A DNA stretch of 63,011 nt. It comes from Phycisphaerae bacterium (GTDB lineage: Bacteria > Planctomycetota > Phycisphaerae > Phycisphaerales > SM1A02). The stretch covers positions 1 through 63,011 of the forward strand of contig PBAY01000008.1 of the NCBI GenBank assembly GCA_002717655.1. The letters are read 5' to 3'. Position 1 is the first letter of the stretch. The number at the start of each line of letters is the position of its first letter. A model generated the notes under the pieces. That model was not told the origin of the DNA, made no database searches, and was given only the letters and a program-made list of their open reading frames with translations. The position numbers were made by a program, and so were the translations under genes. This document shows, in pieces, positions 1 through 63,011 of the stretch.

Positions 1-509
1 AGCCAGATCCATTGTGTCCATCGGTAGTAGGAAGGATCAATCGTCGCGATCTCACGTGACCAGTCGTAACTGAATCCAATTCCATCCAGTTGTTTTCTGT
101 AGGTCTCAATGGCTTTGCGGGTTGTCTCAGCCGGATGAATACCTGTCGTGATGGCATATTGTTCCGCCGGTAGTCCAAAGGCATCCCAGCCCATCGGATG
201 CAGGACATTGAAACCCATCATCCTCTTGTGGCGTGAGATGATGTCACTTCCGATGTATCCAACTGGATGCCCGACATGCAGGCCCGCTCCCGAAGGGTAG
301 GGGAACATGTCCATGCAGTAGAACTTCGGTTTTGAGGGATCGAAATCCTCATCACCCGGTCCAGGTGTTCGGTAGACATCATGTGCTCGCCACCATTCCT
401 GCCATCTGGACTCGAGTTCAGTGGCAAGCTTCGCGGTATAGCGATGAGCGGGCCCACCGGACTTGTTGCCGGTTGAATCAGGATGAGTGGAAGAGGTTGT
501 TTCAGTCAT
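1..509 (-). CDS. leuS: Leucyl-tRNA synthetase, N-terminal part (cut by window edge)
   Basis: Class I aminoacyl-tRNA synthetase that charges tRNA-Leu in the cytoplasm. Only about 169 N-terminal residues lie in the window. The reverse strand reads through the Rossmann-fold entry with the class I HIGH signature ([14 protein letters not shown]), followed by GSDIISR, the LeuS-typical [19 protein letters not shown] stretch and a DWSREI segment. These together are diagnostic for LeuS rather than IleRS or ValRS. The ATG at 509 is preceded by GGAG with an 8-base spacer, which supports this start. A hydrophilic N-terminal extension of roughly 15 residues rich in Thr, Ser and Gly precedes the conserved part. 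The gene is followed by folC on the same strand, 51 bases upstream in transcription order. Truncation is due only to the window boundary. Confidence 0.96.
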
Positions 510-560
510 GCCGGAAGCTCCGCTAATGGAACGGCGCATGGTACCCGGCAGCGGGTGGAA

Positions 561-2021
561 TTACGCGGTTGCCATTTCAGCCTCACGCTTGGCCCGAAGA
601 TCGCCCAGATATCGCTTGGCTTCTCCGACAAGGTAGAAACTGCCAGTAATGCAGATCAGATCATCCCGGCTGGCGGCTTGAGCGGCGATTTCCAGTGCAT
701 CTGCAAGCTTCTCTTCAGCCTGACAGACCCTGTTGTGCCGTTCAGCGAACCGACGTACCAGTTCCTCAGGCTCAACTGCTCGAGGTTGATTGGAAGCCTT
801 GGTGAAGATCACCTTGTCTCCTCCAAGAGCAACCTTGTCGAGCAGACCATCAATGTCCTTGTCCTGACAGCAGCCAAAGATGCAGATCATCGAATCATTC
901 GGGATATGTGCCCCGACGGTTCGCATGAGGCATTCCAGAGATGCTGGATTGTGTGCGCCGTCAGCAATGATCGTGGGTTTGTCCCAGATCCGCTCCATTC
1001 GACCTGGAACAGTCGTTTCCGCAAGCCCTTGATACACGATGGACTCATCAATTGATCCTTCGTTGGCCGAAAGCGTGTCAATGGCAGCAAGCGCCAAAGC
1101 GCAGTTGATGGCCTGATGCGCTCCTGGGAGCGGAACTGGCAGGTGCATGTATTGTGTCCGCTCCGTAATGAGGCAGATGCGGGTGTGTGGTCCAAGATCA
1201 TCAGAGACGCAGAACCGGCTGCTGAACTCGATTTCCTTGCCGATGAATCGGATGGTGGTGCCGATCTTCTCGGCATGTTCGCGAAGAACGGCTTCGACTT
1301 CAGGTTCCTGTGGAACTGAAATAACCGGGACATCGGGCTTCATGATGCCGGCTTTTTCTCTGGCGATTGATTCCAGATCGTTGCCAAGCAGATGCATGTG
1401 GTCATAGTCGATCAAGGTGATGAGTGTGACACTCGGCTTGGTCAGGTTGGTCGAGTCAAGTCTGCCACCAAGACCGGTCTCCACGACGGCGATGTCGACA
1501 GCTTCCTCTGCGAAGTGAGCCAGAGCCATTCCGGTAAGCAGTTCGAAATAGGTGGCATCGGGTGCAGACTTCTCAGCGGTCTTTCCAACTTCAGCCGTGA
1601 GTGCCGCGAAAGCACTCTTGTCGATCATCTGTCCGTTGATCGTGATGCGTTCACGAATGTCAGTCAGGTGGGGTGAGGTGAAGGTGCCGACGGTGAAATC
1701 AGCGTTCTGAAGAATGGAGGCGACCATCGCAACCATGGATCCCTTGCCGACGGTCCCTGCTACATGTGCGACACGTACGGAGTCCTGCGGATCCCCGAGG
1801 CCCTTGAGCAAGGCGGCCATGCGATCAAGCTTGAAGGTCTCATCGCTGTACTTCACGGATCGAACCCGTTCCAGGTCCGTGTGTTCCATGAGATACCTGA
1901 CAGCCGTATTGAAGGTCGTGACCTTTGCAGCCTTAATCAGGTTGTTTCGGGACGATTTTGAAGCCTTCCGACGGGGTGTTCGCTTCCGGCGGGCGGCTGT
2001 GGGTGTTTTGCTTTTTGCCAT
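561..2021 (-). CDS. folC: Folylpolyglutamate synthase / dihydrofolate synthase
   Basis: Mur-ligase-superfamily enzyme that adds glutamate to dihydropteroate and/or tetrahydrofolate using ATP, in cytosolic folate metabolism. The ATP-binding loop HVAGTVGKGSM, the following TSPHL motif, the central GLGGRLDSTN motif and the DGAHNP motif of the C-terminal domain are all present in FolC order. Length (486 aa from the ATG at 2021) is a little above the usual 420-440. The excess is an N-terminal tail of about 35 residues dominated by Lys, Arg, Ser, Thr and Ala (KSKTPTAARRKRTPRRKASK), which is not part of the FolC fold. A TTG at 2060 would add 13 residues; the ATG is preferred. No good Shine-Dalgarno sequence is visible for either start. 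Confidence 0.93.
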   Translation of the reverse strand: MAKSKTPTAARRKRTPRRKASKSSRNNLIKAAKVTTFNTAVRYLMEHTDLERVRSVKYSDETFKLDRMAALLKGLGDPQDSVRVAHVAGTVGKGSMVAMVASILQNADFTVGTFTSPHLTDIRERITINGQMIDKSAFAALTAEVGKTAEKSAPDATYFELLTGMALAHFAEEAVDIAVVETGLGGRLDSTNLTKPSVTLITLIDYDHMHLLGNDLESIAREKAGIMKPDVPVISVPQEPEVEAVLREHAEKIGTTIRFIGKEIEFSSRFCVSDDLGPHTRICLITERTQYMHLPVPLPGAHQAINCALALAAIDTLSANEGSIDESIVYQGLAETTVPGRMERIWDKPTIIADGAHNPASLECLMRTVGAHIPNDSMICIFGCCQDKDIDGLLDKVALGGDKVIFTKASNQPRAVEPEELVRRFAERHNRVCQAEEKLADALEIAAQAASRDDLICITGSFYLVGEAKRYLGDLRAKREAEMATA

Positions 2022-2146
2022 GATTCGGTTCAGGGTATCAAAATCAGGGTTCTGGTTCAAATCAAGACTTGTAAACCCATTGTTATCAGTCAGTTACGGT
2101 CGATTTGGCCAGTTTGCAGCAGTCAATACTCCCGGGGCAGGCCATG

Positions 2147-2186
2147 GAACCCTCAAGAGGGTCTGAACCCGCTTTTTTGAGGGTTC
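2147..2186. repeat. Inverted repeat between folC and hpt
   Basis: A 10-base perfect inverted repeat, GAACCCTCAA (2147-2156) and TTGAGGGTTC (2177-2186), encloses a smaller nested hairpin, GGGT-CTGA-ACCC. It lies in the divergent region between folC and hpt, just upstream of the putative hpt -10 element. It could be an operator or an RNA hairpin. No regulator was recognised for it. Confidence 0.5.
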
Positions 2187-2215
2187 AAGCAGGGGTTTGG
2201 TGTTTGCCGCCTTGG

Positions 2216-2221
2216 TACCAT
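2216..2221 (+). promoter_or_regulatory. Putative -10 element of hpt (near-leaderless)
   Basis: TACCAT lies seven bases before the hpt ATG, so a transcript starting at the usual distance would begin at or within a base of the start codon. No convincing -35 hexamer and no Shine-Dalgarno sequence are visible. The same layout recurs at four other genes in this window. Confidence 0.35.
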
Positions 2222-2228
2222 CAGATCC

Positions 2229-2780
2229 ATGCATGAGGACCTGGCCAAGATACTCATTGATCGCGACACCATTGCTGAACGCATCGAGTCTCTGGCTGAG
2301 GAACTTGATCGGGATCTTCGTGGCCCGGTTGCCGAAGAGGGCCTGATCGTCCTGCCCATCATGACCGGCAGTGTTGTCTTCATGGCCGACCTGATGCGCC
2401 ATATGAGATATCGATTCTTGATCGAACCGGTACGCGCACGCAGTTATGTCGGTGCGACCACCGTTGCCAATCAACCGGTCGTCGTTGAAGGTCTTCAGGA
2501 ATCGATGATCAAGGGAAAGCATGTGCTGATCGTCGATGATGTATTGGATTCAGGCCGAACTATTGTTGAGCTTCGAAAGCTGGCCCAGTCATTCGGCGCA
2601 GCGTCCGTGGCCGTCTGTGTTCTACTTCGCAAGGAAACAGCTCCGGATGTTCCATGTGAGTATGTAGGATTTGAAATTCCTGATGATTTTGTCGTCGGTT
2701 ATGGCCTTGATTACGCTGGCCTTTATCGAAATCTTCCGGATATCGCGGTGCTTCGCCCAGAGGCGCTTCAGTCGGATTGA
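2229..2780 (+). CDS. hpt: Hypoxanthine phosphoribosyltransferase
   Basis: Purine-salvage enzyme that transfers ribose-5-phosphate from PRPP to hypoxanthine or guanine in the cytoplasm. The 183-aa length matches the bacterial family. The PRPP loop VLIVDDVLDSGRTI is at about residues 99-112. The early PIMTGSVVF segment, the SYVGATT flexible-loop segment and the C-terminal GYGLDYAGLYRNLPDI purine-binding region are all typical of Hpt. No ribosome binding site is visible, and a TACCAT element sits seven bases upstream of the ATG, suggesting a nearly leaderless mRNA. The next gene follows by 16 bases, so the two are probably co-transcribed. Confidence 0.95.
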   Translation: MHEDLAKILIDRDTIAERIESLAEELDRDLRGPVAEEGLIVLPIMTGSVVFMADLMRHMRYRFLIEPVRARSYVGATTVANQPVVVEGLQESMIKGKHVLIVDDVLDSGRTIVELRKLAQSFGAASVAVCVLLRKETAPDVPCEYVGFEIPDDFVVGYGLDYAGLYRNLPDIAVLRPEALQSD

Positions 2781-2796
2781 AGGTGGCTTGCCCTTC

Positions 2797-3351
2797 ATGG
2801 CAGATTCTGAGATCACAGCACCCCGAGCATCGCAGACGCTCCCCGGAGACTGGCTTGGTCGCATGATCAGAGATGACGAGTCGATCGTGATGCAACTGCG
2901 ACCAAGCAGATGGTTCATTCTTCTGGAATCGATTCCACTGCTGGTTCTGCTCATCATGCTCGGGCTGGTCTTGAATGCCGCCATGTGGTTGATGTTGGCC
3001 ATCGGAGTACCGCCGGTCATGGAATGGACTGCGATCTGGCTGGCAGTGGGGTGGGTAACCGTGCTGACCGTGCTTTGGCAATATCTTCAATGGCGATGTC
3101 GTCTCTACGTACTCACGAACCATCGAGTCATTACGGCAGCAGGTGTTGTTCGTCGTTCGATCTATGAAACATCACTTCAGCACGTCAGGCAGACGCTGGT
3201 CTCCGTTTCAGTTCTCGAGCGATGTACCGGGATCGGCAGCTTGCTGATCGCGACTGCAGGTACAGGTTTCTATGACACGTCATGGTTCATGCTTGCTGAT
3301 CCGCTGGCGGCTCAACAGACGGTACAGGATGAAATTCGTCGAACAGAATGA
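2797..3351 (+). CDS. Membrane protein with bacterial PH domain (bPH2/YdbS type)
   Basis: A 184-residue inner-membrane protein of unknown function. Two close hydrophobic helices at about residues 41-62 and 78-95 form a hairpin. They are followed by a bPH2 (DUF304-like) domain starting at about RLYVLTNHRVITAAGVVRRS and continuing through the family-typical SLQHVRQTLVSVSVLERCTGIGSLLIATAG. The ATG at 2797 is chosen because it begins just after hpt ends. An in-frame upstream ATG would overlap hpt by over 100 bases and adds non-conserved sequence. It converges with the moxR-like gene, with only 12 bases between them. Confidence 0.85.
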   Translation: MADSEITAPRASQTLPGDWLGRMIRDDESIVMQLRPSRWFILLESIPLLVLLIMLGLVLNAAMWLMLAIGVPPVMEWTAIWLAVGWVTVLTVLWQYLQWRCRLYVLTNHRVITAAGVVRRSIYETSLQHVRQTLVSVSVLERCTGIGSLLIATAGTGFYDTSWFMLADPLAAQQTVQDEIRRTE

Positions 3352-3363
3352 GCGTCTTGTAGA

Positions 3364-4296
3364 TCAGGCGGGGGAGGCAACGGTTTCAAGAACCTGTTGC
3401 ATGATTCGCCTGGTCGTCAACGTGTCTCCATCATGCATGTACGTCCGACTGATGACTCGATGAGTACATACGGGTATCACGTTGTTCACGATGTCTTCAG
3501 GGACAACGTAATCCCTCCCATCCAGAACCGCCGTGGCTCTCGCAGCCTGTGAAAGTGCGAGCGATCCGCGCGGACTGAGGCCGACCTGCAGATCATCATG
3601 GGTTCGAGTCGCGGTGGCCAGTGCGACGATGTACTCCAGAAGCGAAGCTTCAATCTTCACCTGATCAGTCAGATGCTGGAGATGAAGCACATCATCGATG
3701 CTGATGACCGGCTGCAGGTTCTGTAGAACCGTGCGTGCAGGCTGTTGTTCCAGTACACGACTTTCATCAGGTGGTGCTGGATAGCCCAATGCCACACGCA
3801 TCAGAAACCGATCAAGTTGATTCTCAGGCAGAAAGTAGGTGCCTTCGAACTCATAGGGGTTCTGAGTAGCAACCACCATGAACGGGGAGGGTAACTCTCT
3901 GGTCTGGCCATCAATTGATACGGAACCTTCACTCATGGCTTCAAGCAGTGCGGACTGCGTGCGAGGAGTGGTCCGGTTGATTTCGTCTGCTACGACAATA
4001 TTGTGGAAGACCGGCCCTGGCTTGAAGTGGAAGTCGCTGGTATCTCGGTCAAACACCGTGATGCCCGTAACATCAGCAGGCAGCAGGTCCGGTGTGCATT
4101 GAATACGAGCAAATGAGCCCTGTACGGATTTGGCAAGTGCACTGGCGAGTACGGTTTTACCTACACCAGGCACATCCTCGATCAACACATGTCCTCGTGC
4201 CAGAAGGCAGACCATCAGGCGATCAACGGCCGTGGCATTGCCGAGATAGACCGAGGTGATATTTTCACGGAGTTGTCTCAGGGCATTGAGGTCCAT
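3364..4296 (-). CDS. MoxR-family AAA+ ATPase
   Basis: ATP-driven chaperone-like ATPase of the MoxR class, which in other bacteria helps insert cofactors or assemble membrane and envelope protein complexes. The 310-aa length is typical. Walker A is GVPGVGKT at about residues 44-51, Walker B is IVVADEINR at about 100-108, and the sensor region MVVATQNPYEFEGTYFLPENQLDRF is the MoxR hallmark, followed by the AAA lid domain. Start ATG at 4296 has AGGAGA about ten bases upstream. The usual partners (DUF58 and von Willebrand A proteins) are not adjacent, so this member stands alone and its client is unknown. Confidence 0.92.
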   Translation of the reverse strand: MDLNALRQLRENITSVYLGNATAVDRLMVCLLARGHVLIEDVPGVGKTVLASALAKSVQGSFARIQCTPDLLPADVTGITVFDRDTSDFHFKPGPVFHNIVVADEINRTTPRTQSALLEAMSEGSVSIDGQTRELPSPFMVVATQNPYEFEGTYFLPENQLDRFLMRVALGYPAPPDESRVLEQQPARTVLQNLQPVISIDDVLHLQHLTDQVKIEASLLEYIVALATATRTHDDLQVGLSPRGSLALSQAARATAVLDGRDYVVPEDIVNNVIPVCTHRVISRTYMHDGDTLTTRRIMQQVLETVASPA

Positions 4297-4415
4297 GCTT
4301 CTGGTTCTCCTGAATCCGGATCTTGATGAAGTTCAAGTCTCTGAGGCCATGGGTTCCGCGAGTATAGCCGTGCAGCTAAGCTGGAGACTGGTCACCGCAA
4401 CCTCCTGGTTGAAGG

Positions 4416-5411
4416 ATGGCATGGGAGATGGCACTCGTGGAGCATTCAAGACGGCCAGTTGATGAGGTTCTGATCGGAAGTGATGGGCCAGAGCGTCTTG
4501 AGGGAAGAGGCATCAGGCTGCCACTTCCCTGCAAGCGATGTGGCTATGACCTGCAGGGGCTTGCTGCTACCGGAGTCTGCCCCGAATGCGGTACCCCGGC
4601 ACCGCGTTCGCTTGAGGCTGCGATTGATCCGACCACGCACCGACTGCCTCCGCTTCTGGCGCCTGAGAGTGTCGGCAATGCGGTACTTGGGCTTGGTTGT
4701 CTGATCCTGCTTGCGACGCTTGGTCTCATGGTGTTTCAGATCATGCATCTGGATTGGACGGTGAATCGGATCCCGGGTCTGGTACGTCTGGTCTCGACGA
4801 GTGCAATCTTCATGGCGGCAGCCTGTGGTTTGCTGGGCTTCTGGCCGATCATCAAGCTGTGGCCTACTCCCGGCACGGTGGATCCAAGAGATGGAAGACG
4901 GGGACTGGGTGTACTTTCGATCGGCTTGTTGATTTGGATCGTGGGCTGTGGACTGGTTTGGCTATTCCCGATCAGTTCATCAGGCTCATGGATCCTGATG
5001 CTTCTTGTTCCGCTACTTGGCGGCATACTCAGCCTTGAGGGCCTTCGCAAGATTCTGATTCAGATCGGTGCAAGGAGCCGGTTGTTCAGAACAGATCGCA
5101 TTCGCCGTCAACGGATACGAGATCTCATGATCGGCATTGGATTTGTCATGGTGGGCATTTTGGTCATCTTGATGGGCAGCTCTCGCTCATCAGGCGGCTC
5201 ATCGGTCTGGTGGATGTTGGGTCGCTTCAATATCGGTGGAGAACAGCAGTCTGGTCTGGCGTTTCTGGGTCTGGCCATGACCGTGGTGGCCGTTGTGCTT
5301 CTTGTGATCGGGCTGGTATATCTCTGCATGAACATGGCCTGGATTCGCCGTGCCCTGATCGCTCCGCCGCCCCGACTGCGTGAATATCTGGACCCTCCAT
5401 CCGGATCGTAA
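4416..5411 (+). CDS. Zinc-ribbon multi-pass membrane protein, function unknown
   Basis: A 331-aa protein with an N-terminal zinc ribbon (LPCKRCGYDLQGL then GVCPECG, about residues 37-61), an arrangement common in planctomycete membrane proteins. About seven or eight hydrophobic segments follow (for example near residues 90-110, 127-148, 167-186, 191-207, 239-255 and 286-308). No enzymatic motif is seen. GAAGGA precedes the ATG at a good distance. It is divergent from the MoxR-like gene. The zinc ribbon suggests a nucleic acid or protein contact on the cytoplasmic face, but this is inference only. Confidence 0.75.
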   Translation: MAWEMALVEHSRRPVDEVLIGSDGPERLEGRGIRLPLPCKRCGYDLQGLAATGVCPECGTPAPRSLEAAIDPTTHRLPPLLAPESVGNAVLGLGCLILLATLGLMVFQIMHLDWTVNRIPGLVRLVSTSAIFMAAACGLLGFWPIIKLWPTPGTVDPRDGRRGLGVLSIGLLIWIVGCGLVWLFPISSSGSWILMLLVPLLGGILSLEGLRKILIQIGARSRLFRTDRIRRQRIRDLMIGIGFVMVGILVILMGSSRSSGGSSVWWMLGRFNIGGEQQSGLAFLGLAMTVVAVVLLVIGLVYLCMNMAWIRRALIAPPPRLREYLDPPSGS

Positions 5412-5649
5412 GGACCTCCTCATCTGCCAACCTGGCAGGAAGTCGGCCTTCTGGAGCGTGGCACTGTCACCTCCATGTTTGTTGAATACCGCCTGGTCGG
5501 GCCCTCAAGGCCGATCGTGTGGGTTCCTGACGAGTTTCCACTGGCGCGGGATTTGAGAGAAGATATGTGGCTTGCCATCTGAGGCCGCAGTTGCTGCGTC
5601 CCGGGCTGGCGTTGGTAGGGAATGGAAGGCAGCAGCAGGAGTACAACCC

Positions 5650-7365
5650 ATGGCCGCCAAGGATCTGGCCTTCGATATCGAAGCTCGCAAATCGTTGCTC
5701 AATGGCGTCGAGAAACTCGCCGCCGCAGTCAAGTCAACGCTCGGCCCCCGTGGCCGCAATGCGGTACTGGACAAGAGTTGGGGAGGTCCCAAGGTCACCA
5801 AGGACGGCGTAACGGTCGCTGAGGAGATCGAACTGAGGGATCGTGTTGAGAATATTGGCGCTCGCCTGGTGCGTGAGGCTGCTTCCAAGACCAGCAATAC
5901 GGCTGGTGATGGAACAACCACCGCGACCGTACTGGCTGAAGCCATCTTCAAGGCAGGTCTTCGTCACATTGCAGCTGGCGTCGATGCCAATGCACTGGTA
6001 CGTGGAATCCGTCGCGCAGTCGAGAAAGTCACCTCGGAGATCGAGTCGATGGCTGTTCCGGTTGCAGACAACATTGAAGCAGTGGCTTCGATTTCGGCCA
6101 ACAACGACAATCAGATCGGCAAGATCATTGCCAAGGCATTCGCCAAGGTCGGCAAAGATGGTGTGATCACCGTCGAGGAAGGCAAGAGTCGAGAGACCGA
6201 AGTCGAAGTAGTCGAAGGCATGCAGTTTGATCGAGGTTACCTCAGCCCGAACTTCGTGACCGATGCGGACTCGATGGTAGTTGAGCTGGACAAGCCGCTG
6301 ATCTTCATCCACGAAGACAAGATTGATTCAGCTCAGAAGATTGTTCCACTTCTTGAGAAGGTCGTGGAATCCAAGAAGCCGCTTCTGATCATTGCAGAGG
6401 ATGTGACAAGTGAGGCGCTTTCAACACTCGTGATCAACAAGCTGCGCGGTGTTGCTCAGGTCTGTGCAGTCAAGGCTCCAGGTTATGGAGATCGACGCAA
6501 GGCCATGCTGGCAGACCTGGCGGTTCTTACGGGTGGCGAGGCTGTGATGAAGGATCTCGGTGTTGATCTCGACAAGATCAGCATCGGTCAACTTGGTCGA
6601 GCGAAAAAGGTCATCATCGATGCTGACAACTGCACCATCGTCGAAGGCGCGGGTGCAACCAAGGATATCCAGGGTCGTATCGAACAGATCCGGCGGGAGA
6701 TCGCAGCGTCTGATTCCGATTATGACCGCGAGAAGTTGCAGGAACGTCTTGCCAAGCTTGCTGGCGGAGTTGCTCAGATCAATGTGGGCGCAGCCAGCGA
6801 GGCCGAGCTGAAGGAAAAGAAGGCACGGGTCGAGGATGCCCTTCATTCAACGCGTGCAGCAGTTGAAGAAGGCGTTGTTCCAGGCGGCGGCGTCAGCTTC
6901 ATCCGTGCGACCAAGGCGTTGGGCAATGCTCGCAAGGCCGCAACAGGTGATGAACGCTTTGGTGTCGACACCATCATCGAGGCCTTGCAGGTGCCGCTTC
7001 GCTCGATTGCAAACAATGCGGGTGAGAAGGGCGCAGTTGTCGTGGCCAAGGTTGCGGAAGGAAAAGGCAACTTTGGATTCAATGCACTTACTCGTGAATA
7101 TGGCGACCTGATGGATCAGGGCGTCATGACTCCCGCCAAGGTTGATCGTTCAGCGATCCAGAATGCGGCATCAGTCGCAGCACTGCTGCTCTCCACCGAC
7201 TGCATCGTCACAGATCGTCCTTCCGAAGACGATGGCGGCGATGACCATCACCATCATGATGACCCAATGGCCGGCATGGGTGGCATGGGTGGAATGGGTG
7301 GCATGGGCGGCATGGGCATGGGTGGCATGGGTGGCATGGGTGGTATGGGTGGCATGGGCTTCTGA
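5650..7365 (+). CDS. groL1: Chaperonin GroEL, GGM-tailed copy
   Basis: 60-kDa chaperonin that folds proteins in an ATP-dependent double ring with GroES. All nucleotide-binding motifs are present: STLGPRGRN near residue 27, GDGTTTATV near 83, and the [15 protein letters not shown] region with the catalytic aspartate, then GGG. The 571-aa length slightly exceeds the usual 545 because of a long C-terminal tail with an HHHH stretch followed by about ten GGM or GM units. This is longer than the four-unit tail of E. coli and probably fills the cavity. The ATG at 5650 is preferred over an in-frame codon 78 bases upstream because it has AGGAG with an 8-base spacer and matches family N-termini. No CIRCE operator is seen in the 238 bases upstream. 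Confidence 0.97.
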
Positions 7366-7411
7366 GCCAAGTCGTCTGTTTCCGCATGACCAGTAATGAA
7401 TTTGACTATCA

Positions 7412-7425
7412 CCGGCGATTGCCGG
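7412..7425 (+). other. Intergenic hairpin between groEL1 and groES
   Basis: CCGGC-GATT-GCCGG can form a 5-bp hairpin with a tetraloop ahead of the groES ribosome binding site. It has no following T-run, so an mRNA stability or processing role is more likely than termination. Confidence 0.4.
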
Positions 7426-7450
7426 ACGAAGAGAAGAACGGAGAATTGAC

Positions 7451-7738
7451 ATGTCAGTGAAGCCTCTTGAAGATCGCGTACTGATCCGGCCCATCGAGGC
7501 TGAGTCCCGTACCGAATCAGGGATCTACCTTCCCGAGTCAGCCAAGGAAAAGCCAATGCACGGCAAGGTCGTGGCCATGGGCCCCGGCAAGCTTTTGGAC
7601 AATGGTGAGCGAATCAAGCCTGCGGTTACCAAAGGCGACACCGTTGTGTACAGCAAGTACGCCGGTACCGAAGTTGAAATCAAGAACGTGACCCACCTGA
7701 TTGTTCGTGAGTCGGAGTTGCTCGGCGTCATCGAGTGA
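7451..7738 (+). CDS. groS: Co-chaperonin GroES
   Basis: 10-kDa heptameric lid of the GroEL chamber. The 95-aa length is standard. The N-terminal SVKPLEDRVLIRPIEAESRT strand, the mobile loop around TESGIYLPESAKEKP that docks on GroEL, and the C-terminal LIVRESELLGVIE are all recognisable. GGAG stands seven bases before the ATG. It lies between two different groEL genes, 85 bases after the first and 31 bases before the second, instead of at the head of the operon as in most bacteria. One GroES must therefore serve both GroELs unless others exist elsewhere. Confidence 0.97.
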   Translation: MSVKPLEDRVLIRPIEAESRTESGIYLPESAKEKPMHGKVVAMGPGKLLDNGERIKPAVTKGDTVVYSKYAGTEVEIKNVTHLIVRESELLGVIE

Positions 7739-7769
7739 TTGGCCTGATTGAGACACGGAAGGAAGCTAC

Positions 7770-9383
7770 ATGTCCAGCAAGCAGATGAAATTCGATGCGG
7801 AAGCACGTCAGGAATTCCTGGCAGGCGTCGAAAAGATGAGTCGAGCCGTCGCCGTAACCATGGGACCTGGTGGTCGCAATGTCGTGATGCAGAAGTCATT
7901 CGGCGGGCCAGCAGTTTCCAAGGATGGCGTATCGGTATCCAAGGAAGTCGAGCTTCCTTCGCCATTTGAAAACATGGGTGCACAGATGGTGCATCAGGTC
8001 GCCAAGAAGACTGCCGATGTCGCAGGTGATGGCACGACTACGGCGACGGTTCTCGCAGAGGCGATCTACCGTGCAGGGCTTCGTCACCTCACGTCCGGCG
8101 CCAACGCCGTAGCGATGCAGCGAGGAATCAATGCTGCTGCGGTCGCTGCTGGCGATGCAATTGAAGAGATGGCTCGCACCTGCAAAGGCAAGGACGACCT
8201 TCTCAAGATCGCCATGGTGTCATCCAATCACGACAAGAGCATTGCATCCTTGATCGCGGAGGCGATCAACACCGTTGGTGCCGAGGGTGTCGTCGAGGTT
8301 GAGGAAGGCAAGACTGGCGATACGACACTGGACTACGTCGAGGGAATGGCATTCGATAAGGGATTCCTCAGTCCTTACTTCATGACTGATCCGAAGACGG
8401 CAGAGTGCGTTCTCGAAAACTGCATGATTCTTCTTCATGAAAAGAAGATCTCCAATCTTGCCGACCTTCTTCCACTGTTGAACAAGGCCGCAACTTCCGG
8501 CAAGCCTTTGCTGATCATTGCCGAAGATGTCGATAACGAGGCGCTTGCCGCGCTGGTTGTCAATCGTCTTCGCGGTGTTCTTCAGGTCTGTGCCGTGAAG
8601 GCTCCCGGTTTCGGTGAGCGTCGCAAGGCCATGCTTGGTGACATCGCCGCCTTGACCGGCGGAACCTTCATTTCCGAGGATCTTGGTCGTAATCTCGAGG
8701 ACATCGAGTTGTCCGAGCTCGGCAGAGCAAAGCGTGTCACCATCAACAAGGATTCCACGACCGTCCTCAAGGGTGGTGGCAAGAAGGCGGATGTCGAACG
8801 CCGTGTGGCCCAGATCAAAAATCAGATCGAGAAGTCAACAAGTGACTATGACCGCGAGAAGCTCCAGGAGCGTCTTGCGAAGTTGACTGGTGGTGTGGCC
8901 GTGATCACGGTCGGTGGTGCGACCGAGCCTGACATGAAGGAACGCAAGGATCGTGTCGAGGACGCCCTTGCTGCAACTCGTGCAGCAGCAGCTGAAGGTT
9001 ATGTGCCTGGTGGCGGCGTCGCCTACCAGCGGACCATCGAGGCGGTTTCCAAGGCACGTTCCCGTGGACGTGGCGATGAGAAGCTTGGCTACGACGTGGT
9101 CGCTGATGCACTCACTGCCCCAACGTGGCATATCGCCACCAACAGTGGTGTTGATGGTGATGTCGTCTGCGAGAAAGTGGCCGAAGGCAAGAATGACTTT
9201 GGATACAACGCCAGTACGGGTGAGTACGAGTCGCTCTACAAGTGTGGGATCATCGATCCTGCGAAGGTTGTTCGGACTGCGCTGCTCAACGCTGCTTCCG
9301 TATCAGGTCTCCTCTTGACTTCTGATGTGGCGATTACGGAACTCAAGGACGAAACGGATCCGGTCAACGACGCCGTGTGCTGA
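7770..9383 (+). CDS. groL2: Chaperonin GroEL, second copy without GGM tail
   Basis: A second GroEL of 537 aa. Motifs are largely conserved ([53 protein letters not shown]), so it should bind and hydrolyse ATP. Two differences from the first copy stand out. The Lys/Arg in the P-loop-like GPxGRN segment is Gly. The C-terminus ends in a short acidic stretch ([14 protein letters not shown]) with no Gly-Met repeats. The apical domain also differs substantially. AAGGA precedes the start by a good distance. Paired divergent GroELs in one operon point to subfunctionalisation, with this copy possibly handling a narrower client set. Confidence 0.95.
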
Positions 9384-9396
9384 TGCACGGCGTCGT
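9367..9396 (+). other. Perfect 11-bp stem-loop spanning the groEL2 stop codon
   Basis: ACGACGCCGTG (9367-9377) is perfectly complementary to CACGGCGTCGT (9386-9396), with an 8-base loop that contains the TGA stop. There is no T-run after it. It is the strongest hairpin in the chaperone operon and could attenuate or process the message between groEL2 and dnaJ. Confidence 0.6.
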
Positions 9397-9418
9397 GTAG
9401 TCCATGGAGAGTTCTCCC

Positions 9419-10576
9419 ATGGCCACGACACGCTGCTATTACGAGGTGTTGAACGTCGAGCGCACGGCCTCAGGCGAAGAGGTCAAGCGCGCCTACCGTC
9501 GCCTTGCCATGAAGTATCACCCGGATCGCAATCCCGGTGATACGGAAGCAGAATCGTCTTTCAAGGAGGCGGCAGAGGCCTACGAGGTGCTCTCCGATGC
9601 AGAACGTCGACAGGCCTATGACCGGTTTGGTCGTGACGGTCTGCGTTCAAGGCCCGGGCATGATTTCGGATCCATGCATGTCGAAGACATCATGTCGATG
9701 TTCAATGATCTCTTTGGTGCGGGATTCGGCGGTGGTGGTGGCCGTTCAAGAGGTCGTCAGGCTGCGAGGGGCTATGACCTTGAAACTGAAGTTCAGCTGA
9801 CACTTGAAGACATTCTGCTGGGTACCGAGACCGAAGTTTCATTTTCACGTCTTGACGTCTGCTCAAGTTGCGAAGGAACCGGCTCCCGTCCAGGCAGTAC
9901 CCCGGCAACCTGCACGACCTGTGGCGGTAATGGTCAGGTGGAGCAGGCTGGCCTTGGCGGGATGTTTCGAATGGTTCAGAAATGTCCCGGATGTCAGGGG
10001 CGTGGATCCGTCATCGTTGACAAGTGTGATGAGTGTCGTGGTCACGGAAGAGTGACGGTAGATCGCTGTCTTTCTGTACGGGTTCCTCCAGGTGTCCACG
10101 ATGGTCAGGCGGTTCGACTTGCAGGTGAAGGTGAACCTCCGGCTGCTGAAGTTGATCCGCAGGGTCGTGGCATGCATGGTGATCTGCATGTCGTCTGCCG
10201 AGTTGAAGAACATGAGCAATTCGAGCGGGATGGAGACAACCTGATTGTCGCTGTACCGACCTCCTTTACTCAGTTGGCGCTTGGCGCAACCCTTGAAGTG
10301 CCGGTGCTCGACCCCGGTCATGAGCCGACGAAGATGGAAGTGTCTGCTGGAACGCAGCATGGTGCCTTGTTCCGCATCGCGGGTTCCGGCCTTCCGAACC
10401 TTCGATCATCAGGTCGTGGTGATCTGATCGTCGTTCTTCAGATCGTTGTTCCACGGAAACTGGACGAGAAGCAACGAGAGCTGCTTTCCGCGTATGCCGA
10501 GACTGAAGATCTTGAAGTCAATGCAGGAAATCCATCCCTGTGGAATCGAATCAAGGATGCTGTGACTGGAAGATGA
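9419..10576 (+). CDS. dnaJ: Chaperone DnaJ (Hsp40, type I)
   Basis: J-domain co-chaperone that delivers substrates to DnaK and stimulates its ATPase. The order is the full type I layout: J domain with the HPD motif (KYHPDRNPG), Gly/Phe-rich linker, a zinc-binding region with four CxxCxGxG-type repeats ([32 protein letters not shown]), then the C-terminal substrate-binding domains. About 385 aa, normal size. The ATG at 9419 is chosen because GGAG lies about eight bases before it; an in-frame ATG five codons upstream overlaps that site. dnaK is not in the window. Confidence 0.95.
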
Positions 10577-10613
10577 GTCACATTGCAATCGGCGCAGCCG
10601 ATGATTGAACAAG

Positions 10614-11234
10614 ATGATGAATGAAGAAACCCATACTGAAGCTTGTGGAAATGAGCCTGAAGAGCTGACTCGGGAGTCGGAAGTTTCTGCCGATGCCGAA
10701 GTCGTTGATTCCGACCAGCAGTCAGCGCCTTTGAGTGATGAAGCCATTGCGGCGCTTGTTGAAACGGCTGAGGGTGAGCTGGGTCATGCGATCCGTCAGT
10801 TGTTGGAGGAACGGTCGATCGCTCGCGAAGACCGTCTCAGAGCTTTGGCCGAGGTCAGCAACAACCAGCGTCGTGCAGCAGAAAATGAAAGAAGAGTTGA
10901 GCAGGCTTCCAGGGCACGTGTGTACCGAGGCGTTCTTCCCGTGCTTGATCAGATGGAAATGGCATTGGATCAGGATCTCGATACCGTCTCACCACAGCAG
11001 TTGGCTGAGGGAGTCCGCATCGCAAGAGATGAATTGGCCAAGACACTCGCCGAACAGGGGGTCGAGCCGATCGAGCCAAAGGTTGGTGATGCATTTGATC
11101 CGATCCGTCATGAGGCAATGATGCGTCAGGAAGCAGAAGGCGTTGAATCCAATCACATCGTGATGGTCATGCAGTCCGGCTATGTGATGGGTGAGCAGGT
11201 GCTTCGCCCAGCCAAGGTAGCGGTGTCGCCTTAG
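10614..11234 (+). CDS. grpE: Nucleotide exchange factor GrpE
   Basis: Dimeric nucleotide exchange factor for DnaK. The acidic disordered N-terminal region (about 45 residues), the long helix with heptad character, and the beta-domain motif VGDAFDPIRHEAMMRQE followed by VMQSGYVMGEQVLRPAKV are typical. About 206 aa from this ATG. A TTG nine bases upstream or the ATG three bases downstream could also be the start, and no clear ribosome binding site distinguishes them. It follows dnaJ by about 40 bases and belongs to the same chaperone cluster. Confidence 0.93.
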   Translation: MMNEETHTEACGNEPEELTRESEVSADAEVVDSDQQSAPLSDEAIAALVETAEGELGHAIRQLLEERSIAREDRLRALAEVSNNQRRAAENERRVEQASRARVYRGVLPVLDQMEMALDQDLDTVSPQQLAEGVRIARDELAKTLAEQGVEPIEPKVGDAFDPIRHEAMMRQEAEGVESNHIVMVMQSGYVMGEQVLRPAKVAVSP

Positions 11235-11251
11235 CGCGAATCGAGTTGCTG

Positions 11252-11566
11252 ATGCCTACCTATGAGTATCAATGTGAAGCATGTGGACATGAGTTCGAAC
11301 TCTTTCAGTCGATGTCCGCTTCCGTCAAGCGAAAATGTCCCGAGTGCAGCAAGCTGAAGCTCAAGCGTCTCATCGGCACTGGTTCTGGAGTGCTGTTCAA
11401 GGGCAGTGGCTTCTATGAGACCGATTATCGAAGCAAGTCCTATGAGAAGGACAAGGCTGCCGACAAGCCGAAGTCGTCCAGCGATACCAAGGCATCCAAG
11501 TCCAGCTCCGACAAGTCCAAGTCATCGGATTCAAAGTCAAAGAAGAGCAAACCATCCAGTGACTGA
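11252..11566 (+). CDS. FmdB-family putative regulatory zinc-ribbon protein
   Basis: A small protein with the FmdB/CxxC_CxxC_SSSS zinc-ribbon domain: MPTYEYQCEACGHEFE, then KCPECSKLKLKRLIGTGSGV and FYETDYRS, which are the family signatures within the first 60 residues. The last 40 residues are almost entirely Lys, Ser, Asp and Pro and are predicted to be disordered. Function in the family is poorly defined. It follows grpE by only 17 bases, so it is probably part of the chaperone transcript. The ATG at 11252 is preferred over a TTG two codons upstream because family members begin MPTYEY. Confidence 0.88.
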   Translation: MPTYEYQCEACGHEFELFQSMSASVKRKCPECSKLKLKRLIGTGSGVLFKGSGFYETDYRSKSYEKDKAADKPKSSSDTKASKSSSDKSKSSDSKSKKSKPSSD

Positions 11567-11608
11567 CCTACACGTGACAGGTTTACCCCGCTACAGTTGA
11601 CCCGTCAC

Positions 11609-13945
11609 ATGCCACTTCGATTCACCAACCGGATAACTACGCTTCTGAGCCGTCCTGATCGTGAAGCACTTGCTGAGCGAGAGCTTGTTGAGTTGCTGAG
11701 TGTCGATCGGGATTCGCGGGACATTCTGCGTGAAGCTCTGGAGCTGCTGGAGTCTCAGGAAAGAATCATTCGACGCGAGGACGGGCTGTACGAGCTGCCA
11801 CGTCTAGAAGACGAGGTGGTAGGAACCATTCGTATTGCCAGAAAGGGATTTGGATTCGTCGTTCCAGATCTGGCGTGCAAGGATGGGGATGTCTACATTC
11901 CACCGATGGCACTGGGTGGAGCCATCTCTGGTGATCGAGTTCGAATCACCGTCACCAGACGGCGTGGCTTCAAGGGCAAGGGCCCCTCTGGCCGTGTAGA
12001 GGAGATTCTTGAACGCCGGCAAACCACCTTTGCAGGAACGATTCGAAAAAGGGGCAAGGCCTGGTTGATCGACCCCGATGGCCGTGCGCTCAATGCCTCT
12101 GTCATTGTTCGTGATCCACATGCACGCTCGCTTCGACCTGGCGACAAGGTTGTCTTTGAACTGGTTGCAGACCCTGATGGCGACATGCTGGGTGAAGGCG
12201 TCGTGACCGAGGTGCTTGGTGAAGCGGGCAAGCCGGATGTTGAAACGGCAGCAGTCATTGCAGCCTACGGCCTGCGTTCCGAGTTTCCCGAGGACGTCGT
12301 AGAAGATGCGCGATCAGCCGCATCGTCCTTCGAACGATGGCGAGATCAAGTGCCGGCTGATCGTGAAGATCTCACTGATGAGATCATCTTCACGATCGAT
12401 CCCCCTGATGCCCGGGACTTTGACGATGCCATCTCGATTTCATGGAACGAAGAAACTCAGGAGTGGACGCTGGGCGTTCATATTGCTGATGTTTCACATT
12501 TCGTGGAGTCGAGTGAGGCGATGGATGTGGAAGCCATGGCACGAGGCAACAGCGCTTATCTGCCTCGGCTGGTGATTCCGATGCTGCCTGAGATTCTTTC
12601 CAATGGTGTCTGTTCACTTCAGGAGGGCGTGAATCGATTCTGCAAGAGCGCATTCATGACCTTTGACAAGCGTGGTCGGGTCATCGGGCAGCGATTTGCT
12701 TCGACCGTGATTCGTTCATGCAAGCGTCTGACCTATCTGGAGGCTCAGGCGATCATTGATGGAAACATGTCCGAGGCTCGCAAGCACATGCGGTCCGAGA
12801 CGCAGTGTCCCGAGGAAGTCGTTGAAGCCCTGAAGATGTCTGATGCACTGGCTCGAACCCTTCGCAAGAGGCGATTGCGTGATGGCATGATTGTTCTGGA
12901 TCTGCCTGAAGCTGAACTGTTCTTCGATGACGAAGGGCATGTTTCAGATATTCAGCCTGAGGATGATGCGTTTACCCACACCATCATCGAGATGTTCATG
13001 GTTGAGGCGAATGAGGCGGTTGCCCGCCTGTTCGAGGGCCTGGAGATTCCGGTTCTGCGACGAATTCATCCTGAACCTGAATTGGATGATGTCGAGGATC
13101 TTCGAATCATCGCTGTCGGGTTGGGTATCCGATTGTCCGACAAGGTCTCCCGTCAGGATCTGCAGCAGTTGTTGCAGAAGACCGCAGGTACGCCATCCGC
13201 ACAGGCGGTCCATTTCGCTGTTCTGAGAACGTTGACGAAGGCTGAGTACAGTCCGGTGCCCATTGGACATTTTGCCCTGGCTTCTCATGCCTATGCGCAT
13301 TTCACGAGTCCGATACGTCGCTATCCGGATCTTGTGGTTCATCGTGCGCTTCAGGTCTATCTCGAAGCGACGCAGAACGGAACAGCGGTGATCGGAGGTC
13401 GAAAGCGGGCTGAGCTGATGGATCGTCTCCGAGGAGACACTCGGTTTCCGGATGAAATGGCGCTGGTTGAACTTGGGCGACACTGCACGGAGACCGAGGG
13501 CAATGCGGAGCAGGCCGAGCGTGAGCTCCGACAGTTTCTGGTTCTTCAATATCTTGAAACCCATGTTCTGGGCGATGAGGTGCCCGGTGTGATCACCGGT
13601 TTCAATGCTGCAGGTGTCTGGGTTGTTCTGGATCGCTATCTCGTAGATGGTCTCGTGACCTGGGATGACATGGGAACGCCGGGGAATCGGCCGGATCGAT
13701 GGGTCGAAATCGAAGGGACCGGTCGAATCGTCGCCTCACGAAGCGGTGCGGTTCTCTGCATCGGTGATCCTGTCACGGTTCAGATTCTCCGGGTAGACCC
13801 GGCGAACCGAGATATGGAGCTGGTGTTAAAGGATCGCCCCAATCGCACAGCCAAGTCCATGCCAAGCCCTCCAAGGAGTTCCAGAAGGGGCAAGGGCAAG
13901 AGCAGGGCCAAAGGCAAGGGCAAGGGTCGCCGCAGGGGCAGGTGA
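11609..13945 (+). CDS. rnr: Ribonuclease R
   Basis: 3'-5' exoribonuclease of the RNB family that degrades structured RNA and takes part in RNA quality control. About 778 aa. An N-terminal winged-helix segment, two cold-shock domains (around residues 70-230), the catalytic RNB domain with the metal-binding [13 protein letters not shown] motif near residue 270 and the [11 protein letters not shown] motif, a C-terminal S1 domain, and a basic tail of about 30 residues rich in Lys, Gly and Arg appear in order. The basic tail is usual for RNase R. A TTG four codons upstream is possible; the ATG is preferred. Confidence 0.95.
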
Positions 13946-13995
13946 CTGATTTCTGCTTGGCGCGATATGGTGTCGTCTCCCGGAGGAGTTCCAAG

Positions 13996-15978
<1,983 letters not shown>

Positions 15979-15982
15979 GCAA

Positions 15983-15999
15983 AGCGTCTGTCGGACGCT
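15983..15999 (+). terminator. Short hairpin after acs
   Basis: AGCGTC-TGTCG-GACGCT forms a perfect 6-bp stem just after the acs stop codon and before the secretion operon. There is no T-run, so it is at best a weak or factor-dependent terminator. Confidence 0.35.
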
Positions 16000-16012
16000 G
16001 ATGCTCTCCTGC

Positions 16013-16018
16013 TAGGCT
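16013..16018 (+). promoter_or_regulatory. Putative -10 element of the type II secretion operon
   Basis: TAGGCT (within TGCTAGGCT) is followed by exactly six bases and then the gspF ATG. A transcript starting at the usual distance from a -10 hexamer would be leaderless. No Shine-Dalgarno is present. No clear -35 is seen. Confidence 0.45.
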
Positions 16019-16024
16019 ATTGCC

Positions 16025-17218
16025 ATGGCCAACTGGTCCTACATCGCTCGGTCAGCTGATGGACAGCGTGTCGTTGGACAGCTGCAGGCAGCAACACGTG
16101 AAGCTGTATTGCTGGATCTCGAGTCCAGGCAGCTGGTTCCGGTTCGTCTCGATGAAATCAAGGTCAGGCGTGTGCTTGGGCGTCGGGTGAGCAACGCCAG
16201 ACTGGCCACCTTTTTCCGTCAGCTTTCCGATCTGCTTCGCGCGGGGGTTCCACTTCTTCGAGCCTTGAATCTGCTTGGCCGAACGAGAACCAATCCGCGA
16301 TTGAGTGAAATTCTCAGATCGATCAGCGAAGAGATCGCGGATGGCACGCGGCTGGGAGATGCGGTTGCCAAGCATCCCGCTGTGTTTTCAAGTGTCCAGA
16401 TCGCCATGATCAACGCAGGTGAACGTGGTGGATTTCTTACTTCGGTGCTGGATCGAGTCGGTCGGTTCATGGAGCACCAGGCTGAGATGCGTACACGGGT
16501 GCTGGGCAGCTTGATCTATCCAGCGTTATTGATGGTCGTTGGTCTGGGTGTGGTCGGTTATGCCTTGATCGGACTGGTGCCCAAGTTCCGTGACTTCTAT
16601 GCCAAGATTGAACTTCCCTTCGCGACTCGTCTGCTTCTGGGCATATCCGATGCGGCTGCGGCCTGGTGGATACCCGGCCTGTTTGTCCTGATTCTCATGG
16701 GAGTCGCCTGCTGGTGGATTCGGATGCACCCATCCTTCAATCATCGATGGGCGGCTTTCGAGCTCCGTCTTCCACTCTATGGAAAACTGACGCGGGATCT
16801 TGCGGTGGCCAGATTCTCGAGAATTCTGGGCACCCTCCTGGACAATGGTGTTCCGATGCTGCCTGCCATGGAAATCAGCAGAGATGCCGCAGGGAACCCC
16901 TTGTTGGAAGACGCGATCATGGAAGCCGCCACGGCGGTCAAGGCGGGTGAGCCTTTGGCGACCCCGCTGGGCGCGAGTGGTCTTTTTGGCGAGGACGTCA
17001 TCGAGATGATCTCCGTGGGCGAAGCCGCCAACAATCTTCCCGAGGTTCTGGTCACCGTTGCAGATACCGCGGAGCGGCGAGTGGAGCGGACATTGGGGCT
17101 CATGCTTCGCGTCATGGAGCCGCTGCTTCTGCTGGCCATGGCGGGAATGGTTGTTTTCATATTTGTCGCCCTTGTCGTGCCGATGATGCGTCTGACGGCC
17201 GCTGTTCAGGGCGGTTAG
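16025..17218 (+). CDS. gspF: Type II secretion inner-membrane platform protein GspF
   Basis: Polytopic inner-membrane protein of the type II secretion platform that couples the GspE ATPase to pseudopilus assembly. 397 aa, family-typical. Two GspF (T2SSF) domains, at about residues 60-185 and 265-385, each have the AGVPLLRAL / NGVPMLPAM type start and the INAGERGG / ISVGEAANN motif. Three hydrophobic segments lie near 165-185, 215-235 and 365-390. It is the first gene of the operon. Its usual upstream partner gspE is absent; acs precedes instead. The ATG has no ribosome binding site and sits six bases after TAGGCT. Confidence 0.93.
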   Translation: MANWSYIARSADGQRVVGQLQAATREAVLLDLESRQLVPVRLDEIKVRRVLGRRVSNARLATFFRQLSDLLRAGVPLLRALNLLGRTRTNPRLSEILRSISEEIADGTRLGDAVAKHPAVFSSVQIAMINAGERGGFLTSVLDRVGRFMEHQAEMRTRVLGSLIYPALLMVVGLGVVGYALIGLVPKFRDFYAKIELPFATRLLLGISDAAAAWWIPGLFVLILMGVACWWIRMHPSFNHRWAAFELRLPLYGKLTRDLAVARFSRILGTLLDNGVPMLPAMEISRDAAGNPLLEDAIMEAATAVKAGEPLATPLGASGLFGEDVIEMISVGEAANNLPEVLVTVADTAERRVERTLGLMLRVMEPLLLLAMAGMVVFIFVALVVPMMRLTAAVQGG

Positions 17219-17320
17219 AAATTCGAATCAAGCCTCATGCCGCGATGCGGGGTAACATGGTGGCAGGCCTGTATTGCGAAGGATCGCATTGGCCAGCAGT
17301 ATGGAACGAAGGAGTGTCAC

Positions 17321-17845
17321 GTGTTGAAGACTGCATCACGACGCCGCGACCGGCGAGCGCTTACCCTGATCGAGCTGTTGATTGTGATCACGATCCTGTT
17401 GGCACTTGGTGCCTTGATCGCGGTCAACTTCCTTGGCATCGGAGATCAGGCCACCAAGGATCTCCAGCAGGCTGATCTTGATCGACTTGCAGGAACCTTG
17501 CGAACCTACAAGGTCAACATGGGCGATTACCCTTCGGAAGAGGAAGGCCTTGCCGTTCTCTGGAGCAAGGAATCGCTCGAAGAAGATGATGCCAATGCAG
17601 CTCGTTGGCAGAAGTTGCTGGAAGAGGCTCCGGTCGATCGTTGGGGCAACGAAATCGTCTATCAACGGCCCAGCCAGCTTCTTGATACGGAAGACCCTGA
17701 TACGTTTGATCTCATCTCATTCGGTCCTGACGGTGAGCAGGATACGGAAGATGACATCACGAACCACGACAGGAAGAAGAACGCGGATGGTGAGATTGAA
17801 TCCGCATCTGAATTCTCAGGCCCGGGTGACATCGGCGGTCGCTAG
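17321..17845 (+). CDS. gspG: Major pseudopilin GspG
   Basis: Main subunit of the type II secretion pseudopilus. GTG start at 17321 with AAGGAG six bases before it. A basic leader of 13 residues ends RRRDRRA, followed by LTLIELLIVITILLALGALIAV, the prepilin helix with Glu at +5. The -1 residue is Ala instead of the near-universal Gly. The globular part carries the GspG signature: DRWGNEIVYQRP near residue 108 and a C-terminal acidic loop FGPDGEQDTEDDI, the calcium-binding site of the family. About 174 aa, slightly long because of an acidic C-terminal extension. The gene overlaps gspH. Confidence 0.92.
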   Translation: MLKTASRRRDRRALTLIELLIVITILLALGALIAVNFLGIGDQATKDLQQADLDRLAGTLRTYKVNMGDYPSEEEGLAVLWSKESLEEDDANAARWQKLLEEAPVDRWGNEIVYQRPSQLLDTEDPDTFDLISFGPDGEQDTEDDITNHDRKKNADGEIESASEFSGPGDIGGR

Positions 17846-18569
17846 GCCCACGGCACGAACTCATGTCCTGCTGAAGTTCCGTCCTGTCCGGCGAGGCTTC
17901 ACGCTCATTGAGATTCTCATTGTGGTCACCATCCTCATGATGGCGACGGCGGTCATCATTCCATTCACTGATTCGACGTTTGCAGAACGAAGATTCCAGA
18001 ACAGCATGGATCGCGTAAGCGGTCATCTGCTGTCCGCGCGTCTTGAAGCAATGGAAAGGCGTCTGCCTGTAGAAGTCAACTGGTCCGATGGGCATATGGA
18101 AACACGTATCTTCTCTCTTGATTCCATTGAATCGATTGAAGTCGGTGAAGAGTTGGCGATGCAAGTAGGAGAAGCGGCTTCTGGCATGAGCGATGCGGAA
18201 CCACAATACATTGAACAACTTCAACTGCCGCCCGGAACCCAATGCAGGGATCAGCAGCCAGTTGAAGTTGAATCCTGGGCACCGCAAGAGCAGTTGGATG
18301 CGCAGGATTCTTCAGCCATACGGATCGCGGTATTTTTGCCGGATGGATCCGTGATCGAACGCCGTCCAAGATGGCTGGTGGATCAGGATGGTCGTGTGGC
18401 AGCGTTGTGGATCGATCGACGAACCGGCCTCCCCTCGATTCAACGGCAGTTTGATCTGGATGAGGCCTCGATGGAAGAAGAAGAGGTCAATGAATTCGAT
18501 TCCATCGATCGTGATCGGGATTCGTCCACAGACGCTCTGGGTGAATCTGACGAGGGTCAGCCTTCATGA
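17826..18569 (+). CDS. gspH: Minor pseudopilin GspH
   Basis: A minor pseudopilin predicted near the tip of the pseudopilus. It has a canonical prepilin site, VRRG^FTLIEILIVVTILMM, with a leader of 24 residues if translation begins at the GTG at 17826, which overlaps the end of gspG. The reading frame stays open further upstream inside gspG, but nothing there is conserved. The body has a GspH/FimT-like layout (TFAERRFQNSMDRVSGHLLSARLEAMERRLPVEV). It then becomes divergent and ends in a long acidic tail rich in Glu, Asp and Ser. About 247 aa, longer than the usual 150-180. The start codon is the uncertain part. Confidence 0.8.
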   Translation: MTSAVARPTARTHVLLKFRPVRRGFTLIEILIVVTILMMATAVIIPFTDSTFAERRFQNSMDRVSGHLLSARLEAMERRLPVEVNWSDGHMETRIFSLDSIESIEVGEELAMQVGEAASGMSDAEPQYIEQLQLPPGTQCRDQQPVEVESWAPQEQLDAQDSSAIRIAVFLPDGSVIERRPRWLVDQDGRVAALWIDRRTGLPSIQRQFDLDEASMEEEEVNEFDSIDRDRDSSTDALGESDEGQPS

Positions 18570-19030
18570 GAAGAGGTGGCTTGCTTCTGGAGGTACTGGT
18601 ATCGATTGCGATCTTTGTCGCAGCGGCTGCATTCTGCGTCCGAGCAACCTCGGATTCAATCAAGGCAATGGAACGATCGGATCTTCAACTCGTTGCTGCA
18701 GATCTTGCTCGAAGTGCCATGACTCAGCTGGAAGCAGGAAATCTTTCTCTGGCGGATCTCCGGGACGGCCGGATCTACGGTGAAGAACTTGATGATCAGA
18801 GACTCATCACCACGGGTCGATGGCAGGTTGAAGCGGATACCAGGCCATCACTTCGCCCTCGATTGACGGTCATCACGCTTACCGTGACTCAGGATGTCGA
18901 TACGGATTCTCCCGTTCAGTTTGTTCTTCGAGAGTTGATTGAACTTCGCGAAAGCGAAGCAGGTGAATGGGAACAGGATGAAATTCTGGACGATCTACCT
19001 GAGGTGTCTGCACCCGAGGATGCATCATGA
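18566..19030 (+). CDS. gspI: Minor pseudopilin GspI
   Basis: Minor pseudopilin that nucleates the GspI-J-K tip complex in characterised systems. The 154-aa length is near family average. A very short leader (MRRG) precedes GLLLEVLVSIAIFVAAAAF, with cleavage expected after Gly4 and Glu at +5. The next segment (SIKAMERSDLQLVAADLARSAMTQLEAG) is the usual GspI helical extension. Its ATG overlaps the TGA of gspH in an ATGA arrangement, so translation is coupled. The C-terminus is acidic, as in its neighbours. Confidence 0.85.
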   Translation: MRRGGLLLEVLVSIAIFVAAAAFCVRATSDSIKAMERSDLQLVAADLARSAMTQLEAGNLSLADLRDGRIYGEELDDQRLITTGRWQVEADTRPSLRPRLTVITLTVTQDVDTDSPVQFVLRELIELRESEAGEWEQDEILDDLPEVSAPEDAS

Positions 19031-19764
19031 ATCGTCGCGGCTTGTCCTTGCTTGAGGTCTTGATCGCACTTTCGCTTGGCATCGTGCTTCTTGGTTCAGT
19101 GACTACGTTTGCGTGGTCACAGTTGAATTCAAGAGATCGAATACTGGATGCAGCGCATGCCCGGCGATCACTGACACTGGTGATCGATCGTCTTGAGCAG
19201 GATCTGATCAGTGTCATTGCAGGCACCTCCGACGGAATGCCGGGTCTGCAGGGTGATCGAAACTCAATCATGATCCATGCGAGGGGATTGGCGCCAAGGT
19301 GGAGTGATGATCCGTCCAGCATGATTGGTGATCTTCATCGTCTTTCCATTGGATTCGATGGGGCCTCCGGCCGGATCGAAATGATTCGTACCCCGTATCA
19401 GCTCGGAAGTGAATTGGTTGAAGAGGATCCTGCAGCCTTGCCAGGCGTCATCAGGGATCTGCAATTCAGATTTTTCGATGGGCGTCAATGGGTGGACCAG
19501 TGGAACAGTCTTGATCGAGGGCAGCTTCCCCTCGCTGTTGAGATTGCCGCCTGGCATGGTCAGCCTGATGTGGATGTCGAAGTCGACGAATTTGATTCCG
19601 CCTTCGGCCTTCGAAGTTCTGAAGATCTTCAGAGTGACTTGGACACGGTTATCTCGGAGTTGGACTCCATTCCCGACCGTCGCCGGGTGATCTTGATTCC
19701 TGATGCCGAGGCTGCCGATGAACTTGAAGACGACCTTCGAGTTGACGGAGTTCCTGCTTCATGA
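19027..19764 (+). CDS. gspJ: Minor pseudopilin GspJ
   Basis: Minor pseudopilin of the tip complex. Leader MNRRG, then LSLLEVLIALSLGIVLLGSV with Glu at +5 after cleavage behind Gly5. The 245-aa body includes the GspJ-like RRSLTLVIDRLEQDLIS segment and a later LQFRFFDGRQWVDQWNS stretch, which matches the 'F.yyd...W...W' region typical of GspJ. ATGA overlap with gspI shows coupled translation. The last 60 residues are acidic and divergent. Confidence 0.87.
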   Translation: MNRRGLSLLEVLIALSLGIVLLGSVTTFAWSQLNSRDRILDAAHARRSLTLVIDRLEQDLISVIAGTSDGMPGLQGDRNSIMIHARGLAPRWSDDPSSMIGDLHRLSIGFDGASGRIEMIRTPYQLGSELVEEDPAALPGVIRDLQFRFFDGRQWVDQWNSLDRGQLPLAVEIAAWHGQPDVDVEVDEFDSAFGLRSSEDLQSDLDTVISELDSIPDRRRVILIPDAEAADELEDDLRVDGVPAS

Positions 19765-21266
19765 GGTCGGCACGTCAAAGAGGATTTGTGATTGTTGCTG
19801 TTCTTATTGCCGGTATGAGCGGCCTCTGGATTGCAACCAGTCTGCTTTATCTCATGCAGTCAGATGTTCGAGCAGCCGGAATCACGTTGTCCAGAACTCA
19901 GAATCGTTCTCTTGGTCTTTCTGGACTGCGGATGTTGGCGGACGTTCTTGTGGAGCAACGTTCCATTCTGTTGGCCGGTGAGATTCCACAGGTCGAAGAG
20001 CAGTATTCGCTCTGGGATGATGGTGACCGTGAAGCGGTTGTCAGACTTCTTCCGCTTGGTCCTCAGGGTGAGCGGTTGGTTTCTGAAGCAGGGCGAATCG
20101 ACCTCAATCATGCGACGGTGGAAATTCTATCCGAGCTTCCAATGCTCACCTTGGGTCAGGCTCAGGCAATCATCAGTGCGAGGGAGGCACGACCTTCACG
20201 TCGATTCTCCAGTATCCACGAGCTTCTCGAAATAGAGGGAATCGATGTCGTGGATCTGTTTGGAGAACTGGGTGAAGAAAAATCCATGGATCAGACGCTC
20301 GGTGAGCAGGGTGATCTTGGAGAACGCATCGAAGCACGGTTGACAGGTGGTTCTCCTCGGGGACTGATGGATGTGCTGACCGTCCATGGGTTCGAGCCGA
20401 ACCTGCAGCGAAGCGGAAAGCGAAGAATTGATTTGAATGTTCCCTGGTCTGATGAACTTGGCAGGCGAATCCAGGAACGGTTCGGTGAGGGTGCCGCCAG
20501 AGCTCTGGAGCAGGTCTTCAAGGAAACGAGCTTCAATGAGGATGCCCAGATCATTCGGATTCTGAACATGTTCAATGTGCCGGTCGAAGACTGGTCTGAT
20601 CCACTCGATGCGCTGACGACCGTTCCGGATGTGCATGTCGCGGGGCGGCTCGATCTCAATCAGGCATCGGCAGATGCGCTGGAAGCATTGCCTGGCATTG
20701 ACCGTTCCGCAGCCGATCGACTGGTTGCTGAACGGGAATCACTCGATGATCTTGAACGAGCTTCCATCGCCTGGCCTCTGACAAGAGACATTCTTGCACC
20801 GGATGATTACGTTCTACTCGCCAGTCTTTTGACAGTGAGATCCTGGACCTGGCGTGTTCGGATTGCCGCTGGCACGGTTTCTGCGGATGATCCGGAAGGA
20901 CCAATTGATCAGGCTGTTGTCTATGAAGCCGTGATCGATCTGGCGGATCCATGGCCGCGATTGGGTTACCTGAGGGAAATCACGATGTTGCAGACCGCTT
21001 CGCGTCTGGCTTCTGTTCTGGAGTCGGAAAGTTCAGACGAGCTGGAATCCGCGAATCTGTCCGCGATATCTGATGAAGAACTGGATCTGGATGCAACGGA
21101 TTCAGCAGACAGCATGTTTGAGATGGAGGAGCTGGAGTTTCCTGACAAGGAATTTGAGGATCTGGAATCCCGGTTACCTCCTGAGGAAGAGTTGCCGATA
21201 GAAGAAGGACAGAACTCCTCTGCTGAAACTGCGGGATCAGGTCGTGTTGGACGTTGGATTCCATGA
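19761..21266 (+). CDS. gspK: Minor pseudopilin GspK
   Basis: Large minor pseudopilin that caps the pseudopilus tip. The leader MRSARQRG is followed by FVIVAVLIAGMSGLWIATSLL, which lacks Glu at +5, as is normal for GspK. Two helix-hairpin-helix-like segments are visible, RIDLNHATVEILSELPML near residue 113 and RLDLNQASADALEALPGI near residue 295, the DLN..s...L..lPg pattern of the family. The 501-aa length exceeds the common 320-380, partly because of an acidic C-terminal region of about 80 residues rich in Glu, Asp and Ser. ATGA overlap with gspJ. Confidence 0.88.
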   Translation: MRSARQRGFVIVAVLIAGMSGLWIATSLLYLMQSDVRAAGITLSRTQNRSLGLSGLRMLADVLVEQRSILLAGEIPQVEEQYSLWDDGDREAVVRLLPLGPQGERLVSEAGRIDLNHATVEILSELPMLTLGQAQAIISAREARPSRRFSSIHELLEIEGIDVVDLFGELGEEKSMDQTLGEQGDLGERIEARLTGGSPRGLMDVLTVHGFEPNLQRSGKRRIDLNVPWSDELGRRIQERFGEGAARALEQVFKETSFNEDAQIIRILNMFNVPVEDWSDPLDALTTVPDVHVAGRLDLNQASADALEALPGIDRSAADRLVAERESLDDLERASIAWPLTRDILAPDDYVLLASLLTVRSWTWRVRIAAGTVSADDPEGPIDQAVVYEAVIDLADPWPRLGYLREITMLQTASRLASVLESESSDELESANLSAISDEELDLDATDSADSMFEMEELEFPDKEFEDLESRLPPEEELPIEEGQNSSAETAGSGRVGRWIP

Positions 21267-21292
21267 TCTGTGGCGATTGAAGCTGCCGCGGG

Positions 21293-21298
21293 TAGGAT
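21293..21298 (+). promoter_or_regulatory. Possible internal -10 element before gspL
   Basis: TAGGAT occurs in the only sizeable gap (65 bases) in the first half of the secretion operon. It resembles the -10 elements before gspF and other genes of the window. No -35 is evident, so this is weakly supported. Confidence 0.2.
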
Positions 21299-21331
21299 TG
21301 GGGTAATGTTTGGTCGGTCAAAGGAGCCATC

Positions 21332-22822
21332 GTGAGCGCAGGTGCTGTTGCTGTTGAACTGGGATCTGCAAGGCTTCGTGCCATTGCAGCTGTTCCCGCC
21401 CGGCATGGCATTCAGGTTGTGCGGACGCTGGTAAGCAATGTTCCTGCTGATCTGGATCGAAGCAATGATCAGGCAGTGGGCAGTTGGATCGGTGAATCAC
21501 TTCGAGAAGCTGGATTTCGTCGAGACAAGTGCATGGTCGCCTTGCCCCGTGAAGACGCAGTACTGAAACGTCTGACCCATCCAACATCCGATCGCCATGA
21601 ACTGCCCGACATGACTCGACTGGCCATGGAGCGGGATCTTCCTTTTTCCGCTGAAGATGCGATCATTGATTTCGTCATACTCGACTCGAGTGAAAGTTCC
21701 ACAACGGTTCTGGCAGCGGCACTGCCAGGTGAAACGCTGGCACGTACACATCGAATCATGGGCGCTGCTGGTCTTTCTGTTCAGGGTGTTTCGCTTCGTG
21801 CCTGTGGTGCAGCCGCCATTGCTGATTCGATTGGAGATCCTGATTCCGATGTGATCGCAATCGATCTGATTCCCGGAGATGGGATTGAATTCACTTTCAG
21901 TCGCAACGGTACCGCTCGATTCAGTCGAGCTGCTCGTATTGGCGAATCAGATGAAGATGAAATGGTCTCTGCCGCCATTCGTGAAGCACAACGGACCTGG
22001 TTGAGCCGCCAGATGGATGATGATCAGGCTGGGATACATGCAGGTGTGGTTCTTGGTCCCGATGGTGTCGTGGATCGGGTTGCAGCCAAGGTTGGAAGCC
22101 TGCTCAAGACGCCGATGGAATTGATTGACAGTCATCCTCGAATTGATGCGGGCAAGCATCGTCTTGATCGACATTGGTCGTTGGCGGGTCTCCTGCTGGC
22201 ACAGCAGACCTCCTCAGACATGATCGATTTTGCCTCACCTCGGCAGGCCCCCGATCCACTGGCTGGCCGTCGCAAGGCCGCCGGATATGCAGTGGCTGGT
22301 CTGCTGCTTGTGATTTTTGCCATCTGGACCTTTGGAGGCATGTCGATCAATGCACTTCAAGGCAAGGCGTACTCCTTGGAGGCTCATCAGGGCCGTCTGA
22401 GGCCTGAATTTCTTCGATATACGCGGGACAACTACCGGCTTGGCCATCTGGATCTCTGGTCCTCGGCGGAAGTCGACTGGCTGGCTCATCTTGGGCATCT
22501 CGATTCACTGAGGCCTGCAGCTGCGGATCTGGTACTGGATGAAGTTTCCGGATCCCTTCAGTTTGATGGTGTCATTCGTGACCGCAGCAAGGAGTGGCTG
22601 GCGGAATGGGGGCTTGGCTTGACGCTCAATGGAGAATGTCGAGATCGCGCAACAGCGGATGCCTTTCGTGAGAGGCTGGTTGACAATGCGTCGTACACCA
22701 CATCTTCTGCAGGCAATGACACTGGAGGTGGCAATCGGTTACCACACGGCTTCACCTATCGCCTGATCTCCGACATCGATAATCCAATTGATGCGGAAGC
22801 GCAGACGGGGGGAGATCCCTGA
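21332..22822 (+). CDS. gspL: GspL/PilM-PilN-like cytoplasmic-membrane assembly protein
   Basis: Inner-membrane assembly platform component. The first 300 residues have a PilM/GspL actin-like fold (start VAVELGSARLRAIAAV, a KCMVALPREDAVLKRL strand, then MTRLAMERDLPFSAEDAIIDF, a typical PilM segment). One transmembrane helix lies at about residues 315-336 (YAVAGLLLVIFAIWTF). A periplasmic PilN-like ferredoxin-fold region of about 150 residues follows. It thus combines parts that are separate PilM and PilN in type IV pili, as GspL does. GTG start with AAAGGAG upstream. Its stop overlaps the next ATG. Confidence 0.8.
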   Translation: MSAGAVAVELGSARLRAIAAVPARHGIQVVRTLVSNVPADLDRSNDQAVGSWIGESLREAGFRRDKCMVALPREDAVLKRLTHPTSDRHELPDMTRLAMERDLPFSAEDAIIDFVILDSSESSTTVLAAALPGETLARTHRIMGAAGLSVQGVSLRACGAAAIADSIGDPDSDVIAIDLIPGDGIEFTFSRNGTARFSRAARIGESDEDEMVSAAIREAQRTWLSRQMDDDQAGIHAGVVLGPDGVVDRVAAKVGSLLKTPMELIDSHPRIDAGKHRLDRHWSLAGLLLAQQTSSDMIDFASPRQAPDPLAGRRKAAGYAVAGLLLVIFAIWTFGGMSINALQGKAYSLEAHQGRLRPEFLRYTRDNYRLGHLDLWSSAEVDWLAHLGHLDSLRPAAADLVLDEVSGSLQFDGVIRDRSKEWLAEWGLGLTLNGECRDRATADAFRERLVDNASYTTSSAGNDTGGGNRLPHGFTYRLISDIDNPIDAEAQTGGDP

Positions 22823-23775
22823 TGTCATCTTCCAGGAATCGAATCATCCTGATCGCATTTGGGGGAATCGTCACGCTGTGGTTGTTGTGGACGATCCTGG
22901 GAGCATTGTGGTTGAACCCGGTTGCGGAACTTGAATCTCGTATTCAGAAGTTGATGTCTCAGGTGGAGAGCTACTCCGTTTCAGATGAACGCCTGTCCGA
23001 GGTCGAGGAAAAGACGAATGCCTACATTGATCGGACACTTGGCGGCTCTTTGGAAGAAGTTGATCATCAACTCCGAAGCAGACTGAATCGTCTTGGCGAA
23101 TCTGTCGGACTCAAGGACTTGTCCGTCGGAACCGGAAGAAGTGTGGCGTTGATGTCGCCAGGCAAAAGTGATTTCAAGGGTGCATCTCGTCGTGAACTTC
23201 GCGAGGAGATCGACTTTGTTGAAGTTGAAGGACGTCTCTCGGGAGTCACGGACTGGCCAGGTGTCCTCGAATTGCTTGACCGATTGGACAGCGCAAGTTG
23301 GCTCAACAAGATCGAGAGTGTTCGATTGCGGGAGGCTGGCCGTCAACTTCAGGTGAGCATCCAGTTGCGGACGCTCTATGTTCCCGGAAGATCGCCATCC
23401 GTCGAACCGGTGGATCAGTGGTCCGAGGAACGCATGGCGCCGATGGCAGCACTTGCTGGGCGCAATCCATTCCTGTTGCCGCAACCACCGCCGAAACCAA
23501 GACCGCCGCAGCCAAAGCCGACTCCAAAACCAACGCCCAAACCAACTCCTCCGGACTGGCAGATCACCGGTGTCATGGGTATCGGCGGCAGTCCAGAGGT
23601 CTGGATTCGCAACCTTCGTTCAGGCAAGGTGAGGCGTTTGGCGGTGGGAGATCGGATCGCTGATCTGGTTCTGGAAGCGATTGAGGGGGACAAAGCCCAC
23701 TTTAAGGACGGAGAATCGCTGGTTTCGGTCCAGGTTGGCCAGTTGTTGAAGGACAGGACCCCCGTTCACAAGTAG
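22822..23775 (+). CDS. Fusion of GspM/PilO-like and GspC/PilP-like (HR) domains
   Basis: A 317-aa bitopic protein. It has a short cytoplasmic end, a transmembrane helix at about residues 8-31, a coiled-coil (about 34-95), and a PilO/GspM-type ferredoxin-like domain (about 110-195, with VEVEGRLSGVTDWPGVLELLDRLDSA matching the PilO pattern). A Pro/Lys/Thr linker near residues 219-242 (KPTPKPTPKPTPP) follows, and then a C-terminal domain of about 75 residues. That last domain (WQITGVMGIGGSPEVWIRN...VRRLAVGDRIADLVLEAI) fits the homology region of GspC or PilP, which contacts the N0 domain of the secretin. Joining the two would physically link platform and secretin in one chain. It sits directly before the secretin gene. 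Confidence 0.72.
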   Translation: MSSSRNRIILIAFGGIVTLWLLWTILGALWLNPVAELESRIQKLMSQVESYSVSDERLSEVEEKTNAYIDRTLGGSLEEVDHQLRSRLNRLGESVGLKDLSVGTGRSVALMSPGKSDFKGASRRELREEIDFVEVEGRLSGVTDWPGVLELLDRLDSASWLNKIESVRLREAGRQLQVSIQLRTLYVPGRSPSVEPVDQWSEERMAPMAALAGRNPFLLPQPPPKPRPPQPKPTPKPTPKPTPPDWQITGVMGIGGSPEVWIRNLRSGKVRRLAVGDRIADLVLEAIEGDKAHFKDGESLVSVQVGQLLKDRTPVHK

Positions 23776-23825
23776 ACTGCTCGGTAGGTCAGGAGGACCG
23801 GTTAGGCCTACACGGAGGGCGTGTC

Positions 23826-26800
23826 ATGGGCATTGTTTGTGGTTGTTCGTCAGTGAGAGGTTTCGTCATCGTTGCGAGTCTGCTCCTGGCAGGGTTTGCA
23901 ACCGTATCTGGACAGGAACCAGTCGCTTCAACATCGGAGCCTCGGGAGGAGACTGCATCACTGCAGTTCAACTTCAAGGGTGCGCCGTTCGATCAGGTTC
24001 TCGATTACTTCTCACGCGCCACCGGCAAGCCGGTCATCCGGGAAGCAGCCGTTCCTGATGGCACGTTGGATTTCCTTTCGCCTGAAACCTACGACCTGGA
24101 TGGTGGACTTCGTGTCCTCAACATCATTCTTCAATCCAGAGGCGTCATGCTTCGGATCGAAGATGACATGCTCTATCTCCAGTCGCTGACCGAGATGCAA
24201 CGCGAGAACGTGCCGACGTTCATCGGAGAATTGCCGGCGGACATCACGAATGAAAAAATCGTGACGATGGTTCGGCCACTGGAGTCGGCCGTCGCGCAGA
24301 CGCTTGCTGATCGATTGAAGGAGCTCGTAGCAAGCTACGGTTCCATCACGGCGATGCCCGGACAAAACTCGATCGTCATCACCGAGACCGCCTCACAGGT
24401 ACGTCGTCTGCTGAAGATCATTGCGGAACTTGATCAACAGGCGCCAGATTCACTGATCGAAATCATTCGTATTCGGAATGCGACGGCCAGTGATCTGCTT
24501 GAGCCGCTTAAGGCATTGTTGAAGACCAAGACCATCAAGTACATGTTCGACAAGAAAGGGAACATGAAGCAGGTGGAAGAAGACTCCTTGTCGGGTCTCA
24601 ACATCACAGCTGACAATCGCTCGAACAGCATCATCGGCAAAGGACCTCGAACCGGTCTGGACAAGTTGAAGGAGATCGTTGCTGTTCTGGATGTTTCCGG
24701 TGGCAACAGTCGAAGCGTTCGAACGCTGACTCTTGCAACACTTTCTCCGCAGGTGGCGCGTGATCAGATCAACAATCTGTTCAAGACGCTGCCCCCGGAA
24801 CGACGTCCGGCCGTGATGGTCCGGGCGGGCGAGCCCGCCATCACCGTGGTGGCCGAGCGGGCAGTTGTCGATGAGGCGGTGGCGCTGATCAATGAACTGG
24901 ATGGGGGCTCGACGGTGACCACCTCCGGCGGACTGGTTCTCGAAGCGGTCTCCCTGCTTCAGGGGCATCCTGATGCGGTCATCGAGGCACTTCAGGAGCT
25001 GCTGAATCAGCGTCAGAAGTCCCTGGTGCGTCTTGTGGCCGGCCCAGATAACCGAAGTCTGCTTATTTCCGGGCCTGAGGCGGATGTGGCAGCGGTCGCA
25101 TCCATCATTCCGGTCCTTGACCGAGCCGATGGCATCGAGCAGGAAATCCGGATGATCCGTATCGAAGGGCCTGCTTCATTGAATACCGCAGCAGTTCTCG
25201 CTGCTACGACGTCTCTTCATGTCCAGCGGCTCCGTGAGGACAGTCGCCTCCAGGTAACCCCCGACTCCGTCGATCCCCGACTCATCACGCTGGTGGGCCC
25301 GCGTCGTGAGGTCGAATCCTGGATCGAGCTGGTCAAGCTGGTTTCAGACAACCAGCCAAGTCAGCGAGAGACTCGGACGTACACCACTAACAAGGTAAGA
25401 CCATCGGAACTGGTCGAGCCGCTGCGTTCCATGACGGCCCAGTTGATGGGTGAGCCTGATGGCCCTCAGGTCGAGCCCCCCAGTATTCAGGCCATTGATG
25501 CGCTGGACACGTTGATCATTTCAGCGGCCCCAGACCAGTACGCCGTCATTGACCAGTTGCTTTCCACGCTTGATCAGCAGGATCCAAGTGATTTCCGTAT
25601 TCAGGTAATCGATGTTTCCGAGATCAAGGATCTTGCAGAAGTCATGGCTCGTGCTCGAGCGGTCTGGGAGCAGCTTCGTGGTGACGATGACCTTGCCATG
25701 CCTGACATCGAAGTGGATGCAGACGCAGGCCGGCTTCTGGTCAGTGGTCCGCAGCAGGCTGTCTCTCGTTACGAGCAGGCGATCGCGACCTTCCGCAGGC
25801 TGGAGGCTCCAGGGCCTGATTTGACCATGATCCCGTTGAAGCATGCCGCGGCTGCGGAAGTTGCGTCGTATCTGGATCAATTTGTCTCCGAGGAGCAGGG
25901 CCTGCTTCGTGCTGGCAGCCAGAAGGCGCCGACGATCGAGGTGATTGAACGAACCAATACTCTTGTCATCGGAGGCAATCGTGAGCAGCAGCAGCTGATC
26001 AACACGATGGTGAAGTCGCTTGATGTTGATTCTGCAGGTGAGCGGGCGCCGCTGCGAATTCTTCAGCTTCAGGTGGCGGACGCCGCCGGCCTGGCCAGAA
26101 CCTTGAATCAGCAGTACGAGGCTCGAAGCGTTCAGGATCGTGCGGCTTATCCCGTACGCATTACGGCCGATCCAAACACCAATTCACTGTTTGTTTCCGC
26201 GCATCCTACGCTCGTCGATGAGATCGACAGCATTGTCGCCAATCTCAATACGGTTGATCGAGTGGATCGTGATGGTCGGGAAATCCGCATCTTCCCCCTT
26301 CGTGTCGCTCGCGCTGAAGAGCTGGCTCGAACCATCGATGAGATGTTCCCTGATCCGCCAATGCCACTTGATCGCAGAGGGAAGCCTGTTCCATCGCTGC
26401 AGGAGCCTCGTGAAGTCGTGGTTCGTGCTGATGTCCAGACCAATTCATTGATCGTCGAGGCACCTGTTGCACGCATGGCCAGCTTCAAGGAACTGGTCGA
26501 GCAGCTTGATCGACAGAAGGTGCTGGAGGAACGTGAAGTACGTACGTATCAGCCATTGCATGCTGATCTGAATTCAATTTCGACCACCTTGAAGCAGTTG
26601 GCCAGCAGTGGCTCGCTTCATCAGGATTCCAGTGATCGTCGCGGCACCATCACCGTCGCGACCGAGCCGGTTTCCGGAACGCTCATCATTTCAGGGCCTG
26701 CAGCGATCTTCACCAAGGTCGAACAGGTGCTCGAAGAACTTGATGTCAAGCGGGCCACGCCTGCCACGACACTTCGCTTCTTCGCGCTCAGGCATGCTGA

Positions 26801-29800
26801 TGCCGATCGTCTTGCGGACACGCTGCGCAATGTTCTGCTCGTGCGGATGAAGGAAGAGATCCCCGGAGGTGATTCCGAAGTCGAATCACTCCTCAACGTC
26901 TCTTCTGATGAGAAGACCAATACGCTGATCGTTTCAGCTCCTGTTGCGTTGATGCCGGTTGCAGAGAGCCTGATTGAGCAGCTCGATACGCCAGCAGCGG
27001 CGCGATCGCGACATGCGGTACGGATCAGGCCGCTGGACTTTGCCGATGCCTCGACGATCACCAGTTCGCTGGCGGCAGCCTTGCCGGAACTGACCAGTAC
27101 GACGACCGGCGAGCCGGTTGATGCAAGATTGATTTCAAGCCGCGGTGCCAATGCCTTGATCATGGTCGGCCTGCCGGAGGATCTCGAGCAGGTAGAAGAA
27201 CTGGTTGCCACACTTGATGCCAGACCTTCAATGGATGCCATCAATGCCAAGACCTATGTCCTTGAGCATGCCTCGGCAGACCGTCTGGCGCCACTGGTCG
27301 AGCGTCTTCTTGCTGATCAGCAGGCGAGTGATCCTCGTCTGATCATGGAGCGGATTCGCCGCAGTCGAGGTCAGGTTGATCTCACGCCTCCTATTCGAGT
27401 GGAAGCTGATGAGCGAACCAACAGCCTGATTGTTTCCGGGCCAACCGTCACCGTGGCACTGGCCGAGACACTGATTCAGCAGTTGGATGTCCCCGATGAG
27501 CGGGCGACCCATACGTGGAAGACCTATACCCCGATCACGACGGATTCAGTCACCCTTACGGCAGCCGTTCGACAGATCCTGAATGAAACTTCGCCATCCG
27601 GTGCCAGTGCAGATCTGTCCATGACGCCCGAGCCATTGAGTGGGGCGGTTGTGGTCACGGGCCCGGAAGATCAGGTTGATCGCGCCATCGAGATGCTCGC
27701 CTCCTGGGACAAGTCTGCTTCTCCGACGCCGAGAGTGGAACTGCGAATTCTTGATGTTGCCCATGGCGATGCCGCAACGACGGCCAGAGTACTCACGCCA
27801 CTTCTTCGAGACCGCTCCCGTTGGCCGCGAGATCTGCAGGCCATGGCTCGAAGCGGGCGATCCATGCCTGAGCCAAGCGTCACCGTTGATGCGTCTGCCA
27901 ATCGAATTCTGGTCAGTGCACCGGCGGCGATCGTTTCGCTTGCCGTTGATCTGTTGAAGGAGCTTGATCGTCCCGGCACGGCTTCTGGAACGGTTGATGT
28001 TCAGGTGCTGGCCTTGCGGCAGGCGGATGCTGCTGCAGTCGCCAAGACACTTCAGGAATCAATCAAGGCTCGCAGCAGGGTCCGGCCTGGCGAGGCAGGT
28101 CCTGCAGTGTCAGCACAGCCCTCCGGTAACGCCATCGTGGTAACTGGTACCCCGGATCAGATTGCAGAGCTTCGTAATCTTGTTTCGCAGCTGGACGAAG
28201 GCTTCGCTCCGGATCAGACTCAGGTTCGAACCGTCTATCTTGAATACGCCCGCGCGGAGCGGGTCGCCCCCATTGTCGAGCAGTTGCTTGTCAAGGAAGT
28301 CAGTCCAGAGCTGACCTGGTTCAATTCGCGTCGTGGCCTGCCCATGCCGGAGACGGAGGATGTCCGGGTGGTCGCTGACCCTCGACTGAATGCGGTGATC
28401 GTTGCGGCTACTCCAGCCATTCTTTCAGTCGCCGAGCAGATGGTCGCGCAGCTTGATGTTGATCCGAATCAGGTTCATGCCGCAGCCATGCGTCGTGTTG
28501 CCGTGATGCAGGTACGCAATGCGGATGCTCGTGAACTGGCTGCCAGCCTTGAAGCGTTGTTTGCTGAAAGTGGTACGGCCGACCCTCCCGCAGTAAGGGT
28601 TGATGCTTCAAGCAATACCTTGCTGGTCCGTGGGGATGAAACTCAGCTCGAGCGAATTCAAGAAGTGGTACGCGAAGTTGATGCAGCTACGCTCGGTACA
28701 AGCCGTCAGGTTCATCTGGTACCGATCGATCCTTCCCGGGGCAGTGCGGCTGACATGGCTGAATCGCTGCGTCGCATGCTTGATCGTGGTACGGGAAGCC
28801 GGGTCGAGGTCATCAAGCTGGAAGACCTGCTGAAGCAGTCTGCTGAGGAATCCGGCGAGGGTGATCAGAGCCGTGGTGGCGCATTGCCGTTGCCTGCGGC
28901 CATCGCTTCTTTGGGCTTTGGCCACTATTCCATGAATCGTTACCCACAGTTCATGCTCGATCAGCCTGAAGTTTCGCTCGCGGTGGATCCTGCAACGAAC
29001 AGTCTGGTGATCGTGGGATCTGACCGTGCGGTCAAGAATGCACGCGCGGTTCTGGAACAACTTGTTCAGCAGACGCCCGCTGCGCCTGGCACGGTACGTC
29101 GCATTGAACTCGGGTCCGCGGCGGATGCTGGCGCACTGGCTCAGATGTTGCGTCAGACGATGCAGCAGATGACACCTTCAGGCGGCGCTCGTGGTGATCT
29201 GATGCGGCGAACATCACTCGTCGTGGATCAGCGTGACAATGCGTTGGTATTCGTCTGCAATGATGCCGACTTCAGAACCATCACCCAGTTGATCGGGGCG
29301 TTCGGGCGGAGCTCCTCCGGAGATGCCACGGTCGTCAAGGCCTACCCGTTGAATTCAATACCCGCGGATCAGGCCGTGCGAAGCGTCAATGGACTGCTTC
29401 AACGTGATGCCCGAGGCCGAGGTCAGCAGGGCTCACGGATGCGTTCGCTGGCCTTGCGTCAGCTGGGCAACGAAGAAGCAGTTGAAGCCGTCTTCAGTCC
29501 TGATCAGATTTCAGTGATTGGTGATGGCGGGAACAATACGATCATCGTGATGGCACCAAGTGAAGCGATTGGCTTCATTGATCAATTCATTGAGCTGATC
29601 GACCAGTCTCCGGTGAGCCAGCTCGCATCATTGAAGTTGTTCAAGCTCAAGCATGCTCGCGCAGCCGATCTTGGTCGCACCCTCCGCAACATCTTCCAGG
29701 TGAGGCATCGCAATCTGCGTCGTGCAGGTGCCGGCCAGGGGCTTCTTGAGCCTGAATTCGGGTCCGATGCTCGCATGAACATGCTGTTGGTCACGGCCTC

Positions 29801-32800
29801 GGCACGGGATCTCAAGGAAGTCGACTCGCTTCTTGATCAGCTTGACCAGCCCATGACCGACACGACGCTTCCTCTGGAGTCAGTCGTTCTCAAGTCGGCA
29901 GTTCCTTCTCGTGCAGTCAAGTTGCTTGACGAAGCAGTGTTCAGCGTCAATCCGGCTCGCCGGCAATCAGCGATGGTTGTTGCTGATGATGCCTCCGGAA
30001 TCATTCTCGTTCGCGCAGATGAGGAATCCATGAGCGAGATCCGACAGGTACTCTCCGAGATCGATCGCGATCCAACGAATACCTTCGATGTTCGAACCAT
30101 CACTCTGGATCGAGCTGATCCGAATATGGTTTCCGAAGCCTTGAAGCAACTCTTTGATGATCGTGCCCGCATGGGGCGGGGTGGTCGCAAAGGTGATGGC
30201 GCTAGCCGAGTCACCATTGTCGCCAATCCTGCGACGCGTCTCCTGATGGTTTCAGCTTCTGATGAGGATTACGCTCAGGTCGAGAAGCTTGTCAAGCAGC
30301 TTGACAGCATCGAAGCGGCCGAGTCGATCAGCATCCGGGCGATTCCATTGAAGAATGCCAAGGCTGAGGAGATTTCCGAAACCGTCCAGGGCATGGTGAT
30401 CCAGCTGGAGTCCGGAGGTCCTACGCCCTGGTGGTTCGAGCAGCAGTCTCGCCGTCAGTTGCAGGGTCGCATGGCGATCTATCCAGATACTCGGCTCAAT
30501 GCACTGGTCGTTTCTGGCTCCGATGACTCCATTGAGATGGTCGAGCGTATCGTCAAGGTGATGGATGCAAATGTGGATCCTGATACCGAGCGAAAACTCA
30601 AGGTCTATCGAGTCGAGCATGTGCCCATCGAAATGCTTGAGGATGTGGTTCAGGAGATGTACGGCGGTGAGCGTCGCCGTTGGTGGCAGCCGGCCACCAA
30701 CAATGATGTCAGCATCACCACCGATCGACCGCGTCGCGCCCTGATCGTCGCGGCCTCGTCGCAGAAGCACAAGTCCATTGCGGCTTTGGTCGCCGAGCTT
30801 GATCAGGAGCTTGAAGGATCCATTGGCGAAGTCGTCGTCCTGCCGGTGAAGTATGCGGAAGCCTCCGATGTCGCTCAGATTCTGTCCCAGTTCATGCAGC
30901 AGCGATCCCGTACGACAGGACGTGAACTCAGTTCTGTCGTGATTCCAAGCCGCAGCTCCAACAGCATCATCCTTTCTGGTTCAGATGAAGATCTGCCGAT
31001 GCTTCGTGATCTCGTCAGCCAGGTCGACATCGACAATGCAGCTGGAGATCGTTCCATTGAGATCATTGCCATCCAGGAGGGTGAGGTCGATGTAATCGCA
31101 GGCATCCTTCGGGAGCAGTTCGGTCGTCGTGGGGCCAATCAGGTCATGATCACGACCGTTCCGCAGACCAGAAGTCTGGTTCTGAATGCCCCGGCTCGCG
31201 AGATGGAGAAGGTCAAGGGTCTGATTGTCCAACTGGACACGCGTGCACCTGAAGATGAAACCTTGATTCGCACCTTTGCGCTTGATTCGGCCAGAGCCCG
31301 GAATGTCGTTGGCATTCTCGCCGACACGCTTCAGCTTGATGCCACAGGCGAAGCCCGTGGTGTTGCGATTCGGCTCGAGCCGGATCAGCCTGCTGTTGAA
31401 GTGAATGCCCGCGTCGTGGCTGATGATCGATCCAACAGCGTGATTGTCACCGCGAACGAGGAATCGTTGCCAGTCATCGAGAAGCTGATCCGCCAGCTTG
31501 ATGAAGAGCCCGCGGCGAGTGAAGTCGAGTATCGAATCTTCGATCTCGAGCACGCCCTGGCTGAGGACGTCCGCTGGAATCTGTATGACATTCTTCCTGC
31601 CATCGGCGATCCGAGCCCTCGGTTCACGATCAATCGAATGGAAAATCAGCTGATCGTTTCGGCCACGCCGGATCAGTTCAAGCAGATCGAGATGATCATT
31701 CTTGAATTCGACAAGCCGTCTTCCGGCAATCGGAGTACCAAATTCATTCCGCTGGAATTCGCTGAAGCCGAGAAGGTCCAGGAAGCGCTGACCGTCTTCT
31801 ATGGTCCTTATGCCTTGGATGCCGATTCACCTGCAAAGTTGAACGTCCGGATCGTCGCTGACCCGGCGACCAACAGCCTCGTCATTTCGGCGGAGGAGAG
31901 TGAATGGGACTCACTCAATGCACTGATTGAAGAGCTGGATGCGGAAGAGTACGACTCCTCATTGCAGCTCAAGGTCATTCCATTGACCTATGCCGATGCC
32001 GTTTCGGTTGCCAGGGCGATCAATGAGGCATTCCAGCAGCAGGTACGTGGTGGAGGCAAGAAGTCCGAGGAGAATCGCGGTTCAGGCAATGCCCGCGATG
32101 GCGGTCGTTCTGAAATGGAAACACCCACCGTGCTGGTTCAGGCTGAAGACTGGGTGCGTGCATCCGCTGAGCCGGTCACCAACTCGGTCGTGGTCTCGGC
32201 CACGCTCAAGACGCTGCGAAAGATCGAGACGATCGTCGGTCAACTGGATATCGCTGATCATGCCGGCCTTCCGCCGGCTCGAGTCATTCCAGTTCGAACC
32301 GCCAATCCGGAGCAGCTGGCGAGTTCCGTTCGCACGCTCTACGCCACACCTGGTCGTGAAGGCCGGGTCAACCTCCGTATCGTTGGTGATGTCGAATCGT
32401 CGACGTTGATCGTCCGGGCGCCCGAGGAAGATTTCCTTCAGATCATGGCCCTTGCCAAGGCGATTGAAGAACATGGCGATGATGGCGGCATGGGGGTCCA
32501 TGTCATCCGCTTGAAGGATGCGCCCGCAGCAAGAATCGCTGATGCCATTCGTTCCACGTATCAGACCCGTGCCAAGTCATTGAAGGCCGCGTTCCAGATT
32601 GAGGTGGATTCCGCTACCAACAGTCTGGTCGTTGCCGCAAGCGCAGATCTGGTTCAGGAAATCAAGGACACGGTTTCCCAGCTCGACGGCATGGCACCAG
32701 CTTCCGGACTCGGTATCTTCATCATTGAACTGCAGCACGTCGATTCAGACGAAGCCATTCGAGTCATTCGAACCATTGGTCTCGACAAGCCTCAGCCAGA

Positions 32801-35800
32801 GGGCTCGGTCATGTGGTTGCTTGGAGAGCCGGTCAAGATCTCTCCTCTTGAGGGTCGCAACGCTGTGGTGGTTGTCGCCTCACCTGCAGATGAAAAGACG
32901 ATTACCGGTATCTTCAAGGCGCTTGATGCAGAGCCTGAACTGGCGACGGCCCGAATGGAAATCGTCCCATTGCAGAATGCCGAAGCCGAAGCCATCGCCT
33001 CGATTCTCGAGGAGATTCTGGCTCCTGGTGAGCAGCAGGTTGATACGCCCATGGCCCGTGCCATTCAGGAACAGATTCGCCGTTTGTCCGTTCAGCAGGA
33101 TGGAGTCAATAGTCCGGACTTCGGTGTGGACCTGACCCGGCCGATCCGCATCATCGCACACGAAACGCGCAATGCCATTCTGGTCAGCTCGACTGAAGCC
33201 AATGTTGCGGCTGTTGTCGAACTGGTTGCGATGCTTGACCAGCTTCCGGTGACTGAAGCTGTGGTCGTCCGCTTGTTCCCTCTTGAGAACATCGCAGCTG
33301 ACGACTTTGCGAGGATCGTCCGCACGCTCTTTGATGAAGGCAAGGATCTCGGAAGAGTTCCAGGTGCAGAGGTGGCCGGTGTGCCGGTTGGTTCAATTGG
33401 GCGAGCGTTGCTTGATGAAGTGGCGATTGCCGTGGATGAGCGAACGAATACGGTCGTGATCGCAGGTAAGGAAGAGTCGGTTGCAGCCGTCGAGGTAATT
33501 TCGGCTCGGTTGGATTCAGATCTTCAGGCTGGATGGGTGGAGCCTCGCCTGGTTCCGCTGACCTGGGCGGATCCCGGGGATCTTGCTCAGACTCTCAATC
33601 GTGTTCTGGTCGAGGGTGCGACGGATCTTCCTCAGGCCGGACCGCTGCAGCAGCAGGTTGGTCGACTTCGTGTGGCTCGCATGGAAACAGCTCGCGTCAT
33701 CGAATCAGAAGTCTTCCAGCCGATGAGCCGATTGATCATCGAGCCGCAGGAACAGATGCGAGCCTTGATGCTGGTCGGTACGCCCATCAATCTGGAACTG
33801 GTTTCCGAACTGGTCGCCATGCTTGATGTCGAGGCGGCTTCGCCGGCCTCCACCGTCCGCATCTATCCCGTCCAGCACGCTTCGGCCGCGAGACTTTCTG
33901 CAACAGTAGAAAACCTCTTCCGGGAACAGGTTTCATCAGGAGCGATTCGCAAGGAAGACCGAGTCATCATTCAGGCTGATGAGCGGACCAATTCATTGGT
34001 CGTCACGACCAGCATTCGCAGCTTCACCATCTTCGAGACCTTGCTTGATGCACTGGACTCGAAGATGGCGCCCGAACTGCAGGAGATCAAGCGGCTTCCA
34101 GTCACGAATGCTTCAGCCTCACGGCTGTCCACCATGATTCAGCGATTGATGGACGCACGTGTCGAACGACTGCGTCTGGTCGAACCCGAGACCGCGGATC
34201 TCCAGCGTGCAACGATCATCCCGGATGAACGGACGAATTCGCTGGTGATTGCAGCCGGCAACGATTCCTATGACGTCATCAGGATGCTGGTTGAGCAGAT
34301 GGATGAAGCCAACGCCGTTCAGGACGGCCTGGTTGAAGTAGTCGGAGTAGGGGATGCCAATCCCGATCGTCTTGCTTCGGCGATCAACTCGATCATGGAG
34401 CGTCGTTATGCGGAATTGCCCGCTCGACTCAAGAACCGTCGTCAGCCGTTGATTCTTACGGATCCGCGTACGAGCAGTCTTCTGGTTTCAGCAGACCCTG
34501 AGGATCTGTCCGACATTCAGGCGCTGGTCGAGCAGTTGATGGCCACGCCTCTTGCTCAGGCGGTTGATCTTCATGTGATTCCCGTTGCCGCAGGATCCAA
34601 TGCGGAGCGACTTGCACCTCGAATTCAGCAGTTGATGCGGGATCGCCAGCAGTCGCTCGGCGAGGCCGCGACTCCTTCGGATCGCGTTTCCGTGACCGGT
34701 GAGACCGCCAGCAACAGTCTCATCGTGGCGGCCAGTCAGGAAAATCTCGTGATTGTCCAGGACATGGTTTCCCTGCTGGTTGAAGCGGAGGCGGAAAGCA
34801 CGGCTGGCCGTGGTTTCGAAGTTCTGGCCTTGCGATCAAGTTCAGCTGAGGAGCTCGTTGATCTGCTTGATGATCTGTATGTCGAAGAAGCCAACCGCAA
34901 TCGCGGATCCGGGACCGTCCGGGTGACGGCCGAGCCCCGGTTGAATTCGATCGTCGTGAGTGCGCCTCAGAATGACATTGATGAACTCAAGGTTCTGGTT
35001 GCTCGTCTTGATGGTGCCAGGCCTGCATTCGTGATCGAGATTCGTCACTTCCCGTTGAAGTCGGCCAATGCATTGGAAACCGTCAGTCTCATTGAAGATG
35101 TGCTTTCAGGTCGCGGTCTTGGATCACGTCGGCGTTCAACGGAACAGACGACGGTGCTCCGGTATGTCCGGGAAATCGAAGACGCCATCGGCGAGAGCGA
35201 GTTCCAGGTCAGTTCGGCACTGCGTGAATCCATCAGCCTGACTCCGGACATCCGTACCAACACGGTCATCGTCCGGGCGCCGCGGGAATCGATGGAACTC
35301 ATTGGCCGGATGATCCGGGATCTTGATGACTCTTCGGAAGGTTCCAAGAACATCCGGATCTTCAAGCTCAAGAATGCAGACGCACTGGCCATGAAGCAGG
35401 TCCTGACGGATCTCTTCCGTCTCGATGAAGGCGACGACCTGCTGGTCCTCAAACCACGCGATGCCGCCATTGCTGCTGCACCCATGGAGGGCATGGCTGC
35501 TCCTGCTGTCGAGGGCGTGGTCGGGGGCACGGAGTTGACGGCAGTCCCTGATCCTCGTCAGCAGCTTGCGATCACGGTCGACAGTCGTACCAACAGTCTT
35601 CTCGTATCCGGCAGCCCGGCCTATCTTGATCTGGTTTCGGATGTGGTTGATGAACTGGATGCCGTGGATGCGAATGAGCGTGAAACGTTCGTCTATCAAC
35701 TTCGCAATGCCACGGCGGAGAGTGTGGCTTCGGTTCTGGGTGATTTCGTCGAAGAGGAGCAGCGCAAGCTGGTTCAGACTCTTGGTGGTGATCAGCTGGG

Positions 35801-36854
35801 TTCCGCGGCAAGATTGCTGGAGCGTGAGATTACGATCCGCGGCGACCAGAAATCGAACACCGTCCTTGTTTCAACCAGCCCTCGATACATGAATCAGATC
35901 GAGCAGGTCATCAAGCAACTCGATGTCGATCCGCCACAGGTGCTGATTCAGCTGATGCTCTGTGAAGTCACCCTCGATGGCGGCTTTGACTGGGGCGTCG
36001 ATCTGGATGCTTCCGGAAGTGTCGGCAGCGTCTCGGTCGGAGGCATGTATGACCTGGTAGCCAGTTCCATGGCGCTTGGTGCACCGACGCTTTCGGTCGC
36101 CAGCAGCGACTTTGATGTCATGCTCAAGGCACTTGAGAAGCAGGGAAGGCTCAACATTCTGAGCAATCCCTCCATCATGACGGCGAACAACGAGCCGGCC
36201 CAGATCAATGTCGGTGAGACGATCTATGTTCCAACGTCGTCGCAGACCTTCGATACCGGCGTCGTCAGTGTTCCGCTTGAGGCCAAGGAAACAGGCGTCA
36301 TTCTGAACGTGACACCGTCGATCAACCCTGATGGCTTCGTCCGCATGGATGTTCAGCCAACGCTTTCCAGAATTCTTGAAGGAAGAGATGAGCCGGCAGT
36401 CGGCGTCACGACCCCTCGTATTCTGCAGCGGACCGCTGACACGACCGTGACGGTCTATGACGGCCAGACGATCATCATCGGTGGATTGATCTCGGAGCTT
36501 TATGAGTACACGGAGGATTCCATTCCACTTCTTGGTGACCTTCCTTTGGTCGGGTTCCTCTTCCGGGGCGAAAAGGAGGAGCTGGTCCGAAACGAGCTGG
36601 TGATCGTCCTGACGCCACATGTGATCAAGAGTCCTGCGGATCATGATCGAATCGAGAAACTCACCAATGATCAGGTTGATCTGATCTCCCTGCCTCCGAA
36701 GCTGCTGGAGCAGATTCGCAAGGCACGCTTCGACTCCGAGGGCATCTTTGAAAAGGACGGTTATCGTCTTAAGCTGAAGGAGCTTCTTGACGTGGAAGAG
36801 GATCAGGGCGTGAAACCGAGTGAAGATAGTGATGCGCCTCGAGGTGAAGAGTGA
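23826..36854 (+). CDS. gspD: Giant type II secretion secretin (GspD-like), 4342 aa
   Basis: Outer-membrane secretin for the type II system, about six times normal length. Residues 1-29 are a signal peptide (FVIVASLLLAGFATVSG). About 45-140 is an N0/STN-type domain. From residue 144 to 4037 run about 47 tandem secretin_N (N1/N3, KH-like) domains averaging 83 residues, each with a strand-helix-'TNSLIVSA'-helix-'LD' pattern. Residues about 4038-4265 form a single secretin barrel domain (GRLNILSNPSIMTANNEPAQINVG, DGQTIIIGGLI, PLLGDLPLVGFLF, NELVIVLTPHVI). An acidic tail of about 75 residues could be a pilotin-binding S-domain. GGAGG lies seven bases before the ATG. The frame is continuous with no stops or shifts. 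The downstream lipoprotein overlaps it. Confidence 0.95.
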   Translation: MGIVCGCSSVRGFVIVASLLLAGFATVSGQEPVASTSEPREETASLQFNFKGAPFDQVLDYFSRATGKPVIREAAVPDGTLDFLSPETYDLDGGLRVLNIILQSRGVMLRIEDDMLYLQSLTEMQRENVPTFIGELPADITNEKIVTMVRPLESAVAQTLADRLKELVASYGSITAMPGQNSIVITETASQVRRLLKIIAELDQQAPDSLIEIIRIRNATASDLLEPLKALLKTKTIKYMFDKKGNMKQVEEDSLSGLNITADNRSNSIIGKGPRTGLDKLKEIVAVLDVSGGNSRSVRTLTLATLSPQVARDQINNLFKTLPPERRPAVMVRAGEPAITVVAERAVVDEAVALINELDGGSTVTTSGGLVLEAVSLLQGHPDAVIEALQELLNQRQKSLVRLVAGPDNRSLLISGPEADVAAVASIIPVLDRADGIEQEIRMIRIEGPASLNTAAVLAATTSLHVQRLREDSRLQVTPDSVDPRLITLVGPRREVESWIELVKLVSDNQPSQRETRTYTTNKVRPSELVEPLRSMTAQLMGEPDGPQVEPPSIQAIDALDTLIISAAPDQYAVIDQLLSTLDQQDPSDFRIQVIDVSEIKDLAEVMARARAVWEQLRGDDDLAMPDIEVDADAGRLLVSGPQQAVSRYEQAIATFRRLEAPGPDLTMIPLKHAAAAEVASYLDQFVSEEQGLLRAGSQKAPTIEVIERTNTLVIGGNREQQQLINTMVKSLDVDSAGERAPLRILQLQVADAAGLARTLNQQYEARSVQDRAAYPVRITADPNTNSLFVSAHPTLVDEIDSIVANLNTVDRVDRDGREIRIFPLRVARAEELARTIDEMFPDPPMPLDRRGKPVPSLQEPREVVVRADVQTNSLIVEAPVARMASFKELVEQLDRQKVLEEREVRTYQPLHADLNSISTTLKQLASSGSLHQDSSDRRGTITVATEPVSGTLIISGPAAIFTKVEQVLEELDVKRATPATTLRFFALRHADADRLADTLRNVLLVRMKEEIPGGDSEVESLLNVSSDEKTNTLIVSAPVALMPVAESLIEQLDTPAAARSRHAVRIRPLDFADASTITSSLAAALPELTSTTTGEPVDARLISSRGANALIMVGLPEDLEQVEELVATLDARPSMDAINAKTYVLEHASADRLAPLVERLLADQQASDPRLIMERIRRSRGQVDLTPPIRVEADERTNSLIVSGPTVTVALAETLIQQLDVPDERATHTWKTYTPITTDSVTLTAAVRQILNETSPSGASADLSMTPEPLSGAVVVTGPEDQVDRAIEMLASWDKSASPTPRVELRILDVAHGDAATTARVLTPLLRDRSRWPRDLQAMARSGRSMPEPSVTVDASANRILVSAPAAIVSLAVDLLKELDRPGTASGTVDVQVLALRQADAAAVAKTLQESIKARSRVRPGEAGPAVSAQPSGNAIVVTGTPDQIAELRNLVSQLDEGFAPDQTQVRTVYLEYARAERVAPIVEQLLVKEVSPELTWFNSRRGLPMPETEDVRVVADPRLNAVIVAATPAILSVAEQMVAQLDVDPNQVHAAAMRRVAVMQVRNADARELAASLEALFAESGTADPPAVRVDASSNTLLVRGDETQLERIQEVVREVDAATLGTSRQVHLVPIDPSRGSAADMAESLRRMLDRGTGSRVEVIKLEDLLKQSAEESGEGDQSRGGALPLPAAIASLGFGHYSMNRYPQFMLDQPEVSLAVDPATNSLVIVGSDRAVKNARAVLEQLVQQTPAAPGTVRRIELGSAADAGALAQMLRQTMQQMTPSGGARGDLMRRTSLVVDQRDNALVFVCNDADFRTITQLIGAFGRSSSGDATVVKAYPLNSIPADQAVRSVNGLLQRDARGRGQQGSRMRSLALRQLGNEEAVEAVFSPDQISVIGDGGNNTIIVMAPSEAIGFIDQFIELIDQSPVSQLASLKLFKLKHARAADLGRTLRNIFQVRHRNLRRAGAGQGLLEPEFGSDARMNMLLVTASARDLKEVDSLLDQLDQPMTDTTLPLESVVLKSAVPSRAVKLLDEAVFSVNPARRQSAMVVADDASGIILVRADEESMSEIRQVLSEIDRDPTNTFDVRTITLDRADPNMVSEALKQLFDDRARMGRGGRKGDGASRVTIVANPATRLLMVSASDEDYAQVEKLVKQLDSIEAAESISIRAIPLKNAKAEEISETVQGMVIQLESGGPTPWWFEQQSRRQLQGRMAIYPDTRLNALVVSGSDDSIEMVERIVKVMDANVDPDTERKLKVYRVEHVPIEMLEDVVQEMYGGERRRWWQPATNNDVSITTDRPRRALIVAASSQKHKSIAALVAELDQELEGSIGEVVVLPVKYAEASDVAQILSQFMQQRSRTTGRELSSVVIPSRSSNSIILSGSDEDLPMLRDLVSQVDIDNAAGDRSIEIIAIQEGEVDVIAGILREQFGRRGANQVMITTVPQTRSLVLNAPAREMEKVKGLIVQLDTRAPEDETLIRTFALDSARARNVVGILADTLQLDATGEARGVAIRLEPDQPAVEVNARVVADDRSNSVIVTANEESLPVIEKLIRQLDEEPAASEVEYRIFDLEHALAEDVRWNLYDILPAIGDPSPRFTINRMENQLIVSATPDQFKQIEMIILEFDKPSSGNRSTKFIPLEFAEAEKVQEALTVFYGPYALDADSPAKLNVRIVADPATNSLVISAEESEWDSLNALIEELDAEEYDSSLQLKVIPLTYADAVSVARAINEAFQQQVRGGGKKSEENRGSGNARDGGRSEMETPTVLVQAEDWVRASAEPVTNSVVVSATLKTLRKIETIVGQLDIADHAGLPPARVIPVRTANPEQLASSVRTLYATPGREGRVNLRIVGDVESSTLIVRAPEEDFLQIMALAKAIEEHGDDGGMGVHVIRLKDAPAARIADAIRSTYQTRAKSLKAAFQIEVDSATNSLVVAASADLVQEIKDTVSQLDGMAPASGLGIFIIELQHVDSDEAIRVIRTIGLDKPQPEGSVMWLLGEPVKISPLEGRNAVVVVASPADEKTITGIFKALDAEPELATARMEIVPLQNAEAEAIASILEEILAPGEQQVDTPMARAIQEQIRRLSVQQDGVNSPDFGVDLTRPIRIIAHETRNAILVSSTEANVAAVVELVAMLDQLPVTEAVVVRLFPLENIAADDFARIVRTLFDEGKDLGRVPGAEVAGVPVGSIGRALLDEVAIAVDERTNTVVIAGKEESVAAVEVISARLDSDLQAGWVEPRLVPLTWADPGDLAQTLNRVLVEGATDLPQAGPLQQQVGRLRVARMETARVIESEVFQPMSRLIIEPQEQMRALMLVGTPINLELVSELVAMLDVEAASPASTVRIYPVQHASAARLSATVENLFREQVSSGAIRKEDRVIIQADERTNSLVVTTSIRSFTIFETLLDALDSKMAPELQEIKRLPVTNASASRLSTMIQRLMDARVERLRLVEPETADLQRATIIPDERTNSLVIAAGNDSYDVIRMLVEQMDEANAVQDGLVEVVGVGDANPDRLASAINSIMERRYAELPARLKNRRQPLILTDPRTSSLLVSADPEDLSDIQALVEQLMATPLAQAVDLHVIPVAAGSNAERLAPRIQQLMRDRQQSLGEAATPSDRVSVTGETASNSLIVAASQENLVIVQDMVSLLVEAEAESTAGRGFEVLALRSSSAEELVDLLDDLYVEEANRNRGSGTVRVTAEPRLNSIVVSAPQNDIDELKVLVARLDGARPAFVIEIRHFPLKSANALETVSLIEDVLSGRGLGSRRRSTEQTTVLRYVREIEDAIGESEFQVSSALRESISLTPDIRTNTVIVRAPRESMELIGRMIRDLDDSSEGSKNIRIFKLKNADALAMKQVLTDLFRLDEGDDLLVLKPRDAAIAAAPMEGMAAPAVEGVVGGTELTAVPDPRQQLAITVDSRTNSLLVSGSPAYLDLVSDVVDELDAVDANERETFVYQLRNATAESVASVLGDFVEEEQRKLVQTLGGDQLGSAARLLEREITIRGDQKSNTVLVSTSPRYMNQIEQVIKQLDVDPPQVLIQLMLCEVTLDGGFDWGVDLDASGSVGSVSVGGMYDLVASSMALGAPTLSVASSDFDVMLKALEKQGRLNILSNPSIMTANNEPAQINVGETIYVPTSSQTFDTGVVSVPLEAKETGVILNVTPSINPDGFVRMDVQPTLSRILEGRDEPAVGVTTPRILQRTADTTVTVYDGQTIIIGGLISELYEYTEDSIPLLGDLPLVGFLFRGEKEELVRNELVIVLTPHVIKSPADHDRIEKLTNDQVDLISLPPKLLEQIRKARFDSEGIFEKDGYRLKLKELLDVEEDQGVKPSEDSDAPRGEE
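24255..35936 (+). repeat. Array of about 47 secretin_N domains within gspD
   Basis: Manual segmentation by the recurring pattern 'hydrophobic strand (IRIFPLRxA-like), helix, linker, D/E-x-xTNSLIVSA strand, helix ending QLD' gives 47 units over 3894 residues, with an uncertainty of about two. Units are strongly diverged: the conserved core is the N-S/T-L/I-hydrophobic-V-S/x-A/G motif and the terminal Leu-Asp. Several units carry long loop insertions (for example near 28785-28970, 32040-32160, 33600-33740, 35100-35220 and 35430-35560). The repetition is clear at protein level only. No long DNA-level identities were noticed, so the duplications are old. Confidence 0.9.
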
Positions 36855-37393
36855 TTCGAACTCTGGTCGTTGTGATGCTGGCTGTCGCATCCAGCGGTAT
36901 TCTTGGTTGCGAGAATTCCCAGCGATCAAGTCGTCGTATGTCTCCTCCCCGGCCGGAGGCGACCGTGATGAAGGTGCTTCGTGACGTTAATCCGAATCGA
37001 ATGACGTTGACCGTCGCCCCCAAGGCTGAAGATGTCGAAGGTGATGGTCAGGCGGACCTGATCAAGGTGTCGGTGGTCATGTTTGATGAGCCTCGCCCCG
37101 AGCCTGTCATCGTCCCGGGTTCCTTCCGCTTCGAAGCTGTTCCGATGGAAGGGTCCGAAGTCGAGGATCTCAGACTCCAATGGGAGTTTGATTCGGCTGA
37201 AGCCCGCAGGGCGGAAGGCCCGACGATGTTCGGTCTTCCTGGATACCGATTCACCCTGGATGTTCGGCGTCAGGCTCGGGATCTGCCTCCCATGGTGGTC
37301 AACATCATCGGCCATTTCTATCCCGCCAATGGTGGTACGCCTGTTACCTGCAGGCCTGATCAGAGGCTTGTTCGCCTCGGAGCGGCTCCTTAG
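36851..37393 (+). CDS. Lipoprotein coupled to the secretin (pilotin candidate)
   Basis: A 180-aa predicted lipoprotein with a signal peptide ending in the lipobox GILGC (Cys20), followed by a Ser/Arg/Pro-rich linker and a globular part with no family recognised by eye. Its GTG start overlaps the gspD stop codon (GTGA), so it is translationally coupled to the giant secretin. Residues +2 and +3 after the Cys are Glu-Asn, not Asp, which would be compatible with outer-membrane sorting in systems that follow the E. coli rule. Position and lipidation make it a good candidate for a pilotin that targets the secretin, but it does not resemble GspS or PulS in sequence as far as can be seen. Confidence 0.7.
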   Translation: MIRTLVVVMLAVASSGILGCENSQRSSRRMSPPRPEATVMKVLRDVNPNRMTLTVAPKAEDVEGDGQADLIKVSVVMFDEPRPEPVIVPGSFRFEAVPMEGSEVEDLRLQWEFDSAEARRAEGPTMFGLPGYRFTLDVRRQARDLPPMVVNIIGHFYPANGGTPVTCRPDQRLVRLGAAP

Positions 37394-37420
37394 GCCCGAT
37401 CAACCCGTGTTTGCTCTTGC

Positions 37421-37426
37421 TAGAAT
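37421..37426 (+). promoter_or_regulatory. Putative -10 element for the Met-rich exported protein
   Basis: TAGAAT in the context TGCTAGAATGCCCC. The same TAGAATGCCC string occurs on the opposite strand just upstream of the tRNA-Gln gene, which supports a shared -10 element. No clear -35 was found. Confidence 0.35.
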
Positions 37427-37508
37427 GCCCCGCTGATCGGACTGCAGCTCAGCTTGGTGGGTATCCGGCAGCTGCTCCGAATTTGATGGGAAGACTGGTA
37501 GGAGTGAC

Positions 37509-39233
37509 ATGATGCGTTCATTGAGATCGTCTATTACAGCAGTATTGATTGTGATCCTCGGGTTGCATGCGTCCGCATTTGCATCATCGGGTTCAGTTCA
37601 GATTCCTGATGCGATGAAGCAGCACGTCCCTGATGACACAGTTCTGCTTGTCTACACGCCCTCCATCCAGAAGTTGCTTGATGCAGTCGGCAAGACGGCG
37701 GCGTCCATTGATCCTCAGATGGCCATGTTGACGCAGATGGTTCCCATGATGACCATGTCGATGTTCCAACGCACTGGCAACAAGCCTGCCACGATGGACA
37801 TGAATGAGGCGGCGATGCTTGCGATTTCACCTGGTGACAAGGGGCCGGATGGGGATCCCGCAATGACCGTCATGGTCGGCTTCAAGGGTGGCGCAGACGG
37901 GGTCAAGATGAGCGGTGATGATCAGATGCGTGTCGAGCCTGTGGCAGGTTCCAACATGGCCATGATCACCAACGCAGGGCCGAACACCAAGCGTGGTGGT
38001 GCCACGACCATCTTCAACAACATCCCTCCCGGCGAGATCTCCATCGCGTTTGATCAGGAGAAGTTCGTCAAGATCTACGGCCCCATGGTCATGGAGATGA
38101 TGACCGACATGGCGGCCATGGAGAATCAGCCTGGCAAGCCTGCAGACCCACAGATGCAGATCATGCAGGCTCAGATGAAGCAATCCATGAATCAGATCAA
38201 GGCTTTCATGGACATGTTCAAATCAATGGACATGGCCATGACCTTTGATAATGGAACCGTGAATACCACGGTTCGGTGGATACCTGCCGATGATTCAGCG
38301 AAGGCTTCAGGTTCTGCGGATCTCGCAAAGCATGCTGATGTCATGGTCGATGGTTCATTTGTTTCGATGGTCATGAGCAAAAGCGCGCTGGAGTGCATGA
38401 TCAGCATGCAGCAGAGCTACACCGATTCCACGGCAACGACTGGATTCCAGAAGGCGATGGATGCCATCTACGTCATTGCTCGCAACAGTGTGCGTGAAAT
38501 GGAAGGGTCCACCGGATTCTCCTATGGCCTGAATGACAAGGGTATCTGGGCATTGCAGTTGATGAACGTCCAGAGTACCGAGGCCTATCTTGCTGACATT
38601 TCGGAAGCCATGAAGAAGCTGGATGATTCAGACGTCGGGTTTTCTGTTTCCAATCTGCAGCTGCTTGATGGCAAGGGGGCTGGTTATACGGTTCGCCTCG
38701 ATATGGACAAGATGATGGACAGTCTTGGGTATGGCGCCATGCTTCAGGAAAATGACATGAAGCAGCTCACTGCGATCGTGACTGCAGCCATGGGTGGTGA
38801 TGTAGGAATGCAGATCCGCTATTTCCATGATGGCAACCGGATCGCAATGGTTGCAGGCCGTAATGGAAAGATGATCGGCCGAGCCAAGCAGTTGCTCAGA
38901 GGTGAAGGAAACGGGGCCCCCAATACGCTCACTTCTCTGGCTACTACTGCAGAGGGCTCACCCACGATGGTGATGGCACTGGACATTCGTTCCATGACTG
39001 GTGATCTTCTGAGCTTCTTGCATACAGTGCCTGCCATTTCCAGCGAGATGGCTGACATGCCACGCAGCTTGCCGGAAGGCGATCCAATTGAGATGACGGC
39101 AACCTGCACATCCAGAACGCAGGGTGGACAGTGTGTCATCACCTTTGACATCGGTCCGTTCTCACACATGATGGAAGCGCTTGAGGAGGCAGAGAAAGCC
39201 AAGCAGACCAAGCAGTCTGCCATGGCCAACTGA
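37509..39233 (+). CDS. Methionine-rich exported protein, function unknown
   Basis: A 574-aa protein with a clear signal peptide (about residues 1-25, ITAVLIVILGLHASAFA). About 60 of its 574 residues are Met, with clusters such as MVPMMTMSMF and MVMEMMTDM near residues 75-85 and 195-205. No transmembrane segment follows the signal, and no catalytic motif was recognised. Several parts read like a repeated alpha/beta layout (LQLLDGKGAGYTVRLDMDKM; MQIRYFHDGNRIAMVAGRNG). It is monocistronic between a -10-like TAGAAT and a strong terminator. Possible roles include metal handling or oxidative buffering in the periplasm, but this is speculation from composition only. Confidence 0.7.
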   Translation: MMRSLRSSITAVLIVILGLHASAFASSGSVQIPDAMKQHVPDDTVLLVYTPSIQKLLDAVGKTAASIDPQMAMLTQMVPMMTMSMFQRTGNKPATMDMNEAAMLAISPGDKGPDGDPAMTVMVGFKGGADGVKMSGDDQMRVEPVAGSNMAMITNAGPNTKRGGATTIFNNIPPGEISIAFDQEKFVKIYGPMVMEMMTDMAAMENQPGKPADPQMQIMQAQMKQSMNQIKAFMDMFKSMDMAMTFDNGTVNTTVRWIPADDSAKASGSADLAKHADVMVDGSFVSMVMSKSALECMISMQQSYTDSTATTGFQKAMDAIYVIARNSVREMEGSTGFSYGLNDKGIWALQLMNVQSTEAYLADISEAMKKLDDSDVGFSVSNLQLLDGKGAGYTVRLDMDKMMDSLGYGAMLQENDMKQLTAIVTAAMGGDVGMQIRYFHDGNRIAMVAGRNGKMIGRAKQLLRGEGNGAPNTLTSLATTAEGSPTMVMALDIRSMTGDLLSFLHTVPAISSEMADMPRSLPEGDPIEMTATCTSRTQGGQCVITFDIGPFSHMMEALEEAEKAKQTKQSAMAN

Positions 39234-39258
39234 GAACCATTGTTCGTCACTTGAATCA

Positions 39259-39293
39259 AACAGGCCCCGCGGCAATTCGCCGTGGGGCCTGTT
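39259..39293. terminator. Bidirectional intrinsic terminator
   Basis: AACAGGCCCCGCGGC pairs with GCCGTGGGGCCTGTT around the loop AATTC: a 15-bp stem with one G-U pair. It is followed by TCTTCTCTCTC on the plus strand and by TTTGATTC on the minus strand. It separates the Met-rich protein gene from the tRNA-Gln gene, which is transcribed towards it. Confidence 0.85.
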
Positions 39294-39328
39294 CTTCTCT
39301 CTCGCTCATGGGCCTTGCGGCCTTCTAA

Positions 39329-39399
39329 CTGGGGATCAAGGATTCGAACCTTGACTAACTGATTCAGAGTCAGCCGTGCTACCGTTACACCAATCCCCA
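39329..39399 (-). tRNA. tRNA-Gln (anticodon CTG)
   Basis: On the minus strand the acceptor TGGGGAT pairs with ATCCCCA, the D arm is GTGT-AACGGTA-GCAC, and the anticodon arm is GCTGA-CTCTGAA-TCAGT with anticodon CUG. The T arm is CAAGG-TTCGAAT-CCTTG. The discriminator is G and the 3' CCA is not encoded. U1-A72 and the GGGG run are typical for Gln. A TAGAAT element lies about 22 bases upstream. Confidence 0.95.
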
Positions 39400-39527
39400 T
39401 GTGCTGGATCGCGTCGGGCATTCTACCCCAGCCAGACGTCTTTGCGGGGCCTGCATCCGGGCTGCGAAATAGTCTCGAACGCGATACCATTCTGACTCAA
39501 CTAACAACCTGCCTTTGGAGGGCTGAA

Positions 39528-40052
39528 ATGGCTGATTACGTGACTGTCGATGGTGCCAGAGTGGGAGTCCTGATGGGGAGTGCTTCGGACTGGCCTGTCA
39601 TGGAAAAATGTTCAGCAACGCTTGCCAAACTGGGCATCCCGCATGAATGCAATGTGATTTCGGCTCATCGCGCTCCTGCAAGACTCGAGTCCTACTGCAG
39701 TACAGCGGAAGAACGCGGTATTCAGGTTCTGATCTGTGCCGCAGGCGGTGCAGCTCATCTGGCCGGTGTCGCGGCCGCGATGACGCATCTCCCGATCCTG
39801 GGTTGTCCCATGAAGGCCTGGTCAACCGAAGGGCTTGACTCCTTGCTGTCCATGGCACAGATGCCCAAGGGTATTCCAGTCGGCACGTTGGCCGTAGGCG
39901 GAGCGGGGGCAATCAATGCCGCCATCCTTGCCACCGAGATTCTTGCCTTGTCTGATTCGGATGTTCGTACGAGGTTGCTCGCCTTCCGTGCAGATCAATC
40001 CAGTGCGACCTTCGAGCTGCCAGGTGCACCGGGTCATCCCGCACAGGTGTGA
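39528..40052 (+). CDS. purE: N5-carboxyaminoimidazole ribonucleotide mutase PurE
   Basis: Class I PurE of de novo purine synthesis, converting N5-CAIR to CAIR in the cytoplasm. 174 aa, family-standard. The substrate-binding GSASDWPVM motif, the SAHRAP motif with the catalytic His, the AGGAAHLAGVAAA loop and the GVP-type region (here GIPVGTLAVGGAGAINAA) are all present. The ATG at 39528 is preceded by TTTGGAGG, and the frame upstream of it is unconserved. purK, its usual partner, is not adjacent; pdxH follows by six bases. Confidence 0.95.
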   Translation: MADYVTVDGARVGVLMGSASDWPVMEKCSATLAKLGIPHECNVISAHRAPARLESYCSTAEERGIQVLICAAGGAAHLAGVAAAMTHLPILGCPMKAWSTEGLDSLLSMAQMPKGIPVGTLAVGGAGAINAAILATEILALSDSDVRTRLLAFRADQSSATFELPGAPGHPAQV

Positions 40053-40058
40053 CCATTC

Positions 40059-40658
40059 ATGGACTTTGAGACTCCACCAACGGATCCAATGCCGCAATGT
40101 CAGTTGTGGTTTGATGAGGCCCGGCAGAAATGCACGGTACCCAATACTCATGCCATGGCCTTGTCAACTGTTGATGCGCAGGGTCGTCCATCGTGCAGGA
40201 TGGTGCTTCTCAAGGGATTTGATGCGCGTGGTCCGGTTTTCTATACGAACAGTGAAAGTCGCAAGGGCGACGAGTTGGCTGGGAATCCCAATGTTTCCCT
40301 GCTGTTCTTCTGGGATGAACTGGAACGTCAGATTCGAATAGAGGGGTTGGTCGAGTTGGTCAGTGCTGATGAGGCGGATGCCTACTTTGCCTCCAGACCT
40401 CGAGGTAGCCAGATCGGAGCCTGGGCCAGCGATCAGTCCAGAGCAGGAGCGACTGCAGCAGGCATGAAAGAACGTGTTGCTGCCTTTGAGAGCCAATTCG
40501 ATGGGCAGGAGGTGCCCCGGCCGCCACATTGGCTGGGATATCGGGTGGTGCCCAGGTCGATTGAGTTCTGGCAGGGTGGAGCGTATCGCCTCCATCAACG
40601 AGTCGTGTATGAAGTTGATGAGCGAGGTGAATGGAAGACGCAACGACTCTGGCCATAG
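40059..40658 (+). CDS. pdxH: Pyridoxamine 5'-phosphate oxidase
   Basis: FMN-dependent oxidase that makes pyridoxal 5'-phosphate from PNP or PMP. 199 aa. Conserved segments: RPSCRMVLLKGFDARGPVFYTN, SRKGDELAGNPNVSLLFFW, ASRPRGSQIGAWAS, and the C-terminal PRSIEFWQGGAYRLHQR signature with the RLH motif, then RLWP at the end. Probably co-transcribed with purE, six bases upstream. Confidence 0.95.
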   Translation: MDFETPPTDPMPQCQLWFDEARQKCTVPNTHAMALSTVDAQGRPSCRMVLLKGFDARGPVFYTNSESRKGDELAGNPNVSLLFFWDELERQIRIEGLVELVSADEADAYFASRPRGSQIGAWASDQSRAGATAAGMKERVAAFESQFDGQEVPRPPHWLGYRVVPRSIEFWQGGAYRLHQRVVYEVDERGEWKTQRLWP

Positions 40659-40667
40659 CGGGCTGAG

Positions 40668-41492
40668 TCAGATCATGTCTTCATCATCAAGGTCGTCCAG
40701 CATCCGTTCTGCTTCCCGAATGAGATCATCCGGAAGTTCGCCATCAAGATGTTGCACGTGATCACTTCTGCTTGAGGACGTTGGACGCTTTTCATTTCTG
40801 ATGGCAGGCTTCTCGAGCTGTTCAGCGTTTGAGGTGGGGGGGCGGGTTTTTTCCTCTTCTTCAATCAAGCTTTCCGCCTGAGCAAGAAGGTCCGCTGGCA
40901 GCAGCACTGACGGGTCGACACGTTCAGGCTTCTTTCTGGAAGGCGGCGGTTCAGGGGGTTCCACTTCAGTTCTGGAAGCAAGTTCTTCCAGATGCGCAGG
41001 CAACTCGCCAACGTCATCAAGTGGCCCGGAGACATCAAAGAGGTTCTTCCAGGTATTGACCTCCCCGGGCTTGAGTGAAGCGGGGCGATGATGTGGTTCT
41101 GGTTGGTTCCGGCGGGACTGCCGATCCTCCAATAGCAGCCTGAGAAATCGATCTGATTCCAGATCACGCGCATTGCGGCGGCTTGCCGCTCTTCGAACTC
41201 TGCGATCGGAGGAAACCACCAACAGGCTGCGAGGGGCACTGGAATCGGCAATCAGGCGTTCCAGAATCTCATCGGCTTCCTTTTGTCGGGAATAAATTGC
41301 CCTGATTTGCCCGGGCAGCCGTGGCGGGCCTTCCTGGGGTGGCATTCCATCGCAGACCAGTACAACGTGATTCTCCGCCCAGCGGCTGGTACCGATAAGA
41401 GCTGCCAGTCCAGCTACATCAAGGCCTGCGAGGCCTGGAGGCAGGATTCCCGTCATATGCAGGACATTGAATGTGTCGACGAGGACCCTCAT
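40668..41492 (-). CDS. NYN/YacP-type PIN-like nuclease with long disordered tail
   Basis: A 274-aa protein whose first 120 residues form a NYN (YacP/Rae1-like) PIN-fold domain: MRVLVDTFNVLH with the first acidic residue, VLVCDGMPP with the second, and LLVVSSDRRVRRAA with the third. These acidic positions make a metal-dependent ribonuclease activity plausible. Rae1 in Bacillus cleaves mRNA in the ribosomal A site, but function here is inferred only. Residues 125-274 are low-complexity, rich in Glu, Pro, Arg and Asp, with two short helical 'LPADLLAQAESLIEEE' and 'LPDDLIREAERMLDD' motifs that look like a duplicated interaction element. Confidence 0.78.
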   Translation of the reverse strand: MRVLVDTFNVLHMTGILPPGLAGLDVAGLAALIGTSRWAENHVVLVCDGMPPQEGPPRLPGQIRAIYSRQKEADEILERLIADSSAPRSLLVVSSDRRVRRAASRRNARDLESDRFLRLLLEDRQSRRNQPEPHHRPASLKPGEVNTWKNLFDVSGPLDDVGELPAHLEELASRTEVEPPEPPPSRKKPERVDPSVLLPADLLAQAESLIEEEEKTRPPTSNAEQLEKPAIRNEKRPTSSSRSDHVQHLDGELPDDLIREAERMLDDLDDEDMI

Positions 41493-41563
41493 TGGCCGAT
41501 TCCCGTATCGGTGTTTTTAGGCCAATAAGGCCTGTAGGCAGTGGTAATCCATGAGGGAAACCC

Positions 41564-41592
41564 TTGCCTGAAAGCAGCTGATCGGTTCTAAT
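41564..41592 (+). promoter_or_regulatory. Putative rpsU promoter
   Basis: TTGCCT (41564-41569) and TCTAAT (41587-41592) are separated by 17 bases, giving one of the better sigma-70-like pairs in the window. The leader to the rpsU ATG would be about 35 bases. Confidence 0.4.
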
Positions 41593-41632
41593 ACTCCGCT
41601 TTCCCCAAGGTTTCAACCAGAGAAACGAATCT

Positions 41633-41911
41633 ATGGCAATCCGGATCAAATCACGTCACGGCGAATCCGTCAATCAAATGCTTCGCCGCTTCAAGAAGCT
41701 CTGTGAAAAAGAGGGGCTGACGAAGGACGTCAAGCGCCGTCAGTACTTCGAGAAGCCATCGGAACGACGACGAAGGGCTTTGCGCAAGTCCATCGCTCGG
41801 ATTGCACGCCTTCAGGCTGGCCCACCACCACGTGGTGGATCCCGCAGTGGCCCCCCCAGTGGTGGTGCACGAGGCAAGAGTGGTGGCGGTGGCGGCCCTC
41901 GCCGCGGCTAG
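41633..41911 (+). CDS. rpsU: 30S ribosomal protein S21 with Gly/Arg-rich tail
   Basis: Small-subunit protein that helps translation initiation near the anti-Shine-Dalgarno region. The first 60 residues match S21 (SVNQMLRRFKKLCEKEGLTKDVKRRQYFEKPSERRRR). Total length is 92 aa against the usual 58-71. The extra 30 residues form a tail of Gly, Pro, Arg and Ser (PPPRGGSRSGPPSGGARG, ending GGGGGPRRG) that resembles RGG-type RNA-binding tails. Monocistronic and upstream of hppA. Confidence 0.92.
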   Translation: MAIRIKSRHGESVNQMLRRFKKLCEKEGLTKDVKRRQYFEKPSERRRRALRKSIARIARLQAGPPPRGGSRSGPPSGGARGKSGGGGGPRRG

Positions 41912-42054
41912 TGTGTGAAAGCCCCGTGAATACCCTTTGTCAAACGTTTGTAACGATCAGAGCGGGATTTCACGATAAAGGTCATCTGTAAGAGACTTGA
42001 GATTGATTGCCGCCCTGCGTAAATCAGCGCGGTTTCTTTAGAGGAGCAGCAGAC

Positions 42055-44709
42055 GTGAGCGGAATGATGCTTGCCGAACAAGGCATTCAGCAAATCGTAG
42101 ACCATGCATGGGTCTGGTTCATTGCCCCGATTGGTGCCGTTCTGGCACTTTTGTTTGCTTTCATCTTCAGTAAGACGGTCATGCGTCGTTCTGAAGGCGA
42201 AGAGAACATGATCCAGATCGCCGAGGCTGTCCGAAAGGGCGCCATGGCTTACCTGATTCGTCAGTACAAGGTCGTCTTCATCGTCTTCATTGTTCTGGTC
42301 CTGATCCTTCTTGGATTGGGCCTCCTCAACATCCAGCCCATCTGGACGTCTCTAGGCGTTCCGATCGCAGGCCTGCTTTCAGGTATCTGTGGCTGGGTCG
42401 GCATGAAGATGGCAACCAATGCCTCCGCCCGTACCACCTGGGCTGCCAAGCAGTCCTTGAATGACGGTCTTACCGTCGCCTTCCGTTCTGGTGCCGTCAT
42501 GGGCCTCGTCGTGGTGGGCTTTGCCCTCCTGGACGTCAGTGTCTGGTATCTGGTCTGGAACCAGTTCATTCCGAATACGGGCCTTGAAGAGATCACGGCC
42601 ATCATGCTGACCTACGGCATGGGTGCCTCGACTCAGGCCCTCTTCGCTCGTGTTGGTGGTGGTATCTACACCAAGGCTGCTGATGTCGGTGCTGACCTTG
42701 TCGGCAAGGTCGAGGCAGGTATTCCTGAAGATGATCCTCGCAACCCCGCTGCAATTGCTGACAACGTCGGTGACAACGTCGGTGACGTGGCAGGCATGGG
42801 TGCCGACCTTTATGAGTCGTACTACGGTTCGATTCTCGCCTCGATGGCACTCGGCGCAACCGCGGCACTTTCAGGAGCATTCAGCGACGTATCTGAGAAA
42901 TTCGCATACATCCTCGCCTCTGCTCCGATGGCACTCGCCGGAATCGGCATCATCTGCTCCCTGATCGGCGTCTTTGTCGTCCGGGCGAAGGAAGGTGCTT
43001 CCTTCAGTCAGCTTCTGAAGGGACTCCATATGGGAGTCTGGTTTGCTTCCATTCTGGTCGCAGCAGGTGCAGGCACCTTGTTCTACATCCTGCTTCAGGA
43101 TCCTGATGTCTCCAAGTACTACGCCTGGTGGCAGCCCACGCTCTCCATCATTACTGGCCTTTCTGCAGGTCTGGTGATTGCATTCGCCACGGAGTACTAC
43201 ACCTCCTACGAGCATGCTCCGACTCAACGGATTGCGGAACAGACCCAGACTGGTCATGCGACCGTCATCATTGCCGGTATTGCTGAAGGCATGAAGTCAA
43301 CCTGGGCTCCACTGGTCGTGATCGTCTGTGCCATTCTGCTGGCCTTCGGGTTCAGTGGCGGCAACGACAACTTCCTGCTGGGTCTCTACGGGGTCGGCAT
43401 TGCGGCCGTCGGCATGCTCTCCACACTGGGTATTACGCTTGCGACTGATGCGTATGGTCCGATCGCGGACAACGCAGGTGGCAATGCTGAAATGACCGGA
43501 CAGCCTCCGATCGTTCGTGAGCGCACTGACATGCTCGATTCACTGGGCAATACCACGGCAGCTACCGGCAAGGGATTCGCCATCGGTTCAGCGGCTTTGA
43601 CCGCCATGGCGCTGCTCGCTGCTTATGCGATCGTGGTCAATGTGGCCTTGGTCAAGAAGCATCATGTCAACCAATGGGAAGCTCCTGTAGCTTCCGTTGG
43701 TGGCGATGGATTTGATCTTCAAAGCGTGAATGCCTTCAAGGCTCATCGTCCCGCCGATGGAACGGAAATGGATCTCCATCTGATGAACATGGGGCAGGGT
43801 GAATACCGCATGGTCACCACCAATGATGCCGGCATCACGACAGCTGGCGGTGCCTTGATGCTCAGCTCCAGAGCCGTCGTATCGGGCATCAGTGCGATGT
43901 CTCCAATCGGCACCACCATTCAGGCCAAGGGCATCTGGGACGGCAAGAACGGTGTCTATGACGTTGTTGCCAAGGTCGATGGTGAAACCTTCAAGTTCGA
44001 CGTGGTGCCCGTGGATGTGGCATCTCTCAAGCATCTTGCAGCGTTCTACGACATCTCCATCATGAACCCACGTGTTCTTGGTGGCCTCTTCCTTGGTGTC
44101 ATGCTGGCCTTCGTCTTCTGTGCGATGACCATGAATGCGGTCGGCCGTGCGGCATACAGAATGATGAACGAATGTCGTCGCCAGTTTGGAATCATGCGTG
44201 ACAAGTTCAAGTCCGATGGCATGAGTGACGCGGATGTAGCCGATCCAATGAAGTGGCCAACACGTGTCAATGTCAATGGTGTCGACTATCCCGATTATCA
44301 GGAGTGCGTCTCGATTTCGACTGCTGGTGCCCAGCGTGAGATGGTCATGCCATCGATCCTGGCCATCGTCATGCCGATTCTCGTGGGTCTCGTCCTCGGT
44401 GTCGGTGGTGTCATGGGATTGCTTGTCGGTGGTCTTACCAGCGGCTTTGCAGTCGCCATCTACATGGCCAATTCAGGCGGTGCATGGGATAACGCGAAGA
44501 AGTACATCGAGGCTGGGAATCATGGCGGCAAAGGCTCTGATGCTCATAAGGCTTCGGTTACCGGTGATACGGTTGGTGATCCGTTCAAGGACACTTCCGG
44601 TCCTTCGCTCAACATTCTCATCAAGCTCATTGCCGTGGTCTCAGTCGTATTCGCCGGTCTGGTCGTCTACTTCGGCCCAACCGTTCAGGCTGCACTTGGC
44701 TTAGGTTGA
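42055..44709 (+). CDS. hppA: K+-dependent membrane-bound ion-pumping pyrophosphatase
   Basis: Integral membrane enzyme that couples pyrophosphate hydrolysis to H+ or Na+ transport. Catalytic motifs: DVGADLVGKVEAGIPEDDPRNP, DNVGDNVGDVAGMGADLYESY, DAYGPIADNAGG, and the C-terminal GGAWDNAKKYIE with KASVTGDTVGDP. The K+-switch site reads GNTTAATGKG, with Ala502 and Gly505 where K+-independent enzymes have Lys and Thr, so potassium dependence is expected. The 884-aa length exceeds the usual 660-800 because of about 130 hydrophilic residues (534-663) inserted between two transmembrane helices, predicted on the extracytoplasmic side. GTG start at 42055 has GAGGAG eight bases upstream. Confidence 0.95.
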   Translation: MSGMMLAEQGIQQIVDHAWVWFIAPIGAVLALLFAFIFSKTVMRRSEGEENMIQIAEAVRKGAMAYLIRQYKVVFIVFIVLVLILLGLGLLNIQPIWTSLGVPIAGLLSGICGWVGMKMATNASARTTWAAKQSLNDGLTVAFRSGAVMGLVVVGFALLDVSVWYLVWNQFIPNTGLEEITAIMLTYGMGASTQALFARVGGGIYTKAADVGADLVGKVEAGIPEDDPRNPAAIADNVGDNVGDVAGMGADLYESYYGSILASMALGATAALSGAFSDVSEKFAYILASAPMALAGIGIICSLIGVFVVRAKEGASFSQLLKGLHMGVWFASILVAAGAGTLFYILLQDPDVSKYYAWWQPTLSIITGLSAGLVIAFATEYYTSYEHAPTQRIAEQTQTGHATVIIAGIAEGMKSTWAPLVVIVCAILLAFGFSGGNDNFLLGLYGVGIAAVGMLSTLGITLATDAYGPIADNAGGNAEMTGQPPIVRERTDMLDSLGNTTAATGKGFAIGSAALTAMALLAAYAIVVNVALVKKHHVNQWEAPVASVGGDGFDLQSVNAFKAHRPADGTEMDLHLMNMGQGEYRMVTTNDAGITTAGGALMLSSRAVVSGISAMSPIGTTIQAKGIWDGKNGVYDVVAKVDGETFKFDVVPVDVASLKHLAAFYDISIMNPRVLGGLFLGVMLAFVFCAMTMNAVGRAAYRMMNECRRQFGIMRDKFKSDGMSDADVADPMKWPTRVNVNGVDYPDYQECVSISTAGAQREMVMPSILAIVMPILVGLVLGVGGVMGLLVGGLTSGFAVAIYMANSGGAWDNAKKYIEAGNHGGKGSDAHKASVTGDTVGDPFKDTSGPSLNILIKLIAVVSVVFAGLVVYFGPTVQAALGLG

Positions 44710-44719
44710 TCAGTCCGAC

Positions 44720-45154
44720 ATGACCAACGCGGATCAGGAACAGCGGGGTGGCGGCAAGAAGTCATCACATGACGTGATGACTTTTGCCATCGCCGCCGCT
44801 CGTCTCGCCAGTGACCTTCGTTGCGGTGACGTCAAGCTTCTTGACGTGCGTGATGTCAGCCAGATCTGTGACGTGATTCTCATTGCATCAGGAACCAGTG
44901 ATCGACAGATGAGATCCGTCGCGGATGAGCTGGAGACGCTTGGCAAGGGTGCTGGATATCAGCGATTCCGGGCCACGAGTGATGCGTTGGATACCTGGAT
45001 CGTGGTTGATTTCGTCGAAGTAGTGGTTCATCTGTTCGAGCCAGGACGTCGGGATTACTACGATCTGGAAACACTCTGGTCGGATGCTGAAGAAGTCGAC
45101 TTCGCCCGACCCGAAGCCTCAGGGCAGCAAGCCGACGCTTCCACGGCGGAGTAG
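44720..45154 (+). CDS. rsfS: Ribosome silencing factor RsfS (Iojap family)
   Basis: Binds ribosomal protein L14 (uL14) and blocks subunit joining when nutrients are short. The 144-aa length is typical. Core motifs: DVRDVSQICDVILIASGTSDRQMRSVAD and DTWIVVDFVEVVVHLFEPGRRDYYDLETLW, the latter being the Iojap signature. N- and C-terminal ends are hydrophilic and unconserved. It follows hppA by ten bases and is probably on the same transcript. Confidence 0.93.
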   Translation: MTNADQEQRGGGKKSSHDVMTFAIAAARLASDLRCGDVKLLDVRDVSQICDVILIASGTSDRQMRSVADELETLGKGAGYQRFRATSDALDTWIVVDFVEVVVHLFEPGRRDYYDLETLWSDAEEVDFARPEASGQQADASTAE

Positions 45155-45204
45155 CCTGGTCGTACCAGTTGGGTGTGAGTTGGGGGCACTTGAGGATTGA
45201 TTTC

Positions 45205-46995
45205 ATGCGGAGATTTCACGCATCAGCACTTGTAGTGGGGCTCATCGGGTCTGCTGCAACTGTCTACGGGGACCATCCATTTGAAGGTCGTTGGTACGGC
45301 CAGTTTGAACTGTCCGATGGTCGAGAGATCAGTACCTTGATCAATGCAGAGGAACTTGAAGGAGGCTGGGTCCTGCGGATCACACAGGTTCAGGAAGACC
45401 GCCTTCATCAGCCAATTGTTTCGTTCGAAATTGATGGCAGATCAGTCTCAGTTCGACCAATTGTCGAGGGTGGAACTCAGCGCTGGAATGGCGAACTTGA
45501 TGCGGACTTCAAGCGGTATGCCGGCGAGGTCACGACAGACGGTCAACGGCTTGGCAGCTTTGTTCTGAACAGGACGCCCAGTGCAGGTGAATTTGAATCA
45601 GTGCAGGAGTGGCGTGGAAGTTTCATTAGCCCCGGCCGGGATTATGAACAAGTCAAGCTGGTATTTGGCCATGATGGCGAGCGTTGGCACGGCGATATCT
45701 CACTCCCGGTACGAACAATCAGCAGTCATCCTCTGGAAGTAAGCGAACTCGGTAATGGTCTGCTTGCAATCTGTCCGCTCGATCCTCCGATTACCTTTCG
45801 TATCGTCTCCCCATCATCACTCCTGAGCGAGGAAGTCCCCGGACAATTGCTTGCATCGGTCGAGGAGCAGGGCAACCAGTCATCCTTGATTCTGAACAGG
45901 AACATCGGCGAGCCGTTTCGAGAGTCATTTCGACCACAGACGCCGACTCAGCCATTCCCTTATCAAGTCGAACAGTCTGTTCTGAAGCATCCGATCGGTC
46001 ACGATCTTGGCGTCACGTTTACCAGACCGAAAGGAGAGGGCCCTTTCCCCGCCGCCGTGCTGGTTTCAAGCCTGGGTGAATCAGGAAGAGATCATGTGAA
46101 ACATGGTCATGAATTTCAGGCCGTATGGGCTGATGCATTGGCTCGCTGTGGAATCGCTTCTATTCGATTCGACGATCGGGGTACAGGTCAGTCGACTCTT
46201 CCTGAGGGAGCGCCAGTGGCAGAGGCTTCGATCCGCGATCAGGCCAAGGACCTTCGGTTTCTTGTGGAGTACCTCACCCAGCAACCCGTCATTGATCTCG
46301 ATGGGATCGGAATCATAGGCTGGGGAGATGGAGCACTTGCGGCGATATCCGCTGCTCCCAGCATGTATCGAGAAGTTTCCTTTCTTGTACTTCTCTCGAG
46401 CCCCGGTGTGCCTCTGGGTGAATTGCTGAAGTGGCGCATGTCGGATTGGATTCAATCGCTGCCACTTGATCCAGTGAAGAAAGACAAGGTGCTGAACAGC
46501 TATGCCACTCTGATTGATGTGGCTGGTGATTCTGCAGCCACTGATGAAGAGCTCAGAGAGTTGGTTCTTCGTCATCAGAAGGCCCTTGCTGAAATGACAG
46601 CTGTGCCGGGTGGCATATCCGTGACCAATGCAAGTGTCGAAGAAGGCATGCGTACTTTTGCTTCTCCTGCTTTCAGAGAAAATCTACGGTTCCGTCCAGC
46701 GATGATGCTTCCCCGAGTCCAATGTCCGGTACTGGCGGTCAGCGGTTCTCTTGATCGGCAGACGCCAACGTCATTCAGTCTGCCTTACATCGAGGCTGCG
46801 GTTCAGCGAACTGGAGGCGAAGTGGATGTTGTTGAGATTTCATCATTGAACAACTATCTGCAACCGGTTGATGCTGAAAAGCCAAAGGATCCGAATCGGA
46901 TTCGCGCGACGGTTGACCCTCGGGCACTTCGCACCGTCACGGATTGGATCAATCAGATTGTCGGTCCTGTCCCAGATCCTGCGAGCAAGCCATGA
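45205..46995 (+). CDS. Exported alpha/beta-hydrolase-fold protein lacking the Ser and His of the triad
   Basis: A 596-aa exported protein. The signal peptide is at residues 1-22, then a beta-rich domain to about residue 250, then an alpha/beta hydrolase fold of the peptidase S9/S15-like exported type (FPAAVLVSSLGESGRDH, SIRFDDRGTGQS, DLRFLVEYL). The nucleophile elbow reads G-W-G374-D-G where G-x-Ser-x-G is expected. The late His position reads LNN550YLQP where relatives have LNHLFQ-like sequence. Asp517 (GSLDRQTP) is kept. Two of three catalytic residues therefore seem lost, suggesting a pseudoenzyme or binding role. The ATG at 45205 has TGAGGA upstream. Its stop overlaps the trmB start. Confidence 0.82.
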   Translation: MRRFHASALVVGLIGSAATVYGDHPFEGRWYGQFELSDGREISTLINAEELEGGWVLRITQVQEDRLHQPIVSFEIDGRSVSVRPIVEGGTQRWNGELDADFKRYAGEVTTDGQRLGSFVLNRTPSAGEFESVQEWRGSFISPGRDYEQVKLVFGHDGERWHGDISLPVRTISSHPLEVSELGNGLLAICPLDPPITFRIVSPSSLLSEEVPGQLLASVEEQGNQSSLILNRNIGEPFRESFRPQTPTQPFPYQVEQSVLKHPIGHDLGVTFTRPKGEGPFPAAVLVSSLGESGRDHVKHGHEFQAVWADALARCGIASIRFDDRGTGQSTLPEGAPVAEASIRDQAKDLRFLVEYLTQQPVIDLDGIGIIGWGDGALAAISAAPSMYREVSFLVLLSSPGVPLGELLKWRMSDWIQSLPLDPVKKDKVLNSYATLIDVAGDSAATDEELRELVLRHQKALAEMTAVPGGISVTNASVEEGMRTFASPAFRENLRFRPAMMLPRVQCPVLAVSGSLDRQTPTSFSLPYIEAAVQRTGGEVDVVEISSLNNYLQPVDAEKPKDPNRIRATVDPRALRTVTDWINQIVGPVPDPASKP

Positions 46996-47648
46996 AGTAC
47001 GGGATGGGTCGTCGAAAAGGTGAGCAGATCGAGGGTTGGGGTATCTCGATGAAAGAGCTTGCTGTTGGCGAGCCCCACTCGGTTGATCCTCGTGATCTGT
47101 TTGAGTATCCGGATCGGTCATTCGAGATCGAACTTGGCTCAGGCAAAGGGACATTTCTGGTTCAGCAGGCTGTGAAACAGCCGGAGACCAACTTTCTGGG
47201 AATCGAGTGGGCTGCACCTTTCTACCGATTTGCTGCGGACCGGCTCAGGCGGCATGGCCTTTCCAATACGAAAATGATGCATGGTGATGGAACGGAATTT
47301 CTCGGCTACTGGTGTGCGGATTCAATTGCAGATGTGATCCATCTGTATTTTCTTGATCCGTGGCCCAAGGCAAGACATCACAAGCGGCGTGCAGTGCAGG
47401 ATGAAACGATGAAGCACTTTCATCGCCTTCTGAAATCCGGGGGTCTGCTCCATCTGGTCACGGATCACGATGACCTGTGGCAGTGGTATCAGGAGCACAT
47501 TGATCGCGCTTCGGATCTGTTCGAGACACGAGAATTTCAGCCGCCAGATTCTGCAGAAGGCGATGAGGTCGTTGGAACAAACTTCGAGAGGAAGTATCGA
47601 ATAGAGGGCCGGCCGATTCACAGTGTCACTCTGGTGAGGTGTGACTGA
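46992..47648 (+). CDS. trmB: tRNA (guanine-N7-)-methyltransferase
   Basis: SAM-dependent methyltransferase forming m7G46 in tRNA. About 218 aa. SAM-binding motif FEIELGSGKGTFL, GIEWAAPFYRFAADR, the signature YFLDPWPKARHHKRR, and the C-terminal GTNFERKYRIEGRPIH that contacts tRNA are present. The ATG at 46992 overlaps the hydrolase stop (ATGA). An in-frame start further upstream lies inside the hydrolase gene and is unlikely. Confidence 0.94.
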   Translation: MKYGMGRRKGEQIEGWGISMKELAVGEPHSVDPRDLFEYPDRSFEIELGSGKGTFLVQQAVKQPETNFLGIEWAAPFYRFAADRLRRHGLSNTKMMHGDGTEFLGYWCADSIADVIHLYFLDPWPKARHHKRRAVQDETMKHFHRLLKSGGLLHLVTDHDDLWQWYQEHIDRASDLFETREFQPPDSAEGDEVVGTNFERKYRIEGRPIHSVTLVRCD

Positions 47649-47995
47649 TGCATCGTGAAGGCCATGATCCCGAGGATATTCAGCCAGGGGATATTCTGTG
47701 TGACTTCTGCATGCGACCGACATGGGAACTTGATATCCCATCAATTGAGGGTCATCACGGAAGTGTCGTCTGTGTTGAATGTCTTGAGGTCGCCTGGAAG
47801 ACACTTGTTGTCGACAAGCAGGGCATGGAAGTCAAACCGAATTGCACCTGCAAGATGTGTCTGGAGCAGCGGGAAGGACCGTGGTGGTCTTCACCGGTTC
47901 GTGATGACGCGTCGATCTGTCGTCGTTGTGTCAAGCAGGCTGCAGGTGTTCTTCACAAGAGCAAGGACTGGGATTGGAAGAAGCCACAGTCCTGA
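47648..47995 (+). CDS. Small double zinc-finger protein
   Basis: A 115-aa cytoplasmic protein of unknown function with four cysteine pairs: CDFC (18-21), CVEC (42-45), CTCKMC (66-71) and CRRC (91-94), enough for two zinc sites. The first half (LCDFCMRPTWELDI...VVCVECLEVAW) resembles the ClpX-type C4 zinc-binding fold that binds adaptors or substrates; no ATPase is attached. The TGATG overlap with the trmB stop indicates coupled translation, so a tRNA or translation-linked role is possible. No specific family is claimed. Confidence 0.72.
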   Translation: MHREGHDPEDIQPGDILCDFCMRPTWELDIPSIEGHHGSVVCVECLEVAWKTLVVDKQGMEVKPNCTCKMCLEQREGPWWSSPVRDDASICRRCVKQAAGVLHKSKDWDWKKPQS

Positions 47996-48002
47996 ACTCG
48001 GC

Positions 48003-49691
48003 TCAGCCTTGATCTCCACCCATGAGTGTTTGTGGAGCTCGATTACGGTAGACCACCCCAAGTGAAACGAAGAAAGTCGTTCCTTCACCATCACCGGACT
48101 GGAGCCAGAGCTCTCCGTGCAGCATGTCGACCAGATCTCGACAGATGGCCAGCCCCAGACCTGTTCCCATGTGGCTTCGGGTATGGCTTGCATCCACCTG
48201 ACGGAACTTCTCGAAGATGACGTCATGCATGTCAGCCGGAATGCCGGGCCCCTGATCTGATACCGAGATCACGACGCGATTCACTTTGCCGCTGTCTTCT
48301 TCAGCTCGTGATTCTGCGCTGATATGGATGGTTCCGCTTTCCGGACTGAATTTCACCGCGTTGGAGAGCAGGTTGTAGAAGATCTGCTGAACCTTGCCAG
48401 GATCAGTTTCAATCATCGGAAGATCTTCCGGGATATCAGTTACAACCTTGATGCTGCGTGCATCAGCCTGTGGACTCATGATTCTCACAAGACCCTCGAT
48501 GATGTCGGCAAGACTGCTGGGCTCGACATTGACCTCCATCCGGCCTGCTTCAATCTTCGCCATGTCCAGAAGTTCATTGATCATCTCAAGCAGAGAGTGG
48601 CCGCTATTGAGAATATTGCTGAGATAGCGGACTCTTCTTGAACCTTCTTCATCTTCCTGAATGGCTTTGTCGTGGAGGAGTTCCGTGAAACCGATGATTG
48701 AATTCAGAGGCGTGCGAAGTTCATGGCTGATATTGGCAAGAAACTCAGTCTTGAATCGAGTGGATTCCCAGAGACCAACGTTGGCTTCAGCAAGTTCTGC
48801 AACCTTCAGATCCAGACTTTCATTCATCCTCTGCAGACGATCCTGGGTTTCGGTCAACTGGTCGAGCATCTCATCCAGTCCTCCCGAGAGCAGTTCAAGT
48901 TCATCACCGGTCTGGAGGTTGGATCTTGCTTCGAGATGTCCCTCTGTGACTGTTTCGATGACACTCTGGAGGCGGCGCATGGGCTTGAAGATCAGCTTTG
49001 CCAGCATGGCTCTCATGACAATGATTGCAACCACGATCGCCACCAATCCTGCAAGCAAGATCAGGAGACGGCTTCGACTGAGTTGTGACTGTCCAAAGTC
49101 AGTATCACGAAGAACGACGACTGCACCGACAACCGGATCCGAGTTGGTGACATCGGTCGTGCCAAGCAGGAATCGGATCAGGTTTCGATTATTGGTGACA
49201 GGCCCCAGATCGCTGGCTTTGACTGCTCGAGCGTAGAATGAAAGGTATCGTCCTGACTGGGAACGTGAGGTCAGCACATCTTGTCTGGCATCTGTTCCAG
49301 TGAAAGTCGTGCGGAGAAGCTCAGCATAGTCTTGCTGTGCTTCATCACTGGTTGCACTCGAACCGGCATCTGATGTTGGGGCTTCGGTGATCGATTTCCA
49401 TGGAATGAAACCGACCAGAAGTGATTCATCATCTTTGTCCGAAGCAGCCGTTGCACCCCGCAGAGCATTGAGGGAAAGCCAGGATCCTTCACCGCTGATT
49501 CCATCGAGCCCATCATGCAGCCAGGCTTCTGCCAGCTGAGATGAGACTTCCTGCTGGTAGTCGTGGACGATCCCCGAGGTTCTCATCCAGGGGACGGCAA
49601 GAGTCAGAATGAAGATTGCAGCAAGAACGCCCCCAAAGAGAAACAGGCACTTGTTGGCCAGGCTGATTCCTCTGATCCTGTTTGGGGTCAT
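48003..49691 (-). CDS. Membrane sensor histidine kinase
   Basis: A 562-aa two-component kinase. First transmembrane helix at about residues 15-34, an extracytoplasmic sensor region of about 170 residues with no recognised domain, a second helix at about 207-225 (LLILLAGLVAIVVAIIVM), a HAMP linker, a coiled-coil, then HisKA with the phospho-acceptor His323 in NISHELRTPLNSIIGF. The ATPase domain has an N box (NLLSNAVKFSPESG), G1 (DQGPGIP) and G2 (GTGLGLAIC). No response regulator is adjacent, so it is an orphan kinase. The ATG lies six bases after TATACT with no ribosome binding site, suggesting a leaderless mRNA. Confidence 0.92.
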   Translation of the reverse strand: MTPNRIRGISLANKCLFLFGGVLAAIFILTLAVPWMRTSGIVHDYQQEVSSQLAEAWLHDGLDGISGEGSWLSLNALRGATAASDKDDESLLVGFIPWKSITEAPTSDAGSSATSDEAQQDYAELLRTTFTGTDARQDVLTSRSQSGRYLSFYARAVKASDLGPVTNNRNLIRFLLGTTDVTNSDPVVGAVVVLRDTDFGQSQLSRSRLLILLAGLVAIVVAIIVMRAMLAKLIFKPMRRLQSVIETVTEGHLEARSNLQTGDELELLSGGLDEMLDQLTETQDRLQRMNESLDLKVAELAEANVGLWESTRFKTEFLANISHELRTPLNSIIGFTELLHDKAIQEDEEGSRRVRYLSNILNSGHSLLEMINELLDMAKIEAGRMEVNVEPSSLADIIEGLVRIMSPQADARSIKVVTDIPEDLPMIETDPGKVQQIFYNLLSNAVKFSPESGTIHISAESRAEEDSGKVNRVVISVSDQGPGIPADMHDVIFEKFRQVDASHTRSHMGTGLGLAICRDLVDMLHGELWLQSGDGEGTTFFVSLGVVYRNRAPQTLMGGDQG

Positions 49692-49697
49692 GAAAGG

Positions 49698-49703
49698 AGT
49701 ATA
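49698..49703 (-). promoter_or_regulatory. Putative -10 element of the sensor kinase gene
   Basis: TATACT, followed by six bases (CCTTTC) and then the ATG of the kinase gene on the minus strand. The spacing predicts transcription starting at the A of ATG. Confidence 0.45.
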
Positions 49704-49715
49704 GAAGGCTGGCGG

Positions 49716-50042
49716 TCAGGGGGAGCTCTTGCGGATCAATAGGGGTATTCGGGTATCAGCATCCGGTACCAGCCTTCGAATTCTTGCAGCATCCAGCTTT
49801 GCCTGAAGTTCATGGCCTGGAATGGCCTCGAGGAACATGCTCAGGACTGCCCTGACAACATCACCGGGCCTGGCGGATCCAGAAGGGGACCAGAAGTTGT
49901 AGTCCACCCAGCCCAGACGAATCATGAGCGTTCGACTGTGGTCGAGGTCCAGATCGATCACGACCTTGAAATTCCAGCCATCATCCTGCTCAGTTTCTTC
50001 GATGATGGTGATCGGCAAGGGATTTTCAGAAGGGTCGCTCAT
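49716..50042 (-). CDS. Hypothetical 108-aa protein
   Basis: Small, probably cytoplasmic protein without recognisable domain. The sequence is balanced, with acidic N-terminal and basic C-terminal ends. It contains a WVDYNFWSPSGSARPGDVVRAVLSMFLEA segment that could be a small alpha/beta unit. It lies between the sensor kinase and the divergent permease, and it ends 24 bases before the kinase start on the same strand. The ATG is six bases after TAGGCT. The intervening GAAGGC could also act as a ribosome binding site. Confidence 0.6.
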   Translation of the reverse strand: MSDPSENPLPITIIEETEQDDGWNFKVVIDLDLDHSRTLMIRLGWVDYNFWSPSGSARPGDVVRAVLSMFLEAIPGHELQAKLDAARIRRLVPDADTRIPLLIRKSSP

Positions 50043-50048
50043 GCCTTC

Positions 50049-50054
50049 AGCCTA
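50049..50054 (-). promoter_or_regulatory. Putative -10 element of the 108-aa protein gene
   Basis: TAGGCT, identical to the hexamer before gspF and with the same six-base distance to ATG. Confidence 0.4.
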
Positions 50055-50109
50055 CCCGAGAGGCGATGGAAACGTCTAAGATGATTCGCGTTGGAGCGAT
50101 TGATCTGCC

Positions 50110-51441
50110 ATGAATTTTCTGCTGGAAACACTACGACTCGGCCTCAACAATCTCCGGCTGCACATGCTGCGTTCGATCCTGACCAGTCTTGGGATCATTC
50201 TCGGCGTTGCGGCGGTCATTCTCATGGTGGCCATTGGCGAAGGCAACAAGAATGCGGCCATCCGCGATATTCAGGCGCTAGGTGCCCGGAACATCATCAT
50301 CAGATCGCAGCGCCCGCCGGAATCCGGTGATATCGGGACTCAATCCAGAAGCTCCACGGTCAGCTATGGTCTGGTTGAAACTGATATGAACCGAATCAAA
50401 TCCTTCATCAAGGATGCCAAGACCATTGTGCCCGTCAAGTCGCTTGGCTCGGAGATTTCATTCGGTGCGAAGCGATCGACCAGTCAGGCCTTCGGAACTC
50501 TTCCAGAGCTGCAGGAGGCCTTGGATCTTCAGATACAGCCGGGAGGTCGCTATCTGGCTTCAGAAGATCTCAATCAGCGAAGCCGTGTGGCCGTCATCGG
50601 ACATTCCGTTGCGGAGCAGTTCTTTCCACTTCGTGATCCAGTTGGCGAGCAGATTCGCATTGACAATCAGGTCATGACGATCGTCGGAGTCCTCAAGCCT
50701 GTAGGGCTCTCAGGCGGGGCCGGAGGTGCGTTGATCGGACGTGATCTCAATCTCGATGTGCATATCCCTTTGTCAACAGCTGTCCTTGAGTTCGGCGAGG
50801 TCATCAGTCGTCGAAACAGTGGATCGTTCACTCGCGAGCGTGTTGAGTACTCGGAAATCTATGTGACGACGGAAACGCCTGACGAAGTTCTTCCCATGGC
50901 TGCCCGTATTCGTCGACTGATCGACATGAAACATGCGGATGACTCGGATGTGACGCTCATTGTTCCATGGGAACTTCTGGAGAAAGTAAAGCGTACGACC
51001 TTCGCGATGAACATACTGTTGACGGCCATTGCCGCGATCAGCCTGCTTGTCGGTGGTATCGGCATCATGAACATCATGCTTGCCTCCGTCATTGAGCGAA
51101 CTCGTGAGATCGGCATCAGGCGTGCCATGGGCGCTACGCGGAAACATATTGTTGCCCAGTTTCTGGTCGAGACCGGAACGCTGTCAGCAGTGGGCGGAAT
51201 TCTCGGAATCATTCTTGGTGTAACGCTGTCAATTACCGTGTCAACAGTTCTGCCATGGGTACTTGAACTTGGTTCGGTTCAGAGGCTCATTGATGTGGAC
51301 ATCAATTTCGAGGCTCAGATCACCGGATGGTCCATCATCGTTTCCTTCCTCTTCGCTTCGATGACGGGCTTGATTTTCGGCATCTATCCCGCACTCATGG
51401 CCAGCAGACAGGACCCGATCGAGTCTCTCAGGCACGAATAG
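50110..51441 (+). CDS. ABC transporter permease, MacB/FtsX type
   Basis: A 443-aa inner-membrane permease. Layout of the MacB family: transmembrane helix at about 17-38 (RSILTSLGIILGVAAVILM), a large periplasmic core domain to about residue 290, then three helices around 298-325, 350-380 and 405-425 forming the FtsX domain, with the ERTREIGIRRAMGATRKHI coupling-helix motif and the final SRQDPIESLRHE. Such permeases mediate mechanotransmission for export of lipoproteins, antibiotics or signals. No ABC ATPase or periplasmic adaptor gene is adjacent; they would have to be encoded elsewhere. Confidence 0.92.
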   Translation: MNFLLETLRLGLNNLRLHMLRSILTSLGIILGVAAVILMVAIGEGNKNAAIRDIQALGARNIIIRSQRPPESGDIGTQSRSSTVSYGLVETDMNRIKSFIKDAKTIVPVKSLGSEISFGAKRSTSQAFGTLPELQEALDLQIQPGGRYLASEDLNQRSRVAVIGHSVAEQFFPLRDPVGEQIRIDNQVMTIVGVLKPVGLSGGAGGALIGRDLNLDVHIPLSTAVLEFGEVISRRNSGSFTRERVEYSEIYVTTETPDEVLPMAARIRRLIDMKHADDSDVTLIVPWELLEKVKRTTFAMNILLTAIAAISLLVGGIGIMNIMLASVIERTREIGIRRAMGATRKHIVAQFLVETGTLSAVGGILGIILGVTLSITVSTVLPWVLELGSVQRLIDVDINFEAQITGWSIIVSFLFASMTGLIFGIYPALMASRQDPIESLRHE

Positions 51442-51519
51442 CCTGGGAACGCACGCGGGTCTCCTATACTGGATTCGTATCGGATTTCTGCGACCCTTAG
51501 TTCTCTGGAGGGCATTCTC

Positions 51520-52518
51520 ATGTCATTGAACCCAAAGCCATTCCTGATTTCGGTCGCAGTTGTTCTATGTTCAATTTCAGCTGCAACATCAACAGCTTCG
51601 GGCCAACGTCTCGATGATCGCTGGAAGCAGGTCGAGAAGAAGTGGAATTCCGAGCAACAGCAGCTCGCAGAGGATGCCGTCGCGCTGGCTCGGATGGTCT
51701 ATACGGATGTTGATGTTGCCTTCACCGATCGGCCTGTGATGGAAGTGCTGGAGTGGCTGAGTCAGAGAACACGGGTCAATTTTCAGGTCATCAAGATTGA
51801 TGACAAGAACTTTGAAGGTATTGATCCTTCAACAGAGATCACGATCAACCAGACTGATGTGCCGGCGTTGAATGTTCTTGAGCGGATACTTGATCAGTGT
51901 TCTTCTCAGCAGCAGCTGCCCTGTTCCTGGCAACTCCGATGGGGCATGCTGTATGTCGGTCCCAAGTCCTCCTTGGATGCCGCTCGATTCCGTACGCTTC
52001 GAACCTATCCGATCGAAGACCTCGTAATGACCATTCCGGACTACAACAATCCACCAAACCTGAATCTCGGCGGAGGTACAGGAGGAGGTGGTGGAGCCGG
52101 TGGTGGTGGCGGAGGCGGTTTTGGTGGCGGTGGTGGTGGCGGATTCGGTGGCGGAGGTGGATCAGGTGGCGGTGGCGGCGGTGCTGGTGGCGGTGGAGAT
52201 AACCCATCCGATTTCGACGACCAGCGTGAGGAATCACTTGAAGAGTTGATTCTCATCATTGTCAGCATGGTCGAGCCTGAGGCATGGAAGCGTAATGGCG
52301 GCGATGCTGCGACCTTGAAGGTTTATCGCTCCAGCCTGCTCATTCGAGCACCTGGTTACATCCACCGGCAGTTGGATGGATTTCCATTCAACATTCCAAC
52401 GCCTCAGGGCATGCGTCCCAGAACACTCCGCATTGCAGGGAGCACGGTCACCGTCGAACAGCCTCTTTCTCAGCGTTTGAAGAAAGATGTTATTGGTGGC
52501 GACAGCACTGAACCGTGA
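51520..52518 (+). CDS. Exported protein with secretin-N0/STN-like domain and poly-Gly linker
   Basis: A 332-aa protein with a signal peptide (about 1-27). Residues about 63-150 look like an STN/secretin-N0 domain (VDVAFTDRPVMEVLEWLSQRT, then EITINQTDVPALNVLERILD, then LRWGMLYVGP). The following RTYPIEDLVMTIPDY segment is of a kind seen after such domains in planctomycete proteins. About 50 residues of nearly pure Gly with a few Phe, Ala and Ser follow. The last 100 residues are a second alpha/beta part (LIIVSMVEPEAWKRNGGDAATLKVYRSSLLIRAP) resembling one secretin_N unit. No barrel domain is present. GGAGGG precedes the ATG. Confidence 0.72.
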   Translation: MSLNPKPFLISVAVVLCSISAATSTASGQRLDDRWKQVEKKWNSEQQQLAEDAVALARMVYTDVDVAFTDRPVMEVLEWLSQRTRVNFQVIKIDDKNFEGIDPSTEITINQTDVPALNVLERILDQCSSQQQLPCSWQLRWGMLYVGPKSSLDAARFRTLRTYPIEDLVMTIPDYNNPPNLNLGGGTGGGGGAGGGGGGGFGGGGGGGFGGGGGSGGGGGGAGGGGDNPSDFDDQREESLEELILIIVSMVEPEAWKRNGGDAATLKVYRSSLLIRAPGYIHRQLDGFPFNIPTPQGMRPRTLRIAGSTVTVEQPLSQRLKKDVIGGDSTEP

Positions 52519-52527
52519 TTTGCAGAT

Positions 52528-54363
52528 TCAGTCAGCAGTATTGTTGAGGACCATCAACGCCATCGCCTGAGCAGTTGGGTGCAGCCGCGCGTCCCATGTG
52601 GATGCACGAATGGCCCCTTCAGTCCGCTCCTGATGTTTCCATGTTCCAGCATGGTCGCTTCGACAGCTGAGCTGCAGCAGATACCGCAGGAATCGTTGAT
52701 GGGCCAATTCCCATTCATCCTGTCTTGCTGAATCGCTGAAGGCATCATCCTGGAGCATTTCTGCAAAGAAGATTGCCGGACGCAGGGATTGTGAAGTCAC
52801 GCCTCGCGGGCCGGGTTGAAGCTGGAATCCGCCTGCATCTAGCTGGTCTGGTCTGCTGTTCGGATTGACTTGCACGGCAATGGCCTGATCGCGTATCAAA
52901 AGCAGTGAGGCAAGATCCTTCTGTTCTTCACTTGTCCAATCATCATCCAGGTTACGGTTCTTCTTTTCGACCCATCCCAACCAGGGCAACAGTCCGGCAT
53001 GTTGATGAATGGACAGGACGTCACGTGCTCTTCTTGCGGTCTCGACGCCAAGCTGATGATCAGCTTCAGTACCAGCAAGGGTCAGTGCAGCAGCAGCCAT
53101 GGCCATGTCATGACTCTGTCTGGTGAGCAGATGATCCTCGGTCTTCTTCATCTCATTGAGGTAGTCACGAAGAATCTGGAGGCGGTCTTCCAGCAGTTCA
53201 TCTTCGACATCAAGTGCATCTATCGCCATGCACCATCCCGCAGCTTCGGAAGGTTTCAGGGGGAGTACCGGCTGATCAGGATCCATGACTCTTGGCTCGA
53301 GGAGTTGTCGTGCTGCAACTTCAGCCTCGATTTGAAGCGATTCATCTGCGCCAGATGACTGAGCATACTTGGCCAGAGCCAGCGCGATCATGAACCGATC
53401 TTGATCAGTGGGGGCTTGATGCTCGTAGTTGTCGGTTGACGGGGTGTAGGTTCCCATCAGCCTGCAATCATCATCCTGTACGTAGATTCGTTGCAGGATG
53501 TGTTTGACCAGTGAATCTCTGGCAGCATCGAGTTGCGAACCGGTTACCTCCGCCTGTGTGACTTGAACATCACCACAGACAAGCATGCTGGGCACGGCAT
53601 CGGGTTTCGGCTGGGCAAGGCTGATGGTGTCAAACGAATAGATGCTGATCTTGCCCTGATCTCTCAATGCTTCCAATTGGCGAGGGGAAAGTGCTGCAGC
53701 CAGTGCAAACGAGTAGAGCCGATCAGGACCAGCAACGGCGTTTGTCAGACGGAGATGTGACGGAAATTGATACCACCAGCGTTCATCATGCCTCATTGCG
53801 ATTCCATCAAGACCGGGTCGAAGTTTTTCCGTGGCTGCTTGAAAGGTTCTTCCAAGCAGGGCTCGAAGTTCGCCTGCGAACTCCATCTCCAGTGTCAGAT
53901 GGGTTCCCGCTTCGGCCTTGACTGACTCAGGCAGCTTTCTGATCACTTCATCTTCCGCAGCCGCCGTGATGGCCTCGGAGACCGCTGATCGGATCAAGTC
54001 AGTCTTGGCCATGTCAGGGCTCGAGTAAGCCCTGCCAAGTCCCACGGTCCTGCCTCGATGCCGCAGGATGACACAGACGCCTGAGGTGATGTGATTCTCT
54101 GCCTTGGATTCATCGGCCTCTGGAACGGCCATGGCGTCCACCCATGCCCGAGCATCCAGCCAGGCCCCGACGCAATCCTCCAGTTCCAGCTTGCCCTGAG
54201 CGTGGAGAGAGGGCGTCATGAGGCACAGCAGCAACATGGTCACAAGGGACATGTTGCCTGCAGGCATCAGAGCGAATAATCGGAGTCTCCATGTCCGGTA
54301 ATGCCGATTACTCGGAGCCTTTAAAGCCCGATTTGAAGTATCTGCTGGCTGGGGCATGTTCAT
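52528..54363 (-). CDS. Large exported protein, function unknown
   Basis: A 611-aa protein with an unusually long N-terminal region before a signal-like hydrophobic stretch at about residues 38-54 (MSLVTMLLLCLMTPSLHA). The first 200 residues of the mature part contain GVCVILRHRGRTVGLGRAY, faintly reminiscent of AMMECR1-type beta segments. The C-terminal half is helical with repeats that could form an alpha/alpha toroid (DRFMIALALAKYAQSS, RQSHDMAMAAAALTLAG, LHPTAQAMALMVL). No catalytic motif was recognised. The gene converges with the STN-like gene, nine bases apart. The ATG is six bases after TAAGAT. ATGs nearer the signal peptide are alternative starts. Confidence 0.65.
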   Translation of the reverse strand: MNMPQPADTSNRALKAPSNRHYRTWRLRLFALMPAGNMSLVTMLLLCLMTPSLHAQGKLELEDCVGAWLDARAWVDAMAVPEADESKAENHITSGVCVILRHRGRTVGLGRAYSSPDMAKTDLIRSAVSEAITAAAEDEVIRKLPESVKAEAGTHLTLEMEFAGELRALLGRTFQAATEKLRPGLDGIAMRHDERWWYQFPSHLRLTNAVAGPDRLYSFALAAALSPRQLEALRDQGKISIYSFDTISLAQPKPDAVPSMLVCGDVQVTQAEVTGSQLDAARDSLVKHILQRIYVQDDDCRLMGTYTPSTDNYEHQAPTDQDRFMIALALAKYAQSSGADESLQIEAEVAARQLLEPRVMDPDQPVLPLKPSEAAGWCMAIDALDVEDELLEDRLQILRDYLNEMKKTEDHLLTRQSHDMAMAAAALTLAGTEADHQLGVETARRARDVLSIHQHAGLLPWLGWVEKKNRNLDDDWTSEEQKDLASLLLIRDQAIAVQVNPNSRPDQLDAGGFQLQPGPRGVTSQSLRPAIFFAEMLQDDAFSDSARQDEWELAHQRFLRYLLQLSCRSDHAGTWKHQERTEGAIRASTWDARLHPTAQAMALMVLNNTAD

Positions 54364-54369
54364 TGAAGC

Positions 54370-54375
54370 ATCTTA
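54370..54375 (-). promoter_or_regulatory. Putative -10 element of the 611-aa protein gene
   Basis: TAAGAT on the minus strand, then six bases (GCTTCA), then ATG. No Shine-Dalgarno sequence intervenes, again predicting a leaderless transcript. Confidence 0.4.
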
Positions 54376-54424
54376 ATCGTAGAGAGCCGCGGATTTCTGC
54401 GTATCCGCTGGAAGGAGAGAGGCC

Positions 54425-54505
54425 ATGAGCAATCTATTTCGCATGACTGACAATCGCAAGAAGCTGTTGTTGCTCTCGGCATTGGTCTTCATTGCCATGT
54501 GCTGA
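54425..54505 (+). CDS. 26-aa single-span membrane peptide
   Basis: A short reading frame, MSNLFRMTDNRKKLLLLSAL followed by VFIAMC, with an excellent ribosome binding site (GGAAGGAGAG six to ten bases before the ATG) and a strong terminator 30 bases after the stop. The basic DNRKK segment followed by 13 hydrophobic residues predicts a small inner-membrane peptide with the N-terminus inside, ending in Cys. A hairpin (GCGGAT and ATCCGC, 54389-54408) lies just upstream of the binding site and could gate it. No homologue was recognised; the evidence is the signal context and composition only. Confidence 0.5.
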   Translation: MSNLFRMTDNRKKLLLLSALVFIAMC

Positions 54506-54536
54506 GTCGGCCTTTCATACCTTTGAACTGATCAAA

Positions 54537-54570
54537 AAAGTCCGGCGTACCCCAGGGTACGCCGGACTTT
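54537..54570. terminator. Bidirectional intrinsic terminator
   Basis: AAAGTCCGGCGTACCC is perfectly complementary to GGGTACGCCGGACTTT, a 15- to 16-bp stem with a tiny loop and A/T runs on both sides. It ends rpsA from the minus strand and the 26-aa peptide gene from the plus strand. Confidence 0.92.
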
Positions 54571-54593
54571 CAATTTCACAATCCAGAGTTAGA

Positions 54594-56369
54594 TCAGAGG
54601 CTGATCTTGTCTGTTCCAAGCGAGCCGTGATCATCCATACCACCGCGAGTAGGCAGTGAGGATTCATCGATCTCTTCCATGTGCTCAGGACGATCTGCAC
54701 CGTCCTTGCCGGGCTCTGAATCGCCCCACATGGCACGCTTGAGACTCAGGCCGATCTTCCGCTCATCGGTATCGACTCGAAGGATCTTGACGTCCACTGG
54801 ATCACCAGGCTTGACGACATCCTGTGGGTCGTCGACCTTTTCATCCGAAAGCTCGGAGATATGAAGCAGGCCTTCAAGACCGGTTTCAAGCTGTACGAAT
54901 ACACCGAAGTTGGTGATCTTCGTGACCGTGCCATGAACAACCATGCCTGGCTTGTAGGCGTCGGGGATGGCGGAGACCCATGGATCTTCCGTCAACTGCT
55001 TGACACCAAGTCCGACACGTTGCTTGTCCTGATCGATATCGAGGACAACGCATTCAACCGTGTCACCCTTCTTGAACTTCTCGTTGGCATGCGAGATCTT
55101 TTCAGTCCACGACATGTCAGAGACATGCAGCAGACCATCGATGCCCGGCTCGATTTCGATGAAGGACCCATAGTTGGTCAGGTTTCTCACCTGGCCTTCG
55201 ATGATCGTTCCGGGTGGGTACTTCTCGGCAACGAGTTCCCATGGATTCACTTCGATCTGCTTCATGCCGAGCGAGATCTCATGCTTGTCCTGATTGATGT
55301 CAAGTACGACGACTTCGATCTCATCGCCGACATTCACAAGCTCATTTGGATGATTGATGCGTCGAGTCCATGACATCTCTGAGATATGGACCAGGCCTTC
55401 GATGCCTTCTGAAAGTTCAACAAACGCACCATAGGAGACGAGGCTGACAACCGCGCCACGTACCTTGCTGTTGATCGGGAACTTGGCTTCGATCTCATCC
55501 CATGGCGAAGCTTCCTTCTGCTTCAGTCCAAGAGCGATTTTCTCGCGATCACGGTCGATCTTGAGGATCTTGACCTCGAGTTCCTCGCCCACCTTGCAGA
55601 TCTCGCTTGGGTGGTTGACCCGGCCCCAGCTCATGTCGGTGATATGCAGCAGGCCATCAATGCCACCGAGATCGATAAAGGCACCGAAATCAGCAATATT
55701 GGTGACGTTGCCTGTCACGAGCTGACCTTCCTCGATGGAGTTCATCAGCTTGCTCTTGGCTTCCGATCGCTCACGTTCGATCAACCGACGGCGGCTGATG
55801 ACGATGTTGCGGCGTTCTTCATCGATCTTGAGAACTTCAGCTCGAATCGTCTTGCCGATGAACTCACCGATGTCAGTTGGTCTGCGGACATCAACCTGTG
55901 AGGCAGGCAGGAAGACAGGTACACCGATATCGACCAGTAGACCGCCTTTGATCTTCCGCATGCAGCGGCCTTCGATGATGTCACCTTCATCCTTGGTTTC
56001 AAGGATGCGTTCCCAGCCACGGATGCGATCAGCCTTCCGCTTGGAAAGCTTGATGATCCCTGACTCATCTTCAAGATCCTCAAGAAGGACCTCGACCATG
56101 TCACCACTCTTAAGGGTGTCCCAGTCATCGAATTCAGCCTTGTTCACAAGGCCTTCTGACTTGAGCCCAACGTCAATGATGGCATCATCGCCGGCTTTGC
56201 CGACGATTTTTCCGTTGAGAATCTTGCCACGACTGTACTGTTGTATTTCGCCACTGAGAACACTGGCCATGTCGCCATCAGCTACCTCTGCCCCAAGTTG
56301 GGAGCGGATGAGTGCATCGGCTTCGTCATGCTGCAGGTCCAGCTCGGCGATGAGATTAAAATCAACCAT
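54594..56369 (-). CDS. rpsA: 30S ribosomal protein S1
   Basis: Large ribosomal protein that binds mRNA and helps initiation. 591 aa with six S1 (OB-fold) domains at spacings of about 85 residues, starting around residue 45. Domains 3-6 carry the canonical GxVxxIxxFGxFVxL / GLLHISE pattern (VTGNVTNIADFGAFIDLGGIDG; VHGTVTKITNFGVFVQL). The C-terminal 40 residues are acidic and Gly/Asp/Glu-rich. No clear Shine-Dalgarno before the ATG, which is common for rpsA. Ends at a bidirectional terminator. Confidence 0.96.
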   Translation of the reverse strand: MVDFNLIAELDLQHDEADALIRSQLGAEVADGDMASVLSGEIQQYSRGKILNGKIVGKAGDDAIIDVGLKSEGLVNKAEFDDWDTLKSGDMVEVLLEDLEDESGIIKLSKRKADRIRGWERILETKDEGDIIEGRCMRKIKGGLLVDIGVPVFLPASQVDVRRPTDIGEFIGKTIRAEVLKIDEERRNIVISRRRLIERERSEAKSKLMNSIEEGQLVTGNVTNIADFGAFIDLGGIDGLLHITDMSWGRVNHPSEICKVGEELEVKILKIDRDREKIALGLKQKEASPWDEIEAKFPINSKVRGAVVSLVSYGAFVELSEGIEGLVHISEMSWTRRINHPNELVNVGDEIEVVVLDINQDKHEISLGMKQIEVNPWELVAEKYPPGTIIEGQVRNLTNYGSFIEIEPGIDGLLHVSDMSWTEKISHANEKFKKGDTVECVVLDIDQDKQRVGLGVKQLTEDPWVSAIPDAYKPGMVVHGTVTKITNFGVFVQLETGLEGLLHISELSDEKVDDPQDVVKPGDPVDVKILRVDTDERKIGLSLKRAMWGDSEPGKDGADRPEHMEEIDESSLPTRGGMDDHGSLGTDKISL

Positions 56370-56567
56370 GATGTAATGGGTGCGACAGTGGGGCGGCTTA
56401 CTGCGGGTCGCGTCCGCAGGTTGGTGGATCGAAGCCTGCCTTCGAGCCGTGGAAGCTCATCCACGAAAGAACTCGGCAGCCGGCTGCATCTGCCCCAGCG
56501 AATCGATCAGTATAGCGGCAGAGCGGCTTCAGCTCGACCCCTGGAATGCTCACATTTAGCGTTGAAA

Positions 56568-57911
56568 TCAGTCCTCAGGAGGCGTTCTGAGCTGTCTACC
56601 CAGCCACAGGAAGCCCAATGCCCCGATCAGTCCAAGAATGCTCGAAAGCAGGAATACACCGCCACCGGTATAGCCCCAGCTCAGCAGGCTCTCATAGACA
56701 AGTACGCCCAGGATTGGAGCAAGGAAGCCTCTGATTCCTGTGAGGGTCACGTGGACCCCCATGTATTGGGATGAACTTTGCGGTGTCGAGAAGTCATGGT
56801 GGCCCAGATTCCAGGCGAGCACGCCACCTCCAAATCCAATCCCACGAATGATTGCCGCAATCCAGATCCCAGGCATCCAGGTTGCAATGATCGAGCCGAA
56901 GAAGATCAGGTTGGAGATGATGAAGACCCAGCTGTGGATTGATCTGAAGCGAACGACGTGCAGTCGATCAAGCAGTCTTGACCAGATGGGAATCGACAAG
57001 GGCATCATGAGAATCGGGATCGAAGTCAGGATGGAAATGGCCTGGACATAATCCATGTTGAACTGTTCATCCAGAATCACAATCAACGGAGCCGTGACCA
57101 TCATGTTGCCGGTCCCGATGAGGAACATGCAGATCATGAAGAAACGGAAATCCTTGTCGCCTTGCAGCAGGCTGATCATGGCCAGCGGATTGAGGCTGGG
57201 TTTTGACTGCCGATCGGTCTGATCCATCGAACGCTCTGCATGCAAGAGCTTGTCGTGATCATGTACATGGATCCGGCTATAGGCGAGAATGCCGATCAAT
57301 CCGATTGCAGCTGCAGCTGGAAACGCCCATTGGTAGGCATTGGGATTTTCATCAAGCAGCAGTCCCATGAGAAAGGTCACGCCAGCGAGGCAGAGTGCCT
57401 GGACCGTGGCAAAGCAGCCTGCGACCCGGGCACGATCAGTCCGTGGGTAGTTGTTTCCCCAGACGGTGGTACGGACTGTGATTACTCCAGCCCAGGCGAT
57501 TCGCCCCATGGCAACCGCCAAGGCAAAGATCACGAAGCCTGATGTAGAGGGCGAAGCCAGCCCTATGGACGCAATACTCAATGCTGCAAGGATCTGGAGC
57601 GTGACGATGAATCGGATTTTCGGGCGGCCATGGACGGCAGCAGCCCAGGCAAAGCTGGTCAGGTTGGCAATGGCCGGCAGGCCAGTGAGGATCCCGATGA
57701 TGAAGTTCAGTGTTTCAGGATCAACCTGAGCACCAAAGGACTTCTTGGCCATGATTCCAACAACGCCACCTTCCAGCATGCCAAGCATGAATGGAAGCAG
57801 AGACCAAGCGATCAACTCCTGCTTGTAGGCCTGTCGATATCGCTCAGGCATCGCTGAGGGAAGGTAGCGACCAGGTACGGACAGGATGATCTTTAGGAAT
57901 CTGGAGAGCAT
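56568..57911 (-). CDS. Major facilitator superfamily transporter
   Basis: A 447-aa inner-membrane transporter with about 12 hydrophobic helices and the cytoplasmic loop between the two six-helix bundles rich in charged residues (RIHVHDHDKLLHAERSMDQTDRQSK). An MFS-like 'GRIAWAGVITVRTTVWGNNYPRTDRARV' stretch after the fourth helix fits planctomycete MFS proteins. No substrate motif is recognised. The ATG at 57911 is favoured; a GTG 60 bases upstream would add 20 Ser/Pro-rich residues that look non-coding. Confidence 0.82.
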   Translation of the reverse strand: MLSRFLKIILSVPGRYLPSAMPERYRQAYKQELIAWSLLPFMLGMLEGGVVGIMAKKSFGAQVDPETLNFIIGILTGLPAIANLTSFAWAAAVHGRPKIRFIVTLQILAALSIASIGLASPSTSGFVIFALAVAMGRIAWAGVITVRTTVWGNNYPRTDRARVAGCFATVQALCLAGVTFLMGLLLDENPNAYQWAFPAAAAIGLIGILAYSRIHVHDHDKLLHAERSMDQTDRQSKPSLNPLAMISLLQGDKDFRFFMICMFLIGTGNMMVTAPLIVILDEQFNMDYVQAISILTSIPILMMPLSIPIWSRLLDRLHVVRFRSIHSWVFIISNLIFFGSIIATWMPGIWIAAIIRGIGFGGGVLAWNLGHHDFSTPQSSSQYMGVHVTLTGIRGFLAPILGVLVYESLLSWGYTGGGVFLLSSILGLIGALGFLWLGRQLRTPPED

Positions 57912-58015
57912 GCAGGTCAAGCGAGGCTGAGAGGAGGTGCTGGAGGGGCTTCCGCAGCACGGTACAACCACAACCGCAATGCGGTTGGGGGCGATGTCTT
58001 ACAAGAGACGGATGG

Positions 58016-58309
58016 CTACTGAGGGTTGCCGCCGGTATTCACAACCGGATAAGGCGTGAGCAGTGTTGGCTGATCGGTCAGCCAGATTCTTCCCCAGTCA
58101 TCTGAGAATGCTCGCCAGCTGAGATTGTTGACAACCGCAAGATCTCGATCCTGATCAAGGCGGGTTTCAGAGATCCCCGCCATTTCTGGAGTCAAATCAC
58201 CCTTGATGTAGTCCCAGGTGTGGTACTTGTCCGAGGTGCAGCCGGAAGCCATGAAGGCACCAGCAAGAATCGATGTAGCAAGAGCAGCACTTCTGACAGA
58301 GATACGCAT
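58016..58309 (-). CDS. Small lipoprotein, function unknown
   Basis: A 97-aa protein with a signal peptide and lipobox MASGC (mature end Cys-Thr-Ser-Asp). The mature part (about 70 residues) is hydrophilic, with LAVVNNLSWRAFSDDWGRIWL in the middle, probably an amphipathic element. No family recognised. The ATG at 58309 has TGAGG seven bases upstream; a GTG four codons earlier overlaps that site. It stands alone between the transporter gene and the structured RNA region. Confidence 0.72.
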   Translation of the reverse strand: MRISVRSAALATSILAGAFMASGCTSDKYHTWDYIKGDLTPEMAGISETRLDQDRDLAVVNNLSWRAFSDDWGRIWLTDQPTLLTPYPVVNTGGNPQ

Positions 58310-58503
58310 CGGAAACCTCACAAGGGGGAGGGGAATTCAGCCCGGGATCAACGCCCTGGCAACGGGGTAGGGAAGTAGTTTCCCGCAGTGGGTCGCTGCT
58401 GTCAATCTCTCCAGATGGAGAGCCTGGAGACCCTTTCACGAGCAAATTTCCCCAAAAAACGACAGGCCCGGCATCAGGACTCGTGATAGGGTTCCTATAC
58501 CGT

Positions 58504-58752
58504 CGGGCTGGAGCCCCTCGGGTTCGTGACCAATGCGGACACTTTGCTCGTTCCTGCTTGATCCCCTGGGATCACTGGAGCTGCGTCGATGGCCAAGCCT
58601 CCCCCGTTTCGGCGGGATCAGAGTGGAAGGTCGGGAACGATGGACCGTGACCCCCCTTAGAACTGGGGTTCGAGCAAGGTCCGTACGGGGTCAGGATCAG
58701 GCCGATTCATCGGCACTGGGTCTGACTAGCGGCCCCGCGGGGCTCCGGCCCG
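58504..58752 (+). ncRNA. Probable structured non-coding RNA of unrecognised family
   Basis: This stretch of the 470-base gap has no plausible gene but folds well. CGGGCTGGAGCCCC (58504-58517) pairs with GGGGCTCCGGCCCG (58739-58752), 14 bp with one G-U. Inside lie a 9-bp helix (58548-58556 with 58632-58640), GATCC/GGATC (58560-58573), GGACC/GGTCC (58642-58646 with 58678-58682) enclosing ACCCC/GGGGT, and GTCAG/CTGAC (58690-58726) enclosing GCCGA-TTCA-TCGGC. TATACC at 58496 could be a -10 element placing the 5' end near the closing helix. tmRNA, RNase P and SRP hallmarks were looked for and not found. The minus strand is an alternative. Confidence 0.45.
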
Positions 58753-58780
58753 CCTGTTTCATGGCTCTGGATGTGGCAGA

Positions 58781-59311
58781 TCAGCCAAGCAGCTCAGGCA
58801 GGGCCGTACGGTACATCTGAGCCATTTCCTCCAGAGAAGCAGGTGTCACCCTGACATCCCCAGTGACAGTCATGAAATTCGTGTCTCCCCCCCAGCGTGG
58901 TACCACATGGGCATGGACATGTTCAGGGAGTCCGGCACCGGCTGCGGCTCCCAGATTGATCCCCATGTTGATGCCTTGAGGTTGAAGAACCTTCTTGACC
59001 AGATCCATGGCCACTTCGACCAGATGCCAGAAAGCAAGGCGATCGTCAGCCTCATAGTCAAGAAGAGCAGGCTGAGGATGTCCCAAAGCAGCCATCAGAT
59101 GGCCATTGGCATAGGGGTATCGATTCAACAGGATCATCCCACGGTCGCTTCGATGGATGACATGCTGGGCCTCATCCAATTCAGGGTGTGCCCAGTACTC
59201 CGCAAGAAAGTTGATCGATGCTTCTTGTTCAGGGCCAGTTGACCGGCGACGCTCATCGAGGCGACGAAGATAAGCCAGACGCCAGGGGGCCCATAGATTT
59301 TCATGTTGCAT
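58781..59311 (-). CDS. HIT-family nucleotide hydrolase/transferase
   Basis: Histidine-triad protein of about 176 aa, in the branch resembling Ap4A phosphorylase or HIT domain proteins with an N-terminal LWAPWRLAYL motif. The catalytic HVHAHVVPRW triad is near residue 137, the upstream LNRYPYANGHLM strand is typical, and GINLGAAAGAGLPEHVH joins them. Likely hydrolyses or transfers AMP from dinucleotide or AMP-conjugate substrates in the cytoplasm. The ATG at 59311 begins MQHENLWAPWR, which matches relatives; longer in-frame starts exist up to 59341. Confidence 0.9.
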   Translation of the reverse strand: MQHENLWAPWRLAYLRRLDERRRSTGPEQEASINFLAEYWAHPELDEAQHVIHRSDRGMILLNRYPYANGHLMAALGHPQPALLDYEADDRLAFWHLVEVAMDLVKKVLQPQGINMGINLGAAAGAGLPEHVHAHVVPRWGGDTNFMTVTGDVRVTPASLEEMAQMYRTALPELLG

Positions 59312-59388
59312 GGGAGCAGCTCCAGAGATGACCATGAGCACCCTAGCAGGTCCGGGCTGCGAGCCGAAAGCTTTAACATGTCACCAAG

Positions 59389-61311
59389 ATGCCATTGCTT
59401 GTCGCCTCCAATCTCGTCTACCGCATCGGCACCCGTGAGATTCTCTCTGGTGCGTCCTTTGGTGTTGAACCTGGCGACAAAATCGGCTTGATTGGTCGCA
59501 ATGGATGCGGAAAGACCACCTTGCTGCGTTTGTTGGCAGGCGAGATACAGATTGAAGGTGGTCAAGTTGATGTCCAGCGGGGCAGTCGAGTTGGAATGCT
59601 GCCTCAGCACCCGACGTTCAAGGCAGGGCTGAGTGTCCGCGACGTTGCGGCCAGTGCATTCGCCGAACTTGATCAGATTCGTCTTGAGCTTGAAGGGCTC
59701 TATGCAGCAATGGCGGAGGCTTCAGGTAACGAACTGGAAAACATGCTCAAGAAGCAGGTTGAACTTGATGCCGCGCTTGAAGCAGGCGGTGGGTGGCAGG
59801 TTGACCACAAAATTGACGCAACACTTCATGGCCTTGGATTCCATGACGAGGATTTCAAGCAGGAAGCATCGACGCTTTCAGGCGGTCAGAAATCACGTCT
59901 TGCATTGGCAAAATTGTTGCTGGAAGTACCTGATCTTCTGCTGCTGGATGAGCCAACGAACCATCTTGACCTCGAGGGATGTCAATGGCTGGAGAACTTT
60001 CTGGCAGACGAGTTCTCTGGAGCAGTCGTGGTCGTCAGCCATGATCGCTGGATGCTTGATCGTGTGATCACCCGGATCGTCGAGGTCGATCGCGGCAGAG
60101 TTCTGGAATACCCGGGTAACTACACGGCCTACAAGAATCAGCGAGCTGAACTGGATGCCACGAGACAACGAGCCTTCAAGAAGCAGCAGGATCATGTACG
60201 CCGGGAAGAAGCATTCATCCGACGATACAAAGCGGGCCAGCGTGCGAAGCAGGCCAGAGGGCGAGAGTCGAGGCTGGATCGGTATCGAGATGAAATGGAA
60301 GCGCCCTTGGTACCTGTCAAGGTCGCGGATCTCACGCTTCCGCCTCCACCAAGAAGTGGTGATCAGGTCTTTTCAGCGGAGTCACTCGGGACAGGATGGG
60401 GTGATCTTGTGGTGATGTCCGGTCTGGATCTGACGGTCAAGCGAGGTGAACGTATCGGAATCATCGGTCCCAATGGCAGTGGCAAGACGACATTGGTACG
60501 AACTCTTCTGGGAGAAACTGAAGCGACTGAGGGCGAGATCCGCACCGGAACTCGTCTGAAGGTGGGTTGGTATCGGCAGGAACAGGATCAACTCGACCCT
60601 TCATTGCAGGTCTGGGAATGGCTTCGAGATTCACTTGCACGGCTCAGAGAGACTGCTACAGCCTCCGAGCAGGAGTCCCGCGATCTAGCTGGTGCCTTTC
60701 TGTTCAGTGGTCAGGTTCAGGAGCAGACGATCGATACCTTGTCTGGTGGTGAGAAGTCGCGTCTTGTTCTGGCTTCGCTGGTAGGAGGGGGCTTCAACGT
60801 TCTCGTACTTGATGAGCCGACGAACCATCTGGATCTACCTTCCGCAGAACAGGTTGAAGCAGCATTGAAACAGGACGGTCCCTGGGATGGCACGCTTCTG
60901 CTGATCAGTCATGACCGGGCCCTGCTTGAGGCCACCTGTGATCGCCTGGTCGTGCTTGATGGCAATGGAGGTGTACAGGTATTCGAGGGCAGATTGTCCG
61001 ACTGGCTGCGTACGAAATCTCGTGCGGAAGCCGAGATGCATGTCAAGGAAAAGGAGTTGTCCAAGCCTAGCAGGCAGCCTGTTCCATCAAGCCCGAAGAA
61101 GAAGAAGGATCCAATGGCCAGAATGAGTCTGGCCAAGTTGGAGTCAAGCATTGAAGAGTTGGAGCGGGAACGTGCAGCGGTCGACCATGAATTGGGTTCA
61201 CCTGATGTGTATTCAGATGGTGACCGGGTGAAGGAATTGACCCAGAAACGAACTGAGATCGAGTCAAGACTTCTGCCACTTGAGGAAGAGTGGCAGCGGC
61301 GAGCTGAATGA
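59389..61311 (+). CDS. ABC-F family ATPase (Uup/Ettox type)
   Basis: A 640-aa soluble protein with two ABC ATPase domains and no membrane helices. Domain 1: Walker A GRNGCGKTT near residue 37, signature LSGGQKSRLALAKLL, Walker B LLLLDEPTNHLD. A charged inter-domain linker of about 80 residues follows. Domain 2: Walker A GPNGSGKTT near residue 362, LSGGEKSRLVLASL, LVLDEPTNHLD. The C-terminal coiled-coil (about 555-640) resembles Uup, whose coiled-coil binds branched DNA, though many ABC-F proteins act on ribosomes. Divergent from the HIT gene, with 77 bases between starts. Confidence 0.9.
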   Translation: MPLLVASNLVYRIGTREILSGASFGVEPGDKIGLIGRNGCGKTTLLRLLAGEIQIEGGQVDVQRGSRVGMLPQHPTFKAGLSVRDVAASAFAELDQIRLELEGLYAAMAEASGNELENMLKKQVELDAALEAGGGWQVDHKIDATLHGLGFHDEDFKQEASTLSGGQKSRLALAKLLLEVPDLLLLDEPTNHLDLEGCQWLENFLADEFSGAVVVVSHDRWMLDRVITRIVEVDRGRVLEYPGNYTAYKNQRAELDATRQRAFKKQQDHVRREEAFIRRYKAGQRAKQARGRESRLDRYRDEMEAPLVPVKVADLTLPPPPRSGDQVFSAESLGTGWGDLVVMSGLDLTVKRGERIGIIGPNGSGKTTLVRTLLGETEATEGEIRTGTRLKVGWYRQEQDQLDPSLQVWEWLRDSLARLRETATASEQESRDLAGAFLFSGQVQEQTIDTLSGGEKSRLVLASLVGGGFNVLVLDEPTNHLDLPSAEQVEAALKQDGPWDGTLLLISHDRALLEATCDRLVVLDGNGGVQVFEGRLSDWLRTKSRAEAEMHVKEKELSKPSRQPVPSSPKKKKDPMARMSLAKLESSIEELERERAAVDHELGSPDVYSDGDRVKELTQKRTEIESRLLPLEEEWQRRAE

Positions 61312-61319
61312 GGAATGAA

Positions 61320-61351
61320 ACAAGCCACCTGCGAGGCTGCAGATGGCTTGT
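61320..61351. terminator. Hairpin between convergent genes
   Basis: ACAAGCCA pairs with TGGCTTGT (8 bp), enclosing CTGC-GAGGCT-GCAG. It sits between the convergent ABC-F and anti-sigma genes and probably ends both. T-richness on either side is modest. Confidence 0.65.
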
Positions 61352-61379
61352 GAATCTGTCTTGAGATCTGGTTGGCGTA

Positions 61380-62216
61380 TCAGACCTGAATCAGAATGTC
61401 CCGCCCGGCATTGTCGCGGGCAATCAATCTGGTTTTGCCAATCCAATCGGGATTGAACCCCTCAGCAACAGTAGAAGAAGTTTGTTTGGGATTGAGTGTG
61501 GCAACGACGTATTCGCTTCCAGGCGTACCGAATTCACCATCATCATCAATTACATAGATGGTCAACGTCGGCAGGCGACGATCGAGGTCGTAGGCGATAC
61601 GTGGATTGGTTCCATCGGGGTTGAGCAGGATTCGAACTCGACCTGCGGCCCCTGTGGCATCTACCAACATCGCCATCTTGTATTCGCCGTTGTCACTTGG
61701 CCAGGCGATCTGCTGCTGCGTTCCTGGAGGCTGATTCAGTACGAATTGACCCTGGCGACTGTTGATGGCCTGGATCAGGTCGTTGTATTCACTGTTTCGC
61801 ACGATGCCATGGACGGCCAGCGTGATCGTGACGCCCAGAAGCATCAGGGCAACGGCTCGCCAGGTCCAGATGGAACGCAGGAAGTTGGGTGATTCGATGG
61901 CTCCGGCAAGCTGTTGATAGCCGCCTGGCCCGATTGCTGCAATTGGCTGCAGGTTGGAGTCATGATCAGCCATGGCTTCCGCAACTCGTTTCAGCACCTT
62001 GGCCTTGAGCAATTCATCAGGTTCTTCGGATCCAAGCAGGTTCTCATCTGAGACAAGTTCAGCCTGGAGACTTCGAATTGACTCTCGTACACGAGCGGGT
62101 GCAGCAAGGAATGACTCTTCGAATTCAAGTGCATCTTCGGCATCAAGGAGACCAAAGGCGTCCAGTGAGGCAAGTTCAACGAGTTCAGAGATTGAAAGGG
62201 GTTGTGAGCGTGTCAT
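61380..62216 (-). CDS. Membrane anti-sigma factor (RskA-like)
   Basis: A 278-aa single-pass protein. The N-terminal 110 residues form an anti-sigma domain (LVELASLDAFGLLDAEDALEFEESF, typical of the 'a.Y.lG.L...E...fe..l' pattern). One transmembrane helix lies at about 136-153 (AVALMLLGVTITLAV). The C-terminal extracytoplasmic part matches RskA (QGQFVLNQPPGTQQQIAW, LPTLTIYVIDDDGEF). It should bind the ECF sigma factor encoded immediately upstream and hold it at the membrane until a signal arrives. A longer frame to 62447 would overlap the sigma gene and is rejected. Confidence 0.85.
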   Translation of the reverse strand: MTRSQPLSISELVELASLDAFGLLDAEDALEFEESFLAAPARVRESIRSLQAELVSDENLLGSEEPDELLKAKVLKRVAEAMADHDSNLQPIAAIGPGGYQQLAGAIESPNFLRSIWTWRAVALMLLGVTITLAVHGIVRNSEYNDLIQAINSRQGQFVLNQPPGTQQQIAWPSDNGEYKMAMLVDATGAAGRVRILLNPDGTNPRIAYDLDRRLPTLTIYVIDDDGEFGTPGSEYVVATLNPKQTSSTVAEGFNPDWIGKTRLIARDNAGRDILIQV

Positions 62217-62247
62217 GTCAATTCGGTTCCAAATGAGAGCAGAGGAG

Positions 62248-62817
62248 TCAGGAAGCGGCCCATTCCTTGAAGTCGCTGGTCGAAGCTCTGTCCCGCAGTT
62301 TCTGCAGTCCTCGGCTGAGGGCGGACTTGACCGTTCCAAGTGGGGCATCCAGTTGTCGACTGACTTCTCTGAGTGTGAATCCTTGTAGATAGGAGCGTTC
62401 GATGACGATTCGTTGAAGTTCAGGTAGATCGGCAAGGCACCGTTCAATGGTTACTGATTGTTCTTGTCGATGTCCTGGGAACTTCACGGGAGCCTGGGGG
62501 ATTGCTTGAAGTGCATCCTGTTCCAGACCGGTTGATTTCGGGCGAACCGACTTCCTTCGAAGTTGGTCAATGAGGTGTCTTCTGGCGATGAGCATCACCC
62601 AGGTGACGAGCTTTGCTCGTTCGGGATCAAATCGGTCTGCGGTCTGCCAGAGGCGTACAAAAATCTCCTGAACAGCATCTTCAGCTTCCGGCTGGGTCGG
62701 AAGCAGTTGTCTGGCCACGCGAAAGACGAGGCCGCCAAATCGGTCGTACAGCTCAGCGACTGCTGATTCGTCGCCACGGGCGATCTGCTGCATCAGTTTT
62801 AGTTCCAGCTGTTCCAA
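62248..62817 (-). CDS. ECF-type RNA polymerase sigma factor
   Basis: A 189-aa sigma-70-family factor with only regions 2 and 4. Region 2: AELYDRFGGLVFRVARQLLPTQPEAEDAVQEIFVRLWQ, followed by the WVMLIARRHLIDQLRRK helix. Region 4: LPELQRIVIERSYLQGFTLREVSRQLDAPLGTVKSALSRGLQKLRD, a clear helix-turn-helix. It ends 31 bases before the anti-sigma gene on the same strand, so the two form an operon. The start is either the TTG at 62817 or the ATG at 62793. The TTG keeps the usual first helix and is listed here. Confidence 0.92.
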   Translation of the reverse strand: MEQLELKLMQQIARGDESAVAELYDRFGGLVFRVARQLLPTQPEAEDAVQEIFVRLWQTADRFDPERAKLVTWVMLIARRHLIDQLRRKSVRPKSTGLEQDALQAIPQAPVKFPGHRQEQSVTIERCLADLPELQRIVIERSYLQGFTLREVSRQLDAPLGTVKSALSRGLQKLRDRASTSDFKEWAAS

Positions 62818-63011
62818 TTGCCTGAACCCCCATCACGGGAATAGTCCGCAAAAACACCAGTTGAGGTTCCCCTGATACTGGCCACTTATCCACAATAATG
62901 CCTGCTTTTAGAGGTTTAGGGGGGGATCCCTGTTATTCGGACCTATTTCAGGGCAAATCTGGCGGCTTGAATTTAGAAATCAGCCCAGAATTGTGTAGTC
63001 TGGGAGGCTGG

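Follow-up and report, generated by a model that had tools for sequence, protein, structure and literature searches.

Klebsiella PulC binds the N0 domain of the secretin through its HR domain, and secretin and HR domain together are described as extending about 20 nm into the periplasm (PMC6882859). The PilQ secretin of Thermus thermophilus possesses six N-rings, a number called unusual in its description, and these span most of a wide periplasm (PMC5745081). In Planctopirus limnophila (class Planctomycetia) the periplasm can be greatly enlarged, and crateriform structures keep the cell membrane attached near the wall of the cell (PMC5394234). Among the literature matches listed, with subscription journals and preprints outside the scope, there was no paper on giant secretins, and the word secretin is missing from the main text of a survey of proteins larger than 5,000 residues (PMC11573180). 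Such proteins already stand in databases, some entered as "type II secretion system protein D" and some as secretin-like.

The window analyzed here, 63,011 nucleotides long, is an entire contig of a Phycisphaerae bacterium whose genome of 3.07 Mb is assembled in 55 contigs. It carries a secretin gene of the gspD type in one frame (Table 1). We consider it likely, with a probability of roughly 0.6, that this protein, a type II secretion system (T2SS) secretin with a predicted N0 domain, 47 N-domains and a barrel, assembles as a stack of about 48 rings bridging an unusually wide periplasm. A sequence-only reading of the window had described a giant secretin of 4,342 residues with a signal peptide, N0, about 47 N-domains and one barrel, and Pfam, our own HMM and the unit table bear this out, with the signal peptide as apparent and N0 as predicted. 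Pfam Secretin_N matched 39 stretches, where about ten had been set as the least for such an array, our own HMM found 45 units, and two more were added by eye, which gives 47. Neighboring units in the unit table of the 4,342-residue secretin abut with almost zero linker, the longest being unit 20 (127 residues). The secretin barrel (PF00263) scored 161.6 bits against a cut-off of 27.5. Fold searches with structure models of the protein confirmed single domains, and the model of the C-terminal part matched GspD chains; the multi-domain matches, mostly with an rmsd of about 10-50 Å, are uninformative on stacking. Pfam also reported weak matches to eukaryotic KH families, which are expected given the shared fold.

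Table 1. Features of the giant secretin locus in the window and of the two-gene pairs in relatives (positions of the latter refer to their own loci)
Feature	Position	Strand	Basis or remark
gspF	16025..17218	+	Pfam T2SSF; NCBIfam GspF 319 bits, under cut-off 424
gspG, major pseudopilin	17237..17845	+	Pfam T2SSG 66.3 bits; NCBIfam 84.3, just below cut-off 88.85
Pseudopilin in gspH place	17865..18569	+	Pfam N_methyl, residues 152-175 of the longer ORF 17433-18569, within which the start codon was picked by eye
Pseudopilin in gspI place	18566..19030	+	NCBIfam gspI E 1.1e-4, under cut-off
gspJ-like pseudopilin	19027..19764	+	Pfam T2SSJ E 3.8e-5, under cut-off
gspK-like	19761..21266	+	Pfam T2SSK E 3.2e-5 and HHH_3
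gspL/PilM-like	21332..22822	+	Pfam PilM_2 E 1.6e-5, under cut-off
M/C gene, likely inner-membrane anchor of secretin	22822..23775	+	sequence, co-occurrence with giant
Giant secretin gene (gspD-type), 4,342 aa	23826..36854	+	one uninterrupted frame
Apparent signal peptide, residues ~1-30	23826..23915	+	translation inspected by eye
Predicted N0 domain, residues ~41-121	23946..24188	+	
47 contiguous N-domains (Secretin_N), residues 131-4036	24216..35933	+	Pfam, own HMM, by eye
Units 13-16	26997..27977	+	four-unit block missing from congener G002 (L231), P0003-P0005
Unit 20, 127 aa, long loop	28692..29072	+	gene-split point in related lineage
Units 28-29	30813..31247	+	two-unit block missing from G002 (L231), P0003-P0005
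Secretin C-domain (barrel)	35934..36629	+	Pfam Secretin, residues 4102-4268
Lipoprotein gene, candidate pilotin	36851..37393	+	lipobox by eye; 4-base overlap with secretin gene end
L080 split pair	gspD1 3-4409, gspD2 4406-11635		stop/start overlap of four bases
L079 split pair	gspD1 2-4282, gspD2 4322-11578		39 bases between

The NCBIfam equivalog for GspD (TIGR02517) scored 1183.7 bits against a cut-off of 351.35, a total inflated by the repeats, with its best stretch at residues 3807-4276. The models for PilQ (TIGR02515, 452.5 against 284.35 bits) and SctC (TIGR02516, 407.8 against 238.45 bits) are exceeded as well, with totals that are likewise repeat-inflated and lie below the GspD score. 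A Pfam scan of the full-length protein at E 0.001 gave no AMIN domains, and pilMNOP neighbors were not found; F and pseudopilin genes adjoin instead, and only the L gene is PilM-like. The secretin barrel, a predicted N0 of the GspD type and an operon with pseudopilins and F all agree with GspD, whereas in place of the three N-domains that follow N0 in GspD there are 47. On sequence grounds the giant is a variant form homologous to GspD, not an ordinary GspD.

The gene had also been placed in a "complete" type II secretion operon. The conserved T2SS operon was indeed recovered, but GspE was not found in it and the adjective proved too strong. Elsewhere in the genome there are six full-length matches of the GspE/PilB type, none of which (0/6) is over the GspE cut-off. 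Genes F, G, I, J, K, L and M/C were present in all 19 upstream loci of relatives that were compared and H in 17 of them. The lipoprotein has a homolog downstream in 16 of 19 loci of relatives, and all 16 homologs show a hydrophobic start with a lipobox-like cysteine (eight by a script pattern, eight by eye). After the lipoprotein gene, positions 37509-39233 encode an apparently secreted protein of 574 residues, with zero Pfam matches at E 0.001; among 19 downstream loci, homologs at this position are found in three same-genus loci only. Ordinary secretins of 818 and 873 residues are situated in a similar gene order in two genomes (G044 and G045), so that the giant resembles a lengthened version of a T2SS secretin. 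In G028 (C122, C146) and G024 (C15) the giant gene lies apart from the remaining T2SS operon genes.

The sampled order, Phycisphaerales going by the names that the nearest relatives bear, comprised 61 genomes, the window's own and 60 relatives, and giant secretin frames of 1,840-5,086 residues, some of them clipped at contig ends, were found in 34 of the 61. No giant frame was found in the other 27, including two of the window's genus; three of these 27 have either the M/C gene on contigs of fragmented assemblies (G019 and G029) or the secretin in three frames (G051). Two genomes of the window's genus more than 90% complete, G001 and G004, show neither a giant frame nor an M/C match, and the system thus seems to be present or absent within one genus. 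In the phylum sample (392 genomes, 31 of them from the same order or closer) at least 14 genomes have a frame of more than 2,400 residues, and those listed all belong to these 31; outside the order the longest secretin frame among those listed has 1,491 residues. A second, separate group of secretins exists in the order, mostly of about 1,470-1,730 residues and with a barrel match of 522-525 bases (e.g. G013:C141, G038:C47, G039:C6 and G043:C68).

Proteins were collected with the C-terminal 483 residues as query against targets of comparable length (best 120 of 372 relatives) and with a protein of a different family within the order as query (best 120 of 597 relatives). In 239 distinct proteins, the window's included, length follows 82.7 residues per unit plus 442 (r 0.992), and therefore the number of N-domains accounts for protein length. 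These proteins have 24-66 units after gap filling (22-64 detected). The N0 profile matches 226 of them, and the remaining 13 start in mid-array. Comparable proteins in related genomes, which the sequence-only reading had anticipated, are thus documented both by the 34 genomes and by this set of 239.

An assembly artefact or a decayed gene could be suspected since the parent genome is split into many contigs and the secretin of one relative, G051 (L224, G051:C1:2222900-2242400, minus strand), lies in three overlapping frames of 2,191, 1,696 and 1,495 residues. However, intact frames occur in many assemblies, single-contig chromosomes (G014 and G046) among them, which supports the earlier view of a true single frame. 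Together with the giant frames of 34 of the 61 genomes, the length law in 239 proteins and the purifying selection on all 47 units presented below, this led us to reject the artefact, whose probability we consider practically negligible. The case of G051 was also tried as a second example of the two-gene form described below, and rejected, because its frames overlap, none of them opens with a signal-peptide-like sequence, and simple frameshifts, be they of the assembly or of the gene, seem to account for them.

The M/C protein, with parts named by eye, is made up of a membrane helix, a coiled coil with an M-like part, a proline-rich linker and a C-terminal HR-like domain, the pattern of which resembles (also by eye) the HR domain of GspC. 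In a profile search against solved structures both the whole protein and its HR-like end gave unrelated matches only. The proposed docking to N0 rests on gene order and on this pattern, because the HR-like domain matched none of the solved HR domains. Weak matches to T2SSM were found in three and to T2SSB in two of 17 members of the M/C family and in none for the window's protein, and Pfam gave zero matches when run on the M/C proteins of G044 and G045, whose operons have short secretins. An M/C match with E 2e-6 or better is present in 37 of the 61 genomes, namely in all 34 carriers of the giant and in G051, G019 and G029; weaker matches in G013, G044 and G045 accompany short secretins, and 21 genomes have neither M/C nor a giant frame. 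The gene adjoins that of the giant in 23 of 27 pairs situated on the same contig. Of the other four, G024 has the two genes 16.6 kb apart, G033 has the two-gene form, in G042 the secretin frame overlaps M/C and was missed by the threshold, and the last is G051. In eight of 35 genomes the two are on separate contigs, and in G028 a different gene follows M/C, the giant with its N0 being elsewhere. From its sequence and its company, M/C is likely the inner-membrane partner of the secretin. Its linker, measured from the conserved motif that precedes it, has 32-48 residues in 23 genomes and does not correlate with the length of the secretin frame, which in the same genomes ranges from 818 to 5,086 residues (r -0.09; r 0.17 in the 21 genomes with frames above 1,400 residues, where for G051 1,519 residues, one of its three broken frames, were used). 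If N0 is bound here as in Klebsiella, it would stay near the inner membrane, and with a linker that is short and does not scale the secretin itself would have to fill the periplasmic gap.

The barrel-region tree has 80 rows, the named scan having kept 79 loci of 553 confirmed stretches. The window's secretin falls within a group of 20 giants labeled mostly Phycisphaerales or Planctomycetota. A second giant group of 15 rows holds all ten giant-branch loci labeled Verrucomicrobiota (L091-L094, L097, L098, L100-L102 and L127, which are MAGs with depositor labels) and five others, with Phycisphaeraceae and Planctomycetota among the labels. Eight of these ten loci have at least 35 detected units, one has 24 and one is clipped by its contig. 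Both giant groups, together with Phycisphaerae secretins of 10-13 detected units (one of 26) and Planctomycetia secretins of 5-7, make up a branch of 51 rows with support of 100/100, separate from ordinary secretins and with some members clipped by contig ends; the splits that join the two giant groups inside it have weak support (85/35). Short Verrucomicrobiota secretins are placed elsewhere in the tree, so the giants with this label may reflect exchange across phyla, mislabeled records or shared descent from long ago. One locus labeled Cyanobacteria (L088, RHKP01000005.1) has a giant secretin of the Phycisphaerales group and is probably a mislabeled or mixed MAG.

Array lengths are graded from ordinary to giant in Phycisphaerae (L104, L106-L108, L118 and L128 with 10-13 detected units, L104 and L106 being clipped by contig ends) and in Planctomycetia, where seven secretins (L121-L123, L126 and L129-L131, L123 clipped by its contig) of 1,270-1,968 residues have 5-7 detected units. 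By eye, L107 and L128 seem to open with an N-domain, without N0. It had been proposed that the giant matches the enlarged periplasm of planctomycetes, and these seven Planctomycetia secretins of the same branch, with only 5-7 units, speak against such a match. One could speculate that the crateriform structures of Planctopirus limnophila are another answer to the same spanning problem.

In a relative of 49% identity (P0012) the 48 reciprocal best unit pairs, which include one filler unit, all fall along a single diagonal, with a mean score of 194 against 49 across all pairs. By this pairing, unit positions are orthologous between genera, and recent tandem amplification of the whole array was rejected for this reason. 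In four distant relatives (P0061, P0102, P0113 and P0121) 10-11 of 17-20 reciprocal best pairs are on the path, and in P0113 (10 of 19) the diagonal is gone over most of the array. A weak periodicity of two units is present along the array (lag 2, z 4.06, 20 lags tested), and the likeness of units two apart suggests growth by pairs. Length differences among near relatives consist of whole units: P0003-P0005 and G002 are without 328 residues, i.e. units 13-16, and 145 residues, i.e. units 28-29, while P0008 is without units 12-15, 28-29 and 31-35 (320, 146 and 395 residues). Among 17 proteins aligned to the window's, one is without a large gap, four show clean whole-unit gaps (P0003-P0005 and P0008) and the other 12 have gaps broken into pieces of 0.5 to 6.6 units, so that whole-unit length change, as read from these alignments, is shown for near relatives only.

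In comparison with congener G003, pN/pS was 0.06-0.50 in all 47 units (median 0.22), 0.15 in N0, 0.17 in the barrel and 0.48 in the signal peptide and C-terminal tail; with G002 the 41 shared units gave 0.12-0.53 (median 0.25). These ratios are upper values because synonymous sites are near saturation. The low ratios in all 47 units mean that the entire array is maintained by selection. Conservation of units is uneven along the array (49-94% identity), and this, with the position-specific identity of the units and the weak similarity to KH families, would suit a binding scaffold, in which KH-like N-domains at specialized positions bind substrates, peptidoglycan or the pseudopilus and no continuous tube is formed. 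We consider a scaffold improbable, since loss or gain of whole units among near relatives that keep the rest would be odd for specialized sites and the length law leaves no space for additional domain types.

In one lineage the giant is encoded by two genes, found in L080 and L079 (the contig of L079 is the same as in G033); L232 is listed with them as a split-gene location. The first gene, gspD1, comprises N0 and the units preceding unit 20 and ends inside the first half of that unit, and gspD2 has its own signal-peptide-like start (by eye), resumes with the second half of unit 20 and carries the barrel as its last domain. When proteins about as large as gspD1 were searched for, 29 matches came up, the query's own among them. 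Eight of these (P0245-P0252, L079 and L080 included) share one end point within the first half of that unit; seven are 1,689-1,716 residues long, with 17-18 detected units and pairwise identities of 62-94%, and one has 1,483 residues. The remaining 21 end elsewhere, many being marked partial, with P0271 as the first frame of G051. The second gene was looked at in two sister loci (L079/G033 and L080).

The split bears on the possibility that rings are made by about the last three N-domains only, while the remaining 44 serve as a flexible chain of beads, a leash or sheath linking pore and inner membrane over a variable distance. Such a chain would be in accordance with the structure models, two monomers with pTM 0.44 and 0.35 whose inter-domain arrangement is unreliable, and with Thermus PilQ, the closest precedent, which is described as flexible between rings (PMC5745081). 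On the other hand, units follow one another directly, each of them is constrained, and their positional identity is kept at about 50% sequence identity. The cut in unit 20 breaks the covalent chain, and a leash would survive this only if the two half-domains joined up again. That the cut is fixed within one domain, and that each part apparently is exported on its own, fits poorly with a covalent leash and favors the ring stack. We therefore think the leash unlikely, to a lesser degree than the scaffold. The sequence-only reading had envisaged a ring stack longer than 100 nm: whole-unit changes, the short linker and the cut in unit 20 back it better than a flexible sheath, and stacking itself remains a deduction, the models being monomers. 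Ring formation, stacking, docking of N0 and a length above 100 nm are all what we infer.

In the ring stack which we prefer, the barrel would sit in the outer membrane, as in Klebsiella PulD, and the HR-like end of M/C, a protein whose linker would have a short reach that does not grow with the secretin, would keep N0 close to the inner membrane. Each unit would form one ring of about 2.5-3 nm, estimated from the approximately 20 nm of PulD N0-N3 with the HR domain, and 44 extra rings would then add an estimated 110-130 nm. Inside, the lumen would serve as a guide for the GspG pseudopilus and for folded substrate. Unit number would be a length setting encoded in the gene, with whole units lost or gained in evolution, and in the two-gene lineage the rings of gspD1 and gspD2 would hold each other where the divided unit 20 re-forms between them. 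For the wider proposal we see even chances: Phycisphaerales, and perhaps by acquisition some Verrucomicrobiota, would possess the longest secretin conduit known, with 24-66 rings and about 70-180 nm, in which domain number per polypeptide sets the span of the T2SS, and in one lineage two separately exported proteins would interlock via a split ring domain.

If the rings stack, the tube would be, by estimate, several times longer than the secretins in the literature compared. As unit number varies by whole units between related species, the way in which a secretion machine is fitted to periplasm width would become directly accessible to genetics, and tomography of different species could test whether domain number sets the spanning distance. 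With the two-gene version, nature itself has put to the test whether an unbroken chain is required for the stack. The mostly uncultured Phycisphaerales gain a concrete, visible target for tomograms.

Compared with known systems, the giant shares with ordinary GspD the N0 fold, the N-domain fold, the barrel, a T2SS operon (F-K and L/M-type genes) and the NCBIfam GspD assignment. It differs from ordinary GspD in having 47 N-domains instead of three and 4,342 residues instead of about 650, in an operon without GspE, in a C-like HR domain (recognized by eye, without a profile match) fused to an M-like protein, and in a gene that is in two parts in one lineage. Surplus N-rings, which are predicted for the giant, are shared with Thermus thermophilus PilQ, where they are said to let the complex span a wide periplasm (PMC5745081), although PilQ has its six N-rings in 757 residues and serves a type IV pilus and DNA uptake (PMC5745081). 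Also close are the Planctomycetia (5-7 detected units) and Phycisphaerae (10-13 detected units) secretins of the 100/100 branch, which have the same barrel family and longer-than-usual arrays but several-fold fewer domains than the giants, and whose size is between ordinary and giant.
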